Below, in pieces: positions 1 through 64,000 of a stretch of DNA of 64,000 nt. How positions within the stretch are numbered: the stretch's first letter is position 1; each line of letters starts with the position of its first letter. This DNA is from Acidimicrobiaceae bacterium (GTDB lineage Bacteria > Actinomycetota > Acidimicrobiia > Acidimicrobiales > RAAP-2). The DNA lies in assembly GCA_027451285.1 (NCBI GenBank), contig DAIDJP010000013.1:62001-126000 (forward strand). The letters are read 5' to 3'. The notes under the pieces were generated by a model, which was not told the DNA's origin, made no database searches, and saw only the letters and a list, made by a program, of their open reading frames with translations. The position numbers were made by a program, and so were the translations under genes.

Positions 1-48
1 CGTGCCGTGAGCCTGATAGTCCTTGATGATCTGTGCCTTCTCAGCCAT
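1..48 (-). CDS. rpsO: 30S ribosomal protein S15, N-terminal fragment
   Basis: Only the first 16 codons lie inside the window; they read MAEKAQIIKDYQAHGT, which matches the usual S15 N-terminus (a short basic helix ahead of the TGSPEVQ motif). The start ATG is at 46-48 with a TAAGG Shine-Dalgarno nine bases upstream. It follows ribF on the same strand, the classical truB-ribF-rpsO order, which supports the call. S15 binds the central domain of 16S rRNA early in 30S assembly. The remainder lies before base 1. Confidence 0.85.
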   Translation of the reverse strand, partial: MAEKAQIIKDYQAHGT

Positions 49-130
49 GTGTTAGTGCCTTATGAGTCGGGGGTCCCGTTGCGAGCCGCCGACGTGACGA
101 CCCACATGGCCAGCGTCGCTGGTCAAGGTT
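49..130 (-). promoter_or_regulatory. ribF-rpsO intergenic leader with a small hairpin
   Basis: The 82 bases between the ribF stop and the rpsO start hold a perfect 5-bp hairpin (CCAGC, loop GTC, GCTGG at 110-122) and the rpsO Shine-Dalgarno. S15 mRNA leaders are autoregulated in several bacteria (known); whether this short hairpin has that role is inference. Confidence 0.25.
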
Positions 131-1087
131 CTAGCCTAGCAGGACCGAGGCCGTCGGCGAGAAATTCGCGAAAACGTCCACGCTGGCCACGACGTCACGC
201 TCGATCTGGGCGACCAGGGCGGCCACGTCGGCGAAGACCTGCTCGCCGCGCAGCCGGCTGAGAAAGGCGACATCCAGGGTGGCGTCGTAGAGGTCGCCCC
301 CGTAGCCCACGACGTGGACCTCGACGAGAAGAACCCCGTCGTCGTAGAACTGGGGTCGGGTGCCCACCGAGATGGCGGCAGGCCACCAGCGCCCGTCCGG
401 CAGGCGGACCGCGCCGGCGTAGATGCCCGTCGCGGGCAGTTGCTGGCGCGCCCCCACCACCACGTTGGCCGTGGGATATCCCAGGTCGGTTCCGCGGGCG
501 TCGCCGTGGCCGACCTCGCCGCGCAGGACGAAGGCGCGCCCGAGGATGACCCCGGCGCGCTCGACGTCGCCCTCGGAAAGAGAACGGCGCACCGCGGTCG
601 AACTCCAGCGCTGGCCGTCGCCGAAGAGGACGCTCGGCGCGACGGAGAATCCCCACCGCTCGCCCTCACGCACGAGGAGATCGACGTCACCCGCGCGACC
701 CTCGCCGAAGCGAAAGTCCTGTCCGACCACGACCTCGAGTGCGCCGAGCTCGCCGACGAGGACGCGTTCGACGAAGTGCTCGGCGTGCTCGTGCGAGGCG
801 TGGTGGTCGAAGTCGAGGATGCGCACGCGATCCACCCCGAGAGCCTCTAAACCCTCCAGACGCTGGTCCAGGGTGCCGAGCAGCAGCGGCGCGTGCTCGG
901 GGTCGAGCACGTCGGCGGGGTGCGGATCAAAGGTGACGACACTGGCGAGCGCACCATGGGCGCGCGCACGCGTGATCACCTCGGCGATCACGCGCTGGTG
1001 ACCGCGATGCAGCCCGTCGAACACGCCAATCGTGACGACGCTCGGCGTCTCGTCGTGGCGAGCTTCAGCGTCGTGGACGACGATCAC
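131..1087 (-). CDS. ribF: Bifunctional riboflavin kinase / FAD synthetase
   Basis: Protein of 318 residues that phosphorylates riboflavin to FMN and adenylates FMN to FAD in the cytoplasm. The N-terminal nucleotidyltransferase domain shows the family's HxGH-type signature GVFDGLHRGHQRV at about residues 22-34. The C-terminal flavokinase half carries GTDLGYPTANV near residues 199-209, the flavin/ATP-binding signature, and an acidic EVHVVGYGGDLYD stretch. Length is normal for the fused bacterial enzyme. It is the penultimate gene of the rimP-to-rpsO series, 19 bases after truB, so it is probably co-transcribed with the translation genes. Confidence 0.96.
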   Translation of the reverse strand: MIVVHDAEARHDETPSVVTIGVFDGLHRGHQRVIAEVITRARAHGALASVVTFDPHPADVLDPEHAPLLLGTLDQRLEGLEALGVDRVRILDFDHHASHEHAEHFVERVLVGELGALEVVVGQDFRFGEGRAGDVDLLVREGERWGFSVAPSVLFGDGQRWSSTAVRRSLSEGDVERAGVILGRAFVLRGEVGHGDARGTDLGYPTANVVVGARQQLPATGIYAGAVRLPDGRWWPAAISVGTRPQFYDDGVLLVEVHVVGYGGDLYDATLDVAFLSRLRGEQVFADVAALVAQIERDVVASVDVFANFSPTASVLLG

Positions 1088-1106
1088 AGGGTCAACCTAC
1101 CGGCCC

Positions 1107-1979
1107 CTACGCGCCATCGGCGAACACGAGCGCGGGCTGATAGTCCTCGCCGCGGCGTTCGAGCACGGCCACGAGGGCGCCTGACGAATCGAGCGCGGCC
1201 ACCTCGACGTCGCGCCCGTCCACGCGCAGGCGCTGACCGTGGCGGACGCGCCGAATCTGATCGTCGTCGAGGGTCACGTGCTCGAGGTGGGTGACGAAGG
1301 CCTCCGGCGCCATCACGCTGGCGTCGGGATCCTCGGCGATGGCCTCGAGAGTGCGAGCGTCCTCGACGCGGTGATCGCCGCTCGCCACCCGCCGCAGGGC
1401 CACCAGGTGACCAAGGGTTCCCAGGCGCTCGGCCAGATCGCTCGCCAGGACGCGCACGTAGGTGCCGACCGAGCAGGTGACGACGAAGTCCCAGCGCGCG
1501 GGGTCCGGTGTCGCGCGTAGTTCAAAGGAGCCCACCGTGATCGAGCGCGGCTCGCGCTCGACGACCTCGCCTCGGCGAGCCAGGTCGTAGAGTCGCTCGC
1601 CGCCGTGGTGCAGCGCCGAGACCATCGGCGGCACCTGACGCTGCTCGCCCGTCAGTGTCGCCGCCGCGGCGTTCACGGTCGCCTCGTCGAGCGGTGGCAC
1701 CGCGGCGCGCTCGACCTCTGTGCCGTCGGCGTCGAGTGAGTCGGTGGCCACACCGAAGAGGATCGTGCCGGTGTAGGTCTTGTCACGACCCTGGGCGAAG
1801 CGAATCAGGCGCGTGGCGGGACCGACCGCGAGGATCAGCAAACCCGTCGCCATGGGATCGAGCGTCCCGGCGTGTCCGACGCGGCGCTCGCCCAGGATCC
1901 GACGAAGGCGAGCGACGACGTCGTGACTGGTCAGTCCCGCCGGCTTGTCGACGAGGACCATCCCATTACGAGTCGTCAT
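1107..1979 (-). CDS. truB: tRNA pseudouridine(55) synthase
   Basis: Makes pseudouridine 55 in the T-loop of tRNAs. The motif HAGTLDPMATG with the catalytic Asp at about residue 42 is the TruB active site, and DKPAGLTSHDVV near the N-terminus is also family-specific. I chose the ATG at 1977-1979 (protein starts MTTRNGMVLVDKPAG, 290 residues) rather than an upstream start, because it matches the family N-terminus. The start lies inside the 3' end of rbfA, a 14-base overlap that suggests translational coupling. Downstream is ribF. Confidence 0.95.
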   Translation of the reverse strand: MTTRNGMVLVDKPAGLTSHDVVARLRRILGERRVGHAGTLDPMATGLLILAVGPATRLIRFAQGRDKTYTGTILFGVATDSLDADGTEVERAAVPPLDEATVNAAAATLTGEQRQVPPMVSALHHGGERLYDLARRGEVVEREPRSITVGSFELRATPDPARWDFVVTCSVGTYVRVLASDLAERLGTLGHLVALRRVASGDHRVEDARTLEAIAEDPDASVMAPEAFVTHLEHVTLDDDQIRRVRHGQRLRVDGRDVEVAALDSSGALVAVLERRGEDYQPALVFADGA

Positions 1980-2322
1980 GGCTCTGGCGGCGCAGGATCT
2001 CCTCGATAGCCTCGCCACTTCTCACCGCCGGGTCGGCCGCGAAGGAGAGCTTGGGCGTGCGCTTGAGACGCGTCTGGGCGTTGACCGAGGCCTGAATCGC
2101 CGAGCGGTGCTCGACCAGGGCCTCGTGCGCGCCCGCGCTGAGCGAGTCGAAGTACACCGTCGCCTGGCGCAGGTCCGGCGACGTGTCCACCCCGGTGACC
2201 GTGATCAGTTCGAGTCGCTCGTCGAAGTCGGCGAGGCGCACCAGTTCGTCGGAGATGACCTCGCGCAGGATCTGGTTCACCCGAGCCGAGCGCGGGTAGG
2301 GCTGATGTGAGCCGGTGGCCAC
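1966..2322 (-). CDS. rbfA: Ribosome-binding factor A
   Basis: Small KH-fold protein of about 118 residues that binds the 5' helix of 16S rRNA and helps late 30S maturation. Recognisable features are RVNQILREVISDELVRL at the N-terminus and the motif ITVTGVDTSPDLRQATVYF, typical of RbfA. The GTG at 2320-2322 is chosen because the next upstream starts would run deep into infB; it sits two bases after the infB stop codon. It overlaps truB at the other end, so infB-rbfA-truB is a tight translational unit. Confidence 0.92.
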   Translation of the reverse strand: MATGSHQPYPRSARVNQILREVISDELVRLADFDERLELITVTGVDTSPDLRQATVYFDSLSAGAHEALVEHRSAIQASVNAQTRLKRTPKLSFAADPAVRSGEAIEEILRRQSHDDS

Positions 2323-2324
2323 GA

Positions 2325-5018
2325 CTACGCCGTGCGCGGTATCTCGCGCTCTTCGAAGGTCTCGATGATGTCGCCCTCTTTGAGGTCCTGGTAGTCCGAG
2401 AGGCCGATGCCGCACTCGTAACCGGCCGCGACCTCGCGCGCGTCATCCTTGAACCTGCGAAGCGACGTGATCGTTCCCTTCCAGATGATCGCGCCCTCGC
2501 GCAGGAAGCGGACCTTGGAGCCGCGGGTGATGACCCCGTCGCGCACGAAGCAGCCCGCGACGGCGCCGATCTTGGGTACGCGGAAGACCTCTCGCACCTC
2601 GGCCTCGCCGGTGACGATCTCTTCGAAGACCGGGGTCAGCAGGCCCAGCATGGCGCCTTCGATCTCCTCGATCAGCTTGTAGATGATCTCGTAGGTGCGG
2701 ATCTGCACGCCTTCGGACTCGGCCATCTCGCGACTGCGACGGTCCGGGCGGACGTTGAAGCCGATGATCGTCGCCCCGGAGGCTTTGGCCAGCTGGACGT
2801 CGTTCTCGGTGATGCCGCCGACGCCGCGGTGCACGAGCACCAGCTTGACGTCGTCGCGCTCGAGCTTTCGCAGCGACTCGGTGCAGGCCTCGAGTGAGCC
2901 CTGCACGTCCGCCTTCAAGACGACGTTGAGCGTGGCCGTCTCGCCGCGCTGGATCTGCTCGAAGAGGTCCTCGAGACGTGCCCCGCTCGCCGAGGCGATC
3001 GGCTGATGCCCGATCAGGCGCACGCGCTGGGCGCGCGCTTCGGCGAGGGAGCGCGCGTGGGCGAGGTCGTCGGCCACGCGCATCTCGTCGCCGGCGAGCG
3101 GCGGCTCGGAGAATCCGAGGATCTGCACTGGCGTCGAGGGTCCGGCCGTCTTGACCGGCTTGCCCTGGTCGTTGATGAGGGCCTTCACCTTGCCGTAGGC
3201 GGCGCCGGCGACCACGGGGTCGCCCACCGCGAGCAGGCCCTTTTGGACCATCACCGTGGCCACCGGGCCCCGGCCGACTTCGAGGTTGGCCTCGAGGACC
3301 GTGCCCATGGCCCGTCCCGTCGGGCGGGCGGTCAGCTCGGCGAGCTCGGCGACGAGCAGCACCTGCTCGAGCAGGTCGTCGATGCCCAGATTCTGCAGCG
3401 CGGAGATCTCGACGCAGATGGTGTCACCGCCCCACTTCTCGGGCACCAGTCCGTGCTCGGAGATCTGCTGGAGGACCCGGTCGGGGTTGGCGTCGGGCCG
3501 GTCGATCTTGTTCACCGCGACGATGACGGGAACCTGGGCGGCCTTGGCGTGGTTGATCGCCTCGACGGTCTGGGGCATGACGCCGTCGTCGGCGGCGACG
3601 ACCAGGATCACGATGTCGGTCACCTTGGCGCCGCGGGCGCGCATCGCCGTGAAGGCCTCGTGGCCCGGCGTGTCGAGGAAGGCGATGGTCTTGTTGTGCC
3701 ACTTGACCTGGTACGCGCCGATGTGCTGGGTGATGCCACCGGCCTCACCGGCGACCACGTTGGTCTTGCGGATCTGGTCGAGCAGCTTGGTCTTGCCGTG
3801 GTCGACGTGGCCCATGACGGTCACGACCGGCGGACGCGGCACGGCCGGGATCTCCTCGTCGAGGTCGTCCTCGTCGAAGAACTTGGCCAGCAGGGCGGCC
3901 TCTTGCTGCTCACCCGGGTCCACCAGGCGCACGGCGGCGCCGACTTCAGCGGCGTAGAGCTCGATCATGTCGTCGCTGAGTGCCTGAACGGCGGTGACGA
4001 TCTCACCCTGGAGGAACAAGAAGCGAATGATGTCGGCGGCGCTGCGGTTGAGCTTGGGACCAACGTCCTTGGCCGTCGAGCCACGCTCGATGATGATCTC
4101 GCCCTCGGGGACCGGCGCGCTCGACGGCGCCCAGGTCGTCATCTGGGTCGGCTCGAGCTCTTCCATGTTGCGCCGGCGCCGGCGCGTCGTCTTGCGCTGG
4201 CTGCCACGCGGACCTCCGCCGCCACGGCTGGCCAGGCCGCTGCGGCCCGGTCCCGACGTCGACGGGGCTCCTCCGCGGAAGCCGGTCGTCGGCGCGCCCG
4301 TGCGCGGTGCGCCGGGACGCGGCGCGCCGCCCGAGGGGCGCGCACCCATGGGGCGCGATCCGGGCGTCGAGGGACGCATGGGTGCACCGGCCGGCGGGCG
4401 GCGCATGCCCGGCGGCGGCGGGATCGGGCGACCTGACGGGCTGAGCGGACGTCCCGGGGGCGGGGGAATCGGACGCCCGGTCGAGCTGAGCGGCGGGCGA
4501 CGCGCGGGCGCGGCCTCGCCGTCGCCGCTCGGGCGCTGGGTGGGTCGAATGGTGGTGGGCCCGTCGGGGGTGACGGTGCGTACGGGCGGGGCCTTGGGCA
4601 CGATCGTCGGACTCGAGCGTACGACGCGCGGCGCCACCTCCTCGACCGGCGCCTCGGCCGCGGGCGCCTCGGGGGTGGGAGCGGGAGCGGGTGCGGGGGT
4701 CTCGGTCCGGGCCTCGACCGCGCGGGTTACGGGCGCGGGCGCCTCGGGGGCGGGGGCGACCGGAGCGCTCGCAGCGGCTGGTGCGGCCTTGGTGGCCTTG
4801 GTGGCCCTGGCGGCCTTGGCCGGCTCAGCCGGCGGCGTCTCGCGGCGCAGGCCGTCGGCGTCGACGCGTCGACGGATGCGGTCGGCCTGGGCGTCCTCGA
4901 TGGACGCCGACGGGCTGGAGGCCCCGATACCCAGCTTCTGGGCGATCGTGAGCAGTTCCTTGCTCGTCAGTCCGAGCTCCTTGGAGAGCTCGTGTACCCG
5001 GATTTTCTTCAGCGCCAA
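2325..5018 (-). CDS. infB: Translation initiation factor IF-2
   Basis: GTPase that delivers fMet-tRNA to the 30S subunit and promotes subunit joining. An IF2_N-type domain ([18 protein letters not shown]) opens the protein. It is followed by a long low-complexity linker of roughly 250 residues rich in Ala, Pro, Gly and Arg that contains two GRPIPPPPG repeats. The G domain begins with GHVDHGKT at about 403-410, with DTPGHEAF and NKID further on, then domains II, III and the C-terminal tRNA-binding domain. I place the start at the TTG at 5016-5018, which has GAAGGA five bases upstream; a GTG at 5055-5057 would add 13 residues. About 897 residues. Confidence 0.96.
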
Positions 5019-5063
5019 AACAGTCCTTCGTATTGCGTGCGTGGTTTTCGCACGCACGGCTAC

Positions 5064-5321
5064 CTATTCTTTCACAACTACACCCGCGCTTGGCCCCTCG
5101 GCCAGCAGCGCACTCAGCGCCGCGGCCTCGGCGTCTCCCACGGGCGCACGTAGCGCCCGCGCGAGCTGACCCGCAACCAGGCGGTCCCGGCAGGTGCCGT
5201 CGGCGCACAACCACGCCCCGCGACCCTCACCACGACCCACATACCACTGCCCGCCTCGCCGGCCGACGCGCACCAGGTGATCGTCGTCGCGCCGCGCGCG
5301 ACAGACCACGCAGGTCCGCAC
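5064..5321 (-). CDS. ylxR: YlxR family RNA-binding protein
   Basis: Small basic protein (85 residues) of the YlxR/DUF448 family. The N-terminus RTCVVCRARRD and the downstream GRGEGRGAWLCADGTCRDRL reproduce the conserved Cys/Arg pattern of the fold. It lies in its standard place between nusA and infB; the GTG start at 5319-5321 follows the nusA stop by five bases. Family members bind nucleic acid and have been linked to RNase P and transcriptional effects in other bacteria (known); nothing here narrows the role. Confidence 0.85.
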   Translation of the reverse strand: MRTCVVCRARRDDDHLVRVGRRGGQWYVGRGEGRGAWLCADGTCRDRLVAGQLARALRAPVGDAEAAALSALLAEGPSAGVVVKE

Positions 5322-5326
5322 CGGGG

Positions 5327-6493
5327 CTACGCGCCCTCCTCTTCGACCGCGACCTCGACGGGCTCGACCTCTTCGACGAGGTCGATCTCCTCGTGGTCGC
5401 CCTCGGCGTCGGTGACGACCACCGACTCCTCGATGGTCGCACCCGCGTCGTGCTCGACGACGCGAACCGTCTCGTCGACGACCACGTCGCCCTCGGTCCA
5501 GACCTCTTCGACCACTTCTTCCTCGGCGCCCTCGTTCTCGGAGCGGATGTCGATGCGCCAGCCGGTCAGGCGCGCCGCCAGGCGGGCGTTCTGGCCCTCC
5601 TTGCCGATGGCGAGCGAGAGCTGCTGGTCGTGGACGATCACCGTGGCGACGCCCTCTTCCTCGTTGAGCAGCACCTCGCGCACGCGCGCCGGGGCGAGCG
5701 CGGACTGGATGAACTCGATGGGGTCGTCGCTGAAGGGCACGACGTCGATGCGCTCGCTGCGCAACTCGTTGGTGATGTTGCGCACGCGCGATCCGCGCGC
5801 GCCCACGCAGGCGCCGACCGGATCGACCATCTGGTCGTTAGAGGCGACGGCGATCTTGGAGCGGTGCCCGGGTTCGCGCGCCAGCGCCTTGATCTCGACG
5901 ATGCCGTTGGCGATCTCGGGCACCTCGATCTCGAAGAGCTTGGCGACGAGCGCCGGGTGGGTGCGGCTCACGACGATCTGGGGACCCTTGTTGGTCTTGC
6001 GAACCTCGACGATGTAGACCTTGATGCGCGCGCCGTGCTCGTAGCGCTCGAAGGCGATCTGCTCGGCCTGGGGCAAGAGGGCCTCGACGCGCCCGAGGTC
6101 GAGCAAGGTGTAGCGGTTGTCGTTCTGCTGAACCGTGCCCGAGACGATGTCGCCCTCGCGGTTGGCGAACTCCTCGTACATCTGGCGGCGCTGGATGTCA
6201 CGGATCAGCTGCATCAGGACCTGCTTGGCCGTCTGGGCCGCGATGCGACCGAAGTCCTCGGGCGTGGCGTCCCACTCGCGCGTGACGTTGCCCTCGAGGT
6301 CGAGTTCGAGTCCCCAGACCTTGATCTCGCCGGTCTCGGGGTTGATCTCGACCTCGGCGTCCTCGGCTGAGTCCGGGCGGCGCTTGTAGGCCGCGAGCAG
6401 CGCGTTGGCCAGGGCGATGAGCAGCTCGTTCTCGTCGATGTTCTGGTCGCGGGCAATCTGTCCCAGGGCGTCAAGGAATTCAAAATTCGCCAT
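5327..6493 (-). CDS. nusA: Transcription termination/antitermination protein NusA
   Basis: Binds RNA polymerase and nascent RNA to modulate pausing, termination and antitermination. The protein (388 residues) starts MANFEFLDALGQIARDQNID, the usual NusA N-terminal domain, followed by an S1 domain (GDIVSGTVQQNDNRYTLLDL) and two KH domains (GACVGARGSRVRNI; AIGKEGQNARLAARL). The last 60 or so residues form a strongly acidic Glu/Val-rich tail without the repeats seen in proteobacteria. ATG at 6491-6493, preceded by AAAGG and two bases after the rimP stop. The gene may be autoregulated through the leader upstream of rimP. Confidence 0.97.
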   Translation of the reverse strand: MANFEFLDALGQIARDQNIDENELLIALANALLAAYKRRPDSAEDAEVEINPETGEIKVWGLELDLEGNVTREWDATPEDFGRIAAQTAKQVLMQLIRDIQRRQMYEEFANREGDIVSGTVQQNDNRYTLLDLGRVEALLPQAEQIAFERYEHGARIKVYIVEVRKTNKGPQIVVSRTHPALVAKLFEIEVPEIANGIVEIKALAREPGHRSKIAVASNDQMVDPVGACVGARGSRVRNITNELRSERIDVVPFSDDPIEFIQSALAPARVREVLLNEEEGVATVIVHDQQLSLAIGKEGQNARLAARLTGWRIDIRSENEGAEEEVVEEVWTEGDVVVDETVRVVEHDAGATIEESVVVTDAEGDHEEIDLVEEVEPVEVAVEEEGA

Positions 6494-6495
6494 GA

Positions 6496-6966
6496 TCAGC
6501 CTTTCTTGCTCGTCGAAGTGGTCGGGGCGGGTCCCCATGCGAAGACGGTGCGGGCGCGCTCGACGCCCTCTAAGCGCACCACGACGTCCTCGCCGTCGAC
6601 GCGCAGCGTTGCGGTCTCCTCGTCAGCGGCCACGAGCTCGCCCTCGAGGCGGCGCGTGGGCTCTGCGTCACGGCGCTCGCGCAACGTGACGGTCTCGCCG
6701 ACGGCGCCGCGAAAGTGCTCGGGCGTGCGCAGCTGGCGCTCCAGGCCCGGGCTCGCCACGTCGAGGGTGTAGTGGCCGGGGATCGGGTCGGTCTCGTCCA
6801 GCCAGGCCGACAGGGCCCGGCTCGCGCTGGTCAGCGTCTCGAGGTCGATGCCCCCCTCGCGGGTCACCGTGACGTGCAGGGTCCCGGCGGAGAGGTCGAT
6901 GTCGTAGAGGGAGATTCCCAGCTTCTCCAGGAGTGTGCGCACCGGTGTCTCGAGTTCCATCACCAT
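6496..6966 (-). CDS. rimP: Ribosome maturation factor RimP
   Basis: Assists 30S assembly. About 156 residues; the N-terminal alpha/beta domain shows GISLYDIDLSAGTLHVTVTREGGIDLETL and the central DPIPGHYTLDVASPGLERQL, the family signature, with a C-terminal SH3-like domain. I chose the ATG at 6964-6966 because GGAGAGGAG lies just upstream and the family N-terminus starts here; a second in-frame ATG follows two codons later. First gene of the rimP-nusA-ylxR-infB-rbfA-truB-ribF-rpsO series, with its own promoter and a terminator-bearing leader. Confidence 0.93.
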   Translation of the reverse strand: MVMELETPVRTLLEKLGISLYDIDLSAGTLHVTVTREGGIDLETLTSASRALSAWLDETDPIPGHYTLDVASPGLERQLRTPEHFRGAVGETVTLRERRDAEPTRRLEGELVAADEETATLRVDGEDVVVRLEGVERARTVFAWGPAPTTSTSKKG

Positions 6967-6990
6967 CGCTCCTCTCCTGATCAGCGTCCA

Positions 6991-7023
6991 GACAACAAAA
7001 AAGCACGGGCCCAAGGCCCGCGC
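6991..7023 (-). terminator. Intrinsic terminator inside the rimP leader
   Basis: Read on the minus strand, a 9-bp stem (7015-7023 pairs with 7003-7011, one G-U pair) closes a 3-base loop and is followed by seven U then GUUGU. This is a canonical rho-independent terminator. It sits between the rimP promoter (-10 at 7063-7068) and the rimP start at 6966, so it should interrupt rimP-nusA transcription as well as stop read-through from proS. Confidence 0.75.
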
Positions 7024-7062
7024 TAAAACGAGTCCAAACGTCCTTGGCGGACTGTCGCGACC

Positions 7063-7091
7063 AGTGTAGCAGTTAGAGCGTCTCGCCACAA
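7063..7091 (-). promoter_or_regulatory. Promoter of the rimP-nusA-infB operon
   Basis: Minus-strand -35 TTGTGG (7086-7091), exactly 17-base spacer, -10 TACACT (7063-7068). The predicted start is near 7056, giving a leader of about 90 bases before rimP. The leader contains CCAAGG (7042-7047) complementary to the CCUUGG in the centre of the terminator hairpin. Confidence 0.65.
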
Positions 7092-7149
7092 TCGAGGCGT
7101 GACCGGATAACCCCTCCCGCTAGGGACGGTAGCACGCCGAGGGGGGCGA

Positions 7150-8553
7150 TTAGTACGAGCGCGCCACGATCGCCAAAAGACCCGTTTCCTCGATGCTCTC
7201 GGGCACCGAGCCGTCGGGGCGCGTCAGGCAACGCACCGTGACCGCCTCGGCGTTGAGGCGGTCCTCGCCGGCCTCGCCCACCGCGGCCCAGGGCAGACGG
7301 GCGAAGCCCTCCTGGGCGGCCTCGAGCGCCTCGTCGACGCTGGCCACGTCGCGCGTGGCGCCGTCACGCCGGACGGTGGCCGCCGCCAGCAGGTCGGCTT
7401 GGACGACCTCGAGCAGCGCGGACGCCGCGCTGGCCAGGCCCTCGATCGGTCGAGTGATCTTCTCGCCCGTGTCGCGGCGCACCAGGGTCACGACGCCCTC
7501 GGCGAGGTCGCGCGGACCCACCTCGACGCGCAGGGGCACGCCCTTGATCTCCCAATCGGTCACTCGTCGCCCGAAGCTGCCGCGGCCCTGGTCGGCGCGG
7601 GCCCGCACGCCCGCGCCCGCGAGGTCGGCCACGATCCGCGCGACCGCCGCCGCGACCGCGTCGTCGTCGCGCACGGGGATGACGACCACCTGGATCGGCG
7701 CCACGCGCGGCGGCACCACCAAACCCTGATCGTCACCGTGGGTCATGATCAGCCCGCCCACCAGTCGCGTCGACGCCCCCCACGAGGTCGTGTGGCAGTA
7801 TTCGGACTGACCGTCCTCGCTCTGGAAGCTCACCTCGAAGGCGCGCGCGAAGTTCTGGCCCAGGTCGTGGCTGGTCACCATCTGCAGGGCCTTGCCGTCC
7901 TTCATCATCCCCTCCGCGGTGATGGTGTTGAGAGCCCCGGCGAAGCGCTCGCGCGGCGTCTTCATCCCGAGGTACGTCGGCGCGGCGAGCACGTTCACGA
8001 GGAAGTCGTTGTAGACGTCGAGGTGGATCGTCATCAGGTATCTAACAGCGTCCTCGCGGGTGGCGTGCGCGGTGTGGCCCTCCTGCCAGAGGAACTCGCT
8101 CGAGCGTAGGAAGAGGCGCGGACGCATCTCCCAGCGCACGACGTTGGCCCATTGGTTGAGACGCAGCGGCAGATCACGGTGGCTCTGGATCCATTTGGCC
8201 ATGAACTCGCCGATCACCGTCTCTGACGTCGGGCGCACCACCAGGGCCTCGGCCAACTCCTCGCCGCCGCCGTGGGTGACGACCGCGAGCTCGGGTGAGA
8301 AGCCCTCGACGTGCTCGGCCTCGCGCGAGAAGTAGTTCAGCGGGATCAGGAGTGGGAAGTAGGCGTTCTCGGCCCCCGTGGCCTTGATGCGCACGTCGAG
8401 CTCGGCCTGCATGCGCTCCCAGATCGCATATCCGTAGGGGCGGATCACCATGGTCCCGCGCGCCGGGCCGTTGTCGGCCATCTCGGCCTTCGCCACGACG
8501 TCCTGGTACCAGCGGGGAAAGTCCTCGCCCTGGGGGGTCAACACTGCGGCCAC
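7150..8553 (-). CDS. proS: Prolyl-tRNA synthetase, archaeal/eukaryal (ProS type 3) form
   Basis: Charges tRNA-Pro. At 467 residues it is the short form: it lacks the roughly 180-residue editing insertion of typical bacterial ProS and ends in a C-terminal Tyr (ARSY), as in the archaeal-like type. Class II motif 2 is visible as VVRWEMRPRLFLRSSEFLWQ, TSE in VVRPTSETVIGEF, and a C-terminal anticodon-binding domain (PPRVAPIQVVVIPV) follows. It lies 36 bases after ispG on the same strand and before the rimP promoter, so it probably ends the cdsA-dxr-rseP-ispG-proS unit. Confidence 0.95.
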   Translation of the reverse strand: MAAVLTPQGEDFPRWYQDVVAKAEMADNGPARGTMVIRPYGYAIWERMQAELDVRIKATGAENAYFPLLIPLNYFSREAEHVEGFSPELAVVTHGGGEELAEALVVRPTSETVIGEFMAKWIQSHRDLPLRLNQWANVVRWEMRPRLFLRSSEFLWQEGHTAHATREDAVRYLMTIHLDVYNDFLVNVLAAPTYLGMKTPRERFAGALNTITAEGMMKDGKALQMVTSHDLGQNFARAFEVSFQSEDGQSEYCHTTSWGASTRLVGGLIMTHGDDQGLVVPPRVAPIQVVVIPVRDDDAVAAAVARIVADLAGAGVRARADQGRGSFGRRVTDWEIKGVPLRVEVGPRDLAEGVVTLVRRDTGEKITRPIEGLASAASALLEVVQADLLAAATVRRDGATRDVASVDEALEAAQEGFARLPWAAVGEAGEDRLNAEAVTVRCLTRPDGSVPESIEETGLLAIVARSY

Positions 8554-8589
8554 GAGTCTCCTTTGTTGGCTGAGAAGCCTAGCGAAGGC

Positions 8590-9852
8590 TCACTCGTGGG
8601 TTCGACGACGGATCTCGGTGACCTTCTCGGCGACGTGGTTGGCGTCCGCGCCGCGGTCCTCGAGCAGCGCCGCGCGATCCGCGGCGGCCGCGGCCTCGGC
8701 GGTGACGTCGCGTGCGGCCAGGCGGGCCTCGACGCCCTCCTCGGCGATCTTGGTCGCCTCCTCCACGAGCGCGGCGACCATCTCGTCTTCGGGCACGACC
8801 CGTACGATCTGGCCGCGAATGAAGAGGTGCCCGCGCTTCTTGCCCGCGGCGATGCCCAGGTCGGCGTGGCGCGCCTCGCCGGGACCGTTCACCACGCAGC
8901 CCATCACGGCCACCTGGATCGGTAGGCCCATTCCGGACAGGGCGTTCTGCGCCGCGGTGGCCACGCCGATGACGTCGACCTCGGCGCGTCCGCAGCTGGG
9001 ACAGGCGATCAGGTCCAGCCCGCGTCGTTCGCGCAGGCCCAGGGATTCGAGCAGCTGGCGTCCCGCGCGGGCCTCCTCGACGGGATCGGCGGTCAGCGAG
9101 TAGCGCAGCGTGTCGCCGATGCCCTCGGCGAGGAGCGTGGCGATGCCCGCGGTCCCCTTGATGAGGCCCCCGGGCAGGGGTCCGGCCTCGGTCACGCCGA
9201 GGTGCAACGGGTAGTCGAAGGTCTCGGCGGCCAGTCGATAGGCGCCGATCATCGTGGCCACGGAAGAGGCCTTGACCGAGATCTTCACGTCGTGGAAGTC
9301 GACTTCGTCGAAGTAGGCGAGTTCGAGGCGCGCCGACTCAACCAGCGCCTCGGGGGTGGCGCCACCGAAGCGCTCGTAGATGTCCGGGTGCAGACTGCCG
9401 GCGTTGACGCCGATGCGAATGGGCACCCCGCGGTCCTTGGCCTCACGGGCCACGAGCTTGATCTCCTCGGGCTTGCGCAGGTTGCCGGGGTTGAGGCGCA
9501 GTCCGTGCACGCCCGCCTCGAGGGCGGCGAGGGCCATCTCGACGTGGAAGTGGATGTCCGCCACGATGGGCACCGGCGAGCGCGGCACGATCTGGGCCAG
9601 TCCCTCGGCGGCGGCGCGCTCGTTGCAGGTGCAGCGCACGATGTCGGCGCCGGCGGCGGCCAATTCGTAGATCTGTCCGAGTGTGCCGTCGACGTCCGCG
9701 GTCTTGGTGGTCGTCATCGACTGGACCGAGATCGGCGCGTCACCACCGACGGCGACGCTGCCGACGTGAATCTGGCGCGTGCGCCGACGGGGACTTAAGG
9801 GGCTGGCGGTGACATCCACTCCCCCATTCTGCCGTGTCGCGGCGGGGACCAA
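8590..9852 (-). CDS. ispG: 4-hydroxy-3-methylbut-2-en-1-yl diphosphate synthase (IspG)
   Basis: Penultimate step of the MEP isoprenoid pathway, an Fe-S enzyme that reduces MEcPP to HMBPP. TIM-barrel half: VGGDAPISVQSMTTTKTADVD and NPGNLR; C-terminal half carries the [4Fe-4S] ligands ACPSCGR and GCVVNGPGE. About 50 extra residues rich in Ala/Glu form the C-terminal tail. The start is uncertain: the TTG at 9850-9852 and a GTG at 9817-9819 (11 residues shorter) both leave the conserved core intact, and neither has a well-spaced Shine-Dalgarno. Together with dxr it places two MEP enzymes in one unit. Confidence 0.95.
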   Translation of the reverse strand: MVPAATRQNGGVDVTASPLSPRRRTRQIHVGSVAVGGDAPISVQSMTTTKTADVDGTLGQIYELAAAGADIVRCTCNERAAAEGLAQIVPRSPVPIVADIHFHVEMALAALEAGVHGLRLNPGNLRKPEEIKLVAREAKDRGVPIRIGVNAGSLHPDIYERFGGATPEALVESARLELAYFDEVDFHDVKISVKASSVATMIGAYRLAAETFDYPLHLGVTEAGPLPGGLIKGTAGIATLLAEGIGDTLRYSLTADPVEEARAGRQLLESLGLRERRGLDLIACPSCGRAEVDVIGVATAAQNALSGMGLPIQVAVMGCVVNGPGEARHADLGIAAGKKRGHLFIRGQIVRVVPEDEMVAALVEEATKIAEEGVEARLAARDVTAEAAAAADRAALLEDRGADANHVAEKVTEIRRRTHE

Positions 9853-9857
9853 ACCTT

Positions 9858-11105
9858 CTAGCGGAAGGGGTTCGCGATCGGGTGAGCGATGTCGAGGTAG
9901 AGGGTCGTGGCAAAGAGCACCAGCAGGACCGTCACGAACGCGTAGACGAGGGGCAGCAGCTTGTTCACGTCGGCGTGATAGGCCCCCTTGCGGCTGCGCA
10001 GGCGCTCGTAGGTGGCCACGGCCACGTAGCCGCCGTCGAGCGGCAGCATCGGCATCATGTTGAACACGCCGACGAAGACGTTGACCGCCATCAAGAGTTC
10101 GAGCATCACCCCGACGCCGGCCTGGGAACTCTGAACGGCGAGACGGGCCACGCCCACGATCGACTGGGGCCGATTCAGTTGGTTGGTCGGGTTGTTCGCC
10201 GCCGCCGGCGAGGCGACCTGGTGGAACAGGCTCGAGAACTGCGCGGGCGAGAAGACCCGCCCGATCGCGGCCACCGACATCGTGAAGATCCGCCCCACGG
10301 TCGAGAACGACTGGGGGATCGCCGCGAGGGCCGAGGTGCGCACGGTCTGGGCGACCAACTCGACGCCGAGATAGCCCTGGGGCGTGGACCCCGTGGCGAG
10401 CGGCTGTCCGTTGACCTTAAGCGTGCGCCCGTCGACCGGGGTGGCGTGCAGGGTCAGGTTGCGCCCGTCGCGCGAAACGACGATCGTGAGGCGTTGGCCG
10501 GTGTGCTCGTGCACCAGGTTGACCAGGGTGTCGGCGTTGGTGATGGTGGTGCCGTCGACGGAGACGATGCGGTCTCCCACCTTGATCCCGGCGAGCTGGG
10601 CGGCGTTGAGCGCGTGACCCTGCCAGGGGGTGAAGGAGGCGACTCCTATGTGACTGGCCGAGGGCACGCCCACCATCGTGAGAGAGGCCCAGGCGAGCAC
10701 CAGGGCCATCACGCCGTGCATCAGGGATCCCGCCGAGGCGAAAAGGACCTTGCGGGGATAGCTCGCTTGGCGATAGGTGCGACTCTCGAGCGCGGGGTCC
10801 ACGGTGTCGGTCCAGGTCATGCCGGGCACCTTCACGTAGCCGCCGAGCCACAGCGCGCGGATTCCATATCGCGTCTCGCCGCGCTGGATCGACCAGACGA
10901 CGGGACCGAATCCCACGAAGAAGTCGGTCACCTGCAGTCCGGCGCGCTTGGCCGTGATGTAGTGGCCGAACTCGTGTCCCATCACCATGACGAGCAGCGC
11001 CCCGATGACGACCGGCAGCGCCCAGCCGCCGACCCAGGCCAGCACGGCGGCGATGGCCACTATCGAGGCGATCAGCAGCGCGAGAGAACTTCGAGACCCA
11101 TTCAT
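9858..11105 (-). CDS. rseP: M50 site-2 intramembrane metalloprotease (RseP-like)
   Basis: Membrane protease that cuts substrates within the bilayer, for example anti-sigma factors or signal-peptide remnants. The HEFGH zinc motif (about residues 44-48) lies in a membrane segment after an N-terminal hydrophobic stretch. A single PDZ domain (AGIKVGDRIVSVDGTTITN) follows, and the third zinc-ligand motif NMMPMLPLDGG lies near the C-terminus, followed by a last transmembrane helix. 415 residues, normal for the actinobacterial Rip1 type. The ATG overlaps the dxr stop (ATGA). The dxr-rseP-ispG order is common in actinobacteria. Confidence 0.93.
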   Translation of the reverse strand: MNGSRSSLALLIASIVAIAAVLAWVGGWALPVVIGALLVMVMGHEFGHYITAKRAGLQVTDFFVGFGPVVWSIQRGETRYGIRALWLGGYVKVPGMTWTDTVDPALESRTYRQASYPRKVLFASAGSLMHGVMALVLAWASLTMVGVPSASHIGVASFTPWQGHALNAAQLAGIKVGDRIVSVDGTTITNADTLVNLVHEHTGQRLTIVVSRDGRNLTLHATPVDGRTLKVNGQPLATGSTPQGYLGVELVAQTVRTSALAAIPQSFSTVGRIFTMSVAAIGRVFSPAQFSSLFHQVASPAAANNPTNQLNRPQSIVGVARLAVQSSQAGVGVMLELLMAVNVFVGVFNMMPMLPLDGGYVAVATYERLRSRKGAYHADVNKLLPLVYAFVTVLLVLFATTLYLDIAHPIANPFR

Positions 11106-12265
11106 GACCGTTTCGTCACGCTAGCGGCGGCCAGGCGACGCGCGGCCGCATCGTTCTCGACCAGATCCGCCAGGCTCGCCAAGGGGTCGTCCACGTAGCG
11201 CTCCATCACCTCGGCGACCACCGGGACGATGTCGGACCAGGCCAGGCGCTCCTCCAGGCAGGCAGCCACGGCGACCTCGTTGGCGGCACTGAGCCAGGCC
11301 GGCGCGGCGCCCCCGCGCGCGGCGGCGTCGTAGGCGAGACCCAGGGCGGGAAAGGCCTCGCGGTCGGGCGTCTCGAAGGTGAGGCTCAGGCCGCTGGCGA
11401 AGTCGAGCGCCCCCCAGGCGTGATCGAGACGTTCGGGCAGTCCCAAGCAGTAGGCGATCGGCAGGCGCATGTCGGGCCGCGAGAGCTGGGCGATGACCGA
11501 GCCGTCGACATATTCGACCATCGAGTGCACGATCGACTGGGGGTGCACCACCACCGTCACACGGCTCACTTCGACGCCGAAGAGCGCCGAGGCCTCGAGG
11601 ACCTCGAGGCCCTTGTTCATCAGTGTCGAGGAGTCGATCGTGATCTTTGGCCCCATCGACCACGTGGGGTGCACCAGCGCGTCGGCGCGCGTGGCGCTGC
11701 GCAGCCGTTCCCGGCTCCAGCCGCGAAACGGGCCACCCGACGCGGTCAGGATCAGGCGGCGCACGTCGGGATGCCCCGGCGCGCTCGAGGACGCGAGGCA
11801 CTGGTGGATCGCGCAGTGCTCGGAGTCGATGGGAAGTATCTGCGCACCGGGCGTGTCGCGCACCGCCGCCACCAAAGGTGCCGCGGCGATGAGGGACTCC
11901 TTATTGGCGAGCGCCAGGCGCTTGCCCGCCGCGAGGGCCGCCATCGTCACCGGCAGTCCGGCGAAGCCGACCACCGCGTTGATGACAATGTCCGCACTCG
12001 CGGCGAGATCGCGGAGACCGTCCTCGCCGGTGACGAGCTCGACGCCGGGCTCGAGCAGCGCTGTCATCGCCGGTGCGTCCGAAGCGCGCGCGATTCCCAC
12101 GCGCGTGACGCGGAACTCGCGGGCGATCTCGGCCAGGCGCTCTAGCTGGGTGCCGCTCGAGATGGCGACGAGCTCGAAACGCTCGGGCTCGCGGCGCAAG
12201 ACGTCGAGGGCCTGCGTGCCGATCGAGCCCGTCGCCCCGAGCAGCGCCACGCTGCGACGCGCCAT
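11102..12265 (-). CDS. dxr: 1-deoxy-D-xylulose 5-phosphate reductoisomerase
   Basis: Converts DXP to MEP with NADPH, the committed step of the MEP pathway. GATGSIG near the N-terminus is the NADPH-binding loop; NKESL and PIDSEHCAIHQCL contain the metal/substrate residues; ASGGPFRGW is the flexible loop; TWSMGPKITIDSSTLMNKGLE is a strong family signature. 387 residues, full length. Start ATG at 12263-12265, two bases after cdsA; its stop overlaps rseP. Confidence 0.97.
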   Translation of the reverse strand: MARRSVALLGATGSIGTQALDVLRREPERFELVAISSGTQLERLAEIAREFRVTRVGIARASDAPAMTALLEPGVELVTGEDGLRDLAASADIVINAVVGFAGLPVTMAALAAGKRLALANKESLIAAAPLVAAVRDTPGAQILPIDSEHCAIHQCLASSSAPGHPDVRRLILTASGGPFRGWSRERLRSATRADALVHPTWSMGPKITIDSSTLMNKGLEVLEASALFGVEVSRVTVVVHPQSIVHSMVEYVDGSVIAQLSRPDMRLPIAYCLGLPERLDHAWGALDFASGLSLTFETPDREAFPALGLAYDAAARGGAAPAWLSAANEVAVAACLEERLAWSDIVPVVAEVMERYVDDPLASLADLVENDAAARRLAAASVTKRS

Positions 12266-12267
12266 GA

Positions 12268-13557
12268 TCAGCCCAGGTGCAGAACGCGGGTCAGGTAGAA
12301 GACCGTCGGCAGTGCAAAGAGCAGCCCGTCGATGCGATCCAGCAGCCCGCCGTGGCCCGGTAGGAGCCGACCGAGGTCCTTCACGCCGAGGGTCCGCTTG
12401 AGCATGGACTCAAAGAGGTCCCCGAGCGGCGCGGCCACCGACACCGCGACGGCGAATTCGAGGCCGTGGGTCGTCGTCCACGGACTGATCATGGGCAGGA
12501 TGAAGGCGCCCACGACGAGGGTGAGCAGGGTGCCGCCGATCGTTCCCTCACGGGTCTTGTTCGGCGAGAGCCGCTGGTTCAGGGGATGGCGGCCGATCCA
12601 CCTACCGATGAACAGCGCGCCCGTGTCATTGGCGACCGTCAGGACGATCGTGCCAAAGAGATAGGCCATTCCGTGACGATCGACCGAGTACTGCGGCGAG
12701 ATCATGAGCAGCGCAAAGGAGCCCAGCACGCCCACCCAGACGTAGACGAAGATCGTCGCGCCCAGGCCGTCGAGCACGTCGATGGACCGTTCGGCACTCG
12801 CGTACCAGAGGAAGCCGGTGACGACCAACAGGGCGGTCACCGCGGCGGTCGCCGCCAGTCCGCGCTCGTAGGACGCCACGCCCAGGGTCAGCACCGCGAC
12901 GAGGCCCAGGAGGGTCGCCGGGTGCGCCCCGCTGCGACGAAACGCGGCGTAGCCCTCGGCGGCGGCGAAGGCCAACGCGCAGAGCACCAGCAGCGCCACC
13001 GGCACGGGTCCGGCGACGAAGAGCACCGCGACCAGCACGCCGAGCGCCAGGCCCGTGGTCATCGCCTGAGAGACGCTGTTCGACCGGCTCTGACGAGCGG
13101 CGCGACCGGCGAGGGGGTTCTCCGGCCGGCGCGTGCGCTCCACGCGCGGTGGCTCGGGTCGCGGGGTCTCGTCGAGGATCTTCTCCTCGGCCACGACATC
13201 CTCGGCCAGCACGAACTCCCAGGGTCGCGACTCGTCCTCTTTCGACTCACTCGCGAGGAAGGACGCGTCGAACTGCTCCTCGTGGGCTACCCAGTCGGCT
13301 TCACCCTCGCGCCAGGCGGGCGCCGGAATCGCGGCCCACGGATCGTCGCTCTCGGCCGCCTCGCGCGCGACGACGATCGGCACCTGACCGGTCGGAGCGT
13401 CCGTCCAGTGCGGCAGCGTGGTCTCGTCGACGACGGCGCCGTCGGCCGCCTCGGCGGCGACTTCGGCCCCGGTGATCGTGACCCGCGAGTCGCTCGAACT
13501 CACCACCGGCACTTCGCCGGTGGCTTCGTCGCCGAGGAACGGGTCGTCAGACTTCAA
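12268..13557 (-). CDS. cdsA: Phosphatidate cytidylyltransferase with long acidic N-terminal extension
   Basis: Makes CDP-diacylglycerol from phosphatidate and CTP at the membrane. The C-terminal half is polytopic (about eight hydrophobic segments from residue 165 on) and ends with the CdsA signature KRTLGVKDLGRLLPGHGGLLDRIDGL. The first 160 or so residues are a hydrophilic Asp/Glu/Ala-rich segment without recognisable domain, probably cytoplasmic and disordered. The start is a TTG at 13555-13557 within the last codons of frr, with AGGAA four bases upstream. Frr, cdsA and dxr form one transcription unit. Confidence 0.92.
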   Translation of the reverse strand: MKSDDPFLGDEATGEVPVVSSSDSRVTITGAEVAAEAADGAVVDETTLPHWTDAPTGQVPIVVAREAAESDDPWAAIPAPAWREGEADWVAHEEQFDASFLASESKEDESRPWEFVLAEDVVAEEKILDETPRPEPPRVERTRRPENPLAGRAARQSRSNSVSQAMTTGLALGVLVAVLFVAGPVPVALLVLCALAFAAAEGYAAFRRSGAHPATLLGLVAVLTLGVASYERGLAATAAVTALLVVTGFLWYASAERSIDVLDGLGATIFVYVWVGVLGSFALLMISPQYSVDRHGMAYLFGTIVLTVANDTGALFIGRWIGRHPLNQRLSPNKTREGTIGGTLLTLVVGAFILPMISPWTTTHGLEFAVAVSVAAPLGDLFESMLKRTLGVKDLGRLLPGHGGLLDRIDGLLFALPTVFYLTRVLHLG

Positions 13558-14116
13558 GAAGTTCCTGCTCTTTGTGGTGCAACAGCACGTCCACCGCGGC
13601 CACTTCGTCCTGGGTCATCTTGTCGAGCACCTTCTCGACGCGCTCGATCTCGTCACTCGAGAGTCCCTGGTCCTTTTCGAGGGCCTCGAGCTCTTGGCGG
13701 GCGTGGCGACGCACGCCGCGCAGGGCGACCTTTCCCTCTTCGGCCTTGGTGCGTACGAGCTTGACGAAGTCGCGCCGGCGCTCTTCGGTCAGCGTCGGGA
13801 ACGTGAGGCGGATGACCTGGCCGTCGTTGGACGGGTTCAGTCCCAGGTTCGCGTTGGTGATCGCCTTTTCGATGGCCGCCATGGCCCCCTTGTCGAAGGG
13901 CGAGATCACGAGAAGGCGCGGCTCGGGCACCGAGAAGTTCGCCAGCTGACGCAGCGGCGTCTCGGTCCCGTAGTAGTCGATCGGCAGGTGCTCGACCAGC
14001 GCCGAGTTGGCCCGGCCCGTTCGCACCGTGGCGAACTCGTTCTTCACGTGCTCGATCGCGCGGGCCATGCGCTCGCGCGTGTCTTCCATCACCAGTTCAA
14101 CGAGCTCGTTTTCCAT
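13547..14116 (-). CDS. frr: Ribosome recycling factor
   Basis: Splits post-termination ribosomes with EF-G. 189 residues forming the usual long three-helix bundle with a small beta domain: VRTGRANSALVEHLPIDYYGTETPL and PFDKGAMAAIEKAI are conserved family segments. The ATG overlaps the pyrH stop by one base (TAATG) and its 3' end overlaps the cdsA start by 11 bases. Placement after rpsB-tsf-pyrH is the standard bacterial order. Confidence 0.97.
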   Translation of the reverse strand: MENELVELVMEDTRERMARAIEHVKNEFATVRTGRANSALVEHLPIDYYGTETPLRQLANFSVPEPRLLVISPFDKGAMAAIEKAITNANLGLNPSNDGQVIRLTFPTLTEERRRDFVKLVRTKAEEGKVALRGVRRHARQELEALEKDQGLSSDEIERVEKVLDKMTQDEVAAVDVLLHHKEQELLEV

Positions 14117-14826
14117 TACTTCACCAGCGTACCGACGGCGTGGCCGTCGAGCGCGAGCCCAAGATTCCCCGGAGCCATCAGGTCGAAGACGCGCAGCGGC
14201 AGGTTGTTGTCCTTGCAGAAGGTGATCGCGGTCATGTCCATGACGCGCAGGTTACGCGCGATGACCTCGTCAAAGGAGATCTCGTCGAACTTGGTGGCCT
14301 TCGGATTGATCCGGGGATCTTCGTCGTACACGCCGTCGACCCCACCGTGGGTGCCCTTTAGAACCACCTCGGCCTCGATCTCGGCCGCGCGCTGGGCCGC
14401 CGGCGTGTCGGTCGTGAAGTAGGGGTTGCCCATGCCGGCGGCGAAGATCACCACGCGGCCCTTCTCGAGGTGGCGCACCGCGCGACGACGGATGTAGGGC
14501 TCGGCGACCTGGTCCATGCCGATGGCCGACATCACTCGGGTCGGACGTCCGTGGCTCTCGATCGCGTCCTGCAGAGCCAGGGCGTTGATCACGGTACCGA
14601 GCATGCCCATCAGGTCCGAGTTGGCCCGGTTCATGCCGGCCATGGCGCCGGTCGCCCCGCGCCAGATGTTGCCGCCGCCGACGACGACGGCGAGCTCGAG
14701 GCCGCCGCGATCCATCGCGCGCGAGATCTCGCGGGCCAGGAAGTCAACCGTGGAGGCATCGATCGTCTCGTCGCTGGCGGCCGAGGCCAGCGCCTCGCCC
14801 GACAACTTCAAGACGACGCGGCGCAC
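14116..14826 (-). CDS. pyrH: UMP kinase
   Basis: Phosphorylates UMP to UDP; hexameric member of the amino-acid kinase family. Visible motifs: VVLKLSGEALA at the N-terminus, VVGGGNIWRG for phosphate binding, and DTPAAQRAAEIEAEVVLKGTHGGVDGVYDEDPR, the UMP/ATP region. 236 residues, full length. Starts with GTG at 14824-14826, three bases after tsf. Confidence 0.97.
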   Translation of the reverse strand: MRRVVLKLSGEALASAASDETIDASTVDFLAREISRAMDRGGLELAVVVGGGNIWRGATGAMAGMNRANSDLMGMLGTVINALALQDAIESHGRPTRVMSAIGMDQVAEPYIRRRAVRHLEKGRVVIFAAGMGNPYFTTDTPAAQRAAEIEAEVVLKGTHGGVDGVYDEDPRINPKATKFDEISFDEVIARNLRVMDMTAITFCKDNNLPLRVFDLMAPGNLGLALDGHAVGTLVK

Positions 14827-14829
14827 GAT

Positions 14830-15621
14830 CTAGCTTCCGACGACCACTTGTGCGTACGCCCGAACCGTCGCCGGGCTGACGAACTGTCCGACGGCGACCT
14901 TCTCGTCCTTGACGTAGGGCTGCTCGACCAAGACGCGCTCCTTGAACCAACCGTTGAGTCGGCCTTCGATGATCTTAGGCAGTGCGGCCTCGGGCTTTCC
15001 CTCATTGCGAGAAATCTCCTCCACCGTCGCGCGCTCGGCCTCGACCTCGGCCGTGGGCACCTCGTCGCGCGTCAGGTAGGTGGGCTTGGCGAAGGCCACG
15101 TGCACGGCGATCTCGTGGGCGACCTCGGAGGTCCCACCGGCGAGCACCACGATCACGGCGTTCACGCCACGACCGGCCTGCTGGTGGATGTAGGTCTCGA
15201 TGACCTCCCCCTCGCCCGCGACGAGCCGGGCGACGCGACCCACGGAGATGTTCTCCTTGAGCGTCGTGAGGAGGGTCTCGATGCGGTCCTTGAACTCCGC
15301 GACGGCGTCCTCACCCGACGCGGCGACGCGCGCGGCGATCTCGTCGGCGAGGGAGACGAACTCCTCGGACTTGGCAACAAAGTCGGTCTCGCAGCGCAGT
15401 TCGACAATCGCGGCGGCCTGTCCGTCACGCACGACGGCCACGGCACCCTCGCCGGCCACGCGATCGGCGCGCTTGGCGGCCGACGCCAGCCCCTGCACGC
15501 GCAGCCACTGGGTGGCGGCGGCCATGTCGCCGTCGTTGGCCTCGAGGGCCTTCTTGGCGTCCATCATTCCCACGCCGGTTGCCTGGCGCAGGGCTTGTAC
15601 ATCCTTGGCTGTGATAGCCAC
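14830..15621 (-). CDS. tsf: Elongation factor Ts
   Basis: Nucleotide exchange factor for EF-Tu. The N-terminal UBA-like domain reads KDVQALRQATGVGMMDAKKALEANDGDMAAATQWLR, and the core contains RCETDFVAKSEEF, the TDFVA motif that contacts EF-Tu. I placed the start at the GTG at 15619-15621, with a strong GAAGGAG seven bases upstream, giving 263 residues. The open frame extends much further upstream, but that part is out-of-frame rpsB tail sequence. Length fits the compact EF-Ts found in actinobacteria. Confidence 0.96.
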   Translation of the reverse strand: MAITAKDVQALRQATGVGMMDAKKALEANDGDMAAATQWLRVQGLASAAKRADRVAGEGAVAVVRDGQAAAIVELRCETDFVAKSEEFVSLADEIAARVAASGEDAVAEFKDRIETLLTTLKENISVGRVARLVAGEGEVIETYIHQQAGRGVNAVIVVLAGGTSEVAHEIAVHVAFAKPTYLTRDEVPTAEVEAERATVEEISRNEGKPEAALPKIIEGRLNGWFKERVLVEQPYVKDEKVAVGQFVSPATVRAYAQVVVGS

Positions 15622-15643
15622 GTTGATTCTCCTTCGTCGGTGG

Positions 15644-16657
15644 TTAGGCGGTGGGAGCGTCGCCGGTGTCGACGACGTCGACGGCCTCGGGGGCCGGAGT
15701 CTCCTCAGCAGCGGGGGCCGGAGTCTCCGCGACTTCGGCGGCCGGCTCGGCCTCGGCGACCTCTGCAACGGGGGCGACCTCGGCGACCGGCTCGACCTCG
15801 GCAACGGCGGCCGGCGTCTCCGCGACTTCAGCGACCGGCTCGGCCTCGGCGACCTCGGCAACGGCCGCCGGCGTCTCGGCGGCTACGGCGGGCTCGGCCT
15901 CGGCGACCACGGCGGTCGCAACCGGCGCGGACGGCGCTGCGGCGGCCTTCGGCGGCGTCGCGGGGCGGTTGGCGCGGATGAAACGACCCTCGGCCACGGC
16001 GTCGGCCATGAGACGGCACAGCAGGGCACCGGCGCGAATAGCGTCGTCGTTGCCGGGGATCACGTAGTCAATGACGTCGGGGTCGCAGTTCGTGTCGACC
16101 ACGGCGACGACCGGCAGACCGAGCTTGCGCGCCTCGGTCACGGCAATGTGCTCCTTCTTCGTGTCGATCACGAAGATGGCGTTGGGCACTCGTTCCAGGC
16201 TCGCGATACCACTGAGGTTGCGGTCGAGCTTCTCGAGTTCGCGGGAGTGGCGCAGCGCCTCGCGCTTGGGCATGTTGTCGAAGTCGCCGGCGCGCTGCAT
16301 GCTGCGCAGCTCCATCATTCGCTTGACGCGTCCCGTGACGGTGGAGAAGTTGGTGAGCATGCCACCCAGCCAGCGCTGGTTGACGAAGGGCATCCCGCAC
16401 GCCTGCGCGTAGTCGGCGATCGGCCCCTGGGTCTGCTTCTTAGTGCCCACAAAGAGGATGGTGCCGCCATCGGCGACCAGGTCACGCACGTAGGCGTAAC
16501 TCTGCTCGATGCCCGACAGGGTCTTGCGCAGGTCGATCAGGTAGATCCCGTTGCGCTCGCCGAGGATGAAGCGACGCATCTTGGGGTTCCACCGGCGGGT
16601 CTGGTGCCCAAAGTGCACGCCCGAGTCCAATAATTCCTGCAGAGTGACGAGTGCCAC
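15644..16657 (-). CDS. rpsB: 30S ribosomal protein S2 with repetitive C-terminal tail
   Basis: Residues 1 to about 225 are a normal S2 ([56 protein letters not shown]). The remaining roughly 110 residues (about 15644-15976) are an unusual Ala/Glu/Pro/Val tail built from repeats such as [18 protein letters not shown], strongly acidic and probably disordered on the ribosome surface. Start GTG at 16655-16657 with GGAAGGAAA upstream. First gene of the rpsB-tsf-pyrH-frr series. Confidence 0.96.
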
Positions 16658-16776
16658 GTTCTAGTTTCCTTCCGTTCGGTTATCGGTCCCCCGAGTGCAC
16701 CGCAAGCGGCGACCGTACGAAACCCGGGGGAAGACATCTCTGACCTCTCCCACCCTGGGAGAGCCAAACCATGTTA
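16658..16776 (-). promoter_or_regulatory. rpsB promoter and structured leader
   Basis: A minus-strand -10 candidate TAACAT lies at 16771-16776 (no good -35). Its predicted start coincides with a perfect 7-bp hairpin (16745-16751 with 16757-16763, 5-base loop). A second long-range stem pairs TCCCCCG (16688-16694 region) with CGGGGGA near 16727-16733. S2 autoregulates rpsB-tsf through its leader in other bacteria (known); these hairpins are candidates for that role (inference). Confidence 0.4.
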
Positions 16777-16787
16777 GTGGATCGGCG

Positions 16788-17693
16788 CTATCCCCTCGGA
16801 TGGGTGTTGTGGTGGACGTTCTGGAGGCGTGATTTTGACACGTGCGTATAGATCTGGGTCGTCGCCAGGGACTCGTGGCCCAGCAGCTCCTGCACCACAC
16901 GCAGGTCGGCGCCCCCCTCGAGCAGGTGGGTGGCGTAGGTGTGGCGCAGCGCGTGGGGATGGATATGGCCCCGCGCCACCCTCGCGTCGAGGATGCGGCG
17001 CACGTCGCGCGGTCCCAGGCGCCGTCCCCGGCGGTTGTAGAAGAGGGCCTCGGGCGGCGAGTCAGGCCGGGCCACGTCGTCGCGGGCGTCCTCGAGCCAG
17101 AGGCGAACGGCGTGCACCCCGCGTCGGTGAAGGGGGACGATCCTCTCCTTGTTCCCCTTTCCCAGAACGCGCAAGCGCCCGGCGGAGAAGTCGACGCTTC
17201 CCACGTCAAGTCCGCAGAGCTCGCTCACGCGTAGTCCCGCGCCGTAGAGGACTTCGCACACCGCCCGGTCGAGAATCGCCCACTCGTCGTCACCCCAGTC
17301 CTCGTCGAGCAGGCCGTCGAGTTGCTCGCGCACGACGATCGTGGGCAGCTTCGAGGCGGGCCGTGGCGCGCTGAGACGCGCGGCCGGGCTCTCGTGGAGG
17401 TGTCCGCGCTCGACCAGCCAGTCGAAGTACCCGCGCAGACTCGCCCGCCGCCGAGAGATGGACGCCCTCGCGTCGTTGTGCTGGGCTCGACTCGCGAGAT
17501 ACTCGCGCAACAGCCGTCGCGTGACGTCATCAGGGTTGCGCACGCCGCGCTCGCCCGCCCAGGCGAGGAACGCGTCGAGGTCCGAGCGGTAGGCGCGCAC
17601 GGTCGCGGGCGACCGGTCGGCCGCGACCAGCGTGGCGACGTAGCCGTCGCGCCGCCAGGGGTCGGGCTCGACCCTCGTGGAGTGAGCGGGCAC
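16788..17693 (-). CDS. xerC: Tyrosine recombinase XerC-like
   Basis: Site-specific recombinase, probably resolving chromosome dimers at dif with a XerD partner. N-terminal SAM-like core-binding domain (SPATVRAYRSDLDAFLAWAGERG) and C-terminal catalytic domain with all key residues: Arg in GAGLRVSELCGL, Lys in GKGNKERIVPL, HALRHTYATHLL, GHESLATTQIYTHV with the nucleophilic Tyr. 301 residues, typical. No nearby att-like repeats or phage genes, so a housekeeping role is more likely than an integrase. The GTG start lies six bases after a TAGCCT -10 element, so translation is probably leaderless. Confidence 0.88.
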   Translation of the reverse strand: MPAHSTRVEPDPWRRDGYVATLVAADRSPATVRAYRSDLDAFLAWAGERGVRNPDDVTRRLLREYLASRAQHNDARASISRRRASLRGYFDWLVERGHLHESPAARLSAPRPASKLPTIVVREQLDGLLDEDWGDDEWAILDRAVCEVLYGAGLRVSELCGLDVGSVDFSAGRLRVLGKGNKERIVPLHRRGVHAVRLWLEDARDDVARPDSPPEALFYNRRGRRLGPRDVRRILDARVARGHIHPHALRHTYATHLLEGGADLRVVQELLGHESLATTQIYTHVSKSRLQNVHHNTHPRG

Positions 17694-17705
17694 GTGTCTA
17701 GGCTA
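17694..17705 (-). promoter_or_regulatory. Probable leaderless promoter of xerC
   Basis: TAGCCT (17700-17705, minus strand) fits the actinobacterial -10 consensus TANNNT and ends six bases before the GTG start, with no Shine-Dalgarno. No clear -35. Confidence 0.45.
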
Positions 17706-17767
17706 CCCACGGACGCCATTTCTGCGTGGCACGTCGATACAGTTGGTTATCTCGCAAAGGAGTGTTG

Positions 17768-18439
17768 GTGTCGCGCATCTTGATTGTGGAAGACGACGAC
17801 CATATCCGCTCCGCGTTGCGCCTCATGTTCGAAGGTGAGGGCTTCGACGTCGACGACGCGCCGAGCGGCGAGGTCGGGGTGGCGCTCTTTAACCGGATGC
17901 GCTCGGACGTCGCGATCGTGGATCTGATGCTGCCGGGGATCTCGGGCTTTGACACGTGCCAGGCTCTGCGCTCGACGAGCGACGTACCCATCGTGATCGT
18001 CTCGGCGCGCGACGAGACCGCCGACGTCGTGCTCGGCCTCGAGTCCGGAGCGGACGATTACGTCACCAAGCCCTTCGTGCCGGCCGAGTTGCTCGCGCGC
18101 GTGCGCGCCCACCTGCGCCGGCGCCCGACGTCAGCCGGCGCCTTCACCCTGGGACGTCTGCAGGTCATCCCCGACGAGGGCGTGGTCCGCGATCAGGACG
18201 GCACCGAGCTGCACCTCACGTCGACGGAGTTTCGCCTCCTCACCGACCTCGCCTCGGTCAGCGGCAGGGTGCTCTCGCGCGAGGACCTCCTCGAGAGGGT
18301 CTGGGGCTACGACTACTTCGGCGACAGTCGTCTCGTCGACGTGCACATCCGACGGCTGCGGATGAAGATCGAACCCGATCCGGCGAACCCCACGTTCCTG
18401 GTCACCGTGCGAGGCGCCGGATACAAGTTGGTTCTCTAG
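17768..18439 (+). CDS. mtrA: OmpR-family response regulator, MtrA-like
   Basis: Two-component response regulator of 223 residues. Receiver domain with acidic pocket IVEDDD, phospho-acceptor Asp52 in AIVDLMLPG and Lys in VTKPF; winged-helix DNA-binding domain with LTSTEFRLL and DSRLVDVHIRRLRMKIE. The segments VVLGLESGADDY and DPANPTFLVTVRGAGYK closely resemble MtrA. The GTG at 17768-17770 is chosen because AAAGGAG lies five bases upstream. It overlaps the sensor kinase by one base, and the third gene encodes a GerMN lipoprotein, the actinobacterial mtrA-mtrB-lpqB arrangement. In that family the system controls cell-wall and division genes (known). Confidence 0.85.
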   Translation: MSRILIVEDDDHIRSALRLMFEGEGFDVDDAPSGEVGVALFNRMRSDVAIVDLMLPGISGFDTCQALRSTSDVPIVIVSARDETADVVLGLESGADDYVTKPFVPAELLARVRAHLRRRPTSAGAFTLGRLQVIPDEGVVRDQDGTELHLTSTEFRLLTDLASVSGRVLSREDLLERVWGYDYFGDSRLVDVHIRRLRMKIEPDPANPTFLVTVRGAGYKLVL

Positions 18440-19830
18440 TGCATCGGCGCAGCCTTCGACTGCGACTGCTGATCACCTTTGGCGTAGGCGCCCTCCTGCT
18501 GTCGAGTCTGTTCGCCTCGTTGACGTACTTCTCCGTCCAGCGCCTCTTGGTGGACAACCAGCAGCAGACCGATCTACGCGAGTCCTTCGCCAACGCCGCA
18601 CTGGTGCGCTCCACGCTCTACTCCTCCCCGCCGGCGCTCGGGGCCCTGCTCAACTCGATCGAGGCCGCGACCAACTCGAGCGTCTTGGTCCACACTCACC
18701 ACCAGTGGCTCTCCACCAGCCACGGCGCGGCGACGAGTGACGTCTCGGCCGGGATCGTGCGCGCGGTCGACGGCGGCAAGGTGCTGGAACAGACGATTTC
18801 GTCCAACGGACGGCTCATCTTCATCGTGGGGGTGCCCATCCCCGCCGTCGAAACCCAGGTGTTTGAAGTCTTCCAGTTGAACCGCCTCGAACGCTCACTC
18901 CAGTTGCTGGCGCGCTCTCTGACTCTTGGGGCGCTCGCCACGTCGGTCATCGGCGTGGGCGGCGGACTGTGGGTATCGCGGCGCGCGGTGCGTCCGCTGC
19001 TCAACGTCTCCTCAGCCGCGGCCGCGATCGCCGATGGCGAGCTCACGACCCGACTCGTGGTTGGCCAGGCCGACCAGGAGGTCCAACAGCTCACCGAGTC
19101 ATTCAACACGATGGTCTCGCGACTCGTCGCGCGCATGGAGCGCGACGCGCGCTTCGCGAGCGACGTGAGCCACGAGCTGCGCTCGCCGCTGACCACGCTG
19201 ACCACCACGGTGTCGGTTCTCCAGCAGCACCGCAACGAGCTCTCCCCGGTCGGACGCGAGAGCCTGGATCTGCTCGCCGCCGACCTCTCCATCTTCCAAT
19301 CGCTGGTCGACGACCTGCTCGAAATCGCCCGATCCGACGCCGGGAGCCTCGCGCACGTCATCGAGATCGTGCCGGTGGCCGAGCTCGTGCGCCAGAGCGC
19401 CCGCAGCGCCGCCCAACGCCTCGGGATCCCCGAAGTGCCGGTCGAGATCAGTGACGCCGCGCGCGAGTTGAACGTGGGCGTCGACCGGCGCCGCTTCGAA
19501 CGCGTCATGGCCAACCTGCTGGGCAACGCGGCCCACTACGCCGGCGGCGCGACGGCGGTGCGCGTGGACGCCGCGGACTCGCACGTCACGGTCGACGTCG
19601 ACGACGCCGGTCCGGGCGTGCCGATCGACGAACGCGAGTCCATCTTCCAGCGGTTCTTCCGCGGACACGCGGCCCACGACCGCAGCCTCGCCCGAGGCAC
19701 CGGGCTCGGCCTGGCCCTCGTTCGCGACCACGTCGCGGCTTTCGGCGGGACCATCGTGGTGCACGAGAGCCCCGAGGGCGGCGCGCGCTTTCACATCGAG
19801 CTGCCCCGACGCGAGGGGGCCGTCGAATGA
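18439..19830 (+). CDS. mtrB: Sensor histidine kinase, MtrB-like
   Basis: Membrane kinase of 463 residues. First transmembrane helix at about 9-30, extracytoplasmic sensor of about 125 residues, second helix about 158-180, HAMP domain 180-235, HisKA with phospho-acceptor His245 in FASDVSHELRSPL, then HATPase with N box NLLGNAAHYA, DAGPGVP, FQRFFRG and GTGLGLALV. The GTG start overlaps the regulator stop (TAGTG), and its own stop overlaps the lipoprotein start (GTCGAATGA), so the three genes should be translationally coupled. MtrB identity is inferred from partner and context. Confidence 0.85.
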   Translation: MHRRSLRLRLLITFGVGALLLSSLFASLTYFSVQRLLVDNQQQTDLRESFANAALVRSTLYSSPPALGALLNSIEAATNSSVLVHTHHQWLSTSHGAATSDVSAGIVRAVDGGKVLEQTISSNGRLIFIVGVPIPAVETQVFEVFQLNRLERSLQLLARSLTLGALATSVIGVGGGLWVSRRAVRPLLNVSSAAAAIADGELTTRLVVGQADQEVQQLTESFNTMVSRLVARMERDARFASDVSHELRSPLTTLTTTVSVLQQHRNELSPVGRESLDLLAADLSIFQSLVDDLLEIARSDAGSLAHVIEIVPVAELVRQSARSAAQRLGIPEVPVEISDAARELNVGVDRRRFERVMANLLGNAAHYAGGATAVRVDAADSHVTVDVDDAGPGVPIDERESIFQRFFRGHAAHDRSLARGTGLGLALVRDHVAAFGGTIVVHESPEGGARFHIELPRREGAVE

Positions 19831-20402
19831 GACTGCGGCCACTCCTGCTACTGGGCGTGAGTGCCGCGACCTTGGCCGGCTGCACGCTCGTGCCCACCAC
19901 CAACGCCCCCGTGATCATCAGTCCGAAGACCGTGCCCTTCGGCCTGCTCGGCAAGACCATTCCCGGCACCAACAACGGCCGGGTGCGCTTCATCACCCAG
20001 CCCGTGTACATCGTCGACGCAACGGGACATCTCACGGCGTCGAGCCGCATCGTGCCCACCCCGCCTACGCTCGCCTCGGTGCTGCGAGAGCTCGTCATCG
20101 GTCCCACCGACATCGAGACGGCGACGGGATATTCGAGCGCGTTGCCTAGCAACCTCGTGATCCTCCAGGCCAAGGTGAAGAAGGGCATCGGCTACATCGC
20201 CCTCGCCGACCCCCTGTCATCGCTGCCGGTGCGCCAACAGGTTCTCGCCCTAGGTCAGCTCGCCTTGACCGCGAGCGACGTGGGCGCGACCAAGGGAATC
20301 GAGATCACGGTCGGCGGAGTCGCCCAGCCCTCGCTGCTGCCCAACGGCGACACCGCGACGGTGATCACCGCGAGCGACTACCAGAGCCTGCTGAACGGCT
20401 AG
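19827..20402 (+). CDS. GerMN-domain lipoprotein, short LpqB-like
   Basis: Secreted lipoprotein of 191 residues: hydrophobic signal LLLLGVSAATLAGC with lipobox LAGC (Cys at about 19), followed by one GerMN domain (VRFITQPVYIVDATGHLTAS, ASVLRELVIGPT, GIGYIALAD). LpqB of mycobacteria and streptomycetes, the third gene of mtrAB operons, is about three times longer because of a C-terminal beta-propeller; this protein has only the GerMN part. Inferred role: an extracytoplasmic partner that tunes the kinase. Its stop TAG shares the palindrome CTAG with the stop of rsfS on the other strand. Confidence 0.8.
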   Translation: MRLRPLLLLGVSAATLAGCTLVPTTNAPVIISPKTVPFGLLGKTIPGTNNGRVRFITQPVYIVDATGHLTASSRIVPTPPTLASVLRELVIGPTDIETATGYSSALPSNLVILQAKVKKGIGYIALADPLSSLPVRQQVLALGQLALTASDVGATKGIEITVGGVAQPSLLPNGDTATVITASDYQSLLNG

Positions 20403-20731
20403 GTCGTCTGGGGTCGCAAGACGGCCGCGGCGTTCCAGAGGTGCTCGAGGTCGTAGTAGCTGCGCGTCTCCTCGTCGAAGACGTGAACGATGACGTCTCC
20501 GAAGTCCATCGCGACCCACTGACCCTCGGCGAGGCCCTCGACGCGAAGGGGTCGCACCCCCAGGTCGCGCGCGACGACGCGCTCGATCTCCTCGACGATG
20601 GAGCGCACCTGGCGGTCGTTGCGTCCCGCGCAGATGACCAGGACGTCAAAGGAGTTGACCAGCTCGCGCAGGTCCAGCACCACGAGGTCGAGGGCGCTCT
20701 TCTCCTCCGCGCCGGCGCAGGCCGCGTCCAC
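20399..20731 (-). CDS. rsfS: Ribosomal silencing factor RsfS
   Basis: Binds L14 and blocks subunit joining under starvation. Conserved segments: LDLVVLDLRELVNSFDVLVICAG, NDRQVRSIVEEIE, EGLAEGQWVAMDFGDVIVHVF and YYDLEHLW. The first usable standard start is the GTG at 20729-20731 (110 residues), but the frame stays open upstream and encodes LDDFVASL directly before it, resembling part of the usual first helix; no ATG, GTG or TTG occurs there. The true start may be non-standard (CTG near 20788). It follows nadD and a small membrane gene. Confidence 0.88.
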   Translation of the reverse strand: MDAACAGAEEKSALDLVVLDLRELVNSFDVLVICAGRNDRQVRSIVEEIERVVARDLGVRPLRVEGLAEGQWVAMDFGDVIVHVFDEETRSYYDLEHLWNAAAVLRPQTT

Positions 20732-20793
20732 GAGGGAGGCTACGAAGTCATCAAGAGGGCCGCGACCCGGGTCGTCGGCGCGGGTGATCTCGC

Positions 20794-20973
20794 TCAGTGG
20801 GTCACCCCGAGAACGATCACCGCGGCGACGAAGGGAACCGAGAGCGCGAGGGCGCCGGCCGCCATCCAGCGCTGACGGGCCCGGCGCAGGTCGCGACGGC
20901 TACGAGGGGCGCCAGCCAGCGCGGCGAGCCGTGCCGGCTGCGGCTCGCTGTGGTCGAAGAGTCGCACCGCCAT
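20794..20973 (-). CDS. Small single-pass membrane protein
   Basis: A 59-residue reading frame between nadD and rsfS, ATG at 20971-20973, TGA at 20794-20796. The N-terminal half is basic (RSRRDLRRARQRW), followed by one hydrophobic segment (MAAGALALSVPFVAAVIVLG) that ends four residues before the stop: a tail-anchored topology with Arg-rich cytoplasmic side. It lies 12 bases after the nadD stop and fills the gap tightly, which supports coding. In other actinobacteria this interval often holds a LytR-CpsA-Psr or short membrane protein (known). Function unknown. Confidence 0.55.
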   Translation of the reverse strand: MAVRLFDHSEPQPARLAALAGAPRSRRDLRRARQRWMAAGALALSVPFVAAVIVLGVTH

Positions 20974-20985
20974 GTCGACTCGACT

Positions 20986-21555
20986 CTAGCCCCGAAAGCC
21001 TTCGTAGAGGGGCACGACCTTGTCCGGCAGATAGCGCTCGAGCGCGTCACCGTGCTCGGGAATGTCCCGGATGTAGGTCGAAGACAGGTCCACCGGATCC
21101 ATGTCGATGACGTAGCTGTCCCAGCCCTCGGGCAGCACCGTCGGGGCCCCCGGGCGGGGCACCACCCCCACCCTGACCAGGGTGCGCAGGGTCGACGCCT
21201 CGTGCCACGAGTCGATCTGGCTGGTCAGGTCGGCGCCGATGATCAGGTCGACCTCGTCGAACTCCTCGAGCAGCTCGCGCACCGTGTCGATCGTGTAGGA
21301 GGGGCCCTCGCGACGGATCTCGCGGTCCGAGACGGTCACGAGCGCCAAGTCGGCGAAGGCCGCGCGGGCCATCTCCAGGCGCGCCGCGGCGGGCAGCACC
21401 GGTCCCGAGAGTCGCTTCTGGTAGGGGTCGCCGGCGACGGTGACCTCGATCGCGTCGAAGCGATTGGTCGCGGCCGCCGCGTGCAACGCCGCCACGTGAC
21501 CCCGGTGGGGCGGGTCGAAGGTGCCCCCGAAGAGGCCCAGGCGCCGACGTGTCAC
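20986..21555 (-). CDS. nadD: Nicotinate-nucleotide adenylyltransferase
   Basis: Makes deamido-NAD from nicotinate mononucleotide and ATP. The nucleotidyltransferase motif GGTFDPPHRGH is at about residues 10-20 and SSTYIR near the C-terminus replaces the more usual ISST-IR. GADLTSQIDSWHEA is the mid-domain family motif. 189 residues, normal length. GTG start at 21553-21555. It is linked to rsfS as in many bacteria, but separated from obgE-proBA, with which it is often contiguous. Confidence 0.94.
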   Translation of the reverse strand: MTRRRLGLFGGTFDPPHRGHVAALHAAAATNRFDAIEVTVAGDPYQKRLSGPVLPAAARLEMARAAFADLALVTVSDREIRREGPSYTIDTVRELLEEFDEVDLIIGADLTSQIDSWHEASTLRTLVRVGVVPRPGAPTVLPEGWDSYVIDMDPVDLSSTYIRDIPEHGDALERYLPDKVVPLYEGFRG

Positions 21556-21597
21556 GGTTGAAGCCTAATGGCCCGGCCGTGGGCGCTTCGGGCGAGA

Positions 21598-21626
21598 TTG
21601 TCTGGTGGTGGCGAACCTTCTACGCT
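21598..21626 (+). promoter_or_regulatory. Promoter of the DAHP synthase gene
   Basis: -35 TTGTCT (21598-21603), 17-base spacer, -10 TACGCT (21621-21626), then six bases to the ATG at 21633. No Shine-Dalgarno precedes the ATG, so the transcript is probably leaderless. Confidence 0.65.
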
Positions 21627-21632
21627 TGAGTG

Positions 21633-23012
21633 ATGCCGACATCATCCGCGTGGTCCCTGGAGTCGTGGCGCACGCGCAGCGTCGCCCAGAGTCCGGTCTG
21701 GCCCGATGACGAGCATCTGGCGCGCGTGGAGCGCGAGTTGGCGACCAAACCGCCCCTCGTCTTCGCCGGAGAGGCGCGCCGACTCCAAGAGCACCTCGCC
21801 CTCGTCACCCAGGGCAAGGCCTTCCTGCTGCAGGCCGGCGACTGCGCGGAGTCCTTCGACGAGGGCTCGGCCGACTCCATCCGCGACAAGCTGAAGGTCA
21901 TCTTGCAGATGGCGGTGGCCCTGACCTACGCCTCGGGCGTGCCGGTCATCAAGGTCGGGCGCATCGCCGGACAGTTCGCCAAGCCCCGCAGCGCGCCGGT
22001 CGAGATCCACGACGGCGTCTCCCTCGAGGCCTTCCGAGGCCACATCGTCAACTCCGAGGAGTTCACCCCCGAGGCGCGCCGTCCCGACCCCGAGCGCCTC
22101 CTGACCGCGTACCACCAGAGCGTCGCGACGCTGAACCTGCTGCGCGCCTTTACGACCGGCGGCTTCGCCGCGCTCTCGCGCGTGCACGCCTGGAATCAGG
22201 AGTTCGTCGCCAACTCCCTCGAGGGCAAGCGCTACGCGATGATCGCCGACGAGATCGAACGGGCGCTGCAGTTCATGAAGGCCTGCGGAATCGACCTCCA
22301 CGACGACTCGGCGCTGCAGGGCGTGGACTTCTACACCAGCCACGAGGCCCTCATCCTGCCCTACGAGCAGGCTCTCACGCGGCGCGACTCCCTGACCGGC
22401 GACTTCTACGACTGCTCGGCCCACATGCTCTGGATCGGCGACCGCACCCGCGACCTCGAGGGCGCACACGTCGAGTTCCTGCGCGGGGTCGCCAACCCCG
22501 TCGGGGTGAAGGTCGGCCCGCGCGTCGACGCCGACGAGCTACGCCGCCTGGCCGACGTGCTCAATCCGCTCAACACACCTGGTCGTCTCACGCTCATCGC
22601 GCGCATGGGACAGAACCGCGTGGCCGAGTCGCTACCGCCCCTCGTCGAGGCGATGCGCGACGACGGCCGCGACGTGGTGTGGGCGTGCGATCCGATGCAC
22701 GGCAACACCTTCCTCGCTTCGCGCGGCCAGAAGACGCGCCACTTCGACGACATCATGAGCGAGGTCAGCCAGTTCTTCGCCGTGCACCAGGCCCTGGGAA
22801 CCTGGCCGGGCGGTCTGCACGTCGAGTTGACCGGCGACAACGTCACCGAGTGCCTCGGCGGGGGATCACGCCTGGCCGAGGACGATCTCGATCTCAACTA
22901 CACGTCGATCTGCGACCCGCGCCTCAACGCGACCCAGAGCCTCGACCTGGCCTTTCACGTGGCCGAGTTCCTGCGTGACTACGCGAGCGACAGCGGCGCC
23001 ACGTCGTTATAG
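21633..23012 (+). CDS. aroG: 3-deoxy-7-phosphoheptulonate synthase, class II
   Basis: First step of the shikimate pathway: phosphoenolpyruvate plus erythrose 4-phosphate to DAHP. The plant-like class II family is shown by [30 protein letters not shown] (metal-binding Cys), [40 protein letters not shown], and [11 protein letters not shown]. 459 residues, as in Mycobacterium AroG. Start chosen at the ATG immediately downstream of the promoter; a GTG one codon earlier is possible. The last 34 bases overlap the end of the convergent phosphatase gene. Confidence 0.95.
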
Positions 23013-23653
23013 CGCAGCAGGCGCCGGCGAGTCCCGTCGAACTCGATCTCGGTCAACGAGCAGTGCTCGGTGCGAAGGCCCAGTCTTTCCCGGGGGTCAG
23101 AGCCGTTCAGTATCTTGATCGCCTGCTCGATCACGCCACCGTGGACCACGGCGACCACGCGCTCACCGGGGTGACGAGCGACCAGGGTGGCGATCGCGCG
23201 CGCGCAGCGCTCGTAGAAGTCCAGCCAGCTCTCCCCACCGGGTGAGAACGCGACGTCGGGTTCCACGCTCCAGTCCACCGCCCCGTAGCGCTCCACCAGT
23301 TCGGCCCAGGTGAGCCCGTCGGCCGCGCCGGGGTGCAACTCGCACAGGTCGCAGTCGGCGAGCGCCGCGAGACCGGGCAGCCCCGGGGCGATCACCCGCG
23401 CGGTCTCGATCGAGCGACCCAGGATCGAGGTGTAGAGGGCCGTGGCGTCGTCGAGCTCGCGCGTGGCCGCGAGACGTCGCGCCAGGGCGCCGGCCTGGGC
23501 CCGGCCGAGGTCGGTCAGGCCGCCGTCGCCGAGCGGACCCCCCACGACGCCCTCGGCGTTGCAGCGCGCCTCGCCGTGACGGATCAGGACGAGGCGGGTG
23601 CCCACCGGCGCGCGCCCACGCGTGAAGTAGCCCTCGGCGAAGCCCGACGTCAC
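22979..23653 (-). CDS. Histidine phosphatase family protein
   Basis: Phosphoglycerate-mutase-like phosphatase of 224 residues. The phospho-acceptor motif [12 protein letters not shown], second Arg in [15 protein letters not shown] and the catalytic [14 protein letters not shown] are all intact. Substrate cannot be told from sequence. The GTG at 23651-23653 overlaps the preceding VWA gene by four bases (GTGA), placing it last in the obgE-proB-proA-moxR-VWA operon. Its 3' end overlaps aroG antisense by 34 bases; both reading frames carry conserved sequence up to near their stops. Confidence 0.85.
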
Positions 23654-25059
23654 GCAAGCTCTCCAACGAAGGCCTCGAGCTGGCGCAGCGTCCGGCACTC
23701 GACCACCCGATCGCAGTGCGGCGCGTACTGGTTGATGATCGAGTCGCCGCTGTTCCAGTATCCCAGCGGCTCGGGATTGAGCCAGAAGACGGCCCGGGCA
23801 CGGTGGTGCAGGTCGGCGAGGACCTCGGGGTGGGCCTGGTGGTAGTTGTTGCGCGCGTCGCCCAGGATCAGCACGGTCGAGCGACGCGTCACGTCCTTGG
23901 CGTAGCGGTCGTGAAAGACGCTGAAGGCTCGTCCGTAGTCCGAGTGGCCGTCGAAGGCGATCACGTCGGCCTCGGCGTTGATGCGCGCGACCGCGTCGGC
24001 CGGGTCGTCGGCGCCCTCGAAGAGGCGCGTCACCTCGTCGATCCCGTCGACGAAGACGAAGCTGCGCACCTTGGAGAACTGCGAGCTGATCGCGTGCACC
24101 AGGTGCAGGGTGAAGCGAGCGAAGGACGCCACCGAGCCCGAGATGTCGGCGATCACGATGATCTCGGGCTTGTTGGGCCGCGGGGGCTTGAAGCGCAGGT
24201 CGATCGGCACTCCCCCGGTGGAGAGGCTGCGGCGCACCGTGTGACGAAGGTCGACCGGTCCGCGACGACGCCTGCGGCGCCGACGCGCGAGGCGCGTGGC
24301 GAGCTTGCGGCTCAGGGGACGCAGGGCGTGCTCGAGCTGGGCCATCTCCTCGCGATTGGCGTGCATGACGTCGACGTCCTCGGGCAGCGGCTTGCGCACC
24401 GACTTGGCGAGGGCCTGAGATCCGCGGTCCTCGACCAGGCGCTCGCGGATCTCGCGCTCGATCTCGGCCTTGAGCATCTCCACGCGCGCGCGGGCCTCGT
24501 CGCGCGCCAGGCGCTCGGCGAGCTCGCCGGCTTCCCCGACGCTCAAACGGCGCTCAAGGTTCTCCAGGTCGAGGTTGCGCAGCGTGCGGTACAGGTAGTA
24601 CGTGCCGCCCACCGGCCGGCCGGGCTCCATGCCGGCGTAGCGCGTGACGGCCTCGCCGGCGCCGCGTCGCAGTGCGTTCGCGTCACCGTCGCGCAGGGCT
24701 CGAAAGAGCAGTTCGGCCAGCTCCTCGGCCGACATCGTGCTCGACGCGCCGCCCGAGCCGCGCCGCGGGCCGGGGGCGTTGGCTCCCGTCGGGGCGCTCG
24801 TCTCGTCCTCTTGCGGATTGAGCAGCTCTTCCGCGCTGGACCAGCTGCGCATCGAGAAGAAGACATCAAAGGCGGTGTAGAAGACCGGGAGGTGGTCGCC
24901 GTCTTTGACCAGCGTGGCGGCGAGCGCCGCGCGCACCAGCGGCCGGTCGCCCAGGTCGATCGCCTGCATCGCGCGCGCCGCGTCCATGTGCTCGGTCATC
25001 GACACCGGGATGCCGGCGGCGCGCAGCTCGGCGATGAAGTCGCCCAGCAGGTTAAGCAA
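23650..25059 (-). CDS. VWA domain-containing CoxE-like protein
   Basis: 469 residues. N-terminal helical region (MLNLLGDFIAELRAAGIPVSMTE), a middle charged coiled-coil-like part, a run of eight or more Arg near 258-267, then a VWA domain with MIDAS motif DISGS at 305-309 and downstream conserved Thr/Asp (FVDGIDEVTR; ILGDARNN). The layout matches CoxE-type VWA proteins that act with a MoxR ATPase to insert metals or remodel complexes (known); here the partner ATPase is directly upstream, overlapping by eight bases. No CO dehydrogenase genes are nearby, so the client is unknown. The start is a TTG. Confidence 0.85.
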   Translation of the reverse strand: MLNLLGDFIAELRAAGIPVSMTEHMDAARAMQAIDLGDRPLVRAALAATLVKDGDHLPVFYTAFDVFFSMRSWSSAEELLNPQEDETSAPTGANAPGPRRGSGGASSTMSAEELAELLFRALRDGDANALRRGAGEAVTRYAGMEPGRPVGGTYYLYRTLRNLDLENLERRLSVGEAGELAERLARDEARARVEMLKAEIEREIRERLVEDRGSQALAKSVRKPLPEDVDVMHANREEMAQLEHALRPLSRKLATRLARRRRRRRRGPVDLRHTVRRSLSTGGVPIDLRFKPPRPNKPEIIVIADISGSVASFARFTLHLVHAISSQFSKVRSFVFVDGIDEVTRLFEGADDPADAVARINAEADVIAFDGHSDYGRAFSVFHDRYAKDVTRRSTVLILGDARNNYHQAHPEVLADLHHRARAVFWLNPEPLGYWNSGDSIINQYAPHCDRVVECRTLRQLEAFVGELA

Positions 25060-25996
25060 CGGTCTTGCCGCGGCCCAGGAGCTCCTTGGTCGCCCGATCG
25101 ATGTCCGTCTGGTACTTGAGCAGGATGTGCAGGGTCGCGGCCGCGTCCTCGTCGCCGATCTCCTCGCGGCCCAGCAGCACGAGCGTGCGCGCCCAGTCGA
25201 GGGTCTCGGCGACCGAGGGGGCCTTCTTCAGGTCAAGCGTGCGCAGCGAACGCACCACCCGGGCGATCTGCTCGGCCAGCGCGCTCGAGATGCCCGGCAC
25301 CCGCTCGACGATGATGTCGCGCTCGCGCGCCACGTCGGGGTAGCCGACGTAGAGATAGAGGCAGCGACGCTTGAGGGCCTCGGAGAGCTCGCGGGTGTTG
25401 TTCGAGGTGAGAAAGACCATCGGGATCTGGTGGGCCCGCACGGTGCCGAGCTCGGGGATGGACACCTGATACTCGCTCAAGACCTCCAGCAACAGGGCCT
25501 CGGTCTCGAGCTCGACCCGGTCGACCTCGTCGATGAGCAGCACCACGGGGTCGGTCGCCGAGATGGCCTCGAGCAGGGGACGGCGCAGCAGGAACTCCTC
25601 GGCGAAGATGTCCTCTTCGAGGTGCGACCACTCCTCGCCGGTCGCCTCGCCGCGCCCGGCCTGGATGCGCAGCAGCTGCTTGCGGTAGTTCCACTCGTAG
25701 AGGGCCTTGGACTCGTCGAGTCCCTCGTAGCACTGCAGACGGATGAGTCGCGCGCCCGTCGCGTCGGCGACCGCGCGCGCCAGCGCCGTCTTGCCGGTCC
25801 CCGCGGGCCCCTCGACCAGCACCGGCTTGGCCAGGCGGTCGGCGAGGAAGGTCACCGAGGCGATGGCCTCGTCGCTCAGGTATCCCTGGGCGGCCAGACG
25901 GGTGCGCACGTCGTCGGGCGAGGCGAAGTTGGCGGGCGGCACCTGATCGAGCTCGAGGCGCTGGGCCAACTCCTGGCGCGGATCCAGTGACGTCAT
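25052..25996 (-). CDS. MoxR-family AAA+ ATPase (CoxD-like)
   Basis: 314 residues. Walker A GPAGTGKT at 63-70, Walker B VVLLIDEVDR at 151-160, sensor 1 TSNN, and the arginine-finger region ALKRRCLYLYVGYP. The DLRQ-like QCYEGLDESKALYEWNY segment is typical of the CoxD branch. I chose the ATG at 25994-25996 because AAGGACAGG precedes it; it overlaps the proA stop (ATGA). With the next gene it forms a MoxR-VWA chaperone pair. Confidence 0.88.
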   Translation of the reverse strand: MTSLDPRQELAQRLELDQVPPANFASPDDVRTRLAAQGYLSDEAIASVTFLADRLAKPVLVEGPAGTGKTALARAVADATGARLIRLQCYEGLDESKALYEWNYRKQLLRIQAGRGEATGEEWSHLEEDIFAEEFLLRRPLLEAISATDPVVLLIDEVDRVELETEALLLEVLSEYQVSIPELGTVRAHQIPMVFLTSNNTRELSEALKRRCLYLYVGYPDVARERDIIVERVPGISSALAEQIARVVRSLRTLDLKKAPSVAETLDWARTLVLLGREEIGDEDAAATLHILLKYQTDIDRATKELLGRGKTVA

Positions 25997-27225
25997 CGAA
26001 CCTGTCCTTCTCCTCGTACGACCCATTTGAGACAGGTCAGCTCCTTGAGACCCATAGGGCCACGGGCGTGCAACTTCTGGGTGGAGATGCCCACCTCGCC
26101 GCCCAGGCCCAGTTCACCGCCGTCGATGAATCGCGTCGAGGCGTTCACGAGCACGGCCGCGGCGTCTACCCGACGCACCCACTCCTCGGCGCTGGTCGCG
26201 TCGCGGGTGACGATCGCCTCGCTGTGGCCCGTGCCGTAACGCGCGACGTGGCTGATCGCCTCGTCGAGGGACGCCACGACCTTGACCGCGAGCACGAGGT
26301 CGAGGAACTCACGCTCGTAGTCGTCCTCGGTCGCCTCACGGGCCGCCACGCGCCGACGCGTCTCGGCGTCGCCGCGCAGCTCGACCTGGGGGATCGCCTC
26401 GGCCATCGCCGGCAAGAAGGCGTCGGCCACGTCGCGGTGCACGAGAACCGTCTCGGCCGCGTTGCACACGCCGGGCCGCGACGTCTTGGCGTTGGCCACG
26501 ATGGCGACCGCCATCTCGAGGTCGGCCGACGCGTCGACGTAGACGTGGCAGTTGCCGTCGCCGTCGAGCACGTAGGGCACGCGAGCGTGCTCGCGCATCG
26601 CGGCGATCAGGCTCGGGCCGCCGCGCGGAATCAGGCAATCGAGGACGTCGTCGAGCTGCATGAAGGCCACCGCCGCCTCGTGCGAGGAGTCCTCGACCAG
26701 TGCGACGCCATCCTCGGGCAGGCCCGCAGCCGCCAGCGCCTCGTGCCAGAGCCCCACGATGAAGCGGTTGGTCGCCTGGGCCGAGGCCGACCCGCGCAGG
26801 AAGGCCGCGTTGCCGCTACGAACGCACAACCCGGCCACGTCGCTCGTCACGTTGGGCCGGTTCTCGTAGACCACACCGATCACGCCGAGGGGCACGCGCA
26901 CGCGCGACACGTCCAGCCCGTTGGGGCGCACCTGGTGGTCGGTCACCTCGAAGAGCGGGTCGGGGCTCGCGGCGACGTCGCGCAGGGCGCTCGCCATCGA
27001 GGCCACCCGGGCCTCGGTCAGGGTCAGGCGGTCGCGCCCGGCGCCGGAGTCGCGATAGCGCGCGAGCTCCTCGTCGTTAATCGCGAGCAACTCCTCGCGG
27101 CGGTCCTCGAGGGCGCTCGCGACGTCCACGAGCACCCGCTGGCGCGCCTCGTCGCTCGCAGTGGCGAGCACGGCCGCGGCGGCGCGAACGCGCGCTCCCT
27201 GGGCCCGAAGATCGCCACTCGTCAT
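25993..27225 (-). CDS. proA: Glutamate-5-semialdehyde dehydrogenase
   Basis: Second step of proline synthesis, reducing glutamyl-5-phosphate with NADPH. The catalytic Cys is in KTSRPGVCNAAETVLVH; PLGVIGVVYENRPNVTSDVAGLCVRSGNA is the nucleotide-binding region and TSTQKLHARGPMGL-type sequence (GISTQKLHARGPMGL) ends the domain. 410 residues. ATG start, 19 bases after proB, so both enzymes of the proline branch are co-expressed. Confidence 0.96.
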   Translation of the reverse strand: MTSGDLRAQGARVRAAAAVLATASDEARQRVLVDVASALEDRREELLAINDEELARYRDSGAGRDRLTLTEARVASMASALRDVAASPDPLFEVTDHQVRPNGLDVSRVRVPLGVIGVVYENRPNVTSDVAGLCVRSGNAAFLRGSASAQATNRFIVGLWHEALAAAGLPEDGVALVEDSSHEAAVAFMQLDDVLDCLIPRGGPSLIAAMREHARVPYVLDGDGNCHVYVDASADLEMAVAIVANAKTSRPGVCNAAETVLVHRDVADAFLPAMAEAIPQVELRGDAETRRRVAAREATEDDYEREFLDLVLAVKVVASLDEAISHVARYGTGHSEAIVTRDATSAEEWVRRVDAAAVLVNASTRFIDGGELGLGGEVGISTQKLHARGPMGLKELTCLKWVVRGEGQVR

Positions 27226-27244
27226 CTCGTCAGCGTAATGGAGG

Positions 27245-29672
<2,428 letters not shown>

Positions 29673-29742
29673 CTACGGGGCGCCCCTCGCGTCCAGGAAG
29701 GAAGGACGCCCTGCACGACTCTCGCGTCCTCGGCACGCCTCG

Positions 29743-29754
29743 TAGTCTTCTGAC
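29743..29754 (+). promoter_or_regulatory. Probable leaderless promoter of the VOC gene
   Basis: TAGTCT (29743-29748) fits TANNNT and ends six bases before the ATG at 29755; no Shine-Dalgarno. Confidence 0.45.
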
Positions 29755-30195
29755 ATGGAGCAACGCGTGACGCTGATCACGTTGGGGGTCACCGATCTCG
29801 CACGGTCGCGCGCGTTCTACGAGCACCTCGGCTGGCGGGGCCAGGAGGTGGACGAGACGGTCTTCTTCCAGGCCGGCGCTCTGGCCCTCGTGCTCTGGGG
29901 GCGTGACAAGCTGGCGGCCGACGTCGGGGTGGCCGACGCCGGCGACTTCTCGGGCGTCGCGCTGGCGCACAACGTTCGCTCACGCGCCGAGGTCGACGAG
30001 ATCATCGACCTGGCCCGCGAAGCCGGTGCGAACGTCACCCGCGAGCCCGCGGTGACCTTCTATGGCGGGTATGCCGGGTACTTTCGCGACCCCGACGGAC
30101 ACGCCTGGGAGATCGCCCACAACCCGGGCTTCGCCCTGCGCGCCGACGGCTCGCTGGTGTTGCCCGACTTCAGCGCGGGTTCGCAGCCCGCCTGA
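29755..30195 (+). CDS. VOC (glyoxalase/bleomycin-resistance) family protein
   Basis: 146 residues with two beta-alpha-beta-beta-beta modules: ITLGVTDLARSRAFYEHLGWRG at the start and AGYFRDPDGHAWEIAHNPGF near the end, the usual C-terminal metal/ligand motif with Asp-His and Glu. The family covers glyoxalases, dioxygenases and drug-binding proteins; the exact function cannot be assigned. It is a single gene divergent from obgE and convergent with an aminotransferase (one base between stops). Confidence 0.8.
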   Translation: MEQRVTLITLGVTDLARSRAFYEHLGWRGQEVDETVFFQAGALALVLWGRDKLAADVGVADAGDFSGVALAHNVRSRAEVDEIIDLAREAGANVTREPAVTFYGGYAGYFRDPDGHAWEIAHNPGFALRADGSLVLPDFSAGSQPA

Positions 30196-30196
30196 C

Positions 30197-31564
30197 TCAG
30201 TCGCGGGCGACCAGTTCGCCGACGGCCTGTGCGAACATCGCCTGATGGGCGTCGACGTGCTCGCGCGTCGTGGCCGGGCACATGAGGGCCATGTTGTGAA
30301 ACGGCGTGATGAGGATCCCGCGGTTCACGCCGTAGAGGTGGAGGTAGTCCTCGAGCAGCTCGTCGGCGCTGCGCATCGACGCGCCACCGCTGGTGGGGGC
30401 CGGCTTGGCGAAGCGATACTCGCAGCGCGCACCGAGCTGACTGATCGACCAGGCGAGGTCGTGCTCGTCGATGACCGACTGAACCCCCTGGGCGAAGGCG
30501 GTCGCGAGCATCTCCATCGGGCCAAAGACGTCATCGGTAAGGACCTGGCCCAGCACCGCGCGCATCGCGGCCAGGCTCAGCGGGTTGCCCGCCAGGGTCC
30601 CGCCGACCCCGCCGACGTCCACGATGTCCGCGCCGTTCGCCACGGCGGCGTGCACGCGCGCGGCCAGGTCGGCGCTGAGCCCGTAGGCCCCACAGGGCAC
30701 GCCCCCACCGAGGGACTTGCCGATGGTCAGAGCGTCCGGGCGCAGGTTGAAACGCCGCGTGGCCCCACCGGGGCCGGCCGAGAAAGTGTGGGTCTCGTCG
30801 ATGATGAGAAGGGTCCCCGTCTCGTCGCAGACCGCGCGCACGCCTTCAAAGAAGCCGGGCTCGGGCAGCACGATGCCGATGTTGGTCAGGGCCGGCTCGG
30901 TGAGCACGGCCGCCACGTCGCCGTGGGCGAGCTCGCGGCGAAGCCCCTCAAGGTCGTTGAACTCGACCACCCGCGTGGTGGTCGCCGGGTCCACGGCCGC
31001 GCCCACGTTGCCGGGGCGCGACACCGCGCGCCCGTCCTCGGCCACGACGAACGTCTCGTCGACGGTCCCGTGGTAGGAGTAGGAAAAGACCAGGACCTTG
31101 GGCCGACCCGTCACCAGGCGCACGAGTCGCAGTAGCCAGCGATTGGCGTCGGTCGCCGAGAGCGTGAAGGACCACTGGGCGAGCCCGAAACGCCGCGACA
31201 GCTCGGCGGCGACCCATTCGGCGTCCTCGCTGGGCAGCATGGTCGTCACCCCGCCGCGCACGCCGATGCGCTCGTTGACCGCGGCCACCAGGGCCGCGGG
31301 CGAGTGTCCGGCCATCGCGCCGGTGTCACCCAGGGCGAAGTCGATCAGCTCATGGCCGTCGAGGTCGGTGACGAGCGCCCCGTGGGCACTGTCGAATCCC
31401 AGGGGGAACCCCCCGGCCCACTTGTTCATCCAGGTCATCGGAACACGGCCGAAGAGGTGGTTCGACCGCTCGAAGAGGGCGCGCGAGCGCGGGTGCTGGG
31501 CCTCGTAGCGGGCGGCCTCTCGGGCCACCAGGGCCCCTAAACGCTCTCGATCTATGGTCGTCAT
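30197..31564 (-). CDS. Class III aminotransferase, GSA-aminotransferase-like
   Basis: PLP enzyme of 455 residues. Features: DGHELIDFALGDTGAMAGHSP near the N-terminus, YHGTVDE, LIIDETHTFSAGPGG (PLP-binding Asp), and TIGKSLGGGVPCGAYG with the Schiff-base Lys. It resembles glutamate-1-semialdehyde aminomutase, but no haem-biosynthesis genes are adjacent, so the substrate is open (transaminase, known related group in actinobacteria). The ATG at 31562-31564 lies seven bases after TACGAT (31572-31577), with GGAGG in between, so initiation may be leaderless or with a very short leader. Confidence 0.8.
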   Translation of the reverse strand: MTTIDRERLGALVAREAARYEAQHPRSRALFERSNHLFGRVPMTWMNKWAGGFPLGFDSAHGALVTDLDGHELIDFALGDTGAMAGHSPAALVAAVNERIGVRGGVTTMLPSEDAEWVAAELSRRFGLAQWSFTLSATDANRWLLRLVRLVTGRPKVLVFSYSYHGTVDETFVVAEDGRAVSRPGNVGAAVDPATTTRVVEFNDLEGLRRELAHGDVAAVLTEPALTNIGIVLPEPGFFEGVRAVCDETGTLLIIDETHTFSAGPGGATRRFNLRPDALTIGKSLGGGVPCGAYGLSADLAARVHAAVANGADIVDVGGVGGTLAGNPLSLAAMRAVLGQVLTDDVFGPMEMLATAFAQGVQSVIDEHDLAWSISQLGARCEYRFAKPAPTSGGASMRSADELLEDYLHLYGVNRGILITPFHNMALMCPATTREHVDAHQAMFAQAVGELVARD

Positions 31565-31770
31565 AGCCTCCATCGTAGAGAGCCACGGGCCCGTCTCCGA
31601 GATCCCAGGCCGCAAAAGGCCACTATGGTCAGGACTTTTGCGGGAAAATAATCACTCCGTGATGTGAAATTTACCGAGAAATCCCCATTTTCAGCCACTT
31701 TTGCGATAAAGATGGCCTTGGTGTCCGGAAAACTCCCGGGCCGTTTTGACCAAGAGTAAGGAGTCGACCG
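31565..31770. promoter_or_regulatory. AT-richer divergent region between aminotransferase and HU genes
   Basis: About 200 bases noticeably less GC-rich than the surroundings. It contains the aminotransferase -10 TACGAT (minus, 31572-31577), a small palindrome ATCAC-TCC-GTGAT (about 31651-31663) and GATAAAGAT as a possible extended -10 for HU. No reading frame of note. Confidence 0.35.
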
Positions 31771-32046
31771 GTGAACAAGGCCGAGTTGGTAGATGCAATA
31801 GTGGCCGAGAGCGGCGCGACCAAGAACACGGTGGCGGAGGTCCTCAAGGCTTTTGAAGACGTGGTCGTGTCCAACGTGTCCAAGGGCGAAAAGATCGTTC
31901 TGTCGGGCTTCTTGTCCTTTGAGCGCGTCGAGCGCAAGGCCCGCACCGCCCGCAACCCCCAGACGGGTGAGGCGATTCAGGTGAAGGCGTCGCGCGCGCC
32001 CAAGGTTTCGGTGGGTTCGACCTTCAAGAAGGCCGTCAAGGGCTAG
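31771..32046 (+). CDS. hup: HU-family nucleoid protein
   Basis: Histone-like DNA-bending protein of 91 residues: MNKAELVDAIVAESGATK and GFLSFERVERKARTARNPQTGEAIQVKAS, the beta-arm containing the RNPQTG motif, ending FKKAVKG. It lacks the Lys/Ala-rich C-terminal tail found on HU of mycobacteria. GTG start with AAGGAG seven bases upstream. Followed directly by a strong terminator. Confidence 0.96.
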   Translation: MNKAELVDAIVAESGATKNTVAEVLKAFEDVVVSNVSKGEKIVLSGFLSFERVERKARTARNPQTGEAIQVKASRAPKVSVGSTFKKAVKG

Positions 32047-32052
32047 TTCTTT

Positions 32053-32097
32053 CAACAAAAAAACCCCCCGGGCGCAAGCTCGGGGGGTTTTTTGTTG
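32053..32097. terminator. Bidirectional intrinsic terminator (HU / rpmA)
   Basis: CAACAAAAAAACCCCCCG on the left is complementary to CGGGGGGTTTTTTGTTG on the right, with a short GC-rich loop. A-run and T-run on either side give U-tracts in both directions, serving HU from the left and rpmA from the right. Confidence 0.9.
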
Positions 32098-32109
32098 CGA
32101 GAAGCGTCG

Positions 32110-32361
32110 TTAGTCGGTGACGACGTCCACCAGGCGGCGTCCGGCGCGGAAGCCGAACTTCACCTTGCCCTCGGCGAGGGAGAACAGCGTGTCGTCCTTG
32201 CCCAGACCGACGTTGCGGCCCGGGTGAAAGCGCGTGCCGCGCTGGCGCACGATGATGGAGCCGGCCTTCACGGCGGTGCCGTCGAAGGTCTTCACGCCGA
32301 GGCGCTGCGCGTTGGAATCGCGGCCGTTACGGGTTGAACCGCCACCCTTGGTCTTTGACAT
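32110..32361 (-). CDS. rpmA: 50S ribosomal protein L27
   Basis: 83 residues: [43 protein letters not shown] and [14 protein letters not shown], all diagnostic for L27. The N-terminal tail that reaches the peptidyl-transferase centre begins directly with the mature-type SKTKGGG; there is no cleavable Firmicutes-type presequence. Eight bases after rplU. Confidence 0.98.
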
Positions 32362-32369
32362 GGACTCCC

Positions 32370-32681
32370 CTAGCCCTTGGGCGAGATCGACGTGATCTCG
32401 ACGGTCGAATAGTGCTGACGGTGGCCCCAGCGCTTGCGCTGGTTGGCCTTGGCCTTGTAGGTCAGGGCCCGGATCTTGGGACCCTTCTCCTCGCCGATGA
32501 TGGTGGCGCTGACCACCGCACCCTTCAGCGCGGGGCCCGCGACGACCTCGTCGCCGTCGACGAGCAGGACGGGTTCAAACTGGATGGCAGAGCCCACCGC
32601 TTCGGAGCGCAGATCCACGCGGACCACCTGGCCCTCGCTGACGCGCTCTTGGGATGTTCCTACTCGGATAACGGCGTACAT
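32370..32681 (-). CDS. rplU: 50S ribosomal protein L21
   Basis: 103 residues: [24 protein letters not shown] at the N-terminus and [30 protein letters not shown] at the C-terminus, the L21 signature. It binds 23S rRNA near L20. A TAGTAT -10-like element at 32691-32696 suggests an additional promoter between rng and rplU; otherwise it is read through from rng. Confidence 0.97.
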
Positions 32682-32716
32682 AGGGTCTCCATACTAGCAA
32701 ATTGACGTAGGCCGGC

Positions 32717-34318
32717 TTACAACCCGGTCGCGACGACGAAACCCCGACCGTCACAGACGCTGCAGACCGTCGACACCGATTCGAGCAGGCCCTCGTTGAC
32801 CCGCTTGCGCGTCATCTCGACCAGTCCCAGCTCGGAGATGTCAAAGACCTGGGTGCGAGTCTTGTCACGACTCAGGGCCTGGCGAAGCGCCGAGGCCACC
32901 GCCTCTCGGTTCGCCTTGGACTCCATGTCGATGAAGTCGATGACGATGATGCCGCCGATGTCGCGCAGGCGCAGCTGGCGGGCCACCTCCTCGGCGGCCT
33001 CGAGGTTGTTGCGAAAGACCGTCTCTTCGAGGTTCGTGGTGCCGACGTTCTTGCCCGTGTTCACGTCGACCACGGTCAGGGCCTCGGTGCGCTCGATGAT
33101 GAGCGATCCCCCCGAGGGCAGGAAGACCTTGCGATCCAGGGCCCGGTGGAGCTGCTCGTGGACGAAGTAGCGCTCGAAGAGGGGCAGGTCCTGGTTGTCG
33201 GGGTCGTAGTACTCGATGCGATCGGCCAGCTCGGGGTTCACGGCAAGGACGTACTCGCGCACCTTGTCATAGAGGTCACGGTCGTCGATGATGACGCCGC
33301 GGTAGTCCTCGTTGAGCTCTTCGCGCAGCACGCGCACCGCCAGGTCGAGGTCCCGGTAGATCAGCCGGGGCTGGTTCGAGCGGGCGACCTCGGCCTCGAT
33401 CGCGGCCCACTTCTCGGCGAGCGAGGCCACGTCGCGCGCGAGGTCTTCGGCGACGACGCCCTCGGCGGCGGTGCGGATGATGATGCCGTGGCGCTCGGGC
33501 TTGACGTCGTCGATGATCTTGCGCAGGCGGCGGCGTTCGCCGTCGGGCAGGCGCTTGGAGATGCCGATCGTCGAGGAGTTAGGCACCAGCACGGCGAAGC
33601 GGCCCGGCAGGGACACTTCCTGGGTCAGTCGCGCCCCCTTGGCGCCGATGGCGTTCTTCGTGACCTGGCAGATGATCGTCTGGCCCGCGCGGATCATCTC
33701 CTCGATACGCCGGTTGCTCGGCGCGGGGCCGTCGACGTCATCGGTGTCAAAGGAGACATCGCCGCGGTAGAGGACGGCGTTCTTCGGGATCCCGATGTCC
33801 ACGAAGGCCAGCTCCATGCCCGGTAGGACGTTCTGGATCCGGCCCACGTAGATGTTCCCGTCGATCTGGTTGGTCTCGTCGGCAGCCTTGGCGACCGTGT
33901 ACTCGACCATCGTGCGACCCTCGAGGGTCGCGATGTGCGTCGCACCTTCGGTGGAGTGCACGCACATGAGGTAGCGGCCCTGGGCCCGGGTCCGGCGCTC
34001 GCCGCCGCGGCGGCGCCGGGTGCGGCCGCGACCAACGGCCTCACCGGCCTCGGGGGCTGACGCCTCCACGGGTGCCTCCACCGGACGGCCGTCGGGGCGC
34101 GGAGCGTTCGATCGTGACTGGCCACTGCGGCCACGGCCGCCGCGACGACGTCGCTGGCCGCTCGAGGGGGCCGGCGAGGACCCCGACGATCCCGCGCCGT
34201 TGCTCGACGCGCCGGGTGCGGGTCGAGTGTCGCCGATTTGTGGGGCGGGTCGAGTGTCGCCGATACGGGGCTTAGACGGTGAGGAAGAGGGGGACGGGGT
34301 GCTGGTGTCGTCGCTCAC
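32717..34318 (-). CDS. rng: Ribonuclease E/G family endoribonuclease
   Basis: Core mRNA-decay and rRNA-processing nuclease, 533 residues. The first 115 residues are a Ser/Pro/Arg-rich disordered extension with two exact IGDTRPAP copies and basic GRG/RRRR patches for RNA contact. Then the RNase H-like/S1 portion (IYVGRIQNVLPGMELAFVDIG; LVPNSSTIGISKRL), the 5'-sensor, DNase I-like catalytic region (ERTEALTVVDVNTGK, IGGIIVIDFIDM with catalytic Asp residues) and the Zn-link CSVC. GTG start preceded by AAGGAG. It lacks the long C-terminal scaffold of proteobacterial RNase E. Confidence 0.93.
   Translation of the reverse strand: MSDDTSTPSPSSSPSKPRIGDTRPAPQIGDTRPAPGASSNGAGSSGSSPAPSSGQRRRRGGRGRSGQSRSNAPRPDGRPVEAPVEASAPEAGEAVGRGRTRRRRGGERRTRAQGRYLMCVHSTEGATHIATLEGRTMVEYTVAKAADETNQIDGNIYVGRIQNVLPGMELAFVDIGIPKNAVLYRGDVSFDTDDVDGPAPSNRRIEEMIRAGQTIICQVTKNAIGAKGARLTQEVSLPGRFAVLVPNSSTIGISKRLPDGERRRLRKIIDDVKPERHGIIIRTAAEGVVAEDLARDVASLAEKWAAIEAEVARSNQPRLIYRDLDLAVRVLREELNEDYRGVIIDDRDLYDKVREYVLAVNPELADRIEYYDPDNQDLPLFERYFVHEQLHRALDRKVFLPSGGSLIIERTEALTVVDVNTGKNVGTTNLEETVFRNNLEAAEEVARQLRLRDIGGIIVIDFIDMESKANREAVASALRQALSRDKTRTQVFDISELGLVEMTRKRVNEGLLESVSTVCSVCDGRGFVVATGL
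34219..34265 (-). repeat. Two 20-bp direct repeats in the rng N-terminal region
   Basis: The 20-base sequence at 34219-34238 recurs exactly at 34246-34265 with a 27-base period, so nine codons are duplicated in frame and give the paired IGDTRPAP segments. Confidence 0.8.
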
Positions 34319-34600
34319 GACGGGAACTCCTTGCGGTCAATGACGCGTGGGCGCTCCGGGCGCGCACGCGATGCGGGGGGTCGCGACGTAGGTCGCAACC
34401 ATCGATGGTGTCGTGGGGAACGAGCGACCGCACCACGGCGAGAATCCAACCCACGGATAGTCGATGGACCAACCCTTGGTGTCTCACGATGCTCTCAGTC
34501 TGGGACCGGGGTGCGTGTGCACGCCAGGTCCGCGGCGTTCTAACGCGCCCCGGCACTCTGCTCGGTGGCGCCCCACGTCCCAAGGATACTCGCCGCGGCC
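34319..34600 (-). promoter_or_regulatory. Long non-coding leader upstream of rng
   Basis: 282 bases between the mrdA stop and the rng start with no convincing gene. Read on the minus strand it holds a TATCCT -10 candidate (34583-34588) and several hairpins: GCGTT/AACGC, GGACC/GGTCC, the palindrome CCATCGATGG, and GCGAC-CTAC-GTCGC. The layout suggests a structured 5' UTR. RNase E of E. coli autoregulates through its 5' UTR (known); the same here is inference. Confidence 0.4.
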
Positions 34601-36751
34601 TCAGCCCGGTGACGTTGTGCTCGTCGAGGGCCTGGTCGTGGCCGACGTGGTCGTCGTCGCGGAGACCGCGGGCAGGCCGAGGTGGGCGCGGGTCGTGAGC
34701 GGTGCCGGTGGATGGGCGTAGAGGTAGTTGAAGGTCTCGGCCACGACCGGAGCGGCCGCCTCGGATCCGTAGCCTCCCTCGGCGATCACGCAGACGACGA
34801 CGTAGCGCGGGTGATTGGTGGGGCCAAATCCCACGAACCACGAGTTCGGCGCGAGGCCCGGCGCGTTGCTCGCCGTGCCGGTCTTGCCCGCCAGTGGGAA
34901 GTTGGCCAGTGAGAAGTGCAGGATCGAGTGGAACGTGTAGTAGGCGGTTCCGCGCGGGTTGGCGATGACCCCCGTGAGACCCTCGAGGATCGGGCCGCGC
35001 ACGCTCGGGGGAAGGTTGACGTGTCCCAACACGCGTGGCAGGTAGCGCTCGATCACCTTGCCGGTGGGGCTGACGACCGCCGCGGCGACCTCGGGCGCGT
35101 AGCGCGTGCCCCCGTTGGCAAAGGTCGCGTAGGCCTGGGCCATCTCGATCGGGGTGACCGCGGTCGTGCCCTGGCCGAAGGCCATCTCGATGTTGTCGCC
35201 GGTGTACCAGCTCACGTTGGGAAAGGCCTTGGGCGCGGCCGCGTGCAACTGCTGGCGCACCACGGGAGAGTCCACGCGGCCCTGGACCTCGTTGGGAAGG
35301 TCGATGTTGGTGTACTGGCCGAGTCCGTACTTGGCCGCGACGTTCTGGATCGGCGTCTCGCCGTAGCGCTGCTGCTGGGACCAGAAGAGATATCCCAGGT
35401 TGTAGAAGTAGTAGTCCGAGGAGACCGTGATGGCCGTGGGCAGGGTGATGAGTCCGGCGCCCGAGTACTGGTCGTCGTGGAAGAGACACCCGTGCGCGCC
35501 CTGGAGACATCCCGGCACCTTGAAGACGCCCGTGTCGTCGACGACCTTGTTCGCGGGGAAGATGCCCGTCTGGAGTTGCGCCGTGGCCGTGACCATCTTG
35601 AACGTGCTACCGGGCGTATAAAGACCCTGGATGGCGTAGTTGTTGAAGGCGCCCTCGTTGAGTAGCTGATGAAACGTCGTCTCCGAGAGGCCGTTGACGA
35701 AGGAATTGAGGTTGTAGCTCGGATAGCTCGACATGGCCAGGACCGCGCCCGTGTTGGGGTCGAGCACCAGCGCCGCACCGTTGGGCGCCTTGGGGTGGAC
35801 ATGGCTGACGGGGTCGATCGAGTGGCGCACCGTGATGATGTCGGCGGCCAGATAGGAGTCGAGCGCCTTCTGGAGACCCTCGTCGATGTTGAGCACCACC
35901 GAGTTGCCGCTGACCGGCGGCTTGGTCACGACTGAGCCCAGGATGTTGCCGAAGGCGTCCACGGTCAGGGTGCGCGTCCCGTCGACGCCGCGCAGGTAGC
36001 GCTCGTAGTAGGACTCGATGCCGGTCTTTCCGATCTGGGAGTTCGTCTGGTAGCCCTCGTTCGGGTGAGCCGCGATCTCGGCGCCGGTGATCGGCCCGAC
36101 GTAGCCGAGCACTTCGGCCGCCGTGAGGCCACCCAGGGGGTAGGAACGCGTGGAGACGTTCGAGACCGACACGCCCGGGAACTCGCTCGGATGGGTCTTG
36201 ATGAACTCGACGACGCGCGCCGGAGCGTTGGTCAGGATCGGCGCGGGCTGGTACGGGTCGTACTGCTGGTTGTTCAGCGCCGCGTTGATCTGGGTGACGC
36301 TGACGCCGGTCAGCGCCGACAGGGCGCCCTTGATCGAGGGGTCGAGCGCGGCCTCGGCGCGCGAGAGCTGCACTTCGGTCGTGATGACGTTGGTCACCAG
36401 GGGATGGCCCGAGCGGTCCAGGATCAGGCCCCGGGGCGCGGGAATGGTGCTGACGCGCAGCGAGTTGGCGTCGACGTTGGCCACGCTCTGGGAGTAGTTG
36501 ATGATCTGCAGGTTGAAGAGCCGGTAGATCAGCACCAGCAAGAGCACGAGGAAGAAGATGCCGATGACCATCCAGCGACGCTCGGGCCGCGAGCCGATCT
36601 CCTCGGGCGAGGCCACGAGGTCGCGGATGCCGACGGCCCGCGGCTCGTTGATCGATCGACCCCGTCCCCGGAAGGGGTTGAGCGTGACCCACGGCCGCCA
36701 GAGCCGTGAGAAGAGCGAGCCCGTGGGCCGTTCGCGCCAGGACTTCTTCAT
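34601..36751 (-). CDS. mrdA: Penicillin-binding protein 2 (elongasome transpeptidase)
   Basis: Class B PBP of 716 residues for lateral-wall peptidoglycan. One transmembrane helix (MVIGIFFLVLLLVLIYRLFNL, about 60-80), a dimerisation domain (APRGLILDRSGHPL), then the transpeptidase with STFK active-site motif in YTPGSTFKMVTA, SSDYYF as the second motif and KTGTAS as the third. Ends with a Thr/Ser-rich tail. I chose the ATG at 36749-36751, overlapping the mreD stop (ATGA). The usual next gene rodA is absent; rng follows instead. Confidence 0.94.
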   Translation of the reverse strand: MKKSWRERPTGSLFSRLWRPWVTLNPFRGRGRSINEPRAVGIRDLVASPEEIGSRPERRWMVIGIFFLVLLLVLIYRLFNLQIINYSQSVANVDANSLRVSTIPAPRGLILDRSGHPLVTNVITTEVQLSRAEAALDPSIKGALSALTGVSVTQINAALNNQQYDPYQPAPILTNAPARVVEFIKTHPSEFPGVSVSNVSTRSYPLGGLTAAEVLGYVGPITGAEIAAHPNEGYQTNSQIGKTGIESYYERYLRGVDGTRTLTVDAFGNILGSVVTKPPVSGNSVVLNIDEGLQKALDSYLAADIITVRHSIDPVSHVHPKAPNGAALVLDPNTGAVLAMSSYPSYNLNSFVNGLSETTFHQLLNEGAFNNYAIQGLYTPGSTFKMVTATAQLQTGIFPANKVVDDTGVFKVPGCLQGAHGCLFHDDQYSGAGLITLPTAITVSSDYYFYNLGYLFWSQQQRYGETPIQNVAAKYGLGQYTNIDLPNEVQGRVDSPVVRQQLHAAAPKAFPNVSWYTGDNIEMAFGQGTTAVTPIEMAQAYATFANGGTRYAPEVAAAVVSPTGKVIERYLPRVLGHVNLPPSVRGPILEGLTGVIANPRGTAYYTFHSILHFSLANFPLAGKTGTASNAPGLAPNSWFVGFGPTNHPRYVVVCVIAEGGYGSEAAAPVVAETFNYLYAHPPAPLTTRAHLGLPAVSATTTTSATTRPSTSTTSPG

Positions 36752-37260
36752 CGGCGCATCGCGGGCGCGAGCCGCGTGACGGCGCGCCCGAGGCGCGCGA
36801 AGGGCCGGGCGAAGACAGCGAAGGCGATCGCGTTGACCCACATCGCGTCGAGCACGCTGCCACGCCAGAGCGAGAAGTTCAAGACGACCGCGCCCAGGAC
36901 CACGTAGAGCGCCGGCGCGAGCAGTCCGACGATTCCCCCGAGGATCGGCGTGACCCACCACGCGGCCGACTCGAGGTCACCGACCCCCTCGCGGCCGAGG
37001 CGGGCGGCGGCCCACGCGACGAGCCCTCCTACCACCGCGGTCAGACCGAAGGGCGTGATCGCGTGGGCGTCCACGCACAGTCCCCCCACGCCCGCGACGA
37101 CGACGCCGAGGGCGGTCGAACCTGACAGGCCCACGGCCAGCGGCCAGAGCCACACCGCCATGACGACCACGCCGGCCACACGCAGGTTCGTCAACACCAC
37201 GAGCTGCACGCCCACGATGAAGAGGGTCACGACGACTGCCGGTACCAACGCGCGACTCAC
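36748..37260 (-). CDS. mreD: Rod shape-determining protein MreD
   Basis: 170 residues, five to six hydrophobic segments (for example VVVTLFIVGVQLVVL and VVVMAVWLWPLAVGL), with the short central motif GLCVDAHAITPFGLTAVVGGLVAW comparable to MreD. Assigned mainly from topology and from its position between mreC and mrdA; sequence conservation in this family is low. Both ends overlap its neighbours by four bases, consistent with coupled translation of mreC-mreD-mrdA. Confidence 0.85.
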   Translation of the reverse strand: MSRALVPAVVVTLFIVGVQLVVLTNLRVAGVVVMAVWLWPLAVGLSGSTALGVVVAGVGGLCVDAHAITPFGLTAVVGGLVAWAAARLGREGVGDLESAAWWVTPILGGIVGLLAPALYVVLGAVVLNFSLWRGSVLDAMWVNAIAFAVFARPFARLGRAVTRLAPAMRR

Positions 37261-38075
37261 GTAGAGGGCTCCCAGAGCACCACGTCGACGTAGAAGAGGT
37301 TGGTCAGGTCAGCCGTCGGCGTGACGCCGACGTCGTAGGTGGTCGCGCCCGGCGTCAGATTCACGTTGGTCACGCGCGCCACCGGCAGGCCCAACGGGTA
37401 CAGCCCACCACTGAGCCCATCGGTGAAGAGGACCGTGCCGGGGCGAATGGACGAGGTCAGCGACACCGCGGACGCGCCCATCGCGTTGTTCAGTCCGTGA
37501 CCGCTCACGACGATCGATGTCGAGGAGTTCTTGTACGTCACGCCGATCGCCGAATTGGCGTCGGTGATGAGCCGCACCGTCGAGCCGTGGGGCGTGGTCG
37601 AGATGACCGTGCCCACGAGGCCCCCGTTGGCCACCACCGGCATCCCCGCGAGCACGCCGTTGTCGCGTCCGACCGAGATGTCGACGGTCGCGGCGAAACT
37701 CGTCGGCGCGAGCGTCGTCACCTGGGCGGCGACCACGGGCAACGATCCCACGAAGGGCACGTGAAGTTGGGTCGTCAACTGCTGGAGCTGGCGCTGCATC
37801 GCCCAGGTCTGGTTGAGGGCCGTCTGCGCCTTTCCGAGTTCGTAGCGCAGTCGCTGATTCTGGGCCACGACGTCGGAGTAGTTGATCGCACCCGCGAAGA
37901 GGTGACCGACGGGGCGGGCGATTTCACTCACCGTCCAGCTGAACGGTGAAACCACGAGGTTGATGGCGCTGCGAAGTCCCGACTCGACGCCGACGGTCAG
38001 ATAGAGCAGGGTCGCGGCCAACGTCGCCGACACCCCGAGCGTCCAGGCTCGCCGCTTCGCCCGGTCGCTGGCCAC
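37257..38075 (-). CDS. mreC: Rod shape-determining protein MreC
   Basis: 272 residues: one N-terminal transmembrane helix (about 12-30), a coiled-coil segment with LRYELGKAQTALNQTWAMQRQLQQL, and two beta domains containing TVDISVGRDNGVLAGMPVVANGGLVGTV and DGLSGGLYPLGLPVARV, the MreC core motifs. Extracytoplasmic scaffold linking MreB filaments to PBP2. It starts one base after the mreB stop. Confidence 0.94.
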   Translation of the reverse strand: MASDRAKRRAWTLGVSATLAATLLYLTVGVESGLRSAINLVVSPFSWTVSEIARPVGHLFAGAINYSDVVAQNQRLRYELGKAQTALNQTWAMQRQLQQLTTQLHVPFVGSLPVVAAQVTTLAPTSFAATVDISVGRDNGVLAGMPVVANGGLVGTVISTTPHGSTVRLITDANSAIGVTYKNSSTSIVVSGHGLNNAMGASAVSLTSSIRPGTVLFTDGLSGGLYPLGLPVARVTNVNLTPGATTYDVGVTPTADLTNLFYVDVVLWEPST

Positions 38076-38076
38076 G

Positions 38077-39108
38077 CTAACGAGACGGGCTGGACTTCAA
38101 CATGCGTGAGAAGGTTTCGAGTTCCTCGAGGCACATGCCGCTACCGAGGGCCACGCAGTTCAAGGGGTCGTTCGCGACGATGATGGGCATGTTCGTCTCG
38201 AACTCGAGACGCTGGGCGATGCCGTTGAGCAACGCGCCACCACCAGTCAGGACGATCCCCTGTTCCATCAGGTCCGACGAGAGCTCGGGCGGCGTGCGAT
38301 CGAGGGTGACCTTCACGGCGTCGACGATGGCTTGCACCGGCTCCTCGATGGCCTGGCGGATCTGCTCGGTCGAGATGACGACCGTCTTAGGCAGGCCGGT
38401 CACGAGGTCGCGTCCGCGGATCTCGGCGCGCAACTCCTGCTCGAGCGGATAGGCCGAGCCGAGTTGGATCTTGATCTCCTCGGCGGTGCGCTCACCGAGC
38501 GCCAACTGGAACTCCTTCTTCACGAAGGCGACGATCGCCTCGTCGAGCTCGTCACCGCCAACGCGAATCGACTGGCTGGTCACGATGCCGCCCAGGGAGA
38601 TCACCGCGACCTCAGTCGTACCGCCGCCGATGTCGACGACCATGTTGCCGCTCGGCTCGTGAATCGGCAAGCCGGCCCCGATGGCCGCAGCCATCGGCTC
38701 TTCGATGATGTAGGCCTTGCGCGCGCCGGCGAACTCTGCCGCCTCCATGACCGCACGCTGCTCGACACCGGTGATGCCCGACGGCACGCAAATCACCATC
38801 CGGGGCTTGGCGAAGCGACGCTGGTGCACGCGGTGAATGAAGTAGCGCAGCATCTTCTCGCAGATCTCGAAGTCCGCGATGACGCCGTCCTTGAGGGGAC
38901 GGATCGCCTGGATATTGCTCGGCGTGCGGCCGATCATCCGCTTGGCCTCGGCGCCGACGGCCAGGGGCTTGCCGTCCTTGACGTCGACCGCGACCACCGA
39001 CGGCTCGTTCAGAATGATGCCGCGCCCGCGTACGTAGACCAGCGTGTTCGCGGTGCCAAGGTCAACGGCCATGTCTCGGCCGAGCAATGAGAAACGACTG
39101 TCAACCAT
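38077..39108 (-). CDS. mreB: Rod shape-determining protein MreB
   Basis: Actin-like filament protein of 343 residues. Phosphate-1 motif [28 protein letters not shown], the phosphate-2 [19 protein letters not shown], and the adenosine motif [18 protein letters not shown] are all present. I chose the ATG at 39106-39108 with AAAGGG upstream; the frame is open further but non-conserved. Its presence implies a rod or elongated cell with lateral wall growth. First gene of mreB-C-D-mrdA. Confidence 0.97.
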
Positions 39109-39185
39109 ACAAACCCTTTGGCGAGGGGACGTCACCCTCGTGCACAAGGCTAGGGCACACGGGCCGCTGTCGACCACCCACAGCG

Positions 39186-39596
39186 TTAGGCCAGGTGAGG
39201 AAAGAAGATCCCGATCTCGCGCAGCGCCGACTCGGCCGAATCCGACCCGTGGATCAGATTCTCCGCCATCTTGGTCGCCAGGTCCCCGCGAATCGTCCCC
39301 GGGGCCGCCTCGGCCGGATTGGTCGCGCCCATGAGTGCGCGCACGACCCTCCAGGTGTCCTCTGGTCCCTCGACGACGGCGACCAGCACCGGCGAGCGCG
39401 TGATGAAGTCAACCAGCCCCTCGAAGTAGGGGCGCCCGACGTGCTCGGCGTAGTGGTGCTCGGCGAGGTCGCGGTCGAGAAGTCGCAGTTCAGCGGCCAC
39501 CAGGCGCATGCCCTTGCGCTCCAGGCGAGCCAGTATCTCGCCGGTCAGCCCGCGTTCCACGCCGTCGGGCTTGACCATGATCAGGGTTCTATTCAC
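39186..39596 (-). CDS. ndk: Nucleoside diphosphate kinase
   Basis: 136 residues. Contains the phospho-histidine motif [12 protein letters not shown] and the N-terminal [15 protein letters not shown]; equilibrates NTP pools. GTG start at 39594-39596; a TAGATT -10-like element lies eight bases upstream (39605-39610), so it may have its own promoter despite being 20 bases from folC. Confidence 0.97.
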
Positions 39597-39616
39597 AGCG
39601 GATCAATCTAACAGTC

Positions 39617-40942
39617 TCAGTTGAGATGCCGAGACGTGATGCCCAGCACCTCGCCGCGCACCTCGCCGACCAGATAGAGGCTGCCGGTGACCACGATGAG
39701 GTCCTCGTCGGTGCTGCGCTCGCGCGCGTGGGCCAGCGCGGTGGCGCTGCCAGGGTGCTCGTAGGCCACTGCGCCGAGGGCGCGCAGCGCGGACGCGATC
39801 TCACTCGCCGGCACCGCGCGCGGCGACACGGGCGCGCAGCAGAAGAACTCACTGAACCCGATCTCCACGAGCGGCGCCACCATGTCGGACACGTTGCGAC
39901 CGCTTAGGATCCCGATCACGCACCGTCGGGTTCCCTCGACGTGGAACGCCCCGTCGAGGGCCGCGCACAGCACCGCGATGCCCGCGGGATTGTGCGCTCC
40001 GTCGACGACGAGCATCGGGTGGTGCGCGAGCACCTCGAGTCGCCCGGCCATCGTCGCCTGGGCGAGCACCTCGCGCACGACCTCGTCGCCGATTGCCCTT
40101 CCCATCAGGGCCTCCGTTGCGACAATGGCGGTCGCCGCATTCTCGCCCTGGTGCAGGCCGTGCAGTCGAACGAGGACGTCGTCGTAGGTGGCAAAGGGAG
40201 TGCGCACACTGATGAGCCGTCCACCGAGAGCGAGTTCGTTGCTCAGCAGGTCGAAGTCAATGCCGCGAATCCACGGCGTCGCGCCCACCACGTCGCAGCG
40301 CGCTCGTACGACGTCGACGACGATGGCGTTCGTGGTGCCCACGACCGCGATCGCGCCGGGGTGAATGATGCCCGACTTATCGGTGGCGATCTCGCGCACC
40401 GTGTTGCCCAGGACCGCGGTGTGGTCCAGGTCGACGTTGGTCAGCACCGCCACCGGCGCCTCGAGGACGTTGGTCGAGTCCCACGTGCCACCCATGCCCA
40501 CCTCGATGACCGCGACCTCGACTCCCTCGTCGGAGAAGTGCAACATCGCCGCGACGGTCAGCAGCTCGAATCTGGTCAAGGTGACCCCGCCGGCCGACTC
40601 GGCGTCGGCCAGTCGCGAGAGCAGCGCCACCAGGTCGTCGTCCTTGATCGGCTCGCCATTGACCGCGATCCGTTCGTTCACCGCGTGCAGGTCCGGGCTG
40701 GTGAAGGTGCCCACGCGCAGACCGGACCCCGCGAAGAGCGCCGCGCAGAGCGTCGTGGTCGTTCCCTTGCCGTTGGTGCCGGTCACGTGCACGCTCTGAT
40801 AGTCGCGGTGCGGATCTCCGAGGAGCCGCAGGGCCTCGACGACCGGCTCGAGGCTCGGGACGCGCCGGCGCGGAATGACGCGCTCGAAGTCGACGTGCGA
40901 CTCGAGCCAGGTCAACGCCTCGTCGTAGGAGTCAAAGCGCAC
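39617..40942 (-). CDS. folC: Folylpolyglutamate synthase / dihydrofolate synthase
   Basis: Adds glutamate to (dihydro)pteroate or folates. Mur-ligase fold with P-loop VTGTNGKGTTTTLCAALF, IEVGMGGTWDSTNV and HTAVLGNTVREIATDKSGI, and the C-terminal DGAHNPAGI. 441 residues. It starts with a GTG three bases after clpX; the valS gene that often lies between clpX and folC is not here. Confidence 0.95.
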   Translation of the reverse strand: MRFDSYDEALTWLESHVDFERVIPRRRVPSLEPVVEALRLLGDPHRDYQSVHVTGTNGKGTTTTLCAALFAGSGLRVGTFTSPDLHAVNERIAVNGEPIKDDDLVALLSRLADAESAGGVTLTRFELLTVAAMLHFSDEGVEVAVIEVGMGGTWDSTNVLEAPVAVLTNVDLDHTAVLGNTVREIATDKSGIIHPGAIAVVGTTNAIVVDVVRARCDVVGATPWIRGIDFDLLSNELALGGRLISVRTPFATYDDVLVRLHGLHQGENAATAIVATEALMGRAIGDEVVREVLAQATMAGRLEVLAHHPMLVVDGAHNPAGIAVLCAALDGAFHVEGTRRCVIGILSGRNVSDMVAPLVEIGFSEFFCCAPVSPRAVPASEIASALRALGAVAYEHPGSATALAHARERSTDEDLIVVTGSLYLVGEVRGEVLGITSRHLN

Positions 40943-40945
40943 GCG

Positions 40946-42202
40946 TTAGCTCGCGCGACGGGTTCGCGTCGTCTTTCTCAACTCGTACGTTGGCGCCACC
41001 TGGTCGCGCACCGACTCGGCCGTGACGATGCAGCGCGTCACGTCGCCGCGACCGGGAACGTCAAACATCGTCTCGAGAAGGACACTTTCGAGGATGGAGC
41101 GCAGCCCGCGGGCCCCGGTCCCGCGCTCAAGCGCCAAATCCGCGATGGCCTCCAGGGCGTCCGGCTCGATCTCGAGGTCCACCCCGTCCATGGCCAGGAC
41201 CTGGCGATACTGCTTGACCAGAGAGTTCTTGGGCTCGGTGAGCACACGGATCAACATGTCGCGATCGAGCTGCTGAACCGCTCCCACGATGGGCAGGCGC
41301 CCAATGAACTCGGGGATGAGGCCGAACTTCATCAGGTCCTCGGGCAGCGCGTGTCGGAACAACTCGATGTCGCCGGCCCGCTTGGACTCGATGGGCGAGT
41401 TGAAGCCCATCGACTTCTTGCCCAGTCGGCGCTCAATGATCTGCTCGAGTCCCGAGAACGCTCCGCCGCACACGAAGAGGATGTTCGACGTGTCGATGGT
41501 GATGAACTCCTGGTGCGGGTGCTTGCGTCCACCCTGGGGCGGCACGCTCGCGACCGTGCCTTCGAGGATCTTGAGCAGCGCCTGCTGGACACCTTCACCC
41601 GAGACGTCACGGGTGATCGAGGGGTTCTCCGCCTTGCGGGCGATCTTGTCGATCTCGTCGATATAGATGATGCCGCGCTCCGCGCGCTTGACATCGAAGT
41701 CGGCGGCGGCGAGGAGCTTGAGAAGGATATTCTCCACGTCCTCGCCCACGTAGCCCGCTTCGGTGAGCGCGGTGGCGTCCGCGATGGCGAAGGGAACGTT
41801 GAGCATGCGCGCGAGCGTCTGGGCGAGGAACGTCTTGCCGCAACCCGTGGGGCCGAGCAGGAGGACGTTCGACTTGGCGACCTCGACGTCGTCGTCGTGC
41901 AGGGGACCGGACTGGATGCGCTTGTAGTGGTTGTAGACCGCGACCGCGAGAATCTTCTTGGCAACGTCCTGGCCGATCACGAACTCGTCGAGAAACGCGG
42001 AGATCTCGCGCGGCGTCGGCAACTCCTCGAGGACGAACTCGGGGCGGTCACCGAACTCATCGGCGATGATGTCGTTGCACAGGTCGATGCACTCGTCACA
42101 GATGTAGACGCTGGGACCCGCGATCAACTTCTTCACCTGCTTTTGGCCCTTGGCACAAAAGCTGCACTTGATGAGGTCGTTGCCTTCTCCAAATTTTGCC
42201 AC
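40946..42202 (-). CDS. clpX: ATP-dependent Clp protease ATP-binding subunit ClpX
   Basis: AAA+ unfoldase, 418 residues. N-terminal C4 zinc domain ([16 protein letters not shown]), Walker A GPTGCGKT, Walker [11 protein letters not shown], pore loop [14 protein letters not shown] and GRLP substrate loop FIGRLPIVG. The GTG start has GGAGG upstream. It follows clpP by 64 bases and delivers substrates to ClpP. Confidence 0.98.
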
Positions 42203-42266
42203 GGATAACCTCCGACACGACCGGTCCCCACCATCCTACGGGGCTCGCGACGACGAAAGAGGATCC

Positions 42267-42872
42267 CTACGGGCGCCGGGAGATGACCTCGTCAATGAGC
42301 CCGTAGGTCACGGCCTCGTCGGCGCCCAGTATGAAGTCGCGGTCGGTGTCCTTGGAGATGCGCTCGACGCTTTGGCCCGTGTCGTGGCTCAGCATCTCAT
42401 TGAGCATGTCCTTCATGCGAAGGATCTCACGAGCCTGGATCTCGATGTCCGAGGCTTGGCCCCCGACCCCGCCCCAGGGCTGGTGCATCAGGACGCGCGT
42501 GTGCGGCAGCGCGTAGCGCTTGCCCTTGGCGCCCGCGCCGAGGAGCACCGCGGCGGCCGAGGCCGCCTGGCCGAAGCAGAACGTCGACACGTCGGGCTTG
42601 ATGTACTTCATCGTGTCGTAGATCGCGAGCAGGCCGGTGATGTCGCCGCCGGGCGAGTTGATGTAGAGGTTGATGTCCTTGTCGGGGTCCTCGGACTCGA
42701 GGAACAGCATCTGCGCGCAGATGAGGTTCGCCACGGTGTCGTCGATGGGAGTCCCCAGGAAGATGATGCGCTCTCGCAGCAGTCGGCTGTAGAGGTCGTA
42801 GGCACGCTCGCCACGGTTGGAGGATTCCACCACCGTAGGGACGAGGTAGTTCTGGGCGCGGTAGTCGTTCAC
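42267..42872 (-). CDS. clpP: ATP-dependent Clp protease proteolytic subunit ClpP
   Basis: Serine protease of 201 residues; catalytic Ser in [12 protein letters not shown], His in [10 protein letters not shown] and Asp in KDTDRDF. Only one clpP copy is visible here, whereas many actinobacteria have tandem clpP1-clpP2. Lies nine bases after tig and upstream of clpX. Confidence 0.97.
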
Positions 42873-42881
42873 GGCCCTACC

Positions 42882-44216
42882 TTACGCGCCAAGTTCGCCG
42901 GACTGATCCTGACTGAGCAACTCGCGGTTGACCTCGACACCCTGGGGGTCGACAAAGGTCACGTGCTCGAGCAGCCAGCGCGAGGCCTTCATCTTGGCCA
43001 CCTCGGCGCTGAAGGCGACGGCCCGACCGGTGTCACGAAGGTTGGTGCGCAGCACGTCGGCGTCCGTAGCCATCGACGCAGCGGTCTTCTCGAGCTCCTC
43101 GTCGATCTCCTCGGGGGTGGGCTCGAGGCCCTCCTCGCGCACGATCGCGCGCAGACCCAGGTCGATGCGCACGGCGCGGCGCGCGTCCTCGCGCAACTTC
43201 TCGAGGAGCACCTCAGGCGTCTGATTGGTCACCTGGAGGAACGTCTCGAGCGAGAGGTTCTGCTCGCCCAGACGGTGACCCAAATCGTGGAGGCGCTCCT
43301 CGGTCTCCGCGGCGACCAAAGTCTCGGACACCTCCGCGTCGGGCACCAGGTCGCTCAGGGCCATCAGCATCGCGTCGCGCTGGGACATCTGGGCTTCGAC
43401 GATCTTGCGCGACCGCAGTTGCGCCAGGATCGAGTCACGCATGTCGTCCACGCCCTGCCAGTCGGTGTTTTCGCTCACCCACTCGTCGGTCAGCTCGGGC
43501 AGTTCGCGCTCGCGCACCTGCTTGAGATTCAAGTCGAAGGTCGCGACGACACCGGGCTCGAGATTGCCGTTGACGCTCAGTGTCTCGCCGGCCTTCAGTC
43601 CGAGGATCAACTCGTCCACGCCGTCGGTGATCGTTCCCGAGCCCACGGTGTACATGTACTCGGCCATCTCGAGGGGCTCGTCTTCGGAGGCGACCTTGGT
43701 CACCTTCACGTCCATGGTGACGAGATCGCCGCTGACGATAGGACGCTCCACCTCGCGCAGCACGGCGTCGGTCTCGCGGTATCGGTCGATCTGGGCCTCG
43801 ACCTCGACGTCGGTGACCTGCGGAGAGGGAATCGTCACGCGCAGAGCGCCATAGCCGCTGATGGCGACCTCGGGGCGGACTTCCACCTCGGCGTCAAAGA
43901 CGAGCGGTCCCTCCTCCTCGCCGGCGGTGATGTCGATCTGGGGCTGGCCGATCGGATCGATCAGGGTGTCGGCGACCGCGCGCGCGTAGAAGTTGGGCAG
44001 CGACTCGCGAATGGCCTCGCTACGCAGAACCTCGGCACCTCCGAGGTGCGCGATCAGGACGTTCTTGGGCACCTTGCCCTTGCGGAACCCCTTGACGCTT
44101 ACCTGGCGCGACAGCTCCTTGGCAGCCAGGTCGATGGCCTCGCTCATCTCGTCGAGGTCGACCTCGACGTTGAGCTTGACACGGTTGTTGTCCAGGGTGG
44201 TGACGGTGGCGCGCAT
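42882..44216 (-). CDS. tig: Trigger factor
   Basis: Ribosome-bound chaperone of 444 residues. N-terminal domain with the ribosome-docking signature VKGFRKGKVPKNVL (L23 contact), a central FKBP-like PPIase domain (SGDLVTMDVKV, GSGTITDGVDELILGLKAG), and a helical C-terminal SurA-like domain. Start ATG at 44214-44216; sequence further upstream in frame is the shadow of the opposite-coding region. tig-clpP-clpX is a common arrangement. Confidence 0.95.
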   Translation of the reverse strand: MRATVTTLDNNRVKLNVEVDLDEMSEAIDLAAKELSRQVSVKGFRKGKVPKNVLIAHLGGAEVLRSEAIRESLPNFYARAVADTLIDPIGQPQIDITAGEEEGPLVFDAEVEVRPEVAISGYGALRVTIPSPQVTDVEVEAQIDRYRETDAVLREVERPIVSGDLVTMDVKVTKVASEDEPLEMAEYMYTVGSGTITDGVDELILGLKAGETLSVNGNLEPGVVATFDLNLKQVRERELPELTDEWVSENTDWQGVDDMRDSILAQLRSRKIVEAQMSQRDAMLMALSDLVPDAEVSETLVAAETEERLHDLGHRLGEQNLSLETFLQVTNQTPEVLLEKLREDARRAVRIDLGLRAIVREEGLEPTPEEIDEELEKTAASMATDADVLRTNLRDTGRAVAFSAEVAKMKASRWLLEHVTFVDPQGVEVNRELLSQDQSGELGA

Positions 44217-44251
44217 AAGAACGACCAGCCTACCGGACCACCAAGAATCCG

Positions 44252-45064
44252 CTAAATCATGATCGCCAGGGCTTCGGCGAAGGCCCGAGCCACGTCGCGG
44301 CTCCCCCGGACGTCCGTCGCCGAGGCATTGAGGAACGCGTCGGCGCTGATGCGCCCGGCGCAGCGCCGCCAGAATAGGGCGACCGGCGTCGTCACCTCGA
44401 GAGTCGGCTCCTCGTTCGCCGTGGCGACCGCGCCGGCCCGGCCGTTGGCGACCGCGACCATGACGCTGCGCGCGAGGCGCCCGGTCAGATTGACGCGCAC
44501 GAGCGTGCCGTCGGGAGCGGACATCTTCTTTCCCACGACGAAGGGCAGGGAGGATTCGAAGCGGTTGATCACGATCTCCTCGCCCGGTCCGTGGTCGTCG
44601 GCGGGCTCTAAGAGCGCGTCGCGGATGTCCTGAAGGTGGATCCAGCTGTCGAGCACGCGCGTTTCCATGAAGCGGTGATACGGACGCTCCCCCTCCGGGC
44701 TCCAGCCCACGACGTCCCACTCCTCGGCGCTCATCGCGCGCAGCGCGGCGATCGAGGCCGCGGCGGCCGCGCGGAACTGGGCGAGCACCTCGGCGCCGGA
44801 CTCGCCGCGGTGTGCGGCGACGAACGCCTCGTTGAATTCGCCCATCGAATTCTTCACGTGATCGGGCATCGGACCCTCGAAATCCGGCACGGCGCCCCCG
44901 CGCAACCACACCTCGATGCCGAGCAGGTGGCTCAATACGTCGCGCACGCTCCAGCCGGGGCACGCGGTCGGCGCGTCGAAGTCGGCCGGCGCGCGATCGC
45001 GCAGCGCCGCCTCCACGCTCGCCCAGGTCTCTTCGAGCGCGTCGGTGATCCAGTCGTAGGCCAT
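44252..45064 (-). CDS. Maleylpyruvate isomerase family / mycothiol-dependent-type protein
   Basis: 270 residues. N-terminal DinB/MDMPI helical bundle: FDAPTACPGWSVRDVLSHLLGIEVWL with the conserved Trp and His, later YHRFMETRVLDSWIHLQDIRDAL with the second metal-binding His. The C-terminal SCP-2-like part (FVVGKKMSAPDG, LFWRRCAGRIS) is typical of this actinobacterial family. Members are mycothiol S-transferases or isomerases (known); the substrate is not evident. I chose the ATG at 45062-45064 because GGGAGG lies four bases upstream. It is divergent from tRNA-Pro. Confidence 0.8.
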   Translation of the reverse strand: MAYDWITDALEETWASVEAALRDRAPADFDAPTACPGWSVRDVLSHLLGIEVWLRGGAVPDFEGPMPDHVKNSMGEFNEAFVAAHRGESGAEVLAQFRAAAAASIAALRAMSAEEWDVVGWSPEGERPYHRFMETRVLDSWIHLQDIRDALLEPADDHGPGEEIVINRFESSLPFVVGKKMSAPDGTLVRVNLTGRLARSVMVAVANGRAGAVATANEEPTLEVTTPVALFWRRCAGRISADAFLNASATDVRGSRDVARAFAEALAIMI

Positions 45065-45134
45065 GGCACCTCCCTCCGTCACCTTAGGAAATCTCGTGTA
45101 GGGATCGCGCCGCCGATGTGACAGCATGGAGCCA

Positions 45135-45209
45135 CGGGAAGTAGCGCAGCTTGGTTAGCGCGCCTGCTTTGGGAGCAGGAGGCCGCGGGTTCGAATCCCG
45201 CCTTCCCGA
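45135..45209 (+). tRNA. tRNA-Pro (anticodon UGG)
   Basis: Cloverleaf: acceptor CGGGAAG / CTTCCCG, anticodon stem CCTGC / GCAGG with loop TTTGGGA giving anticodon TGG at 45170-45172, T-arm GCGGGTTCGAATCCCGC. Discriminator A; the CCA end is not encoded. Confidence 0.95.
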
Positions 45210-45239
45210 CTCGCGACTGAGAATCGACCACCGCGTCGA

Positions 45240-46160
45240 TCAGGATTCACTTTCTAAGTGGGCGCGGGCGCGCTCGAGGGCGGCCCGGGTGTCCTCGGGC
45301 ACGCTAGGGGCCGACAACTTCATCTGGTCGATGGCGTCGACGATGATGCCACCCACGAGGGCGCGCATCTCGTACTTGTGGTCGGCGGGCACGACGTACC
45401 ACGGCGCCCACTTCGTGGAGGTCGCGCTGAGCGCCTCCTCGTAGGCCTCTTGATACTGGTCCCAGTGCTCGCGTTCGGCCAAGTCGGCCAGAGAGAACTT
45501 CCAGTTCTTGGCCGGCACCTCCAGTCGCTCGAGGAACCGCTTCTTCTGCTCGTCCTTTGACACGTGCAAGAAGACCTTCACGATTCGCGTCTTGTTGCGA
45601 TGTAGATGGTGCTCGAACGCGTTGATGTCCTCGTAGCGCCCCCGCCAGAACTTCTCATCCGGTCCGCCGGCGGGTAGTTCGTGGGACTTCTCCAATATCT
45701 CGGGGTGGACTCGCGTGACGAGCACGTCCTCGTAGTAGGAGCGGTTGAAGATGCTGATGGATCCAAGGTCCGGCAGCACCTTCGCGCTGCGCCATAGGAA
45801 GTCGTGGCGTAGTTCCTCCGACGACGGCTGTTTGAAGGCCTCCACCCGGCACCCCTGGGGATTCACCCCTGACATCACGTGCTTGATCGTCCCGTCCTTG
45901 CCCGCGGCGTCCAGGGCCTGAAGAACGATGAGCAAGGAGTGGGTCCCACTCGCCCACAGCAACTCCTGAGCCGCGGCCAATTCGCTGACGAACTCCTTGA
46001 GATCCTCCTCGGCCACCCTCTTGCGCCCGGTGTCGTCTCCGTCGTGATCGCGCGGCCCCAACCAGTCGGTGGCGACGTGGCTCGTGCTGCGCCGTGGCAG
46101 AGCGGCAGCGCGACCGGGCTTGACCCTCATCTCGTCCAAGACGTCCTTGCTGAGCTTCAT
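45240..46160 (-). CDS. ppk2: Polyphosphate kinase 2 family protein
   Basis: 306 residues. PPK2 core with Walker A ALDAAGKDGTIKHVMSGVNPQGC, the lid SIFNRSYYEDVLVTRVHPE and Walker B-like RIVKVFLHVSKDEQKKRFLER. The single-domain length fits polyP:nucleotide phosphotransferases that charge ADP/GDP or AMP from polyphosphate; class I versus III cannot be told by eye. The ATG has GGAAGGGG upstream. Convergent with tRNA-Pro and divergent from a MarR-ClC pair. Confidence 0.9.
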   Translation of the reverse strand: MKLSKDVLDEMRVKPGRAAALPRRSTSHVATDWLGPRDHDGDDTGRKRVAEEDLKEFVSELAAAQELLWASGTHSLLIVLQALDAAGKDGTIKHVMSGVNPQGCRVEAFKQPSSEELRHDFLWRSAKVLPDLGSISIFNRSYYEDVLVTRVHPEILEKSHELPAGGPDEKFWRGRYEDINAFEHHLHRNKTRIVKVFLHVSKDEQKKRFLERLEVPAKNWKFSLADLAEREHWDQYQEAYEEALSATSTKWAPWYVVPADHKYEMRALVGGIIVDAIDQMKLSAPSVPEDTRAALERARAHLESES

Positions 46161-46270
46161 CGAACCCCTTCCATCACGACACTCGCACCGACGCCATCTT
46201 CACACCCGCGCGGCGACTCAGCGACATCCAAATTCCCACCACCCGCCAACGGCCCAAACTCGAGTTCTAA

Positions 46271-46310
46271 ATGCACCGTCAATTTCTTTACTCTATGCAA
46301 TTATTAGTGT
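46271..46310 (+). promoter_or_regulatory. Candidate promoter/operator of the MarR-ClC pair
   Basis: The bases immediately before the MarR start are AT-rich and carry an imperfect palindrome ATGCAATTA/TTAGTGTAT (46296-46313, 6 of 9 positions match) that overlaps the ATG. AATTAT lies six bases upstream of the ATG as a weak -10. MarR proteins often bind palindromes at their own promoter (known); the assignment here is inference. Confidence 0.35.
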
Positions 46311-46790
46311 ATGAATGTACGGACCGACCACTCCTCCGACGCAGTGATCGACGCGGTGCTCAGCGCCAGTCGGGTTCTCGTCGCCGTCGCCGCTCGATCG
46401 CTCGCGGACATCGCCGACGAGGTCACTCTTTCCCAGTATCGAACCCTCGTCGTTCTTGCTGCGCGTGGGCCCCAAAACTTGGCCGGATTGGCCGAGGCGG
46501 TAGGCGTGACGTCCGCCACCGCCACACGCATGTGCGATCGCCTGGCAAAGAAGCAACTAATCGTGCGGCGCACTGAAAGAAATGATCGGCGGCAGGTGAG
46601 ACTTGCCCTATCCGCCAAAGGAGCTGCCCTCGTCAGCACCGTAACGCGTCGTCGGCGCGACGAGATCGAGAGGATCCTTCGCGCCGTCGTTCCCAGCGAT
46701 CGCGCCGTGCTCGTAGAGGCCCTGAACCAGTTCGCCATAGCCGCGGGTGAGGTTCCGGAGCAGGACTGGTCGACCGGGTGGGATCTATAG
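46311..46790 (+). CDS. MarR-family transcriptional regulator
   Basis: 159 residues. Winged-helix domain: VTLSQYRTLVVLAARGPQNLAGLAEAVGVTSATATRMCDRLAKKQLIVRRTERNDRRQVRLALSAKG contains the recognition helix (TSATATRMCDRL) and wing with DRR-VRL motif. No Shine-Dalgarno; likely leaderless. The stop is directly followed by the ATG of a ClC channel gene, so the pair is co-transcribed and the regulator may respond to an anion or acid stress signal (inference). Confidence 0.88.
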   Translation: MNVRTDHSSDAVIDAVLSASRVLVAVAARSLADIADEVTLSQYRTLVVLAARGPQNLAGLAEAVGVTSATATRMCDRLAKKQLIVRRTERNDRRQVRLALSAKGAALVSTVTRRRRDEIERILRAVVPSDRAVLVEALNQFAIAAGEVPEQDWSTGWDL

Positions 46791-48860
46791 ATGCGCCATC
46801 CTCAACTCATCACCATCCGCTCCTGGCCGCAGCGTCGGCGCCTCCTCCAAGCTCGAGTGAGCCGACTCCTGGCGTCGGCCACGTACACCAAGAAGTGGCT
46901 CGTCCTCGGCACCTTCGTGGGCATCATCGCGGGACTCGGTGCCGTGGTCTTCTACGATGCCCTGCGCCTTTCGACGTACGTACTGCTGCAGGTACTCGCT
47001 GGTTATCGCGTCCCCGAACCATCGGGCGAAGGGGGCGCACTCGCCTCCGCCTACTTCGCACGGCCGTGGGCAATACCCTTCATCGCCGGCGCGGGCGCAC
47101 TGGCCGGGGCTCTCCTTGTCTTCACGGTGGCGCCCGAGGCCGAAGGACACGGAACCGATGCCGCGATCGCCGCCGTGCACCACAACCCGCGCGGGGTCAG
47201 GATGCGCACGGTCTTCGTCAAGATCGTGGCGTCGGCGCTGACCATTGGCTCGGGGGGATCAGGTGGTCGTGAGGGGCCCACCGGCCAGATCAGCGCGGGA
47301 TTCGGATCATTCCTCGCCCGATCGCTCGACCTCAGTCCGTCGGACGCTCGCATCACCGTCGCCAGTGGCATCGGATCGGGCATTGGGGCAATCTTCGGCG
47401 CCCCCCTCGGTGGAGCCGTGCTCGCGACTGAAATTCTCTATCGCGACGACTTCGAGGTCGAAGCCCTTCTTCCCTCCTTCATCGCCTCAATCGTGGGCTA
47501 CGCGGTCTGGGGAAGTTTCGAGGGCTTCGGCCCGCTCTTCGGCTACGTGGGGAACTACCACCTGACGAGCGCCAAGCAACTCGTCTGGTTCGGCCTCATT
47601 GGGATTCTCGGCGGCTTAGTGGGACTAATGTACGCCAAGGGCTTCTACGGCATCTCGTCGTACTTCAGCCGACTCTCAATTCCTCGCTGGATCCGCCCGG
47701 CGATCGGCGGGGTCGCCGTCGGCTGCATCGGCTTGGCCATTCCGGAAGTCTTGGGAACGGGTTACGGGTGGATCCAGGCGGGACTTGGACCTCAGCTCCT
47801 ACGGATACCCCTGTGGATCGTTCTCATCTTGCCGCTCGCGCGCATCGCGACCACGGGTCTGTCCATCGGATCGGGAGGTTCGGGTGGAATCTTCGGACCC
47901 GGCATGGTGATCGGGGCCTTCGTGGGCGCCGGAGTGTGGCGCCTCCTCGAACCCGCCTTCCCCAGCCTGGGTCACGATCCCGCGCCCTACGTGATCGTGG
48001 GCATGATGTCGTGCTTCGGCAGTATTTCACGCGCGCCACTGGCCGTGATGCTCATGGTCGCAGAGATGACCGGAACCCTCTCGCTCGTGGTGCCCGCCAT
48101 GCTGGCGGTGGGACTGGCGACCCTGATCGTTCGACGCAACGACGACACGATCTACCGCAGCCAACTGCGCAGTCGATCCGAATCCCCCGCGCACCGCATA
48201 CTCACCGGCCTGCCCCTGCTCGCAATGGCCACGGCCGGCCAGGCGATGGTGCCAGCGAGATGTGTGCTCCAAGCCCCCGGCGATTTAGAGTCATTCCTGG
48301 AGTCGATGGACGCCAACGGCGTGTCCGGTGCCCCGCTCGTCGACGCAGAGGGCCACTATGTGGGTGTGGTCACTCGTGACACGCTCGAGCGCGAAACGCA
48401 CGATTCCAATGCTCGAGACGTCGAAGGCCTGATCGACTCAACCTTCGCACCGATCCACGAATCGGTGCATCTCAATGTCGTTCTCGAGACCTTGACGTCG
48501 ACGCCCCAGACGTGGGCCCCGGTGGTCGACGACGAGCGCCACGTCATCGGTACGGTCGCGATTTCGGACATCGTCCGCAACTACCGTCGAACGATGCAGG
48601 CCAATCTCCGACGCGTCTCAGAGCTCGCCGGCTCAACGGGAATCCACGAGATCGTGGTGGCTGACGACTCGCCCCTCGTCGATCTCCCCCTGCGCTCGAC
48701 ATCGGTCCCGCGCGGAGCCCTGATCACCGCCGTCGAACGCGGCCTTGACGTGATTCGACCCACCGGGGACACGGTGATCAAGTCGGGTGACCGCCTGATG
48801 GCCCTCGGCGCCAGCGACGATCTCGATACTCTCAGCAAACTCGCGTCGGCGCGGTCGTAG
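46791..48860 (+). CDS. ClC chloride channel/antiporter with CBS and RCK-C domains
   Basis: 689 residues. The ClC membrane domain (about 35-455) shows GSGGSGGREGPTGQI with the gating Glu at about 161 in GREGP, and the second filter motif SGGSGGIFGPGMVIGAFVGA, followed by MMSCFGSISRAPLAVMLMVAEMTG. The N-terminal GSGIP motif is replaced by GSGGS, common in this prokaryotic subgroup. A pair of CBS domains (about 480-610) and a TrkA-C/RCK-C-like domain (EIVVADDSPLVDLPLRSTSVPRGALI to the end) follow. Whether it is a channel or a H+/Cl- exchanger cannot be told. Start abuts the MarR stop. Confidence 0.9.
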   Translation: MRHPQLITIRSWPQRRRLLQARVSRLLASATYTKKWLVLGTFVGIIAGLGAVVFYDALRLSTYVLLQVLAGYRVPEPSGEGGALASAYFARPWAIPFIAGAGALAGALLVFTVAPEAEGHGTDAAIAAVHHNPRGVRMRTVFVKIVASALTIGSGGSGGREGPTGQISAGFGSFLARSLDLSPSDARITVASGIGSGIGAIFGAPLGGAVLATEILYRDDFEVEALLPSFIASIVGYAVWGSFEGFGPLFGYVGNYHLTSAKQLVWFGLIGILGGLVGLMYAKGFYGISSYFSRLSIPRWIRPAIGGVAVGCIGLAIPEVLGTGYGWIQAGLGPQLLRIPLWIVLILPLARIATTGLSIGSGGSGGIFGPGMVIGAFVGAGVWRLLEPAFPSLGHDPAPYVIVGMMSCFGSISRAPLAVMLMVAEMTGTLSLVVPAMLAVGLATLIVRRNDDTIYRSQLRSRSESPAHRILTGLPLLAMATAGQAMVPARCVLQAPGDLESFLESMDANGVSGAPLVDAEGHYVGVVTRDTLERETHDSNARDVEGLIDSTFAPIHESVHLNVVLETLTSTPQTWAPVVDDERHVIGTVAISDIVRNYRRTMQANLRRVSELAGSTGIHEIVVADDSPLVDLPLRSTSVPRGALITAVERGLDVIRPTGDTVIKSGDRLMALGASDDLDTLSKLASARS

Positions 48861-48886
48861 TGATCCGCCGTCAGATGTGACGCGAA

Positions 48887-49723
48887 CTAGTCCTTCTTCG
48901 TCAAAAACAGGCTCGCGATGGCCAGTCCGATGCCGACCACGAAGATCGCCGTGCCAAACACGAAGACCTGCGGCGGCGTACCGACACGAGTCGCGCCGTA
49001 GATGTAGACGGGGAACGGTGCGTTGGTGCCGCTCACGAAGTTCGACGTGACGAAGTCGTCAATGGACAGCGCGAAGGCCATCAGTGCGCCCGCCAAGACG
49101 CCGGGCATAATGAGAGGCAGCGTCACCAGACGGAACGTCGACATCGGCTTGGCGCCGAGATCGTACGCGGCCTCCTCGAGCGCCCGGTCGAAACCGGCGA
49201 GTCGGGCGCGCACCGTCACGGTCACGTAGGCCACGGAGAACATCACGTGCGCGAGCACCAGCGTGAGAAAACCACGCGCAATGTTGTACGTGACGAAGAC
49301 CCCGAGCAGGGAGGCGCCCATCACGATCTCGGGCGCCGCGATGTTGGTGAAGAGAACCTGCTCGACGATCGTCTTGCCACGGAACTGCGGCGGACGGTAT
49401 CGAACCAGGGCGATCGCGAGCAGGGTGCCGAGCACCGTGGCGATCAGCGTCGAGACGATGCCCAGTTTGATCGAGAGCCAGAACGACGCGGTCAATCCTG
49501 GCAGGTTGCTCCACTCGTGATACCACTGCAGGGTCGCGCCATTCCAGGCGAAGCTGACCATCTGCAGGCCCGCGTGAACCTTGTTGAAGCTGTAGATGAT
49601 CATCACCGCGATGGGAAACACCAGGTAGGCGATGACGAGCCACGAGTACGTGGGCAGGATCAAACGCCCGAAATGGCGCTTCTTGACCCGCTTCGCGGCG
49701 ATCTCGCTGGCCGAGAGGCTCAC
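48887..49723 (-). CDS. potC: Polyamine-type ABC transporter permease (PotC)
   Basis: 278 residues, six hydrophobic segments, and the EAA loop EEAAYDLGAKPMSTFRLVTLPLIMPGVLAGAL that contacts the ATPase. Fits the second permease of spermidine/putrescine importers. Start GTG/ATG overlaps the potB stop by four bases. Last gene of the potA-potD-potB-potC order. Confidence 0.9.
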   Translation of the reverse strand: MSLSASEIAAKRVKKRHFGRLILPTYSWLVIAYLVFPIAVMIIYSFNKVHAGLQMVSFAWNGATLQWYHEWSNLPGLTASFWLSIKLGIVSTLIATVLGTLLAIALVRYRPPQFRGKTIVEQVLFTNIAAPEIVMGASLLGVFVTYNIARGFLTLVLAHVMFSVAYVTVTVRARLAGFDRALEEAAYDLGAKPMSTFRLVTLPLIMPGVLAGALMAFALSIDDFVTSNFVSGTNAPFPVYIYGATRVGTPPQVFVFGTAIFVVGIGLAIASLFLTKKD

Positions 49724-50631
49724 AGGTACTCCTCGATCGAGCGCGAGCCCAGGACCCGGGCGTAGAACCAGATGCCCACTAGTGAGATCGCCAGCAGGAC
49801 AATGGAGAGCGACGCGCCGCCGGCGTAGTCCGACGTGGCGAGGAACAGGTCTTGGATCACGGTGCCGATCATGGTGTTCGCCGTGCCGCCGAGAATCTCC
49901 TGGTTGACGTAGTCACCAAAGGCCGGGATGAACGTGAGCAGGAACGCCGCGAACACCCCGGGGATCGACAGCGGCACGATCACGCGCAAGAACGCGTTGC
50001 GTCGATTGGCGTAGAGGTCGTAGGCGGCGTCGAGCACCCGACGATCGATTCGCTCGAGGGCGACGTAGAGCGGCAGAGCGGTGAAGGGCAGGTAGTTGTA
50101 GGCCAGTCCCGCGATCACCGCGAATCCCGTGCCGAGCACGTGGAAGTTCTGCGAGACGAGGTGGTGATTCTGCAAGAAGCTGATGAAGAACCCGTTGTCC
50201 GAGAGGATGAACTGCCACACCAGGGTGCGGATCACGAAGGAGACGAAGAACGGCACTAGGAGCATGATCAGGAAGAAGTTCTTCTTGCGCCCGCCGTAGA
50301 AGGCGATCCAGTAGGCGATCGGGTACGAGATCACCAGGTCGATGAGCGTCGCGATCGCGGCGAACTCGAGGCTGGTGACGAACTGAGCGCGATACTGATT
50401 CACCACGTGGGGCAGCTCGCCCCAGCTCCAGGTCATCGTGCAGGCCCCCGACGCGGGGCTGCAGGTCTTCAGCGACATCGACAGCATCATGAACAGCGGG
50501 ATGACGAAGAGCAGCAGAAGCCACAGCCCCGCGGGGAGGCTCAACAGGTATGGAGCGAGGCGCTTACCCCAGGAGGAACGCCGACGAGGGGTTAGGCCCC
50601 CTGGATGATCGGCAAGAACAGGCTGTTCCAC
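49720..50631 (-). CDS. potB: Polyamine-type ABC transporter permease (PotB)
   Basis: 303 residues from a GTG at 50629-50631, which overlaps the end of potD by 40 bases; no ATG/GTG/TTG closer to the first transmembrane helix keeps the basic KRLAPYL lead. Six segments (LLLLFVIPLFMMLSMSL, FFLIMLLVPFFVSFVIRTLVWQFIL) and EAA loop DAAYDLYANRRNAFLRVIVPLSIPGVF. The GTG lacks a Shine-Dalgarno, so translation probably depends on that of potD. Confidence 0.85.
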   Translation of the reverse strand: MEQPVLADHPGGLTPRRRSSWGKRLAPYLLSLPAGLWLLLLFVIPLFMMLSMSLKTCSPASGACTMTWSWGELPHVVNQYRAQFVTSLEFAAIATLIDLVISYPIAYWIAFYGGRKKNFFLIMLLVPFFVSFVIRTLVWQFILSDNGFFISFLQNHHLVSQNFHVLGTGFAVIAGLAYNYLPFTALPLYVALERIDRRVLDAAYDLYANRRNAFLRVIVPLSIPGVFAAFLLTFIPAFGDYVNQEILGGTANTMIGTVIQDLFLATSDYAGGASLSIVLLAISLVGIWFYARVLGSRSIEEYL

Positions 50632-51890
50632 GTGTCGATTTCTGTCTGACTCTTGAACTGGTAGTAGGCCTTCGACGCCTTGATGCGCGCCGGGGTCGGG
50701 AACACCGTCTGCGACTTGGCCGTCACCGAGTAGGGCAAACCGATCTCCGGGCGCAGCGACTTCAGAGCCGCGGCGTTCCAGCCAGTCGGGTGCAGCAACT
50801 GCTGGGCCGCCGCCGGCACCGGGCAGATGTAGTCGTTGTAGTACTCGACCACCGACTGGGTGAGCGGGCTGTAGAAGTAGTCCATCGCCGTCATCGCGTC
50901 CTTGGGATTCTGCGCGTAGAGCGGGATGCACATGTTGTCGGTCCAGAGCATCGCACCCTCTTCGGGGATCAACAACGTGAGGTCCGCGTACTTGGTCGAC
51001 AGGTCGGCCTGGAAGATGTCGCCCGAGTAGCACTGCGACACCCAGGTGTCGCCGTTCTTGAGGTGCTGGATGTAGCTCTGGTCGTAGTAGCCGGCCACGA
51101 TGCCGTCGCTCTTTTGCAACTGGAGCTTTTTGGCGGCCTTGGCCCAATCCTTCTCCGTCGAGGAGATCGGCTCAACGCCGATAGCGAGCAGCCCCGCGTG
51201 ACCGAGTTCGAAGGCGTCACTCAGCATGCCAACGCGACCCGCGTACTTCTTACTAAAGAGGATGTCGATCGACTTGCCGGGGTTGGGAATCTTCTTCGAG
51301 TTGTAGCCCACCGCGGTCCAGCCCGACTGCCAGGCCATGGTGTACTTGTTGCCCTTGTCCCACGCCGGGTCCTTGATCAGCGGCCCGGCGTACTTGTGAA
51401 AGTTCGGCATCGCGGCCTGGTTGAGTGGGATCAACCAGCCCAACTCCATCAGGTAGTGCAACTGGGGGTTGTTGTTCGTCATGACGATGATGTCGTAGCC
51501 GATGTACTGACCCGCGGCGAGCGAGGGGCGAATCTTCTGGTAGAAGGACGAATTGTCCTGGATCACTTCGTAGTAGTTCGTCTTGATTCCAGTGGTCTGC
51601 TGAAGGTGGACCAGGGAGGGGTGCTTACCCTTCAACGTATCGATGTAGAGCGGCCAGTTGGCGAAGTTCAGCGTCTTGTGGAGCTTCTGCTTCTTCCACC
51701 AGGTTGCGGTGCCAATGCCCTTGTTGGGCAGTGACGCGGCCCCGGACTCGGCGCCGAGCATCATGGCTCCGAGCAGACCGCCACCGGCGGCGCCCAGCGC
51801 CTGGCGGCGCGATAGGCGCGGCTGGGTCAGTCCGCGCCAAAACGACGGATCGATGGCTCCCCCGCCTAGTTCCTTTTCCATCTCACTCAT
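50592..51890 (-). CDS. potD: Polyamine-type ABC substrate-binding protein with Tat signal (PotD)
   Basis: 432 residues. A 25-residue cytoplasmic lead then twin-arginine signal RLSRRQALGAAGGGLLGAMML, with no lipobox Cys, so export as folded protein through Tat is likely. The mature part shows LNFANWPLYIDT, DIIVMTNNNPQL and CYSGDIFQADL, the PotD/extracellular solute-binding family 1 pattern. Substrate is probably spermidine or putrescine, but other cations of this family cannot be excluded. Confidence 0.88.
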   Translation of the reverse strand: MSEMEKELGGGAIDPSFWRGLTQPRLSRRQALGAAGGGLLGAMMLGAESGAASLPNKGIGTATWWKKQKLHKTLNFANWPLYIDTLKGKHPSLVHLQQTTGIKTNYYEVIQDNSSFYQKIRPSLAAGQYIGYDIIVMTNNNPQLHYLMELGWLIPLNQAAMPNFHKYAGPLIKDPAWDKGNKYTMAWQSGWTAVGYNSKKIPNPGKSIDILFSKKYAGRVGMLSDAFELGHAGLLAIGVEPISSTEKDWAKAAKKLQLQKSDGIVAGYYDQSYIQHLKNGDTWVSQCYSGDIFQADLSTKYADLTLLIPEEGAMLWTDNMCIPLYAQNPKDAMTAMDYFYSPLTQSVVEYYNDYICPVPAAAQQLLHPTGWNAAALKSLRPEIGLPYSVTAKSQTVFPTPARIKASKAYYQFKSQTEIDTWNSLFLPIIQGA

Positions 51891-51920
51891 GGCATTCCCC
51901 CATTTATTTGGTGACTTGTA

Positions 51921-53105
51921 CTACGACTCTGATTCGGCTTCCTTCGAGGCACCCGCCATCGGCACGACCGCGAACGTGTGCTCGACGGGCCAGGCGAGGA
52001 TCGCCTCCTCGCCACTGCGCGGCGCCGTGTCGTCGCCAATGTTCTGGGCGTAGACCGTGATGCGCGTCTCGTCGGGCAATTCGATGATGTACTGATTGCC
52101 AACGCCGGTGAATGTTGACACCAGGACGCGGCCGCGCAGACTGTTGCGCCTACCGACGTCCGAGCTACTCGAGATAAGGCTGATCTTCTCGGGGCGCACC
52201 CCCACCTTGACCGAAGAGCCCGAGAGCCCGTGTGGCAAGCGTTCCGTGGGCAGCGTGATCACCGCGCCCCCGGCCACACGCACTGCGGTCGTCGCCTCCG
52301 TTGACTCCGTGACCTGGCCCTCGAGGAGGTTCGACGCGCCGAGGAACGTCGCCACGAACTCGGTCGTCGGACTGTCGTAGATGTCCTTGGGCGAGCCGAT
52401 GCCCTCGATCACGCCGTGCCGCATGACCGCGAGACGATCGGACATGGTCATCGCCTCTTCCTGGTCGTGAGTCACGTAAAGGAAAGTGATGCCCACCTGG
52501 GTCTGGATGCGCTTGAGCTCGATCTGCATCTGGTGACGCAACTTCGCATCCAGCGCCGACATCGGCTCGTCGAGAAGCAGAAGGGTCGGCTCGTTGATCA
52601 GGGCGCGCGCCAGGGCCACGCGCTGCTGCTGGCCGCCGGAGAGCTGCGAGGCCCGGCGCTTCTCGAAGCCTGGCAGGTCCACGATCTCGAGGATCTCGCC
52701 GACGCGACTTGCGACCTCGGACTTGGCAATGTGGCGGCGCCGTAGGCCAAAGGCGACGTTCTCAAAGATGTTGAGATGGGGAAACAGGGCGTAGGACTGA
52801 AAGACCGTGTTCACGTCGCGGTGATAGGGCGCGAGGTAGGTGACGTCCTTTCCACCCAAGAGAATTTTTCCCGACGTCGGCTCCTCGAATCCACCGAGCA
52901 TGCGCAGCGTGGTCGTCTTGCCGCACCCCGAAGGCCCGAGCAGGCTGAAGAACTCCCCTTCGTAGATGTCCAGGGTCAGGTTGTTCACCGCCACCGAATC
53001 ATCAAAGAGCTTCGATACGCCCTGGATCTGAACGATGGCGCGCCGGTCGGGCGCGGATTCACTGACCTTGGACTCTGACACCGCCTCCGCGGCCTGGTTA
53101 GTCAC
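51921..53105 (-). CDS. potA: Polyamine-type ABC transporter ATPase (PotA)
   Basis: 394 residues. Walker A GPSGCGKT, Q loop YALFPHLN, signature LSGGQQQRVALARAL, Walker B LLLLDEPMSALD and H loop THDQEEAM, followed by a C-terminal TOBE domain (SLRGRVLVSTFTGVGNQYII). I chose the GTG at 53103-53105 because a TATATT -10 ends six bases upstream; the frame continues a little further but lies in the promoter. The next gene potD follows after 30 bases. Confidence 0.9.
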   Translation of the reverse strand: MTNQAAEAVSESKVSESAPDRRAIVQIQGVSKLFDDSVAVNNLTLDIYEGEFFSLLGPSGCGKTTTLRMLGGFEEPTSGKILLGGKDVTYLAPYHRDVNTVFQSYALFPHLNIFENVAFGLRRRHIAKSEVASRVGEILEIVDLPGFEKRRASQLSGGQQQRVALARALINEPTLLLLDEPMSALDAKLRHQMQIELKRIQTQVGITFLYVTHDQEEAMTMSDRLAVMRHGVIEGIGSPKDIYDSPTTEFVATFLGASNLLEGQVTESTEATTAVRVAGGAVITLPTERLPHGLSGSSVKVGVRPEKISLISSSSDVGRRNSLRGRVLVSTFTGVGNQYIIELPDETRITVYAQNIGDDTAPRSGEEAILAWPVEHTFAVVPMAGASKEAESES

Positions 53106-53134
53106 GGACTGAATATAGCCGTGGCCAACCACGG
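53106..53134 (-). promoter_or_regulatory. Leaderless promoter with palindromic operator before potA
   Basis: TATATT (53112-53117, minus strand) ends six bases before the GTG. Directly upstream of it, within the -35/-10 spacer, lies the perfect inverted repeat CCGTGG-TTGG-CCACGG (53119-53134). A regulator bound here would block the polymerase; which regulator is unknown. Confidence 0.5.
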
Positions 53135-53318
53135 TAACTGGTCGTGTTTGACGAACTCTTCACGAAAAGATGCTCATACGACCGTACGGCTCTCGTGCGG
53201 TCATTGAACGACATCCGCGACGCCGATATCCGTACCAACCCCGTCCGTGGTGGCGCTACGTTTTCGCGTCGCGCGCGTCCCGTTGTCACTGGAGACGACG
53301 GATCACGTCGTCATCGGG
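53135..53318. other. Intergenic region between potA and tRNA-Arg
   Basis: No supported gene. It holds an 8-of-9 bp hairpin (GACCGTACG / CGTGCGGTC at 53180-53202, loop GCTCT) that lacks a U-tract; it lies downstream of tRNA-Arg on the minus strand and upstream of the pot promoter. Confidence 0.4.
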
Positions 53319-53392
53319 TGCCCCCGGCAGGAGTCGAACCCGCAACCTGACGGGTAGAAACCGTCTGCTCTATCCAGTTGAGCTACAGGGGC
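53319..53392 (-). tRNA. tRNA-Arg (anticodon UCU)
   Basis: Minus-strand cloverleaf: acceptor GCCCCTG pairs with CGGGGGC (one G-U), anticodon stem GACGG / CCGTC with loop TTTCTAC giving TCT, T-arm GCGGGTTCGACTCCTGC. Discriminator A; CCA is not encoded. Confidence 0.95.
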
Positions 53393-53453
53393 GTAGTGAC
53401 ATCGTAGGGCCCGGACCACCAGAAGCGGGGGTGTGCCATACTGGACAGGCTTG

Positions 53454-53530
53454 GTGGGCGTAGCTCAGTTGGTTAGAGCGCCAGGTTGTGGTCCTGGAGG
53501 TCGCGGGTTCGACCCCCGTCGCTCACCCCA
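53454..53530 (+). tRNA. tRNA-His (anticodon GUG)
   Basis: Acceptor GTGGGCG pairs with CGCTCAC, anticodon stem CCAGG / CCTGG with loop TTGTGGT giving GTG. The extra G-1 at 53453 is encoded opposite C73 (53527), the histidine identity element, and CCA follows at 53528-53530. Confidence 0.96.
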
Positions 53531-53606
53531 CGAAGTCGCGGTCCGTTGCGGCGCACGCCGCGGCTAGATTCGCCCTGAGGCCCCGAGGGGGCCACGCGGG
53601 GGCGCC

Positions 53607-55031
53607 ATGACTATCGTTCGAGACTCCTTCTACATCAACGGCGAGTGGGTTCGTGCCGCGTCGACCGACACCTTCGACGTGCACGATTCGCACACGGGCG
53701 AACTCTTCGCCACGGTGCCCGTGGGAGGCGTCGACGAGGCCGCGCGCGCGGTCGAGGCGGCCGCGGCGGCCTTTCCCTCGTGGTCTCAGACGAGTCCCAA
53801 AGAGCGCGGCGAGTTCCTCCAGCGCATCTCCGAGAAGCTGGCCGAGCGCGCCGACGAGATCGCCCTGACCATCGCCCACGAAGTGGGCATGCCGCTCATG
53901 CTCGCCAAGGGCATCCAGTTGGGGCTGCCTACCATGACCTTCGCCGATAACGCCCAGCGCGCCAACGAGTTCGTGTGGGAAGAAGAGGTCGGCAACTCGA
54001 CTCTCGTGCGCGAGCCCGCCGGCGTCGTGGTGGCGATCACCCCCTGGAACTACCCGTTGCACCAGATTGCGAACAAGGTCGCGGCGGCCCTCGCCGCGGG
54101 CTGCACGGTTGTCTTGAAGCCCAGCGAGGTCGCGCCGATCAACGCATTCCAACTCACTGACATCATCGACGAGGTCGGACTGCCCAAGGGCGTGTTCAAC
54201 ATGCTCACCGGCGCGGGTCCGGTCGTCGGTGAAGCGCTTGCCTCTCACCCCAAGGTCGACATGATCTCCTTCACCGGATCAACCCGAGCGGGCAAGCGCG
54301 TGATGGAGCTCGCGGCGCGCGACGTGAAGCGCGTGTCGCTTGAACTCGGTGGCAAGTCGGCGAACATCATCCTCGAGGACGCTGATTTCGCACGTGCCGT
54401 GGGCGACGGCGTCTTCAAGGCGTACCTCAACTCCGGCCAGACGTGCTCGGCTCTGACGCGCATGCTCGTTCCACGTTCGCGTCTCGCCGAGGCTGAAGAG
54501 ATCGCCGCCGCCGCGGCCGCCGGCCTCGCACCGGCGGATCCGATCACCGGTTCGAGCCTGCTGGGGCCCCTGGCGAGCGCCGCCCAGCTCGAGCGAGTTC
54601 GCGACTACATCCGCCTGGGCATCGAAGAGGGAGCTCGCCTCGTGTGTGGCGGCGTGACCCCGCCCGAGGGGCTCGACAAGGGCTTCTATGTGACTCCCAC
54701 GGTCTTCTCCGACGTGACCACGAGCATGCGCATCGCCCAGGAGGAGATCTTCGGTCCGGTCCTGTCGATCATGCCCTACGACACCGAGGAAGAGGCCATC
54801 GCCATCGCCAACGACTCGGCCTACGGGCTCGCCGGAGGCGTGTGGGCCGCTACGGATGAGAAGGCCTTCGAAGTCGCCCGCAAGATCCGCACCGGCCAGG
54901 TCGAGATCAACGGCGGCGCGTTCAACGTCGTTGCGCCCTTCGGCGGCTACAAGCAGTCGGGCATCGGACGCGAACTCGGCCAATTCGGTTTCGAGGAGTT
55001 CCTCGAGGTCAAGGCGATCCAACACAACTGA
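53607..55031 (+). CDS. NAD(P)-dependent aldehyde dehydrogenase
   Basis: 474 residues. Catalytic Cys in [11 protein letters not shown], Glu in [12 protein letters not shown], Asn in [11 protein letters not shown], and FTGSTRAGK for cofactor binding; ends with [25 protein letters not shown]. Typical broad-specificity ALDH; the substrate cannot be deduced. A TAGATT element at about 53562-53567 may be its -10, giving a leader of around 35 bases that can fold (GGCCCC / GGGGCC). The stop overlaps the tRNA-Lys -35. Confidence 0.9.
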
Positions 55032-55056
55032 CCTCGCTGCCGACGTGCGGTATAGA
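55028..55056 (+). promoter_or_regulatory. Promoter of tRNA-Lys
   Basis: -35 CTGACC (55028-55033) overlaps the stop of the upstream ALDH gene, 17-base spacer, -10 TATAGA (55051-55056), with the tRNA beginning ten bases later. Confidence 0.55.
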
Positions 55057-55065
55057 CTCGTCGGT

Positions 55066-55141
55066 GCGCCGGTAGCTCAATTGGCAGAGCATTTGACTCT
55101 TAATCAACAGGTTCCGGGTTCAAGTCCCGGCCGGCGCACCA
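55066..55141 (+). tRNA. tRNA-Lys (anticodon CUU)
   Basis: Acceptor GCGCCGG / CCGGCGC, anticodon loop CTCTTAA giving CTT, T-arm CCGGGTTCAAGTCCCGG, discriminator A and encoded CCA (55139-55141). The first anticodon-stem pair (27-43) is a T-C mismatch. Confidence 0.95.
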
Positions 55142-55177
55142 AGTATCACCGAGGCGCCGGGCAACGCAGTAACTGAA

Positions 55178-55882
55178 TCAGGCCTTGGACACCGTGGCGT
55201 AGGGAATCGTCGACGACGGGATCGGGGTCTTCACACCCTCTCCCCACTTGGAGAAGACCGTCAACCCGCCACCGGTCTTGTCCGAGGCGACTTCCTTGAT
55301 CGGCAGGGCCTTCTTCCCCGAGGAGATCGTCAGCGTGCTCTTCACCGCAGGCGCGGTGCTTGTCGCGATCGTCGACCAGGTCAGCACGAAGTGGTTCGCG
55401 CGGTCGCGGCTCAACGTGACCGACTTCGTCGTCGGCAAGAAGGTGGCGAACGCGCTGGTCGTGAGGTTCGTCTTGAAGCTCGCGTACGGCGTCGTGCCGG
55501 CCTTCATCGAAATGGCCTTGGTGCCGACGAGCTTCTGCTGCTTGGCGGTCAGTCCGACGAGAGTGGTCAACCCGGACGCGTTGCCACTGAGATAGGCGTA
55601 CGCGGGCGTCACCACGATTCGTACGCGCGAGGTGCCCGATACGTAGGTCTCCGTCCCGCCCTTCGTGCCCATATCCACGGTGGCCACGCCGTGGGTGGTG
55701 GCCGAGGTCGACGTCACCGAGATGTGCACCCCGGATTCGTGGGACATCGCCGTCTTAACGGCCGCGAGTACCGACGCCGCGGTCGGCTTCGTCGACGCTC
55801 CAGCCCCCGCGCCGGCGACGACGGAGACGACGGTCAACGCCAGCGAGGAGAGAAGGACACGGGCCGAGCGCAAAGTAGACAT
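55178..55882 (-). CDS. Secreted LppX/LolA-like protein of unknown function
   Basis: 234 residues. Signal peptide ARVLLSSLALTVVSVVAGAGAGAS with probable cleavage after Ala-Gly-Ala, no lipobox. The mature part is Ser/Thr/Lys-rich with alternating beta pattern (VHISVTSTSATTHGVATVDM, TSRVRIVVTPAYAYLSG, VKSTLTISSGKKALPIKEV), reminiscent of LppX/LprG-type lipid carriers, but I could not confirm it. Ends near tRNA-Lys, convergently. Confidence 0.55.
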   Translation of the reverse strand: MSTLRSARVLLSSLALTVVSVVAGAGAGASTKPTAASVLAAVKTAMSHESGVHISVTSTSATTHGVATVDMGTKGGTETYVSGTSRVRIVVTPAYAYLSGNASGLTTLVGLTAKQQKLVGTKAISMKAGTTPYASFKTNLTTSAFATFLPTTKSVTLSRDRANHFVLTWSTIATSTAPAVKSTLTISSGKKALPIKEVASDKTGGGLTVFSKWGEGVKTPIPSSTIPYATVSKA

Positions 55883-56085
55883 CCGCGAAGCCTAACGGCC
55901 CATCGGCTCCGCTCCCCCTCGCCCCCACAAAGAATCCAAACGGGGTGTTGCCAGGGTCACACCGCCCACAGCGTGGACGAGTGCCCTGGCAACACCCCGG
56001 CGTCTCCTCGCGGCCCGCAACGAAACCCTTCTTCACCACGGCTCCTCGGGCCACACGTCGTCCAGTGACGCATGGCGCAGGTGAT
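55883..56085. other. Intergenic region with a long perfect inverted repeat
   Basis: 203 bases without a supported gene. The striking content is the 59-base inverted-repeat element at 55941-55999. The remainder is GC-rich filler; a few ATG-started frames have no support. Confidence 0.5.
55941..55999. repeat. 16-bp perfect inverted repeat (long hairpin)
   Basis: Left arm CGGGGTGTTGCCAGGG (55941-55956) and right arm CCCTGGCAACACCCCG (55984-55999) are exact reverse complements, separated by 27 bases. Read on the minus strand it is followed by TTTGGATTCTTTG, so it could terminate the small-membrane-protein transcripts, but the stem is longer and the loop larger than usual terminators. Confidence 0.8.
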
Positions 56086-56241
56086 CTAGAAGTAGTGCCG
56101 TCGGCCGCGCACCGCGTGACCAAGGGATCCCAGCAACAACAAGACGAGTCCGATGATGAGTACCAGCACGCCCAGGGACCACAGGAACGGACTGCCCATC
56201 AGATAGGCGAGGAGTAACAGGATTATGCCAACGATGATCAT
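56086..56241 (-). CDS. DUF6131-like mini membrane protein
   Basis: 51 residues from the ATG at 56239-56241 (GGAAAGAAG upstream). Two closely spaced hydrophobic segments, MIIVGIILLLLAYLMG and WSLGVLVLIIGLVLLLLG, then a basic tail ending RGRRHYF. The pattern and the RRHY(F/W/Y) ending match the DUF6131 actinobacterial family (known as a small membrane family, function unknown). It lies downstream of a related two-helix protein, probably in one transcript. Confidence 0.7.
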   Translation of the reverse strand: MIIVGIILLLLAYLMGSPFLWSLGVLVLIIGLVLLLLGSLGHAVRGRRHYF

Positions 56242-56311
56242 GAGTCTTCTTTCCAAAGCTGTAAGTGAATCCGGAGTTGTCGCTCGCGACACGCGGATCG
56301 AGCCGAGATGG

Positions 56312-56593
56312 CTAACGCTGCTCCTCGTGGAGGATTGATCGACGTCCCTCCTCGTCAATCACTTCTCGATCGAGCTGGCGCGGCGGAGCCGCTGGTGCCC
56401 GGCGCGAAGTGGCGTAGACGATGGTGGACACGATGAATCCGACCGCTCCCGCGATGAGGAGGATGGCGCCTACCGTAGACAGGCGGAATCCGTGACTCTG
56501 CGCGGCGTAGGTACTCTGCGCAGTGACCGCCCAGTACAGGATCGCACCGACGACCATTGATATTCCACTGATGACCATGCCCTTGAGTCCCAT
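56312..56593 (-). CDS. DUF6458-like two-helix membrane protein
   Basis: 93 residues from the ATG at 56591-56593, which has the strong AGGAGG four bases upstream. Two hydrophobic segments (MVISGISMVVGAILYWAV; LSTVGAILLIAGAVGFIVSTIVY) and a charged tail with REVIDEEGRRSILHEEQR. Resembles small actinobacterial DUF6458-type membrane proteins; the assignment is by topology. It pairs with the DUF6131-like gene 70 bases downstream. Confidence 0.6.
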   Translation of the reverse strand: MGLKGMVISGISMVVGAILYWAVTAQSTYAAQSHGFRLSTVGAILLIAGAVGFIVSTIVYATSRRAPAAPPRQLDREVIDEEGRRSILHEEQR

Positions 56594-56890
56594 AATTCCT
56601 CCTAAAGACGACGGCAATGATCCACATCAACCGAGATTGATATGGGACACCACAAGGTTTGCAGTGACGGATCCATGCTAGGTACGAGTCAGTATGCTTC
56701 GACTTGATTTGTCCGAATTCACAGAAATACTCACGCAGAATTCAGGAACAATTAAGACCATTCCGTCGCCACAACGGAATCGGCGTTTCGGGAAGTGACG
56801 ATCAACCCGAGAACTCTCGACACCTTTCGCCCACGTCACCGCGCTCGTGAACGAGTACCGCGGGCCCTCGCGGTTTGACGCCTGGCGGCG
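56594..56890 (-). other. AT-richer intergenic region between DUF2017 and small membrane genes
   Basis: 297 bases with no convincing gene. It contains two direct GAATTCA repeats (56715-56721, 56738-56744), a 7-bp perfect hairpin ATTCCGT/ACGGAAT (56760-56780) followed on the minus strand by a T-rich run, which may terminate clpS-DUF2017, and CCCATATCAATC-type AT-rich sequence near 56640 that may hold the small-gene promoter. Confidence 0.4.
56760..56780 (-). terminator. Candidate terminator after DUF2017
   Basis: Perfect 7-bp stem ATTCCGT / ACGGAAT with 7-base loop, followed on the minus strand by GGTCTTAATTGTTCC; the U-tract is weak, so confidence is modest. Confidence 0.35.
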
Positions 56891-57325
56891 TTACAGGCAC
56901 TCGGCGAGCGAGAACAGCAGAAGCTGCAATGTCTCGATTTCGCTGCGAAGATCGGCGTCGATCTCCGAGAGTCTCTCGTCGCTCAACACGCCATTGGAGA
57001 CCGCCACCGATCGCAGCGCCACCTGCAGACTCGTCAGCCACGCCCAGGCTTCGCCGTTCGTCAGAAACTGCTCGTCGACGCACATCAGGGCCAATTCGGC
57101 GTTGGTCGTCGTCTCGCTCTGGCGCGAAAGGGTCGAGAGCGGGTTGTCTGCGTCGATGCTCGGATCAATCGGCGAATGCAGGCTCGCGTGCCACTGGTGA
57201 TCGGGTTCGCGCTCGGCGGTCACGACTTGAGAGAACACGCCACGCACGAAGCTGCGACCCGCGTCATTGAGCCGAACTTCAATTCGCCCGTCGCGACGGC
57301 GCACGAAGAGTCGGTTTCCCGCCAT
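56891..57325 (-). CDS. DUF2017 family protein
   Basis: 144 residues. Helical protein starting MAGNRLFVRRRDGRIEVRL, with NAELALMCVDEQFLTNGEAWAWLTSLQVALRSVAVSNGVL and a final helix. DUF2017 is characteristically adjacent to clpS in actinobacteria, and here its ATG overlaps the clpS stop by one base (TGATG). Function unknown; a link to Clp proteolysis is inferred from the constant neighbourhood. Confidence 0.82.
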   Translation of the reverse strand: MAGNRLFVRRRDGRIEVRLNDAGRSFVRGVFSQVVTAEREPDHQWHASLHSPIDPSIDADNPLSTLSRQSETTTNAELALMCVDEQFLTNGEAWAWLTSLQVALRSVAVSNGVLSDERLSEIDADLRSEIETLQLLLFSLAECL

Positions 57326-57630
57326 CAGTCGGCGTGCTCGATCGTCGCCTGCAGACCCGCCACCTGCAGCTTCACGCAATAGGACTCGGCACGGTCACGG
57401 GCGCCGGACCAGACGATCGCGCGTCCCTCGTGATGAACCGCCATCATCAACTGCGTGCACTTGTTATTGGAGTAGCCAAAGATCTTGCGAAAGATGACCA
57501 CGACCACCGACATCGGGGTCACTGGGTCGTTCCAGACCACCACGTTCCAGGGGCGTTTGGTGAGGACCTCTTCGCTCGTGACGACCTCGGAGTCGGTCGT
57601 CGTTCGTGGCATCGGCTTCACGGCACCCAT
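57325..57630 (-). CDS. clpS: ATP-dependent Clp protease adaptor ClpS
   Basis: 101 residues. Core WNVVVWNDPVTPMSVVVVIFRKIFGYSNNKCTQLMMAVHHEGRAIVWSG matches the ClpS fold that recognises N-degrons and hands them to ClpC/ClpA. The usual ND-(Y/F)-T segment is NDPVT, common in actinobacterial ClpS. ATG at 57628-57630; an internal ATG six codons later is possible. Confidence 0.9.
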   Translation of the reverse strand: MGAVKPMPRTTTDSEVVTSEEVLTKRPWNVVVWNDPVTPMSVVVVIFRKIFGYSNNKCTQLMMAVHHEGRAIVWSGARDRAESYCVKLQVAGLQATIEHAD

Positions 57631-57837
57631 TCATCCAGTGTCGCAGAGCCGGAGACGGTGGACGACTCCTTTCGGATTCGAAACCGCGGGAGCCGACACT
57701 TCGCAGCGATTGCGCGCAGTTCACGCCCTGAAGAATTTTCTGCGACCCTCGGCGAGAAGCGCTCGAAGTGGGCAGTTCGCACTCTCCACGCGGCTCTCAC
57801 GCTGGGCCGCGCGGAGACTCGGCACTGCTCGATTCAG
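57631..57837. other. Intergenic region before clpS
   Basis: 207 bases between the clpS start and the end of the SDR gene. I see no supported gene or clear terminator. Confidence 0.4.
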
Positions 57838-58557
57838 CTACGCCAGTCCCAGGCCACCGTCGACTACTACGACCTGGCCGGTGACGTAGGCAGATCCGGC
57901 GAGGGCGATCACCACGTCGGCCACGTCCTCGGGCGTTCCGCTACGGCCCAGAGGCGAGCGACGCGTGACCGCGGAGCGCACCTCGTCCCAGTCGGCGGTC
58001 CAGGGAGTGTCGATCAGGCCGGGTGCCACGGCGTTGACGCGCACGTCGGGTCCCACCGCCTTGGCCAGAAGGGCCGTCATGTGGTTGAGGGCGGCCTTGG
58101 ACGCGGCGTAGGGAATCGACGAACCGGTCGGACGCACACCCGCCAGTGAAGTCACGTTCACGATCGCCCCCTTCGCGTCGCGCAGCGCGTCCATCGCCGC
58201 AACCGACAAATTCCACGTTCCGAACACGTTCACTTCGAAGATCTCACGCCACACGGTGACGTCGGCCGCGGCCAGGTCACGATGATCGATCACCCGCGTC
58301 GTGCCCGCGTTGTTCACCAGGACGTCGAGTCGCCCGCAGCGAGAGATCACTTCGGCGATCAATCGGGTGCAATCTTCCGGCTGGCTGATGTCGGCCTGAA
58401 CGTAGTGCGCGTTCGGAGTTGCCTGAGCGAGAGCCTGACCGACATCCACGCTTCGCGCCGAATTGAAGACGACGGTGTCACCGGCGTCAGCAAAGCGATG
58501 GGCCACGCTGGCACCGATGCCGCTGGTCGAACCGGTCACGAGGACGACGCGCGACAT
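57838..58557 (-). CDS. Short-chain dehydrogenase/reductase
   Basis: 239 residues, classical SDR: cofactor motif TGSTSGIG, NNAGTT, catalytic Ser in VTSLAGV and YAASKAALN with catalytic Tyr and Lys. FabG-like but substrate unknown. The ATG at 58555-58557 overlaps the stop of the aldose epimerase gene (TGATG), so the two are coupled and may act on a sugar. Confidence 0.88.
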   Translation of the reverse strand: MSRVVLVTGSTSGIGASVAHRFADAGDTVVFNSARSVDVGQALAQATPNAHYVQADISQPEDCTRLIAEVISRCGRLDVLVNNAGTTRVIDHRDLAAADVTVWREIFEVNVFGTWNLSVAAMDALRDAKGAIVNVTSLAGVRPTGSSIPYAASKAALNHMTALLAKAVGPDVRVNAVAPGLIDTPWTADWDEVRSAVTRRSPLGRSGTPEDVADVVIALAGSAYVTGQVVVVDGGLGLA

Positions 58558-59468
58558 CACGCGCTCCGACGCAACCGCCACGAGCCGGCCCAATGCTGGC
58601 CCGGTTCCAGCACCACGATGTCCTTGCCGCTGCGCAGGGCGTCTGGGGGGCACGTCATCGGCTCGACTGCGACGGCGGTGCGCCGACGACCCCGCTCGAG
58701 CGTGTCGCCGGTGAAGACTTGCACGTACGGGAAGTTACGGTCCATCGACAGCTCGACGGCACCACCGGCCGCGTCGATGACCGAGACGGTCGCCAGTCCG
58801 AAGTCGTCGCGCGTCAGCTCGGTGTAGGTGACGTCCAGTTCGTGCCCCGAGAGCGACTTGCGCTGGGAGAAATCCAAGAGATTGCCGGCCACCGGGAGAA
58901 TTTCGCCGGTGGGCAGGCGTCGGTCGTTGACTGCCACGTAGGCCCGAGCGGGAACTTCGAGTTGCGCGCCCTCGATGGTGGGTGTCGTCACGGCGAGGTA
59001 CGGATGAAAGCCAACGCCAAAGGGAATCGGCACGTCGTCACGATTCGTGACAGTGGTCGTCACGGTCAGTCCGAGTGAGCCCAGGTGATAGGCCACCGCC
59101 ACCTCCGACAGGAACGGATAGCCGGGCGTGGGGTGCAGCAGGAGTGACAGCACGCAGCGATTCTGGTTCACGGCCTCGATGCGAAAGGGTCGCCACCGCA
59201 CGATGCCGTGGATCGCCGTGTCGTTCGTGACGTCGTCGACGGGGGCGTGGGCCTCGCGGTCAGAGAAGGTCCACGGTCCGTCACCCATTCGATTGGGCCA
59301 GGGATAGAGCAACTGACCGTGGGCGCCCCGCGGCACCTCGTCACCGGCGAAGCCTTCGATCACGCTGACGCCGCCGCGCACGTACGTGCGCAGCGTCGCA
59401 CCGACTTCGGTGACGACCGCTCGCTGGTCGCCGTGGGCAATGGCGATCTGCTCACCCGAGGGAAGCAT
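58557..59468 (-). CDS. Aldose 1-epimerase family protein
   Basis: 303 residues, beta-sandwich mutarotase: NRMGDGPWTF with the conserved Arg, NDTAIHGIVRWRPF with catalytic His, FGVGFHPYL with second His and TAVAVEPMTCPPDAL with catalytic Glu. The ATG has GGAAGAAGG upstream. First gene of an epimerase-SDR pair, divergent from surE. Confidence 0.87.
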   Translation of the reverse strand: MLPSGEQIAIAHGDQRAVVTEVGATLRTYVRGGVSVIEGFAGDEVPRGAHGQLLYPWPNRMGDGPWTFSDREAHAPVDDVTNDTAIHGIVRWRPFRIEAVNQNRCVLSLLLHPTPGYPFLSEVAVAYHLGSLGLTVTTTVTNRDDVPIPFGVGFHPYLAVTTPTIEGAQLEVPARAYVAVNDRRLPTGEILPVAGNLLDFSQRKSLSGHELDVTYTELTRDDFGLATVSVIDAAGGAVELSMDRNFPYVQVFTGDTLERGRRRTAVAVEPMTCPPDALRSGKDIVVLEPGQHWAGSWRLRRSA

Positions 59469-59511
59469 GCTTTGGTCCCTTCTTCCTCACTGCCCCGTAA
59501 CCTACGCCCGT

Positions 59512-59524
59512 TATCGTACGCAGT
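59512..59524 (+). promoter_or_regulatory. Probable leaderless promoter of surE
   Basis: TATCGT (59512-59517) fits TANNNT and ends seven bases before the ATG at 59525; no Shine-Dalgarno. Confidence 0.5.
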
Positions 59525-60376
59525 ATGCGACTTCTCCTCACTAACGACGATGGTGTCGGTGCGCCGGGCATCGCCGTGCTGGCCCGCCACGTGGCGCGAT
59601 GGATCAGCGACGCACCCGACGGCGAGATACGCGAGGCCGTCGTCGTCGCACCACACACCAACTATTCGGGAATGTCGGCGGCGGTGGGCGACCTCTTCGA
59701 CCATCCGTCCGTCGAGTATCGCCGACACCACATCGCCGGTGCCGAGTCGATTCCCGCCTACGGCGTCGAGGCGCCTCCGGCGCTGTGCGCTCTCCTCGGA
59801 GCGCTCGGCAGTTTCAACTTTCAGCCGGACGTCATCATCTCGGGCATCAACGCGGGTGCCAACGTGGGGCGCAGTGTGCTGCACTCAGGCACGGTAGGAG
59901 CGATCCTGACCGGTGCGCAGGTGGGACTCTCCGGAATGGCGATCTCTGTCCAGTGGGGCGAGGACGTGCACTTCGACACCGCCGGGGCCGTCGCCATGGA
60001 GGTTCTCGAGCACCTGATGGCCGCGCCGAGCCGCACCCTGTGGAATCTCAACGTCCCCAACCTGACTGCGGCCGAGCTACGAGGGGTGAAGCGCGGACGG
60101 ATCTCCACGGCCGGAATCTTGAAGTCCGCCGGGCCACTGGCCGGCGGCGAACCTCTCGCCGACGAGGGCCAGATGCCGCTGCGAGTGGGCGCGGCCACGC
60201 CCGAAGTAGGAGACGTCAGCGATGAGGCGGCCGACGACGACGGAGCCCTGGTCGCCGCGGGCTACGCGTCGTTGACGCCTCTGCGTGGCCCCCACGAGGA
60301 CACCAACACCGCCCTCGACGACACGTTGAATCTGGCTCTCGACGCCATCACGCGCCACCTGCACTCGCGCCGCTAG
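59525..60376 (+). CDS. surE: 5'/3'-nucleotidase SurE
   Basis: 283 residues. Metal-binding NDDGVGAPGI at the N-terminus, SGMSAAV, and ISGINAGANVGRSVLHSGTVGAILTGA, the SurE core. The C-terminal part contains an acidic insertion (EVGDVSDEAADDDGA) not typical of the family. Dephosphorylates nucleoside monophosphates. Its stop TAG shares CTAG with the arfB stop on the opposite strand. Confidence 0.9.
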   Translation: MRLLLTNDDGVGAPGIAVLARHVARWISDAPDGEIREAVVVAPHTNYSGMSAAVGDLFDHPSVEYRRHHIAGAESIPAYGVEAPPALCALLGALGSFNFQPDVIISGINAGANVGRSVLHSGTVGAILTGAQVGLSGMAISVQWGEDVHFDTAGAVAMEVLEHLMAAPSRTLWNLNVPNLTAAELRGVKRGRISTAGILKSAGPLAGGEPLADEGQMPLRVGAATPEVGDVSDEAADDDGALVAAGYASLTPLRGPHEDTNTALDDTLNLALDAITRHLHSRR

Positions 60377-60825
60377 TCGTCGCCGACGCGTCTCTGAGAT
60401 TTGAGGCGCGAGCGCGCCTTCTTGTCATCGAGGCGACGCTCACGCGACGCGCGCGTGGGCTTGGTATCGCGGCGCGGCGTTACCGGAGTCAGGGCAACGG
60501 CGAGGCGCGCGCCCAGCTGGTTCAGCGCGGCGCTGCGATTCATCGACTGGGAGCGGAACCGGCTGGCGCTCGAGCGCACGACGGGATCCAGCACCTCAAG
60601 GAGGCGCGCCCGATCCCGCTCGCTCAAGGAGACGGCGTTCGCGATGTCGAGCGTCGCGACCACCCTCGTGCGCGAGCGATTCGCGTGCTGACCCCCCGGC
60701 CCGCTCGACGTCGTGGTGCGAATCTCCACGTCGTCGGCCGCCACCAGCACGCGCCCTACCTGGATGGAACCGTCGTCGCGCACCTGGACCGACACGCCGA
60801 CACGGCCACTCGAGGCTGGGCTCAC
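60373..60825 (-). CDS. arfB: Peptidyl-tRNA hydrolase ArfB-type ribosome rescue factor
   Basis: 150 residues. GGQ motif in TTTSSGPGGQHANRSRTRV and a basic C-terminal tail (ERRLDDKKARSRLKSQRR) that enters the mRNA channel of stalled ribosomes. Homologous to YaeJ/ICT1; the domain lacks the codon-recognition domains of RF1/RF2. GTG start at 60823-60825; convergent with surE. Confidence 0.92.
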   Translation of the reverse strand: MSPASSGRVGVSVQVRDDGSIQVGRVLVAADDVEIRTTTSSGPGGQHANRSRTRVVATLDIANAVSLSERDRARLLEVLDPVVRSSASRFRSQSMNRSAALNQLGARLAVALTPVTPRRDTKPTRASRERRLDDKKARSRLKSQRRVGDD

Positions 60826-60860
60826 GACGTCAGCCTACCGAGGGTCCGCGAAAGCGCCGG

Positions 60861-60866
60861 TAGGGT
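60861..60866 (+). promoter_or_regulatory. Candidate -10 of the mmsA gene
   Basis: TAGGGT fits TANNNT; 21 bases separate it from the ATG at 60888, leaving room for a short leader with AGAGGA Shine-Dalgarno. No clear -35. Confidence 0.35.
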
Positions 60867-60887
60867 GGACACCGAGAAAGAGGACTC

Positions 60888-62366
60888 ATGACTACCATTC
60901 CCCACTTCGTCAACGGTCAACGAAAAGAGGGCGAGGGTACCCTTCCCGTCTTCAATCCGGCGACTGGGGACGTGCGCGCGCACGTGCCCGTCCCCAAACC
61001 CGCCTTCGTCGACCAGGTCGTCGCCGACTCCCGGGCGGCCTGGGCGGGGTGGCGCTCTTCGACCCTCTCGCAGCGCACCAACATCCTGTTCACATTTCGC
61101 CAGCTCCTCGTCGCCCACGCCGACGAGCTGGCGGCGCTGATCACCGCCGAACACGGCAAGACGCTGGCCGACGCCCACGGCGAGATCGCCCGTGGACTCG
61201 AGAACGTCGAGTACGCGTGCGGTCTCACCGAGCACTTGAAGGGCGGATTCTCCGCACAGGTGGCCGACGGCGTCGACGTGCACTCGCTGCGCGAGTCTCT
61301 CGGCGTCGTGGCCGCGATCACGCCGTTCAATTTTCCGATCATGGTTCCTCTGTGGATGACCGCGAACGCGTTGGCCACTGGCAACGTGGTGATTCTCAAG
61401 CCCTCCGAGCGTGATCCGTCGGTGTCCGTGCGCCTTGGTGAGCTATTACGCGAGGCCGGCCTGCCCGATGGGGTCTTCAACGTGCTCCAGGGCAACGCGA
61501 CGACCGTCACCCAACTGCTCGAGCACCCGGGCGTCGACGCCATCAGCTTCGTGGGCTCCACGCCGGTCGCTCGCCACGTCTACGAAACGGGCATCGCCCA
61601 CGGCAAGCGGGTTCAGGCGCTGGGTGGCGCGAAGAACCACATGGTCGTCCTCGGTGACGCCGACCTCGACGTCGCGGCCGACGCCGCGATCAACGCGGGA
61701 TTCGGCTCGGCTGGCGAACGCTGCATGGCCATCAGCGTCGTCGTCTGCGTCGGCGACGTGGCCGACGAACTCGTGGCGAAGATCGCCGAGCGAATCGACG
61801 CCCTGACCGTGGGACCCGGCGACGACCCGGCGAGTGACTTCGGCCCGGTCATCACTGCCGAGCACCGGGACCGGGTGGTCAACTACGTGGCCAACGCGCC
61901 GGCCGAGGGAATCACGATCGTGCGCGACGGTACCGCCCTCGCCGAACGTGACGGATTCTTCGTCGGGCCGTGCCTGCTCGATGGCGTGCGCCCGGGCACG
62001 GCCGCCTACGACAACGAGATCTTCGGCCCCGTGCTGGGTGTGGCGCGTGTCGCCACGTACGAAGAGGCCGTGGCGCTGATCAATTCGAATCCCTACGGCA
62101 ATGGAACCGCAATCTTCACCCGTGACGGCAACGCCGCGCGTCGGTTCTCACGTGACGTCACGGTGGGCATGATCGGCATCAACGTGCCAATCCCGGTGCC
62201 GATCGCGTCGTATTCCTTCGGTGGTTGGAAGAACTCGCTCTTCGGACACGCCCACATCTACGGCCCCGAGGGCTTCGCCTTTTACACGCGCGCCAAGGTC
62301 ATCACCACGCGCTGGCCACAACCGTCGGACTCCCAGATCGACCTCGGCTTCCCGAGAACGCGCTAG
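60888..62366 (+). CDS. mmsA: CoA-acylating methylmalonate-semialdehyde dehydrogenase
   Basis: 492 residues. Catalytic Cys in FGSAGERCMAISVVV, and the MMSDH-specific segments FNPATGDV, ITPFNFPIMVPLWM, GGAKNHMVVLGDADLD and NSLFGHAHIYGPEGFAFYTRAKVIT. Oxidises (methyl)malonate semialdehyde to acetyl- or propionyl-CoA in valine and inositol/beta-alanine catabolism. The GERC form and the absence of the conserved ALDH Glu (here GGAKN) are family traits. Divergent from arfB. Confidence 0.93.
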   Translation: MTTIPHFVNGQRKEGEGTLPVFNPATGDVRAHVPVPKPAFVDQVVADSRAAWAGWRSSTLSQRTNILFTFRQLLVAHADELAALITAEHGKTLADAHGEIARGLENVEYACGLTEHLKGGFSAQVADGVDVHSLRESLGVVAAITPFNFPIMVPLWMTANALATGNVVILKPSERDPSVSVRLGELLREAGLPDGVFNVLQGNATTVTQLLEHPGVDAISFVGSTPVARHVYETGIAHGKRVQALGGAKNHMVVLGDADLDVAADAAINAGFGSAGERCMAISVVVCVGDVADELVAKIAERIDALTVGPGDDPASDFGPVITAEHRDRVVNYVANAPAEGITIVRDGTALAERDGFFVGPCLLDGVRPGTAAYDNEIFGPVLGVARVATYEEAVALINSNPYGNGTAIFTRDGNAARRFSRDVTVGMIGINVPIPVPIASYSFGGWKNSLFGHAHIYGPEGFAFYTRAKVITTRWPQPSDSQIDLGFPRTR

Positions 62367-62369
62367 ACC

Positions 62370-63965
62370 GTGCTCGCCACCCTCTTGCTCTGGCACTGGC
62401 TCTGGGCGGGGTTGCGCGAGGCCGCGGCCATGGTGTGGATGACGTGGTGGCCGCTCGTACTGGGCTTCACCTTGTCCGGGGTCGTCCAGAGCTTCCTACC
62501 CCGAGATGGCCTGCGGGCCCAACTCGGAACGACGACCCCTCGCACGGTGGCCACCTCGTCGATCCTCGGGGTGATCTCGTCGTCGTGCAGCTACGCGGCG
62601 AGCGCCATGGCCCGCGCGCTCTACGCACGCGGCGCCTCGTGGCCGAACTCGATCATCTTCATGGTGGCCTCCACCAACCTGGTGATCGAGCTGGGAATCG
62701 TGCTCTATCTCATGCTGGGCTGGCAGTTCCTCGCCGCGCAGTTCGTCGGCGGAGCCCTGATGATCATCGCACTCGCCGCGACGACCTCCATCGTCTTCTC
62801 CGCTCGAAAGGAACAGGCGCTGCGTACGAAGGTCATGGAGGACGCACCTCCCCCGAGCCAGGGTGAGCACATCTCCTGGCACGAGCGAGTTCGCGATCCG
62901 CGCAACTACCGACGAGCCGCCCGCTACACCCTCGGTGACATCACGATGCTGCGCAAGGAACTCCTCGCGGGCTTCCTCATCGCGGGATACCTCGCGGTCG
63001 ACGTGCCCGCGTCGTGGTGGTCGCACATCTTCCTCTCGGGTCACGGCTGGATTACCTCGGTCGAGAACGCGATCATCGCCCCACTGCTCGCGGTCGTCTC
63101 CTTCGTTTGCTCGGTGGGCAACATCCCGCTCGCAGCAGCCCTCTGGAGCCGCGGCGTCTCCTTTGGTGGTGTGATCGCCTTCATCTTCGCGGACCTGGTA
63201 ACGCTTCCGCTACTTCTCATCTATCGGCGCTTCTATGGCACCAAGATGGCTCTGCGCCTCTTTGCACTGCTGTGGTTCGTGATGAGTCTGGGTGGGCTGA
63301 TCGTCGACGTGATCTTCAGTTCGGCTCACCTGATCCCGAGCGACCGTCGGCCCCCAGCGTTGCAGGGCGACTTCCCCCTTGGCGCCACCCTGGTGCTGAA
63401 CCTGGTGGCGCTCGCCGTCGTGATCGGCCTCTTCGTCTTGGCCCGCGCCCGTGGCGCAGTGGACAGCGGGACCGCGATCGACCCAATCTGCGGAATGAAC
63501 GTGGACATCACCGCCCCGGTCGCCGTGCGGGAACGTCACGGAGAGACCTTCTACTTCTGCTCACACCGCTGCGCCGAACGCTTTGATCGCGGAGAGTCTC
63601 CGAGTGCCGACTCGCCCATGAGCGACGAGGGCGACGCCGTCGATCCGGTCTGTGGCATGACCGTGAACACCGCCGACGCCTTCTCGGCCACGGTGGCCGG
63701 GGAAACCTATTACTTTTGCGCGGAGGGCTGTCGGACCCGATTCCTCGAGAACCAGAGGGCCGCGATGCGCGAGGACCCCATGGGCGACGCCGTCGATCCG
63801 GTCTGTGGCATGACCGTGAACACCGCCGACGCCTTCTCGGCCACGGTGGCCGGGGAAACCTATTACTTTTGCGCGGAGGGCTGTCGGACCCGATTCCTCG
63901 AGAACCAGGACCTCTCCCCCGGTCAGCAACGCATACAACTCCAACGAAAGCCACGACATGAGTAA
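62370..63965 (+). CDS. Permease (PF03773-type) fused to three YHS domains
   Basis: 531 residues. About eight transmembrane segments between 10 and 360, with the conserved SSCSYAASAMARALYARG (Cys73) and a second repeat half SFVCSVGNIPLAAALWSRG (Cys247), the pattern of the ArsP/YraQ permease superfamily. The C-terminal third has three YHS domains at about 370-407, 423-462 and 474-513, each with a CGM motif and a C-x3-C pair (YFCSHRC; YFCAEGC twice) suited to metal binding. Domains 2 and 3 are identical at the DNA level over 127 bases. Start GTG three bases after mmsA. Probably a copper/metal- or metalloid-linked exporter (inference). Confidence 0.82.
   Translation: MLATLLLWHWLWAGLREAAAMVWMTWWPLVLGFTLSGVVQSFLPRDGLRAQLGTTTPRTVATSSILGVISSSCSYAASAMARALYARGASWPNSIIFMVASTNLVIELGIVLYLMLGWQFLAAQFVGGALMIIALAATTSIVFSARKEQALRTKVMEDAPPPSQGEHISWHERVRDPRNYRRAARYTLGDITMLRKELLAGFLIAGYLAVDVPASWWSHIFLSGHGWITSVENAIIAPLLAVVSFVCSVGNIPLAAALWSRGVSFGGVIAFIFADLVTLPLLLIYRRFYGTKMALRLFALLWFVMSLGGLIVDVIFSSAHLIPSDRRPPALQGDFPLGATLVLNLVALAVVIGLFVLARARGAVDSGTAIDPICGMNVDITAPVAVRERHGETFYFCSHRCAERFDRGESPSADSPMSDEGDAVDPVCGMTVNTADAFSATVAGETYYFCAEGCRTRFLENQRAAMREDPMGDAVDPVCGMTVNTADAFSATVAGETYYFCAEGCRTRFLENQDLSPGQQRIQLQRKPRHE
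63629..63908 (+). repeat. Exact 127-bp tandem duplication encoding two YHS domains
   Basis: Bases 63629-63755 recur without change at 63782-63908 (period 153 bases, 51 codons). Only the 26-base linker between copies differs from the sequence following the second. The first YHS domain of the same protein is clearly diverged, so this is a recent in-frame duplication. Confidence 0.92.
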
Positions 63966-64000
63966 GCAGCACTCGAGTACCCGCGCCTACGGCGTCCTCT
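63958..64000 (+). CDS. Start of an unidentified gene (window edge)
   Basis: ATG at 63958 overlaps the last codons of the YHS permease by eight bases and opens MSKQHSSTRAYGVL before the window ends. The overlap suggests co-transcription with the permease. Too short to identify. Confidence 0.45.
   Translation, partial: MSKQHSSTRAYGVL

Follow-up and report, generated by a model that had tools for sequence, protein, structure and literature searches.

Leader of the rimP operon and leaders compared

The question raised by this locus is whether the gap in front of rimP carries a regulatory leader for the nusA-containing operon, and, if so, of what kind. The window, i.e. the whole 64 000-nt stretch of Acidimicrobiaceae DNA that was analysed, belongs to a genome of 2.03 Mb. 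All pieces of the leader lie on the minus strand, as read from the window sequence. The gene order on that strand, established from Pfam domains, is a proS-like gene (7150..8553, class II core and anticodon-binding domains) ending at 7150, a gap of 183 nt, rimP (6496..6966, RimP_N and RimP C-terminal domains), nusA (5327..6493, NusA_N, S1 and KH domains; start chosen by inspection), a ylxR homologue (5064..5321) and infB, which codes for IF2 (2325..5057). Three start codons are available to rimP (6966, 6963 and 6960); the spacing from the Shine-Dalgarno sequence AGGAG (6969..6973) favours 6963 or 6960. Elsewhere in the window (53317-53530) two divergent tRNA genes, tRNA-Arg(tct) and tRNA-His(gtg), stand 61 bases apart; at the gathering level, the Rfam search of the whole window returned four tRNAs only.

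The rimP gene was located in 56 of 61 relatives (37 of the 61 belong to the window's genus), in 58 of 62 genomes from other genera of the family and in 59 of 70 genomes sampled phylum-wide. From these, 177 leaders were extracted (L001-L056, L080-L092 and L101-L208; four are repeat records). The window's genus, together with one neighbouring genus (L101), gave 90 rimP leaders (4 repeat records, 76 distinct); the alignment used for covariation and conservation, the latter measured as summed squared base frequencies, contains 47 of the distinct ones. Two records call for comment. L083 (CAJCJA010000014.1) is titled Candidatus Saccharibacteria, with a RimP 60% identical to that of the window and the genus-specific leader; the title is probably wrong since the genome falls in the window's genus. 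In G152, contigs C32 and C49 show the same leader string near both contig ends, probably as a result of assembly duplication.

A promoter and an intrinsic terminator in front of rimP

The first-pass annotation had seen a good promoter reading into an intrinsic terminator. Both hexamers are present as it noted them, TTGTGG at 7091-7086 and TACACT at 7068-7063 with a 17-nt spacer, and the promoter is conserved in the genus, but it has a poor -35 box and belongs to the extended -10 type instead (TGnTACACT). Its -35 box lies 58 nt from the end of the proS-like gene, and transcription likely starts at 7054..7057, judging from the distance to the -10 box. The TG precedes the -10 hexamer in 86/86 genus leaders, a count slightly favoured by the small bonus that our -10 scoring gives to TG. 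The best -35-like hexamer is at a 17-nt distance in 74 of these 86 leaders and, among the 12 commonest hexamers, is of the form TTGnnn in at least 66.

The terminator is the hairpin AGCGCGGGCC-TTG-GGCCCGTGCT (7024-7002), found by folding, by scanning and by comparison across leaders, and followed by five more T (7001-6997), where the 3' end of a short transcript would be expected from terminator anatomy. Its stem carries a GGGC/GCCC signature (GCGCGGGCC..GGCCCGTGC), and the U-tract ends 30-36 nt before the start codon. Folding of 7060-6980 gave -35 kcal/mol, with a z of -3.40 relative to shuffled sequences. Consensus scans of window positions 1-20000 found no sigma-70-like site at the scan threshold and six terminator-like sites against 6.0 expected, i.e. 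no excess. As judged from sequence comparison, the promoter and the terminator are nevertheless real and conserved: it is the relatives, and not the window sequence alone, that secure them.

In an automatic pick, 161 of the 177 leaders yielded a hairpin containing both GGGC and GCCC. Four of the other 16 were mis-picks (L105, L132, L135 and L142), the usual hairpin being visible alongside, and several of the remaining ones change letters yet keep the pairs. Aligning the rimP leader across relatives, as the annotation had advised, showed that the terminator stem is paired in 96.4% of cells in the 47 distinct leaders (18-58% for slid controls) and that it covaries: six cells were changed on both sides (0/500 shuffles as many) and so were two pairs (28/500 shuffles as many). 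The strict terminator signature was found just before rimP in nine of ten genomes among the matches listed with rimP coordinates, the exception being G051. A run of at least five uninterrupted T follows the stem in 49 of the 76 distinct leaders, and the run is interrupted after three or four T in 26. In the phylum sample, a U-tailed hairpin precedes rimP at 25 of 29 loci, 16 of them being of the form GTGGG..CCCAC. The five loci of family f65 (L213, L214, L215, L221 and L222) display a U-tailed hairpin that is inverted, with a C-rich 5' arm; no TATAAT-like box was found within 75 nt upstream of it. From this anatomy and conservation, we infer that transcription terminates there in vivo.

The simplest alternative is that the hairpin merely ends the upstream proS transcript and has no regulatory role, as the position of the proS-like gene in the window would allow. 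However, proS is not a constant neighbour: a proS-like C-terminus, recognized by a text pattern, is upstream in only 93 of 164 leaders, and the promoter-terminator pair is therefore independent of it. The terminator is kept where the upstream gene differs, a -10-like hexamer (loose criterion) precedes the hairpin in all 164 leaders, with TG in 143, and the sequence between promoter and hairpin, considered below, is conserved far beyond the needs of termination alone. We regard a plain proS terminator as very improbable.

A conserved 5' domain between the promoter and the terminator

The leader segment that precedes the hairpin, AGUCCGCCAAGGACGUUUGGACUCGUUUU (7025..7053), is as conserved as the terminator itself: in the 47-leader alignment the values are 0.88 for this 5' domain and 0.86 for the terminator, against 0.55 for the stretch following the U-tract and 0.45 for the 5' flank. 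The string AGUCCGC..GGACG is common to all 90 leaders of the genus and its neighbour (76 distinct) and continues as TnTGGAC in 64 of the 76. Over leader columns 11-67 the median identity to the window is 89% (63-94%), compared with a median of 61% for RimP itself (46 loci). The domain contains a small hairpin, GUCC (7052-7049) paired with GGAC (7043-7040), which is 100% paired in 47/47 leaders and never varies; an alternative pairing, AGUCC:GGACU, is 97.8% paired, without covariation. RNAalifold chooses the small hairpin and the terminator. Taken alone, the pre-terminator part (7060-7021) folds no better than shuffled sequences (z of 0.07).

Outside the window's genus, genera g28, g35 and g42 (L104, L115, L137 and relatives) possess a strongly conserved 5' domain of their own before the rimP terminator (CTGCCGTTCGGTTGGAGTG...GACGCTG), the letters of which are unrelated to those of the window. 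A part of the window's 5' domain, GGACTCGT, recurs 27 nt before the 16S gene in L072, and also inside 16S near +1117 in most of the 16S loci scanned (L058-L065); at two genus loci only, L064 and L072, could the 16S start be seen together with the sequence in front of it. A NusA site common to the rRNA leader was considered and rejected, since the 5' domain, aligned locally with three 16S loci, did no better than shuffled versions of itself.

The invariance of the domain could be explained if the terminated RNA of about 60 nt were a trans-acting small RNA, an alternative already raised by the annotation and to which the presence of its own promoter and terminator, and a 5' domain no less conserved than the terminator, lend some colour. 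The distribution of the element speaks against it. Of the 61 genomes, 32 contain the strict pattern, each of them once; these 32 all belong to the window's genus, and every match sits just upstream of rimP (coordinates compared by hand); across the 61 genomes no copy was found before other genes. A looser pattern matched in 94 of 172 family genomes, where G126 is the only match outside the genus recognizable by eye as a leader; the others, and a few extra ones inside the genus, look like chance. Furthermore, the Rfam small-RNA matches are far below their cut-offs, and the domain shows some covariation with a downstream partner (see below) for which a trans-acting RNA would have no need. A small RNA is not needed to explain the element, and we hold it to be quite unlikely.

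Pairings with the terminator arms

A leader of this type could be a switch if part of it paired with the terminator. It had been proposed that CCAAGG (7047-7042) competes for the CCUUGG of the terminator hairpin. The hexamer is located where it was placed, and corresponds to the loop of the small hairpin plus the start of its 3' arm. However, in only three of the 76 distinct leaders does the terminator region contain 6 nt exactly complementary to the hexamer that stands there; the match is rarely kept because both loops vary. The match in the window looks like chance and this antiterminator was rejected. Hence, of the terminator/antiterminator leader first envisaged, the terminator half holds and the CCAAGG half does not.

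A more general antiterminator directed against the 5' arm of the terminator was rejected as well: across 39 genera, complementarity between leader and 5' arm was not above that of shuffled sequences (overall mean z of +0.63, with a negative mean in 7 genera, and -0.56 in the window's genus). One specific pairing deserves separate mention. The GUCCGC of the 5' domain could pair with GCGGGC in the terminator 5' arm (with an inner GACG:CGUU) before the 3' arm is made, and a ligand or protein could then stabilise it, which would make the leader a true switch. This stem was in the minimum-energy fold of five of ten leaders truncated after the 5' arm (L001, L024, L028, L033 and L196) and absent from that of the other five; 95.7% of its cells pair in the 47 leaders, against 31-48% with slid partners. 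None of its ten pairs, though, shows a compensatory change, because the letters hardly vary, and the lack of enrichment across the 39 genera also counts against a switch. As nothing covaries, the pairing is kept as a rival, and an unlikely one.

A stem that can enclose the terminator

A different pairing emerges when the sequence beyond the terminator is considered. Ahead of the terminator lies the segment GGACGUUUGGAC, whose complement is found directly past the U-tract. The resulting stem, with GUUUGGAC (7032..7039) as its 5' strand and GUCUGGAC (6986..6993) as its 3' strand, encloses the terminator and can be made only on read-through; it was found by folding and has support in the family. 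The 12-nt segment pairs with the downstream part with a mean probability of 0.91, but the duplex energy in the window's own sequence has a z of only -0.53 relative to shuffles. Of 75 distinct leaders, 61 have at least six pairs of the enclosing stem in their minimum-energy fold. The structure predicted by RNAalifold is without this stem.

Pairing statistics were obtained at two levels. In the 47 leaders, 80.5% of the cells of the enclosing stem pair, against 79.2% in shuffles (1/500 as high) and 31-45% with slid partners. The covariation score is 0.134 versus 0.115 (0/500 shuffles), the number of further pair types 14 versus 10.8 (1/500) and the number of cells changed on both sides 6 versus 2.1 (3/500); the count of pairs with a change on both sides, 3 versus 1.7, was not above shuffles (75/500). 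At the second level, the structure was taken from L104 and applied to 21 leaders from five other genera of the family (g28, g35, g40, g41 and g42), the letters of which are unrelated to those of the window. The same topology is paired there in 72.8% of cells (69.1% in shuffles, 1/500 as high; 32-45% with slid partners), with a covariation score of 0.206 versus 0.169 (14/500) and 14 cells changed on both sides versus 7.8 (4/500); pairs with a change on both sides (148/500) and further pair types (266/500) did not exceed shuffles.

Genera inside and outside the family were then compared. The energy of the enclosing duplex is below that of dinucleotide shuffles in 14 of 20 family genera versus 7 of 20 others (split by hand). 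When the read-through leader was folded with the terminator held (up to six leaders per genus, four non-family genera being lost to length filters), the mean z was -0.87 for the family, with 14 of 20 genera negative, and +0.20 outside it, with 5 of 16 negative. These genus tests are not independent, since genera share ancestry. Over the phylum, 23 of the 29 loci were tested (all save L210, L212, L216, L224, L227 and L233), and the mean z of -0.45, with 15 negative values, is too weak to call. In a swap test on the 75 distinct leaders, the leader's own partner did better than the middle foreign partner in eight of ten sequence types; L101 and L196, which by this test lack the enclosing stem, were at 0.99, and for that reason the swap test lends modest support. 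The frequency of G-U pairs in the stem favours an RNA structure rather than a DNA operator. On these sequence data, the enclosing stem has partial covariation support, and its enrichment is seen in the window's family and not outside it.

What the stem could do is suggested by the ribosome site. The probability that the Shine-Dalgarno sequence is unpaired is 0.44 with the natural pre-terminator segment versus 0.36 with that segment shuffled, and higher in 57 of 75 leaders (one shuffle each). One could imagine that the main role of the leader comes after read-through, the stem-on-stem being a target for RNase III-like processing or a structure that exposes the translation start, with termination as a side effect. 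This is compatible with the attenuator reading given below, and besides the opening of the Shine-Dalgarno sequence it can draw on the partial covariation and on the cutting of E. coli metY-nusA-infB transcripts in their leader by RNase III, as described in the available text of PMC5371410 and PMC6511841. As the primary role it is rather doubtful, given that genera of the order and the phylum without a clear enrichment of the enclosing stem still keep the hairpin and its U-tract.

Comparison with known leaders and proposed mechanism

The closest published element is the rimP-leader of Naville and Gautheret (2010), a premature intrinsic terminator before rimP-nusA-infB with a GGGc(...)gCCC stem 4-130 nt from the gene; in the available text of that survey rimP ranks first among attenuator-preceded genes and NusA is the favoured effector (PMC2965389). 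The window's element agrees with it in its position 5' of the same operon, in its GGGC..GCCC hairpin with a U-tract and in lying within the 4-130 nt range. For the general rimP-leader the same text describes neither a larger conserved element nor a visible antiterminator, although in some Gammaproteobacteria another terminator lies upstream and may come with an antiterminator; in contrast, a 5' domain of about 30 nt is conserved in the window's genus, and the enclosing stem is present in its family. Actinobacterial rimP-leaders may be among those listed in the supplement of PMC2965389. The Rfam model of the element, RF01770 (rimP), did not list the window leader even at E<=10, other Rfam matches there being below threshold; it was over its cut-off in 0/61 genomes, and passes in only one of 14 control genomes.

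Three studied operons provide precedents, here as far as the accessible parts of the sources describe them. In Bacillus subtilis, NusA controls its own operon by stimulating intrinsic termination in the leader (Mondal et al. 2016, via the review PMC12288461); the window shares an intrinsic terminator in the 5' leader, a likeness of anatomy only. In Streptococcus agalactiae, the rimP operon gbs0413-gbs0418 yields a short and a long RNA from one start, with termination 31 nt on (PMC4448216). There too the terminator comes soon after the start, at an observed 31 nt against a predicted 60 nt or so here; the window leader is longer, with a conserved domain before its hairpin. The E. coli metY-nusA-infB operon is the same operon, with leader terminators and NusA feedback (cited in PMC2965389 and PMC4448216), and its RNase III cut parallels the long stem of the window; unlike the window's, its leader carries a tRNA gene and several promoters.

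NusA stimulates pausing and intrinsic termination, and here a nusA with S1 and KH domains is encoded in the gene cluster downstream of the leader. The first-pass annotation had called autoregulation by NusA attractive; with nusA in the operon, a conserved terminator and the published precedents, it can be retained as the best mechanism. RNA polymerase would start at the extended -10 promoter, near 7056, and run into the hairpin 7024-7002 with its U-tract about 60 nt on; some of the transcripts would end there and the remaining ones would continue into rimP-nusA-ylxR-infB. Plentiful NusA would most likely raise the stopping fraction, so that the operon limits itself. In the terminated RNA the 5' domain would be without its downstream partner; in the read-through RNA it would pair with the sequence following the U-tract and close the stem around the terminator, which would serve leader processing or keep the ribosome site open. 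That NusA is the effector is the best reading, and we infer it from the operon content and the precedents; for the role of the enclosing stem in processing or in ribosome-site access we would claim less. Counter to the attenuator reading, besides the failure of RF01770 to recognise the leader and the low duplex z of the enclosing stem in the window, the available text of PMC8060035 describes B. subtilis NusA-dependent terminators as having suboptimal hairpins and interrupted U-tracts, whereas the stem of the window is strong and its U-tract good.

Overall, we favour a rimP-leader transcription attenuator with NusA-responsive autoregulation, in which the 5' domain closes a stem around the terminator in the read-through RNA, and give it a probability of about 0.7. 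A more tentative extension, which we put forward as possible but less likely than not, is a leader acting in two stages: the NusA-type terminator would decide between stop and go, and in the go transcript the 5' domain would be captured by the downstream strand, marking the mRNA for processing or opening the ribosome site. On this view the topology is common to other genera of the family although their letters are quite different.

The attenuator is of a known kind, and what appears to be unpublished, as far as the literature searched goes, is the lineage-specific 5' domain and the enclosing stem that it forms with the sequence beyond the U-tract: in the open-licence literature, supplements aside, no paper was found on a rimP leader in Acidimicrobiia or on such a stem, and the term 'rimP leader' occurs once each in the available text of PMC5391140 and PMC5955585. 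To conclude, the element fits well into a known attenuator family, and its 5' domain and enclosing stem make it a variant worth testing. The similar hairpins at 25 of the 29 phylum loci show the depth of the element in the window's phylum, and the conserved rest of the leader, together with the stem across the terminator, offers a concrete way into the question of which factors other than NusA and the hairpin determine the level of an essential operon.
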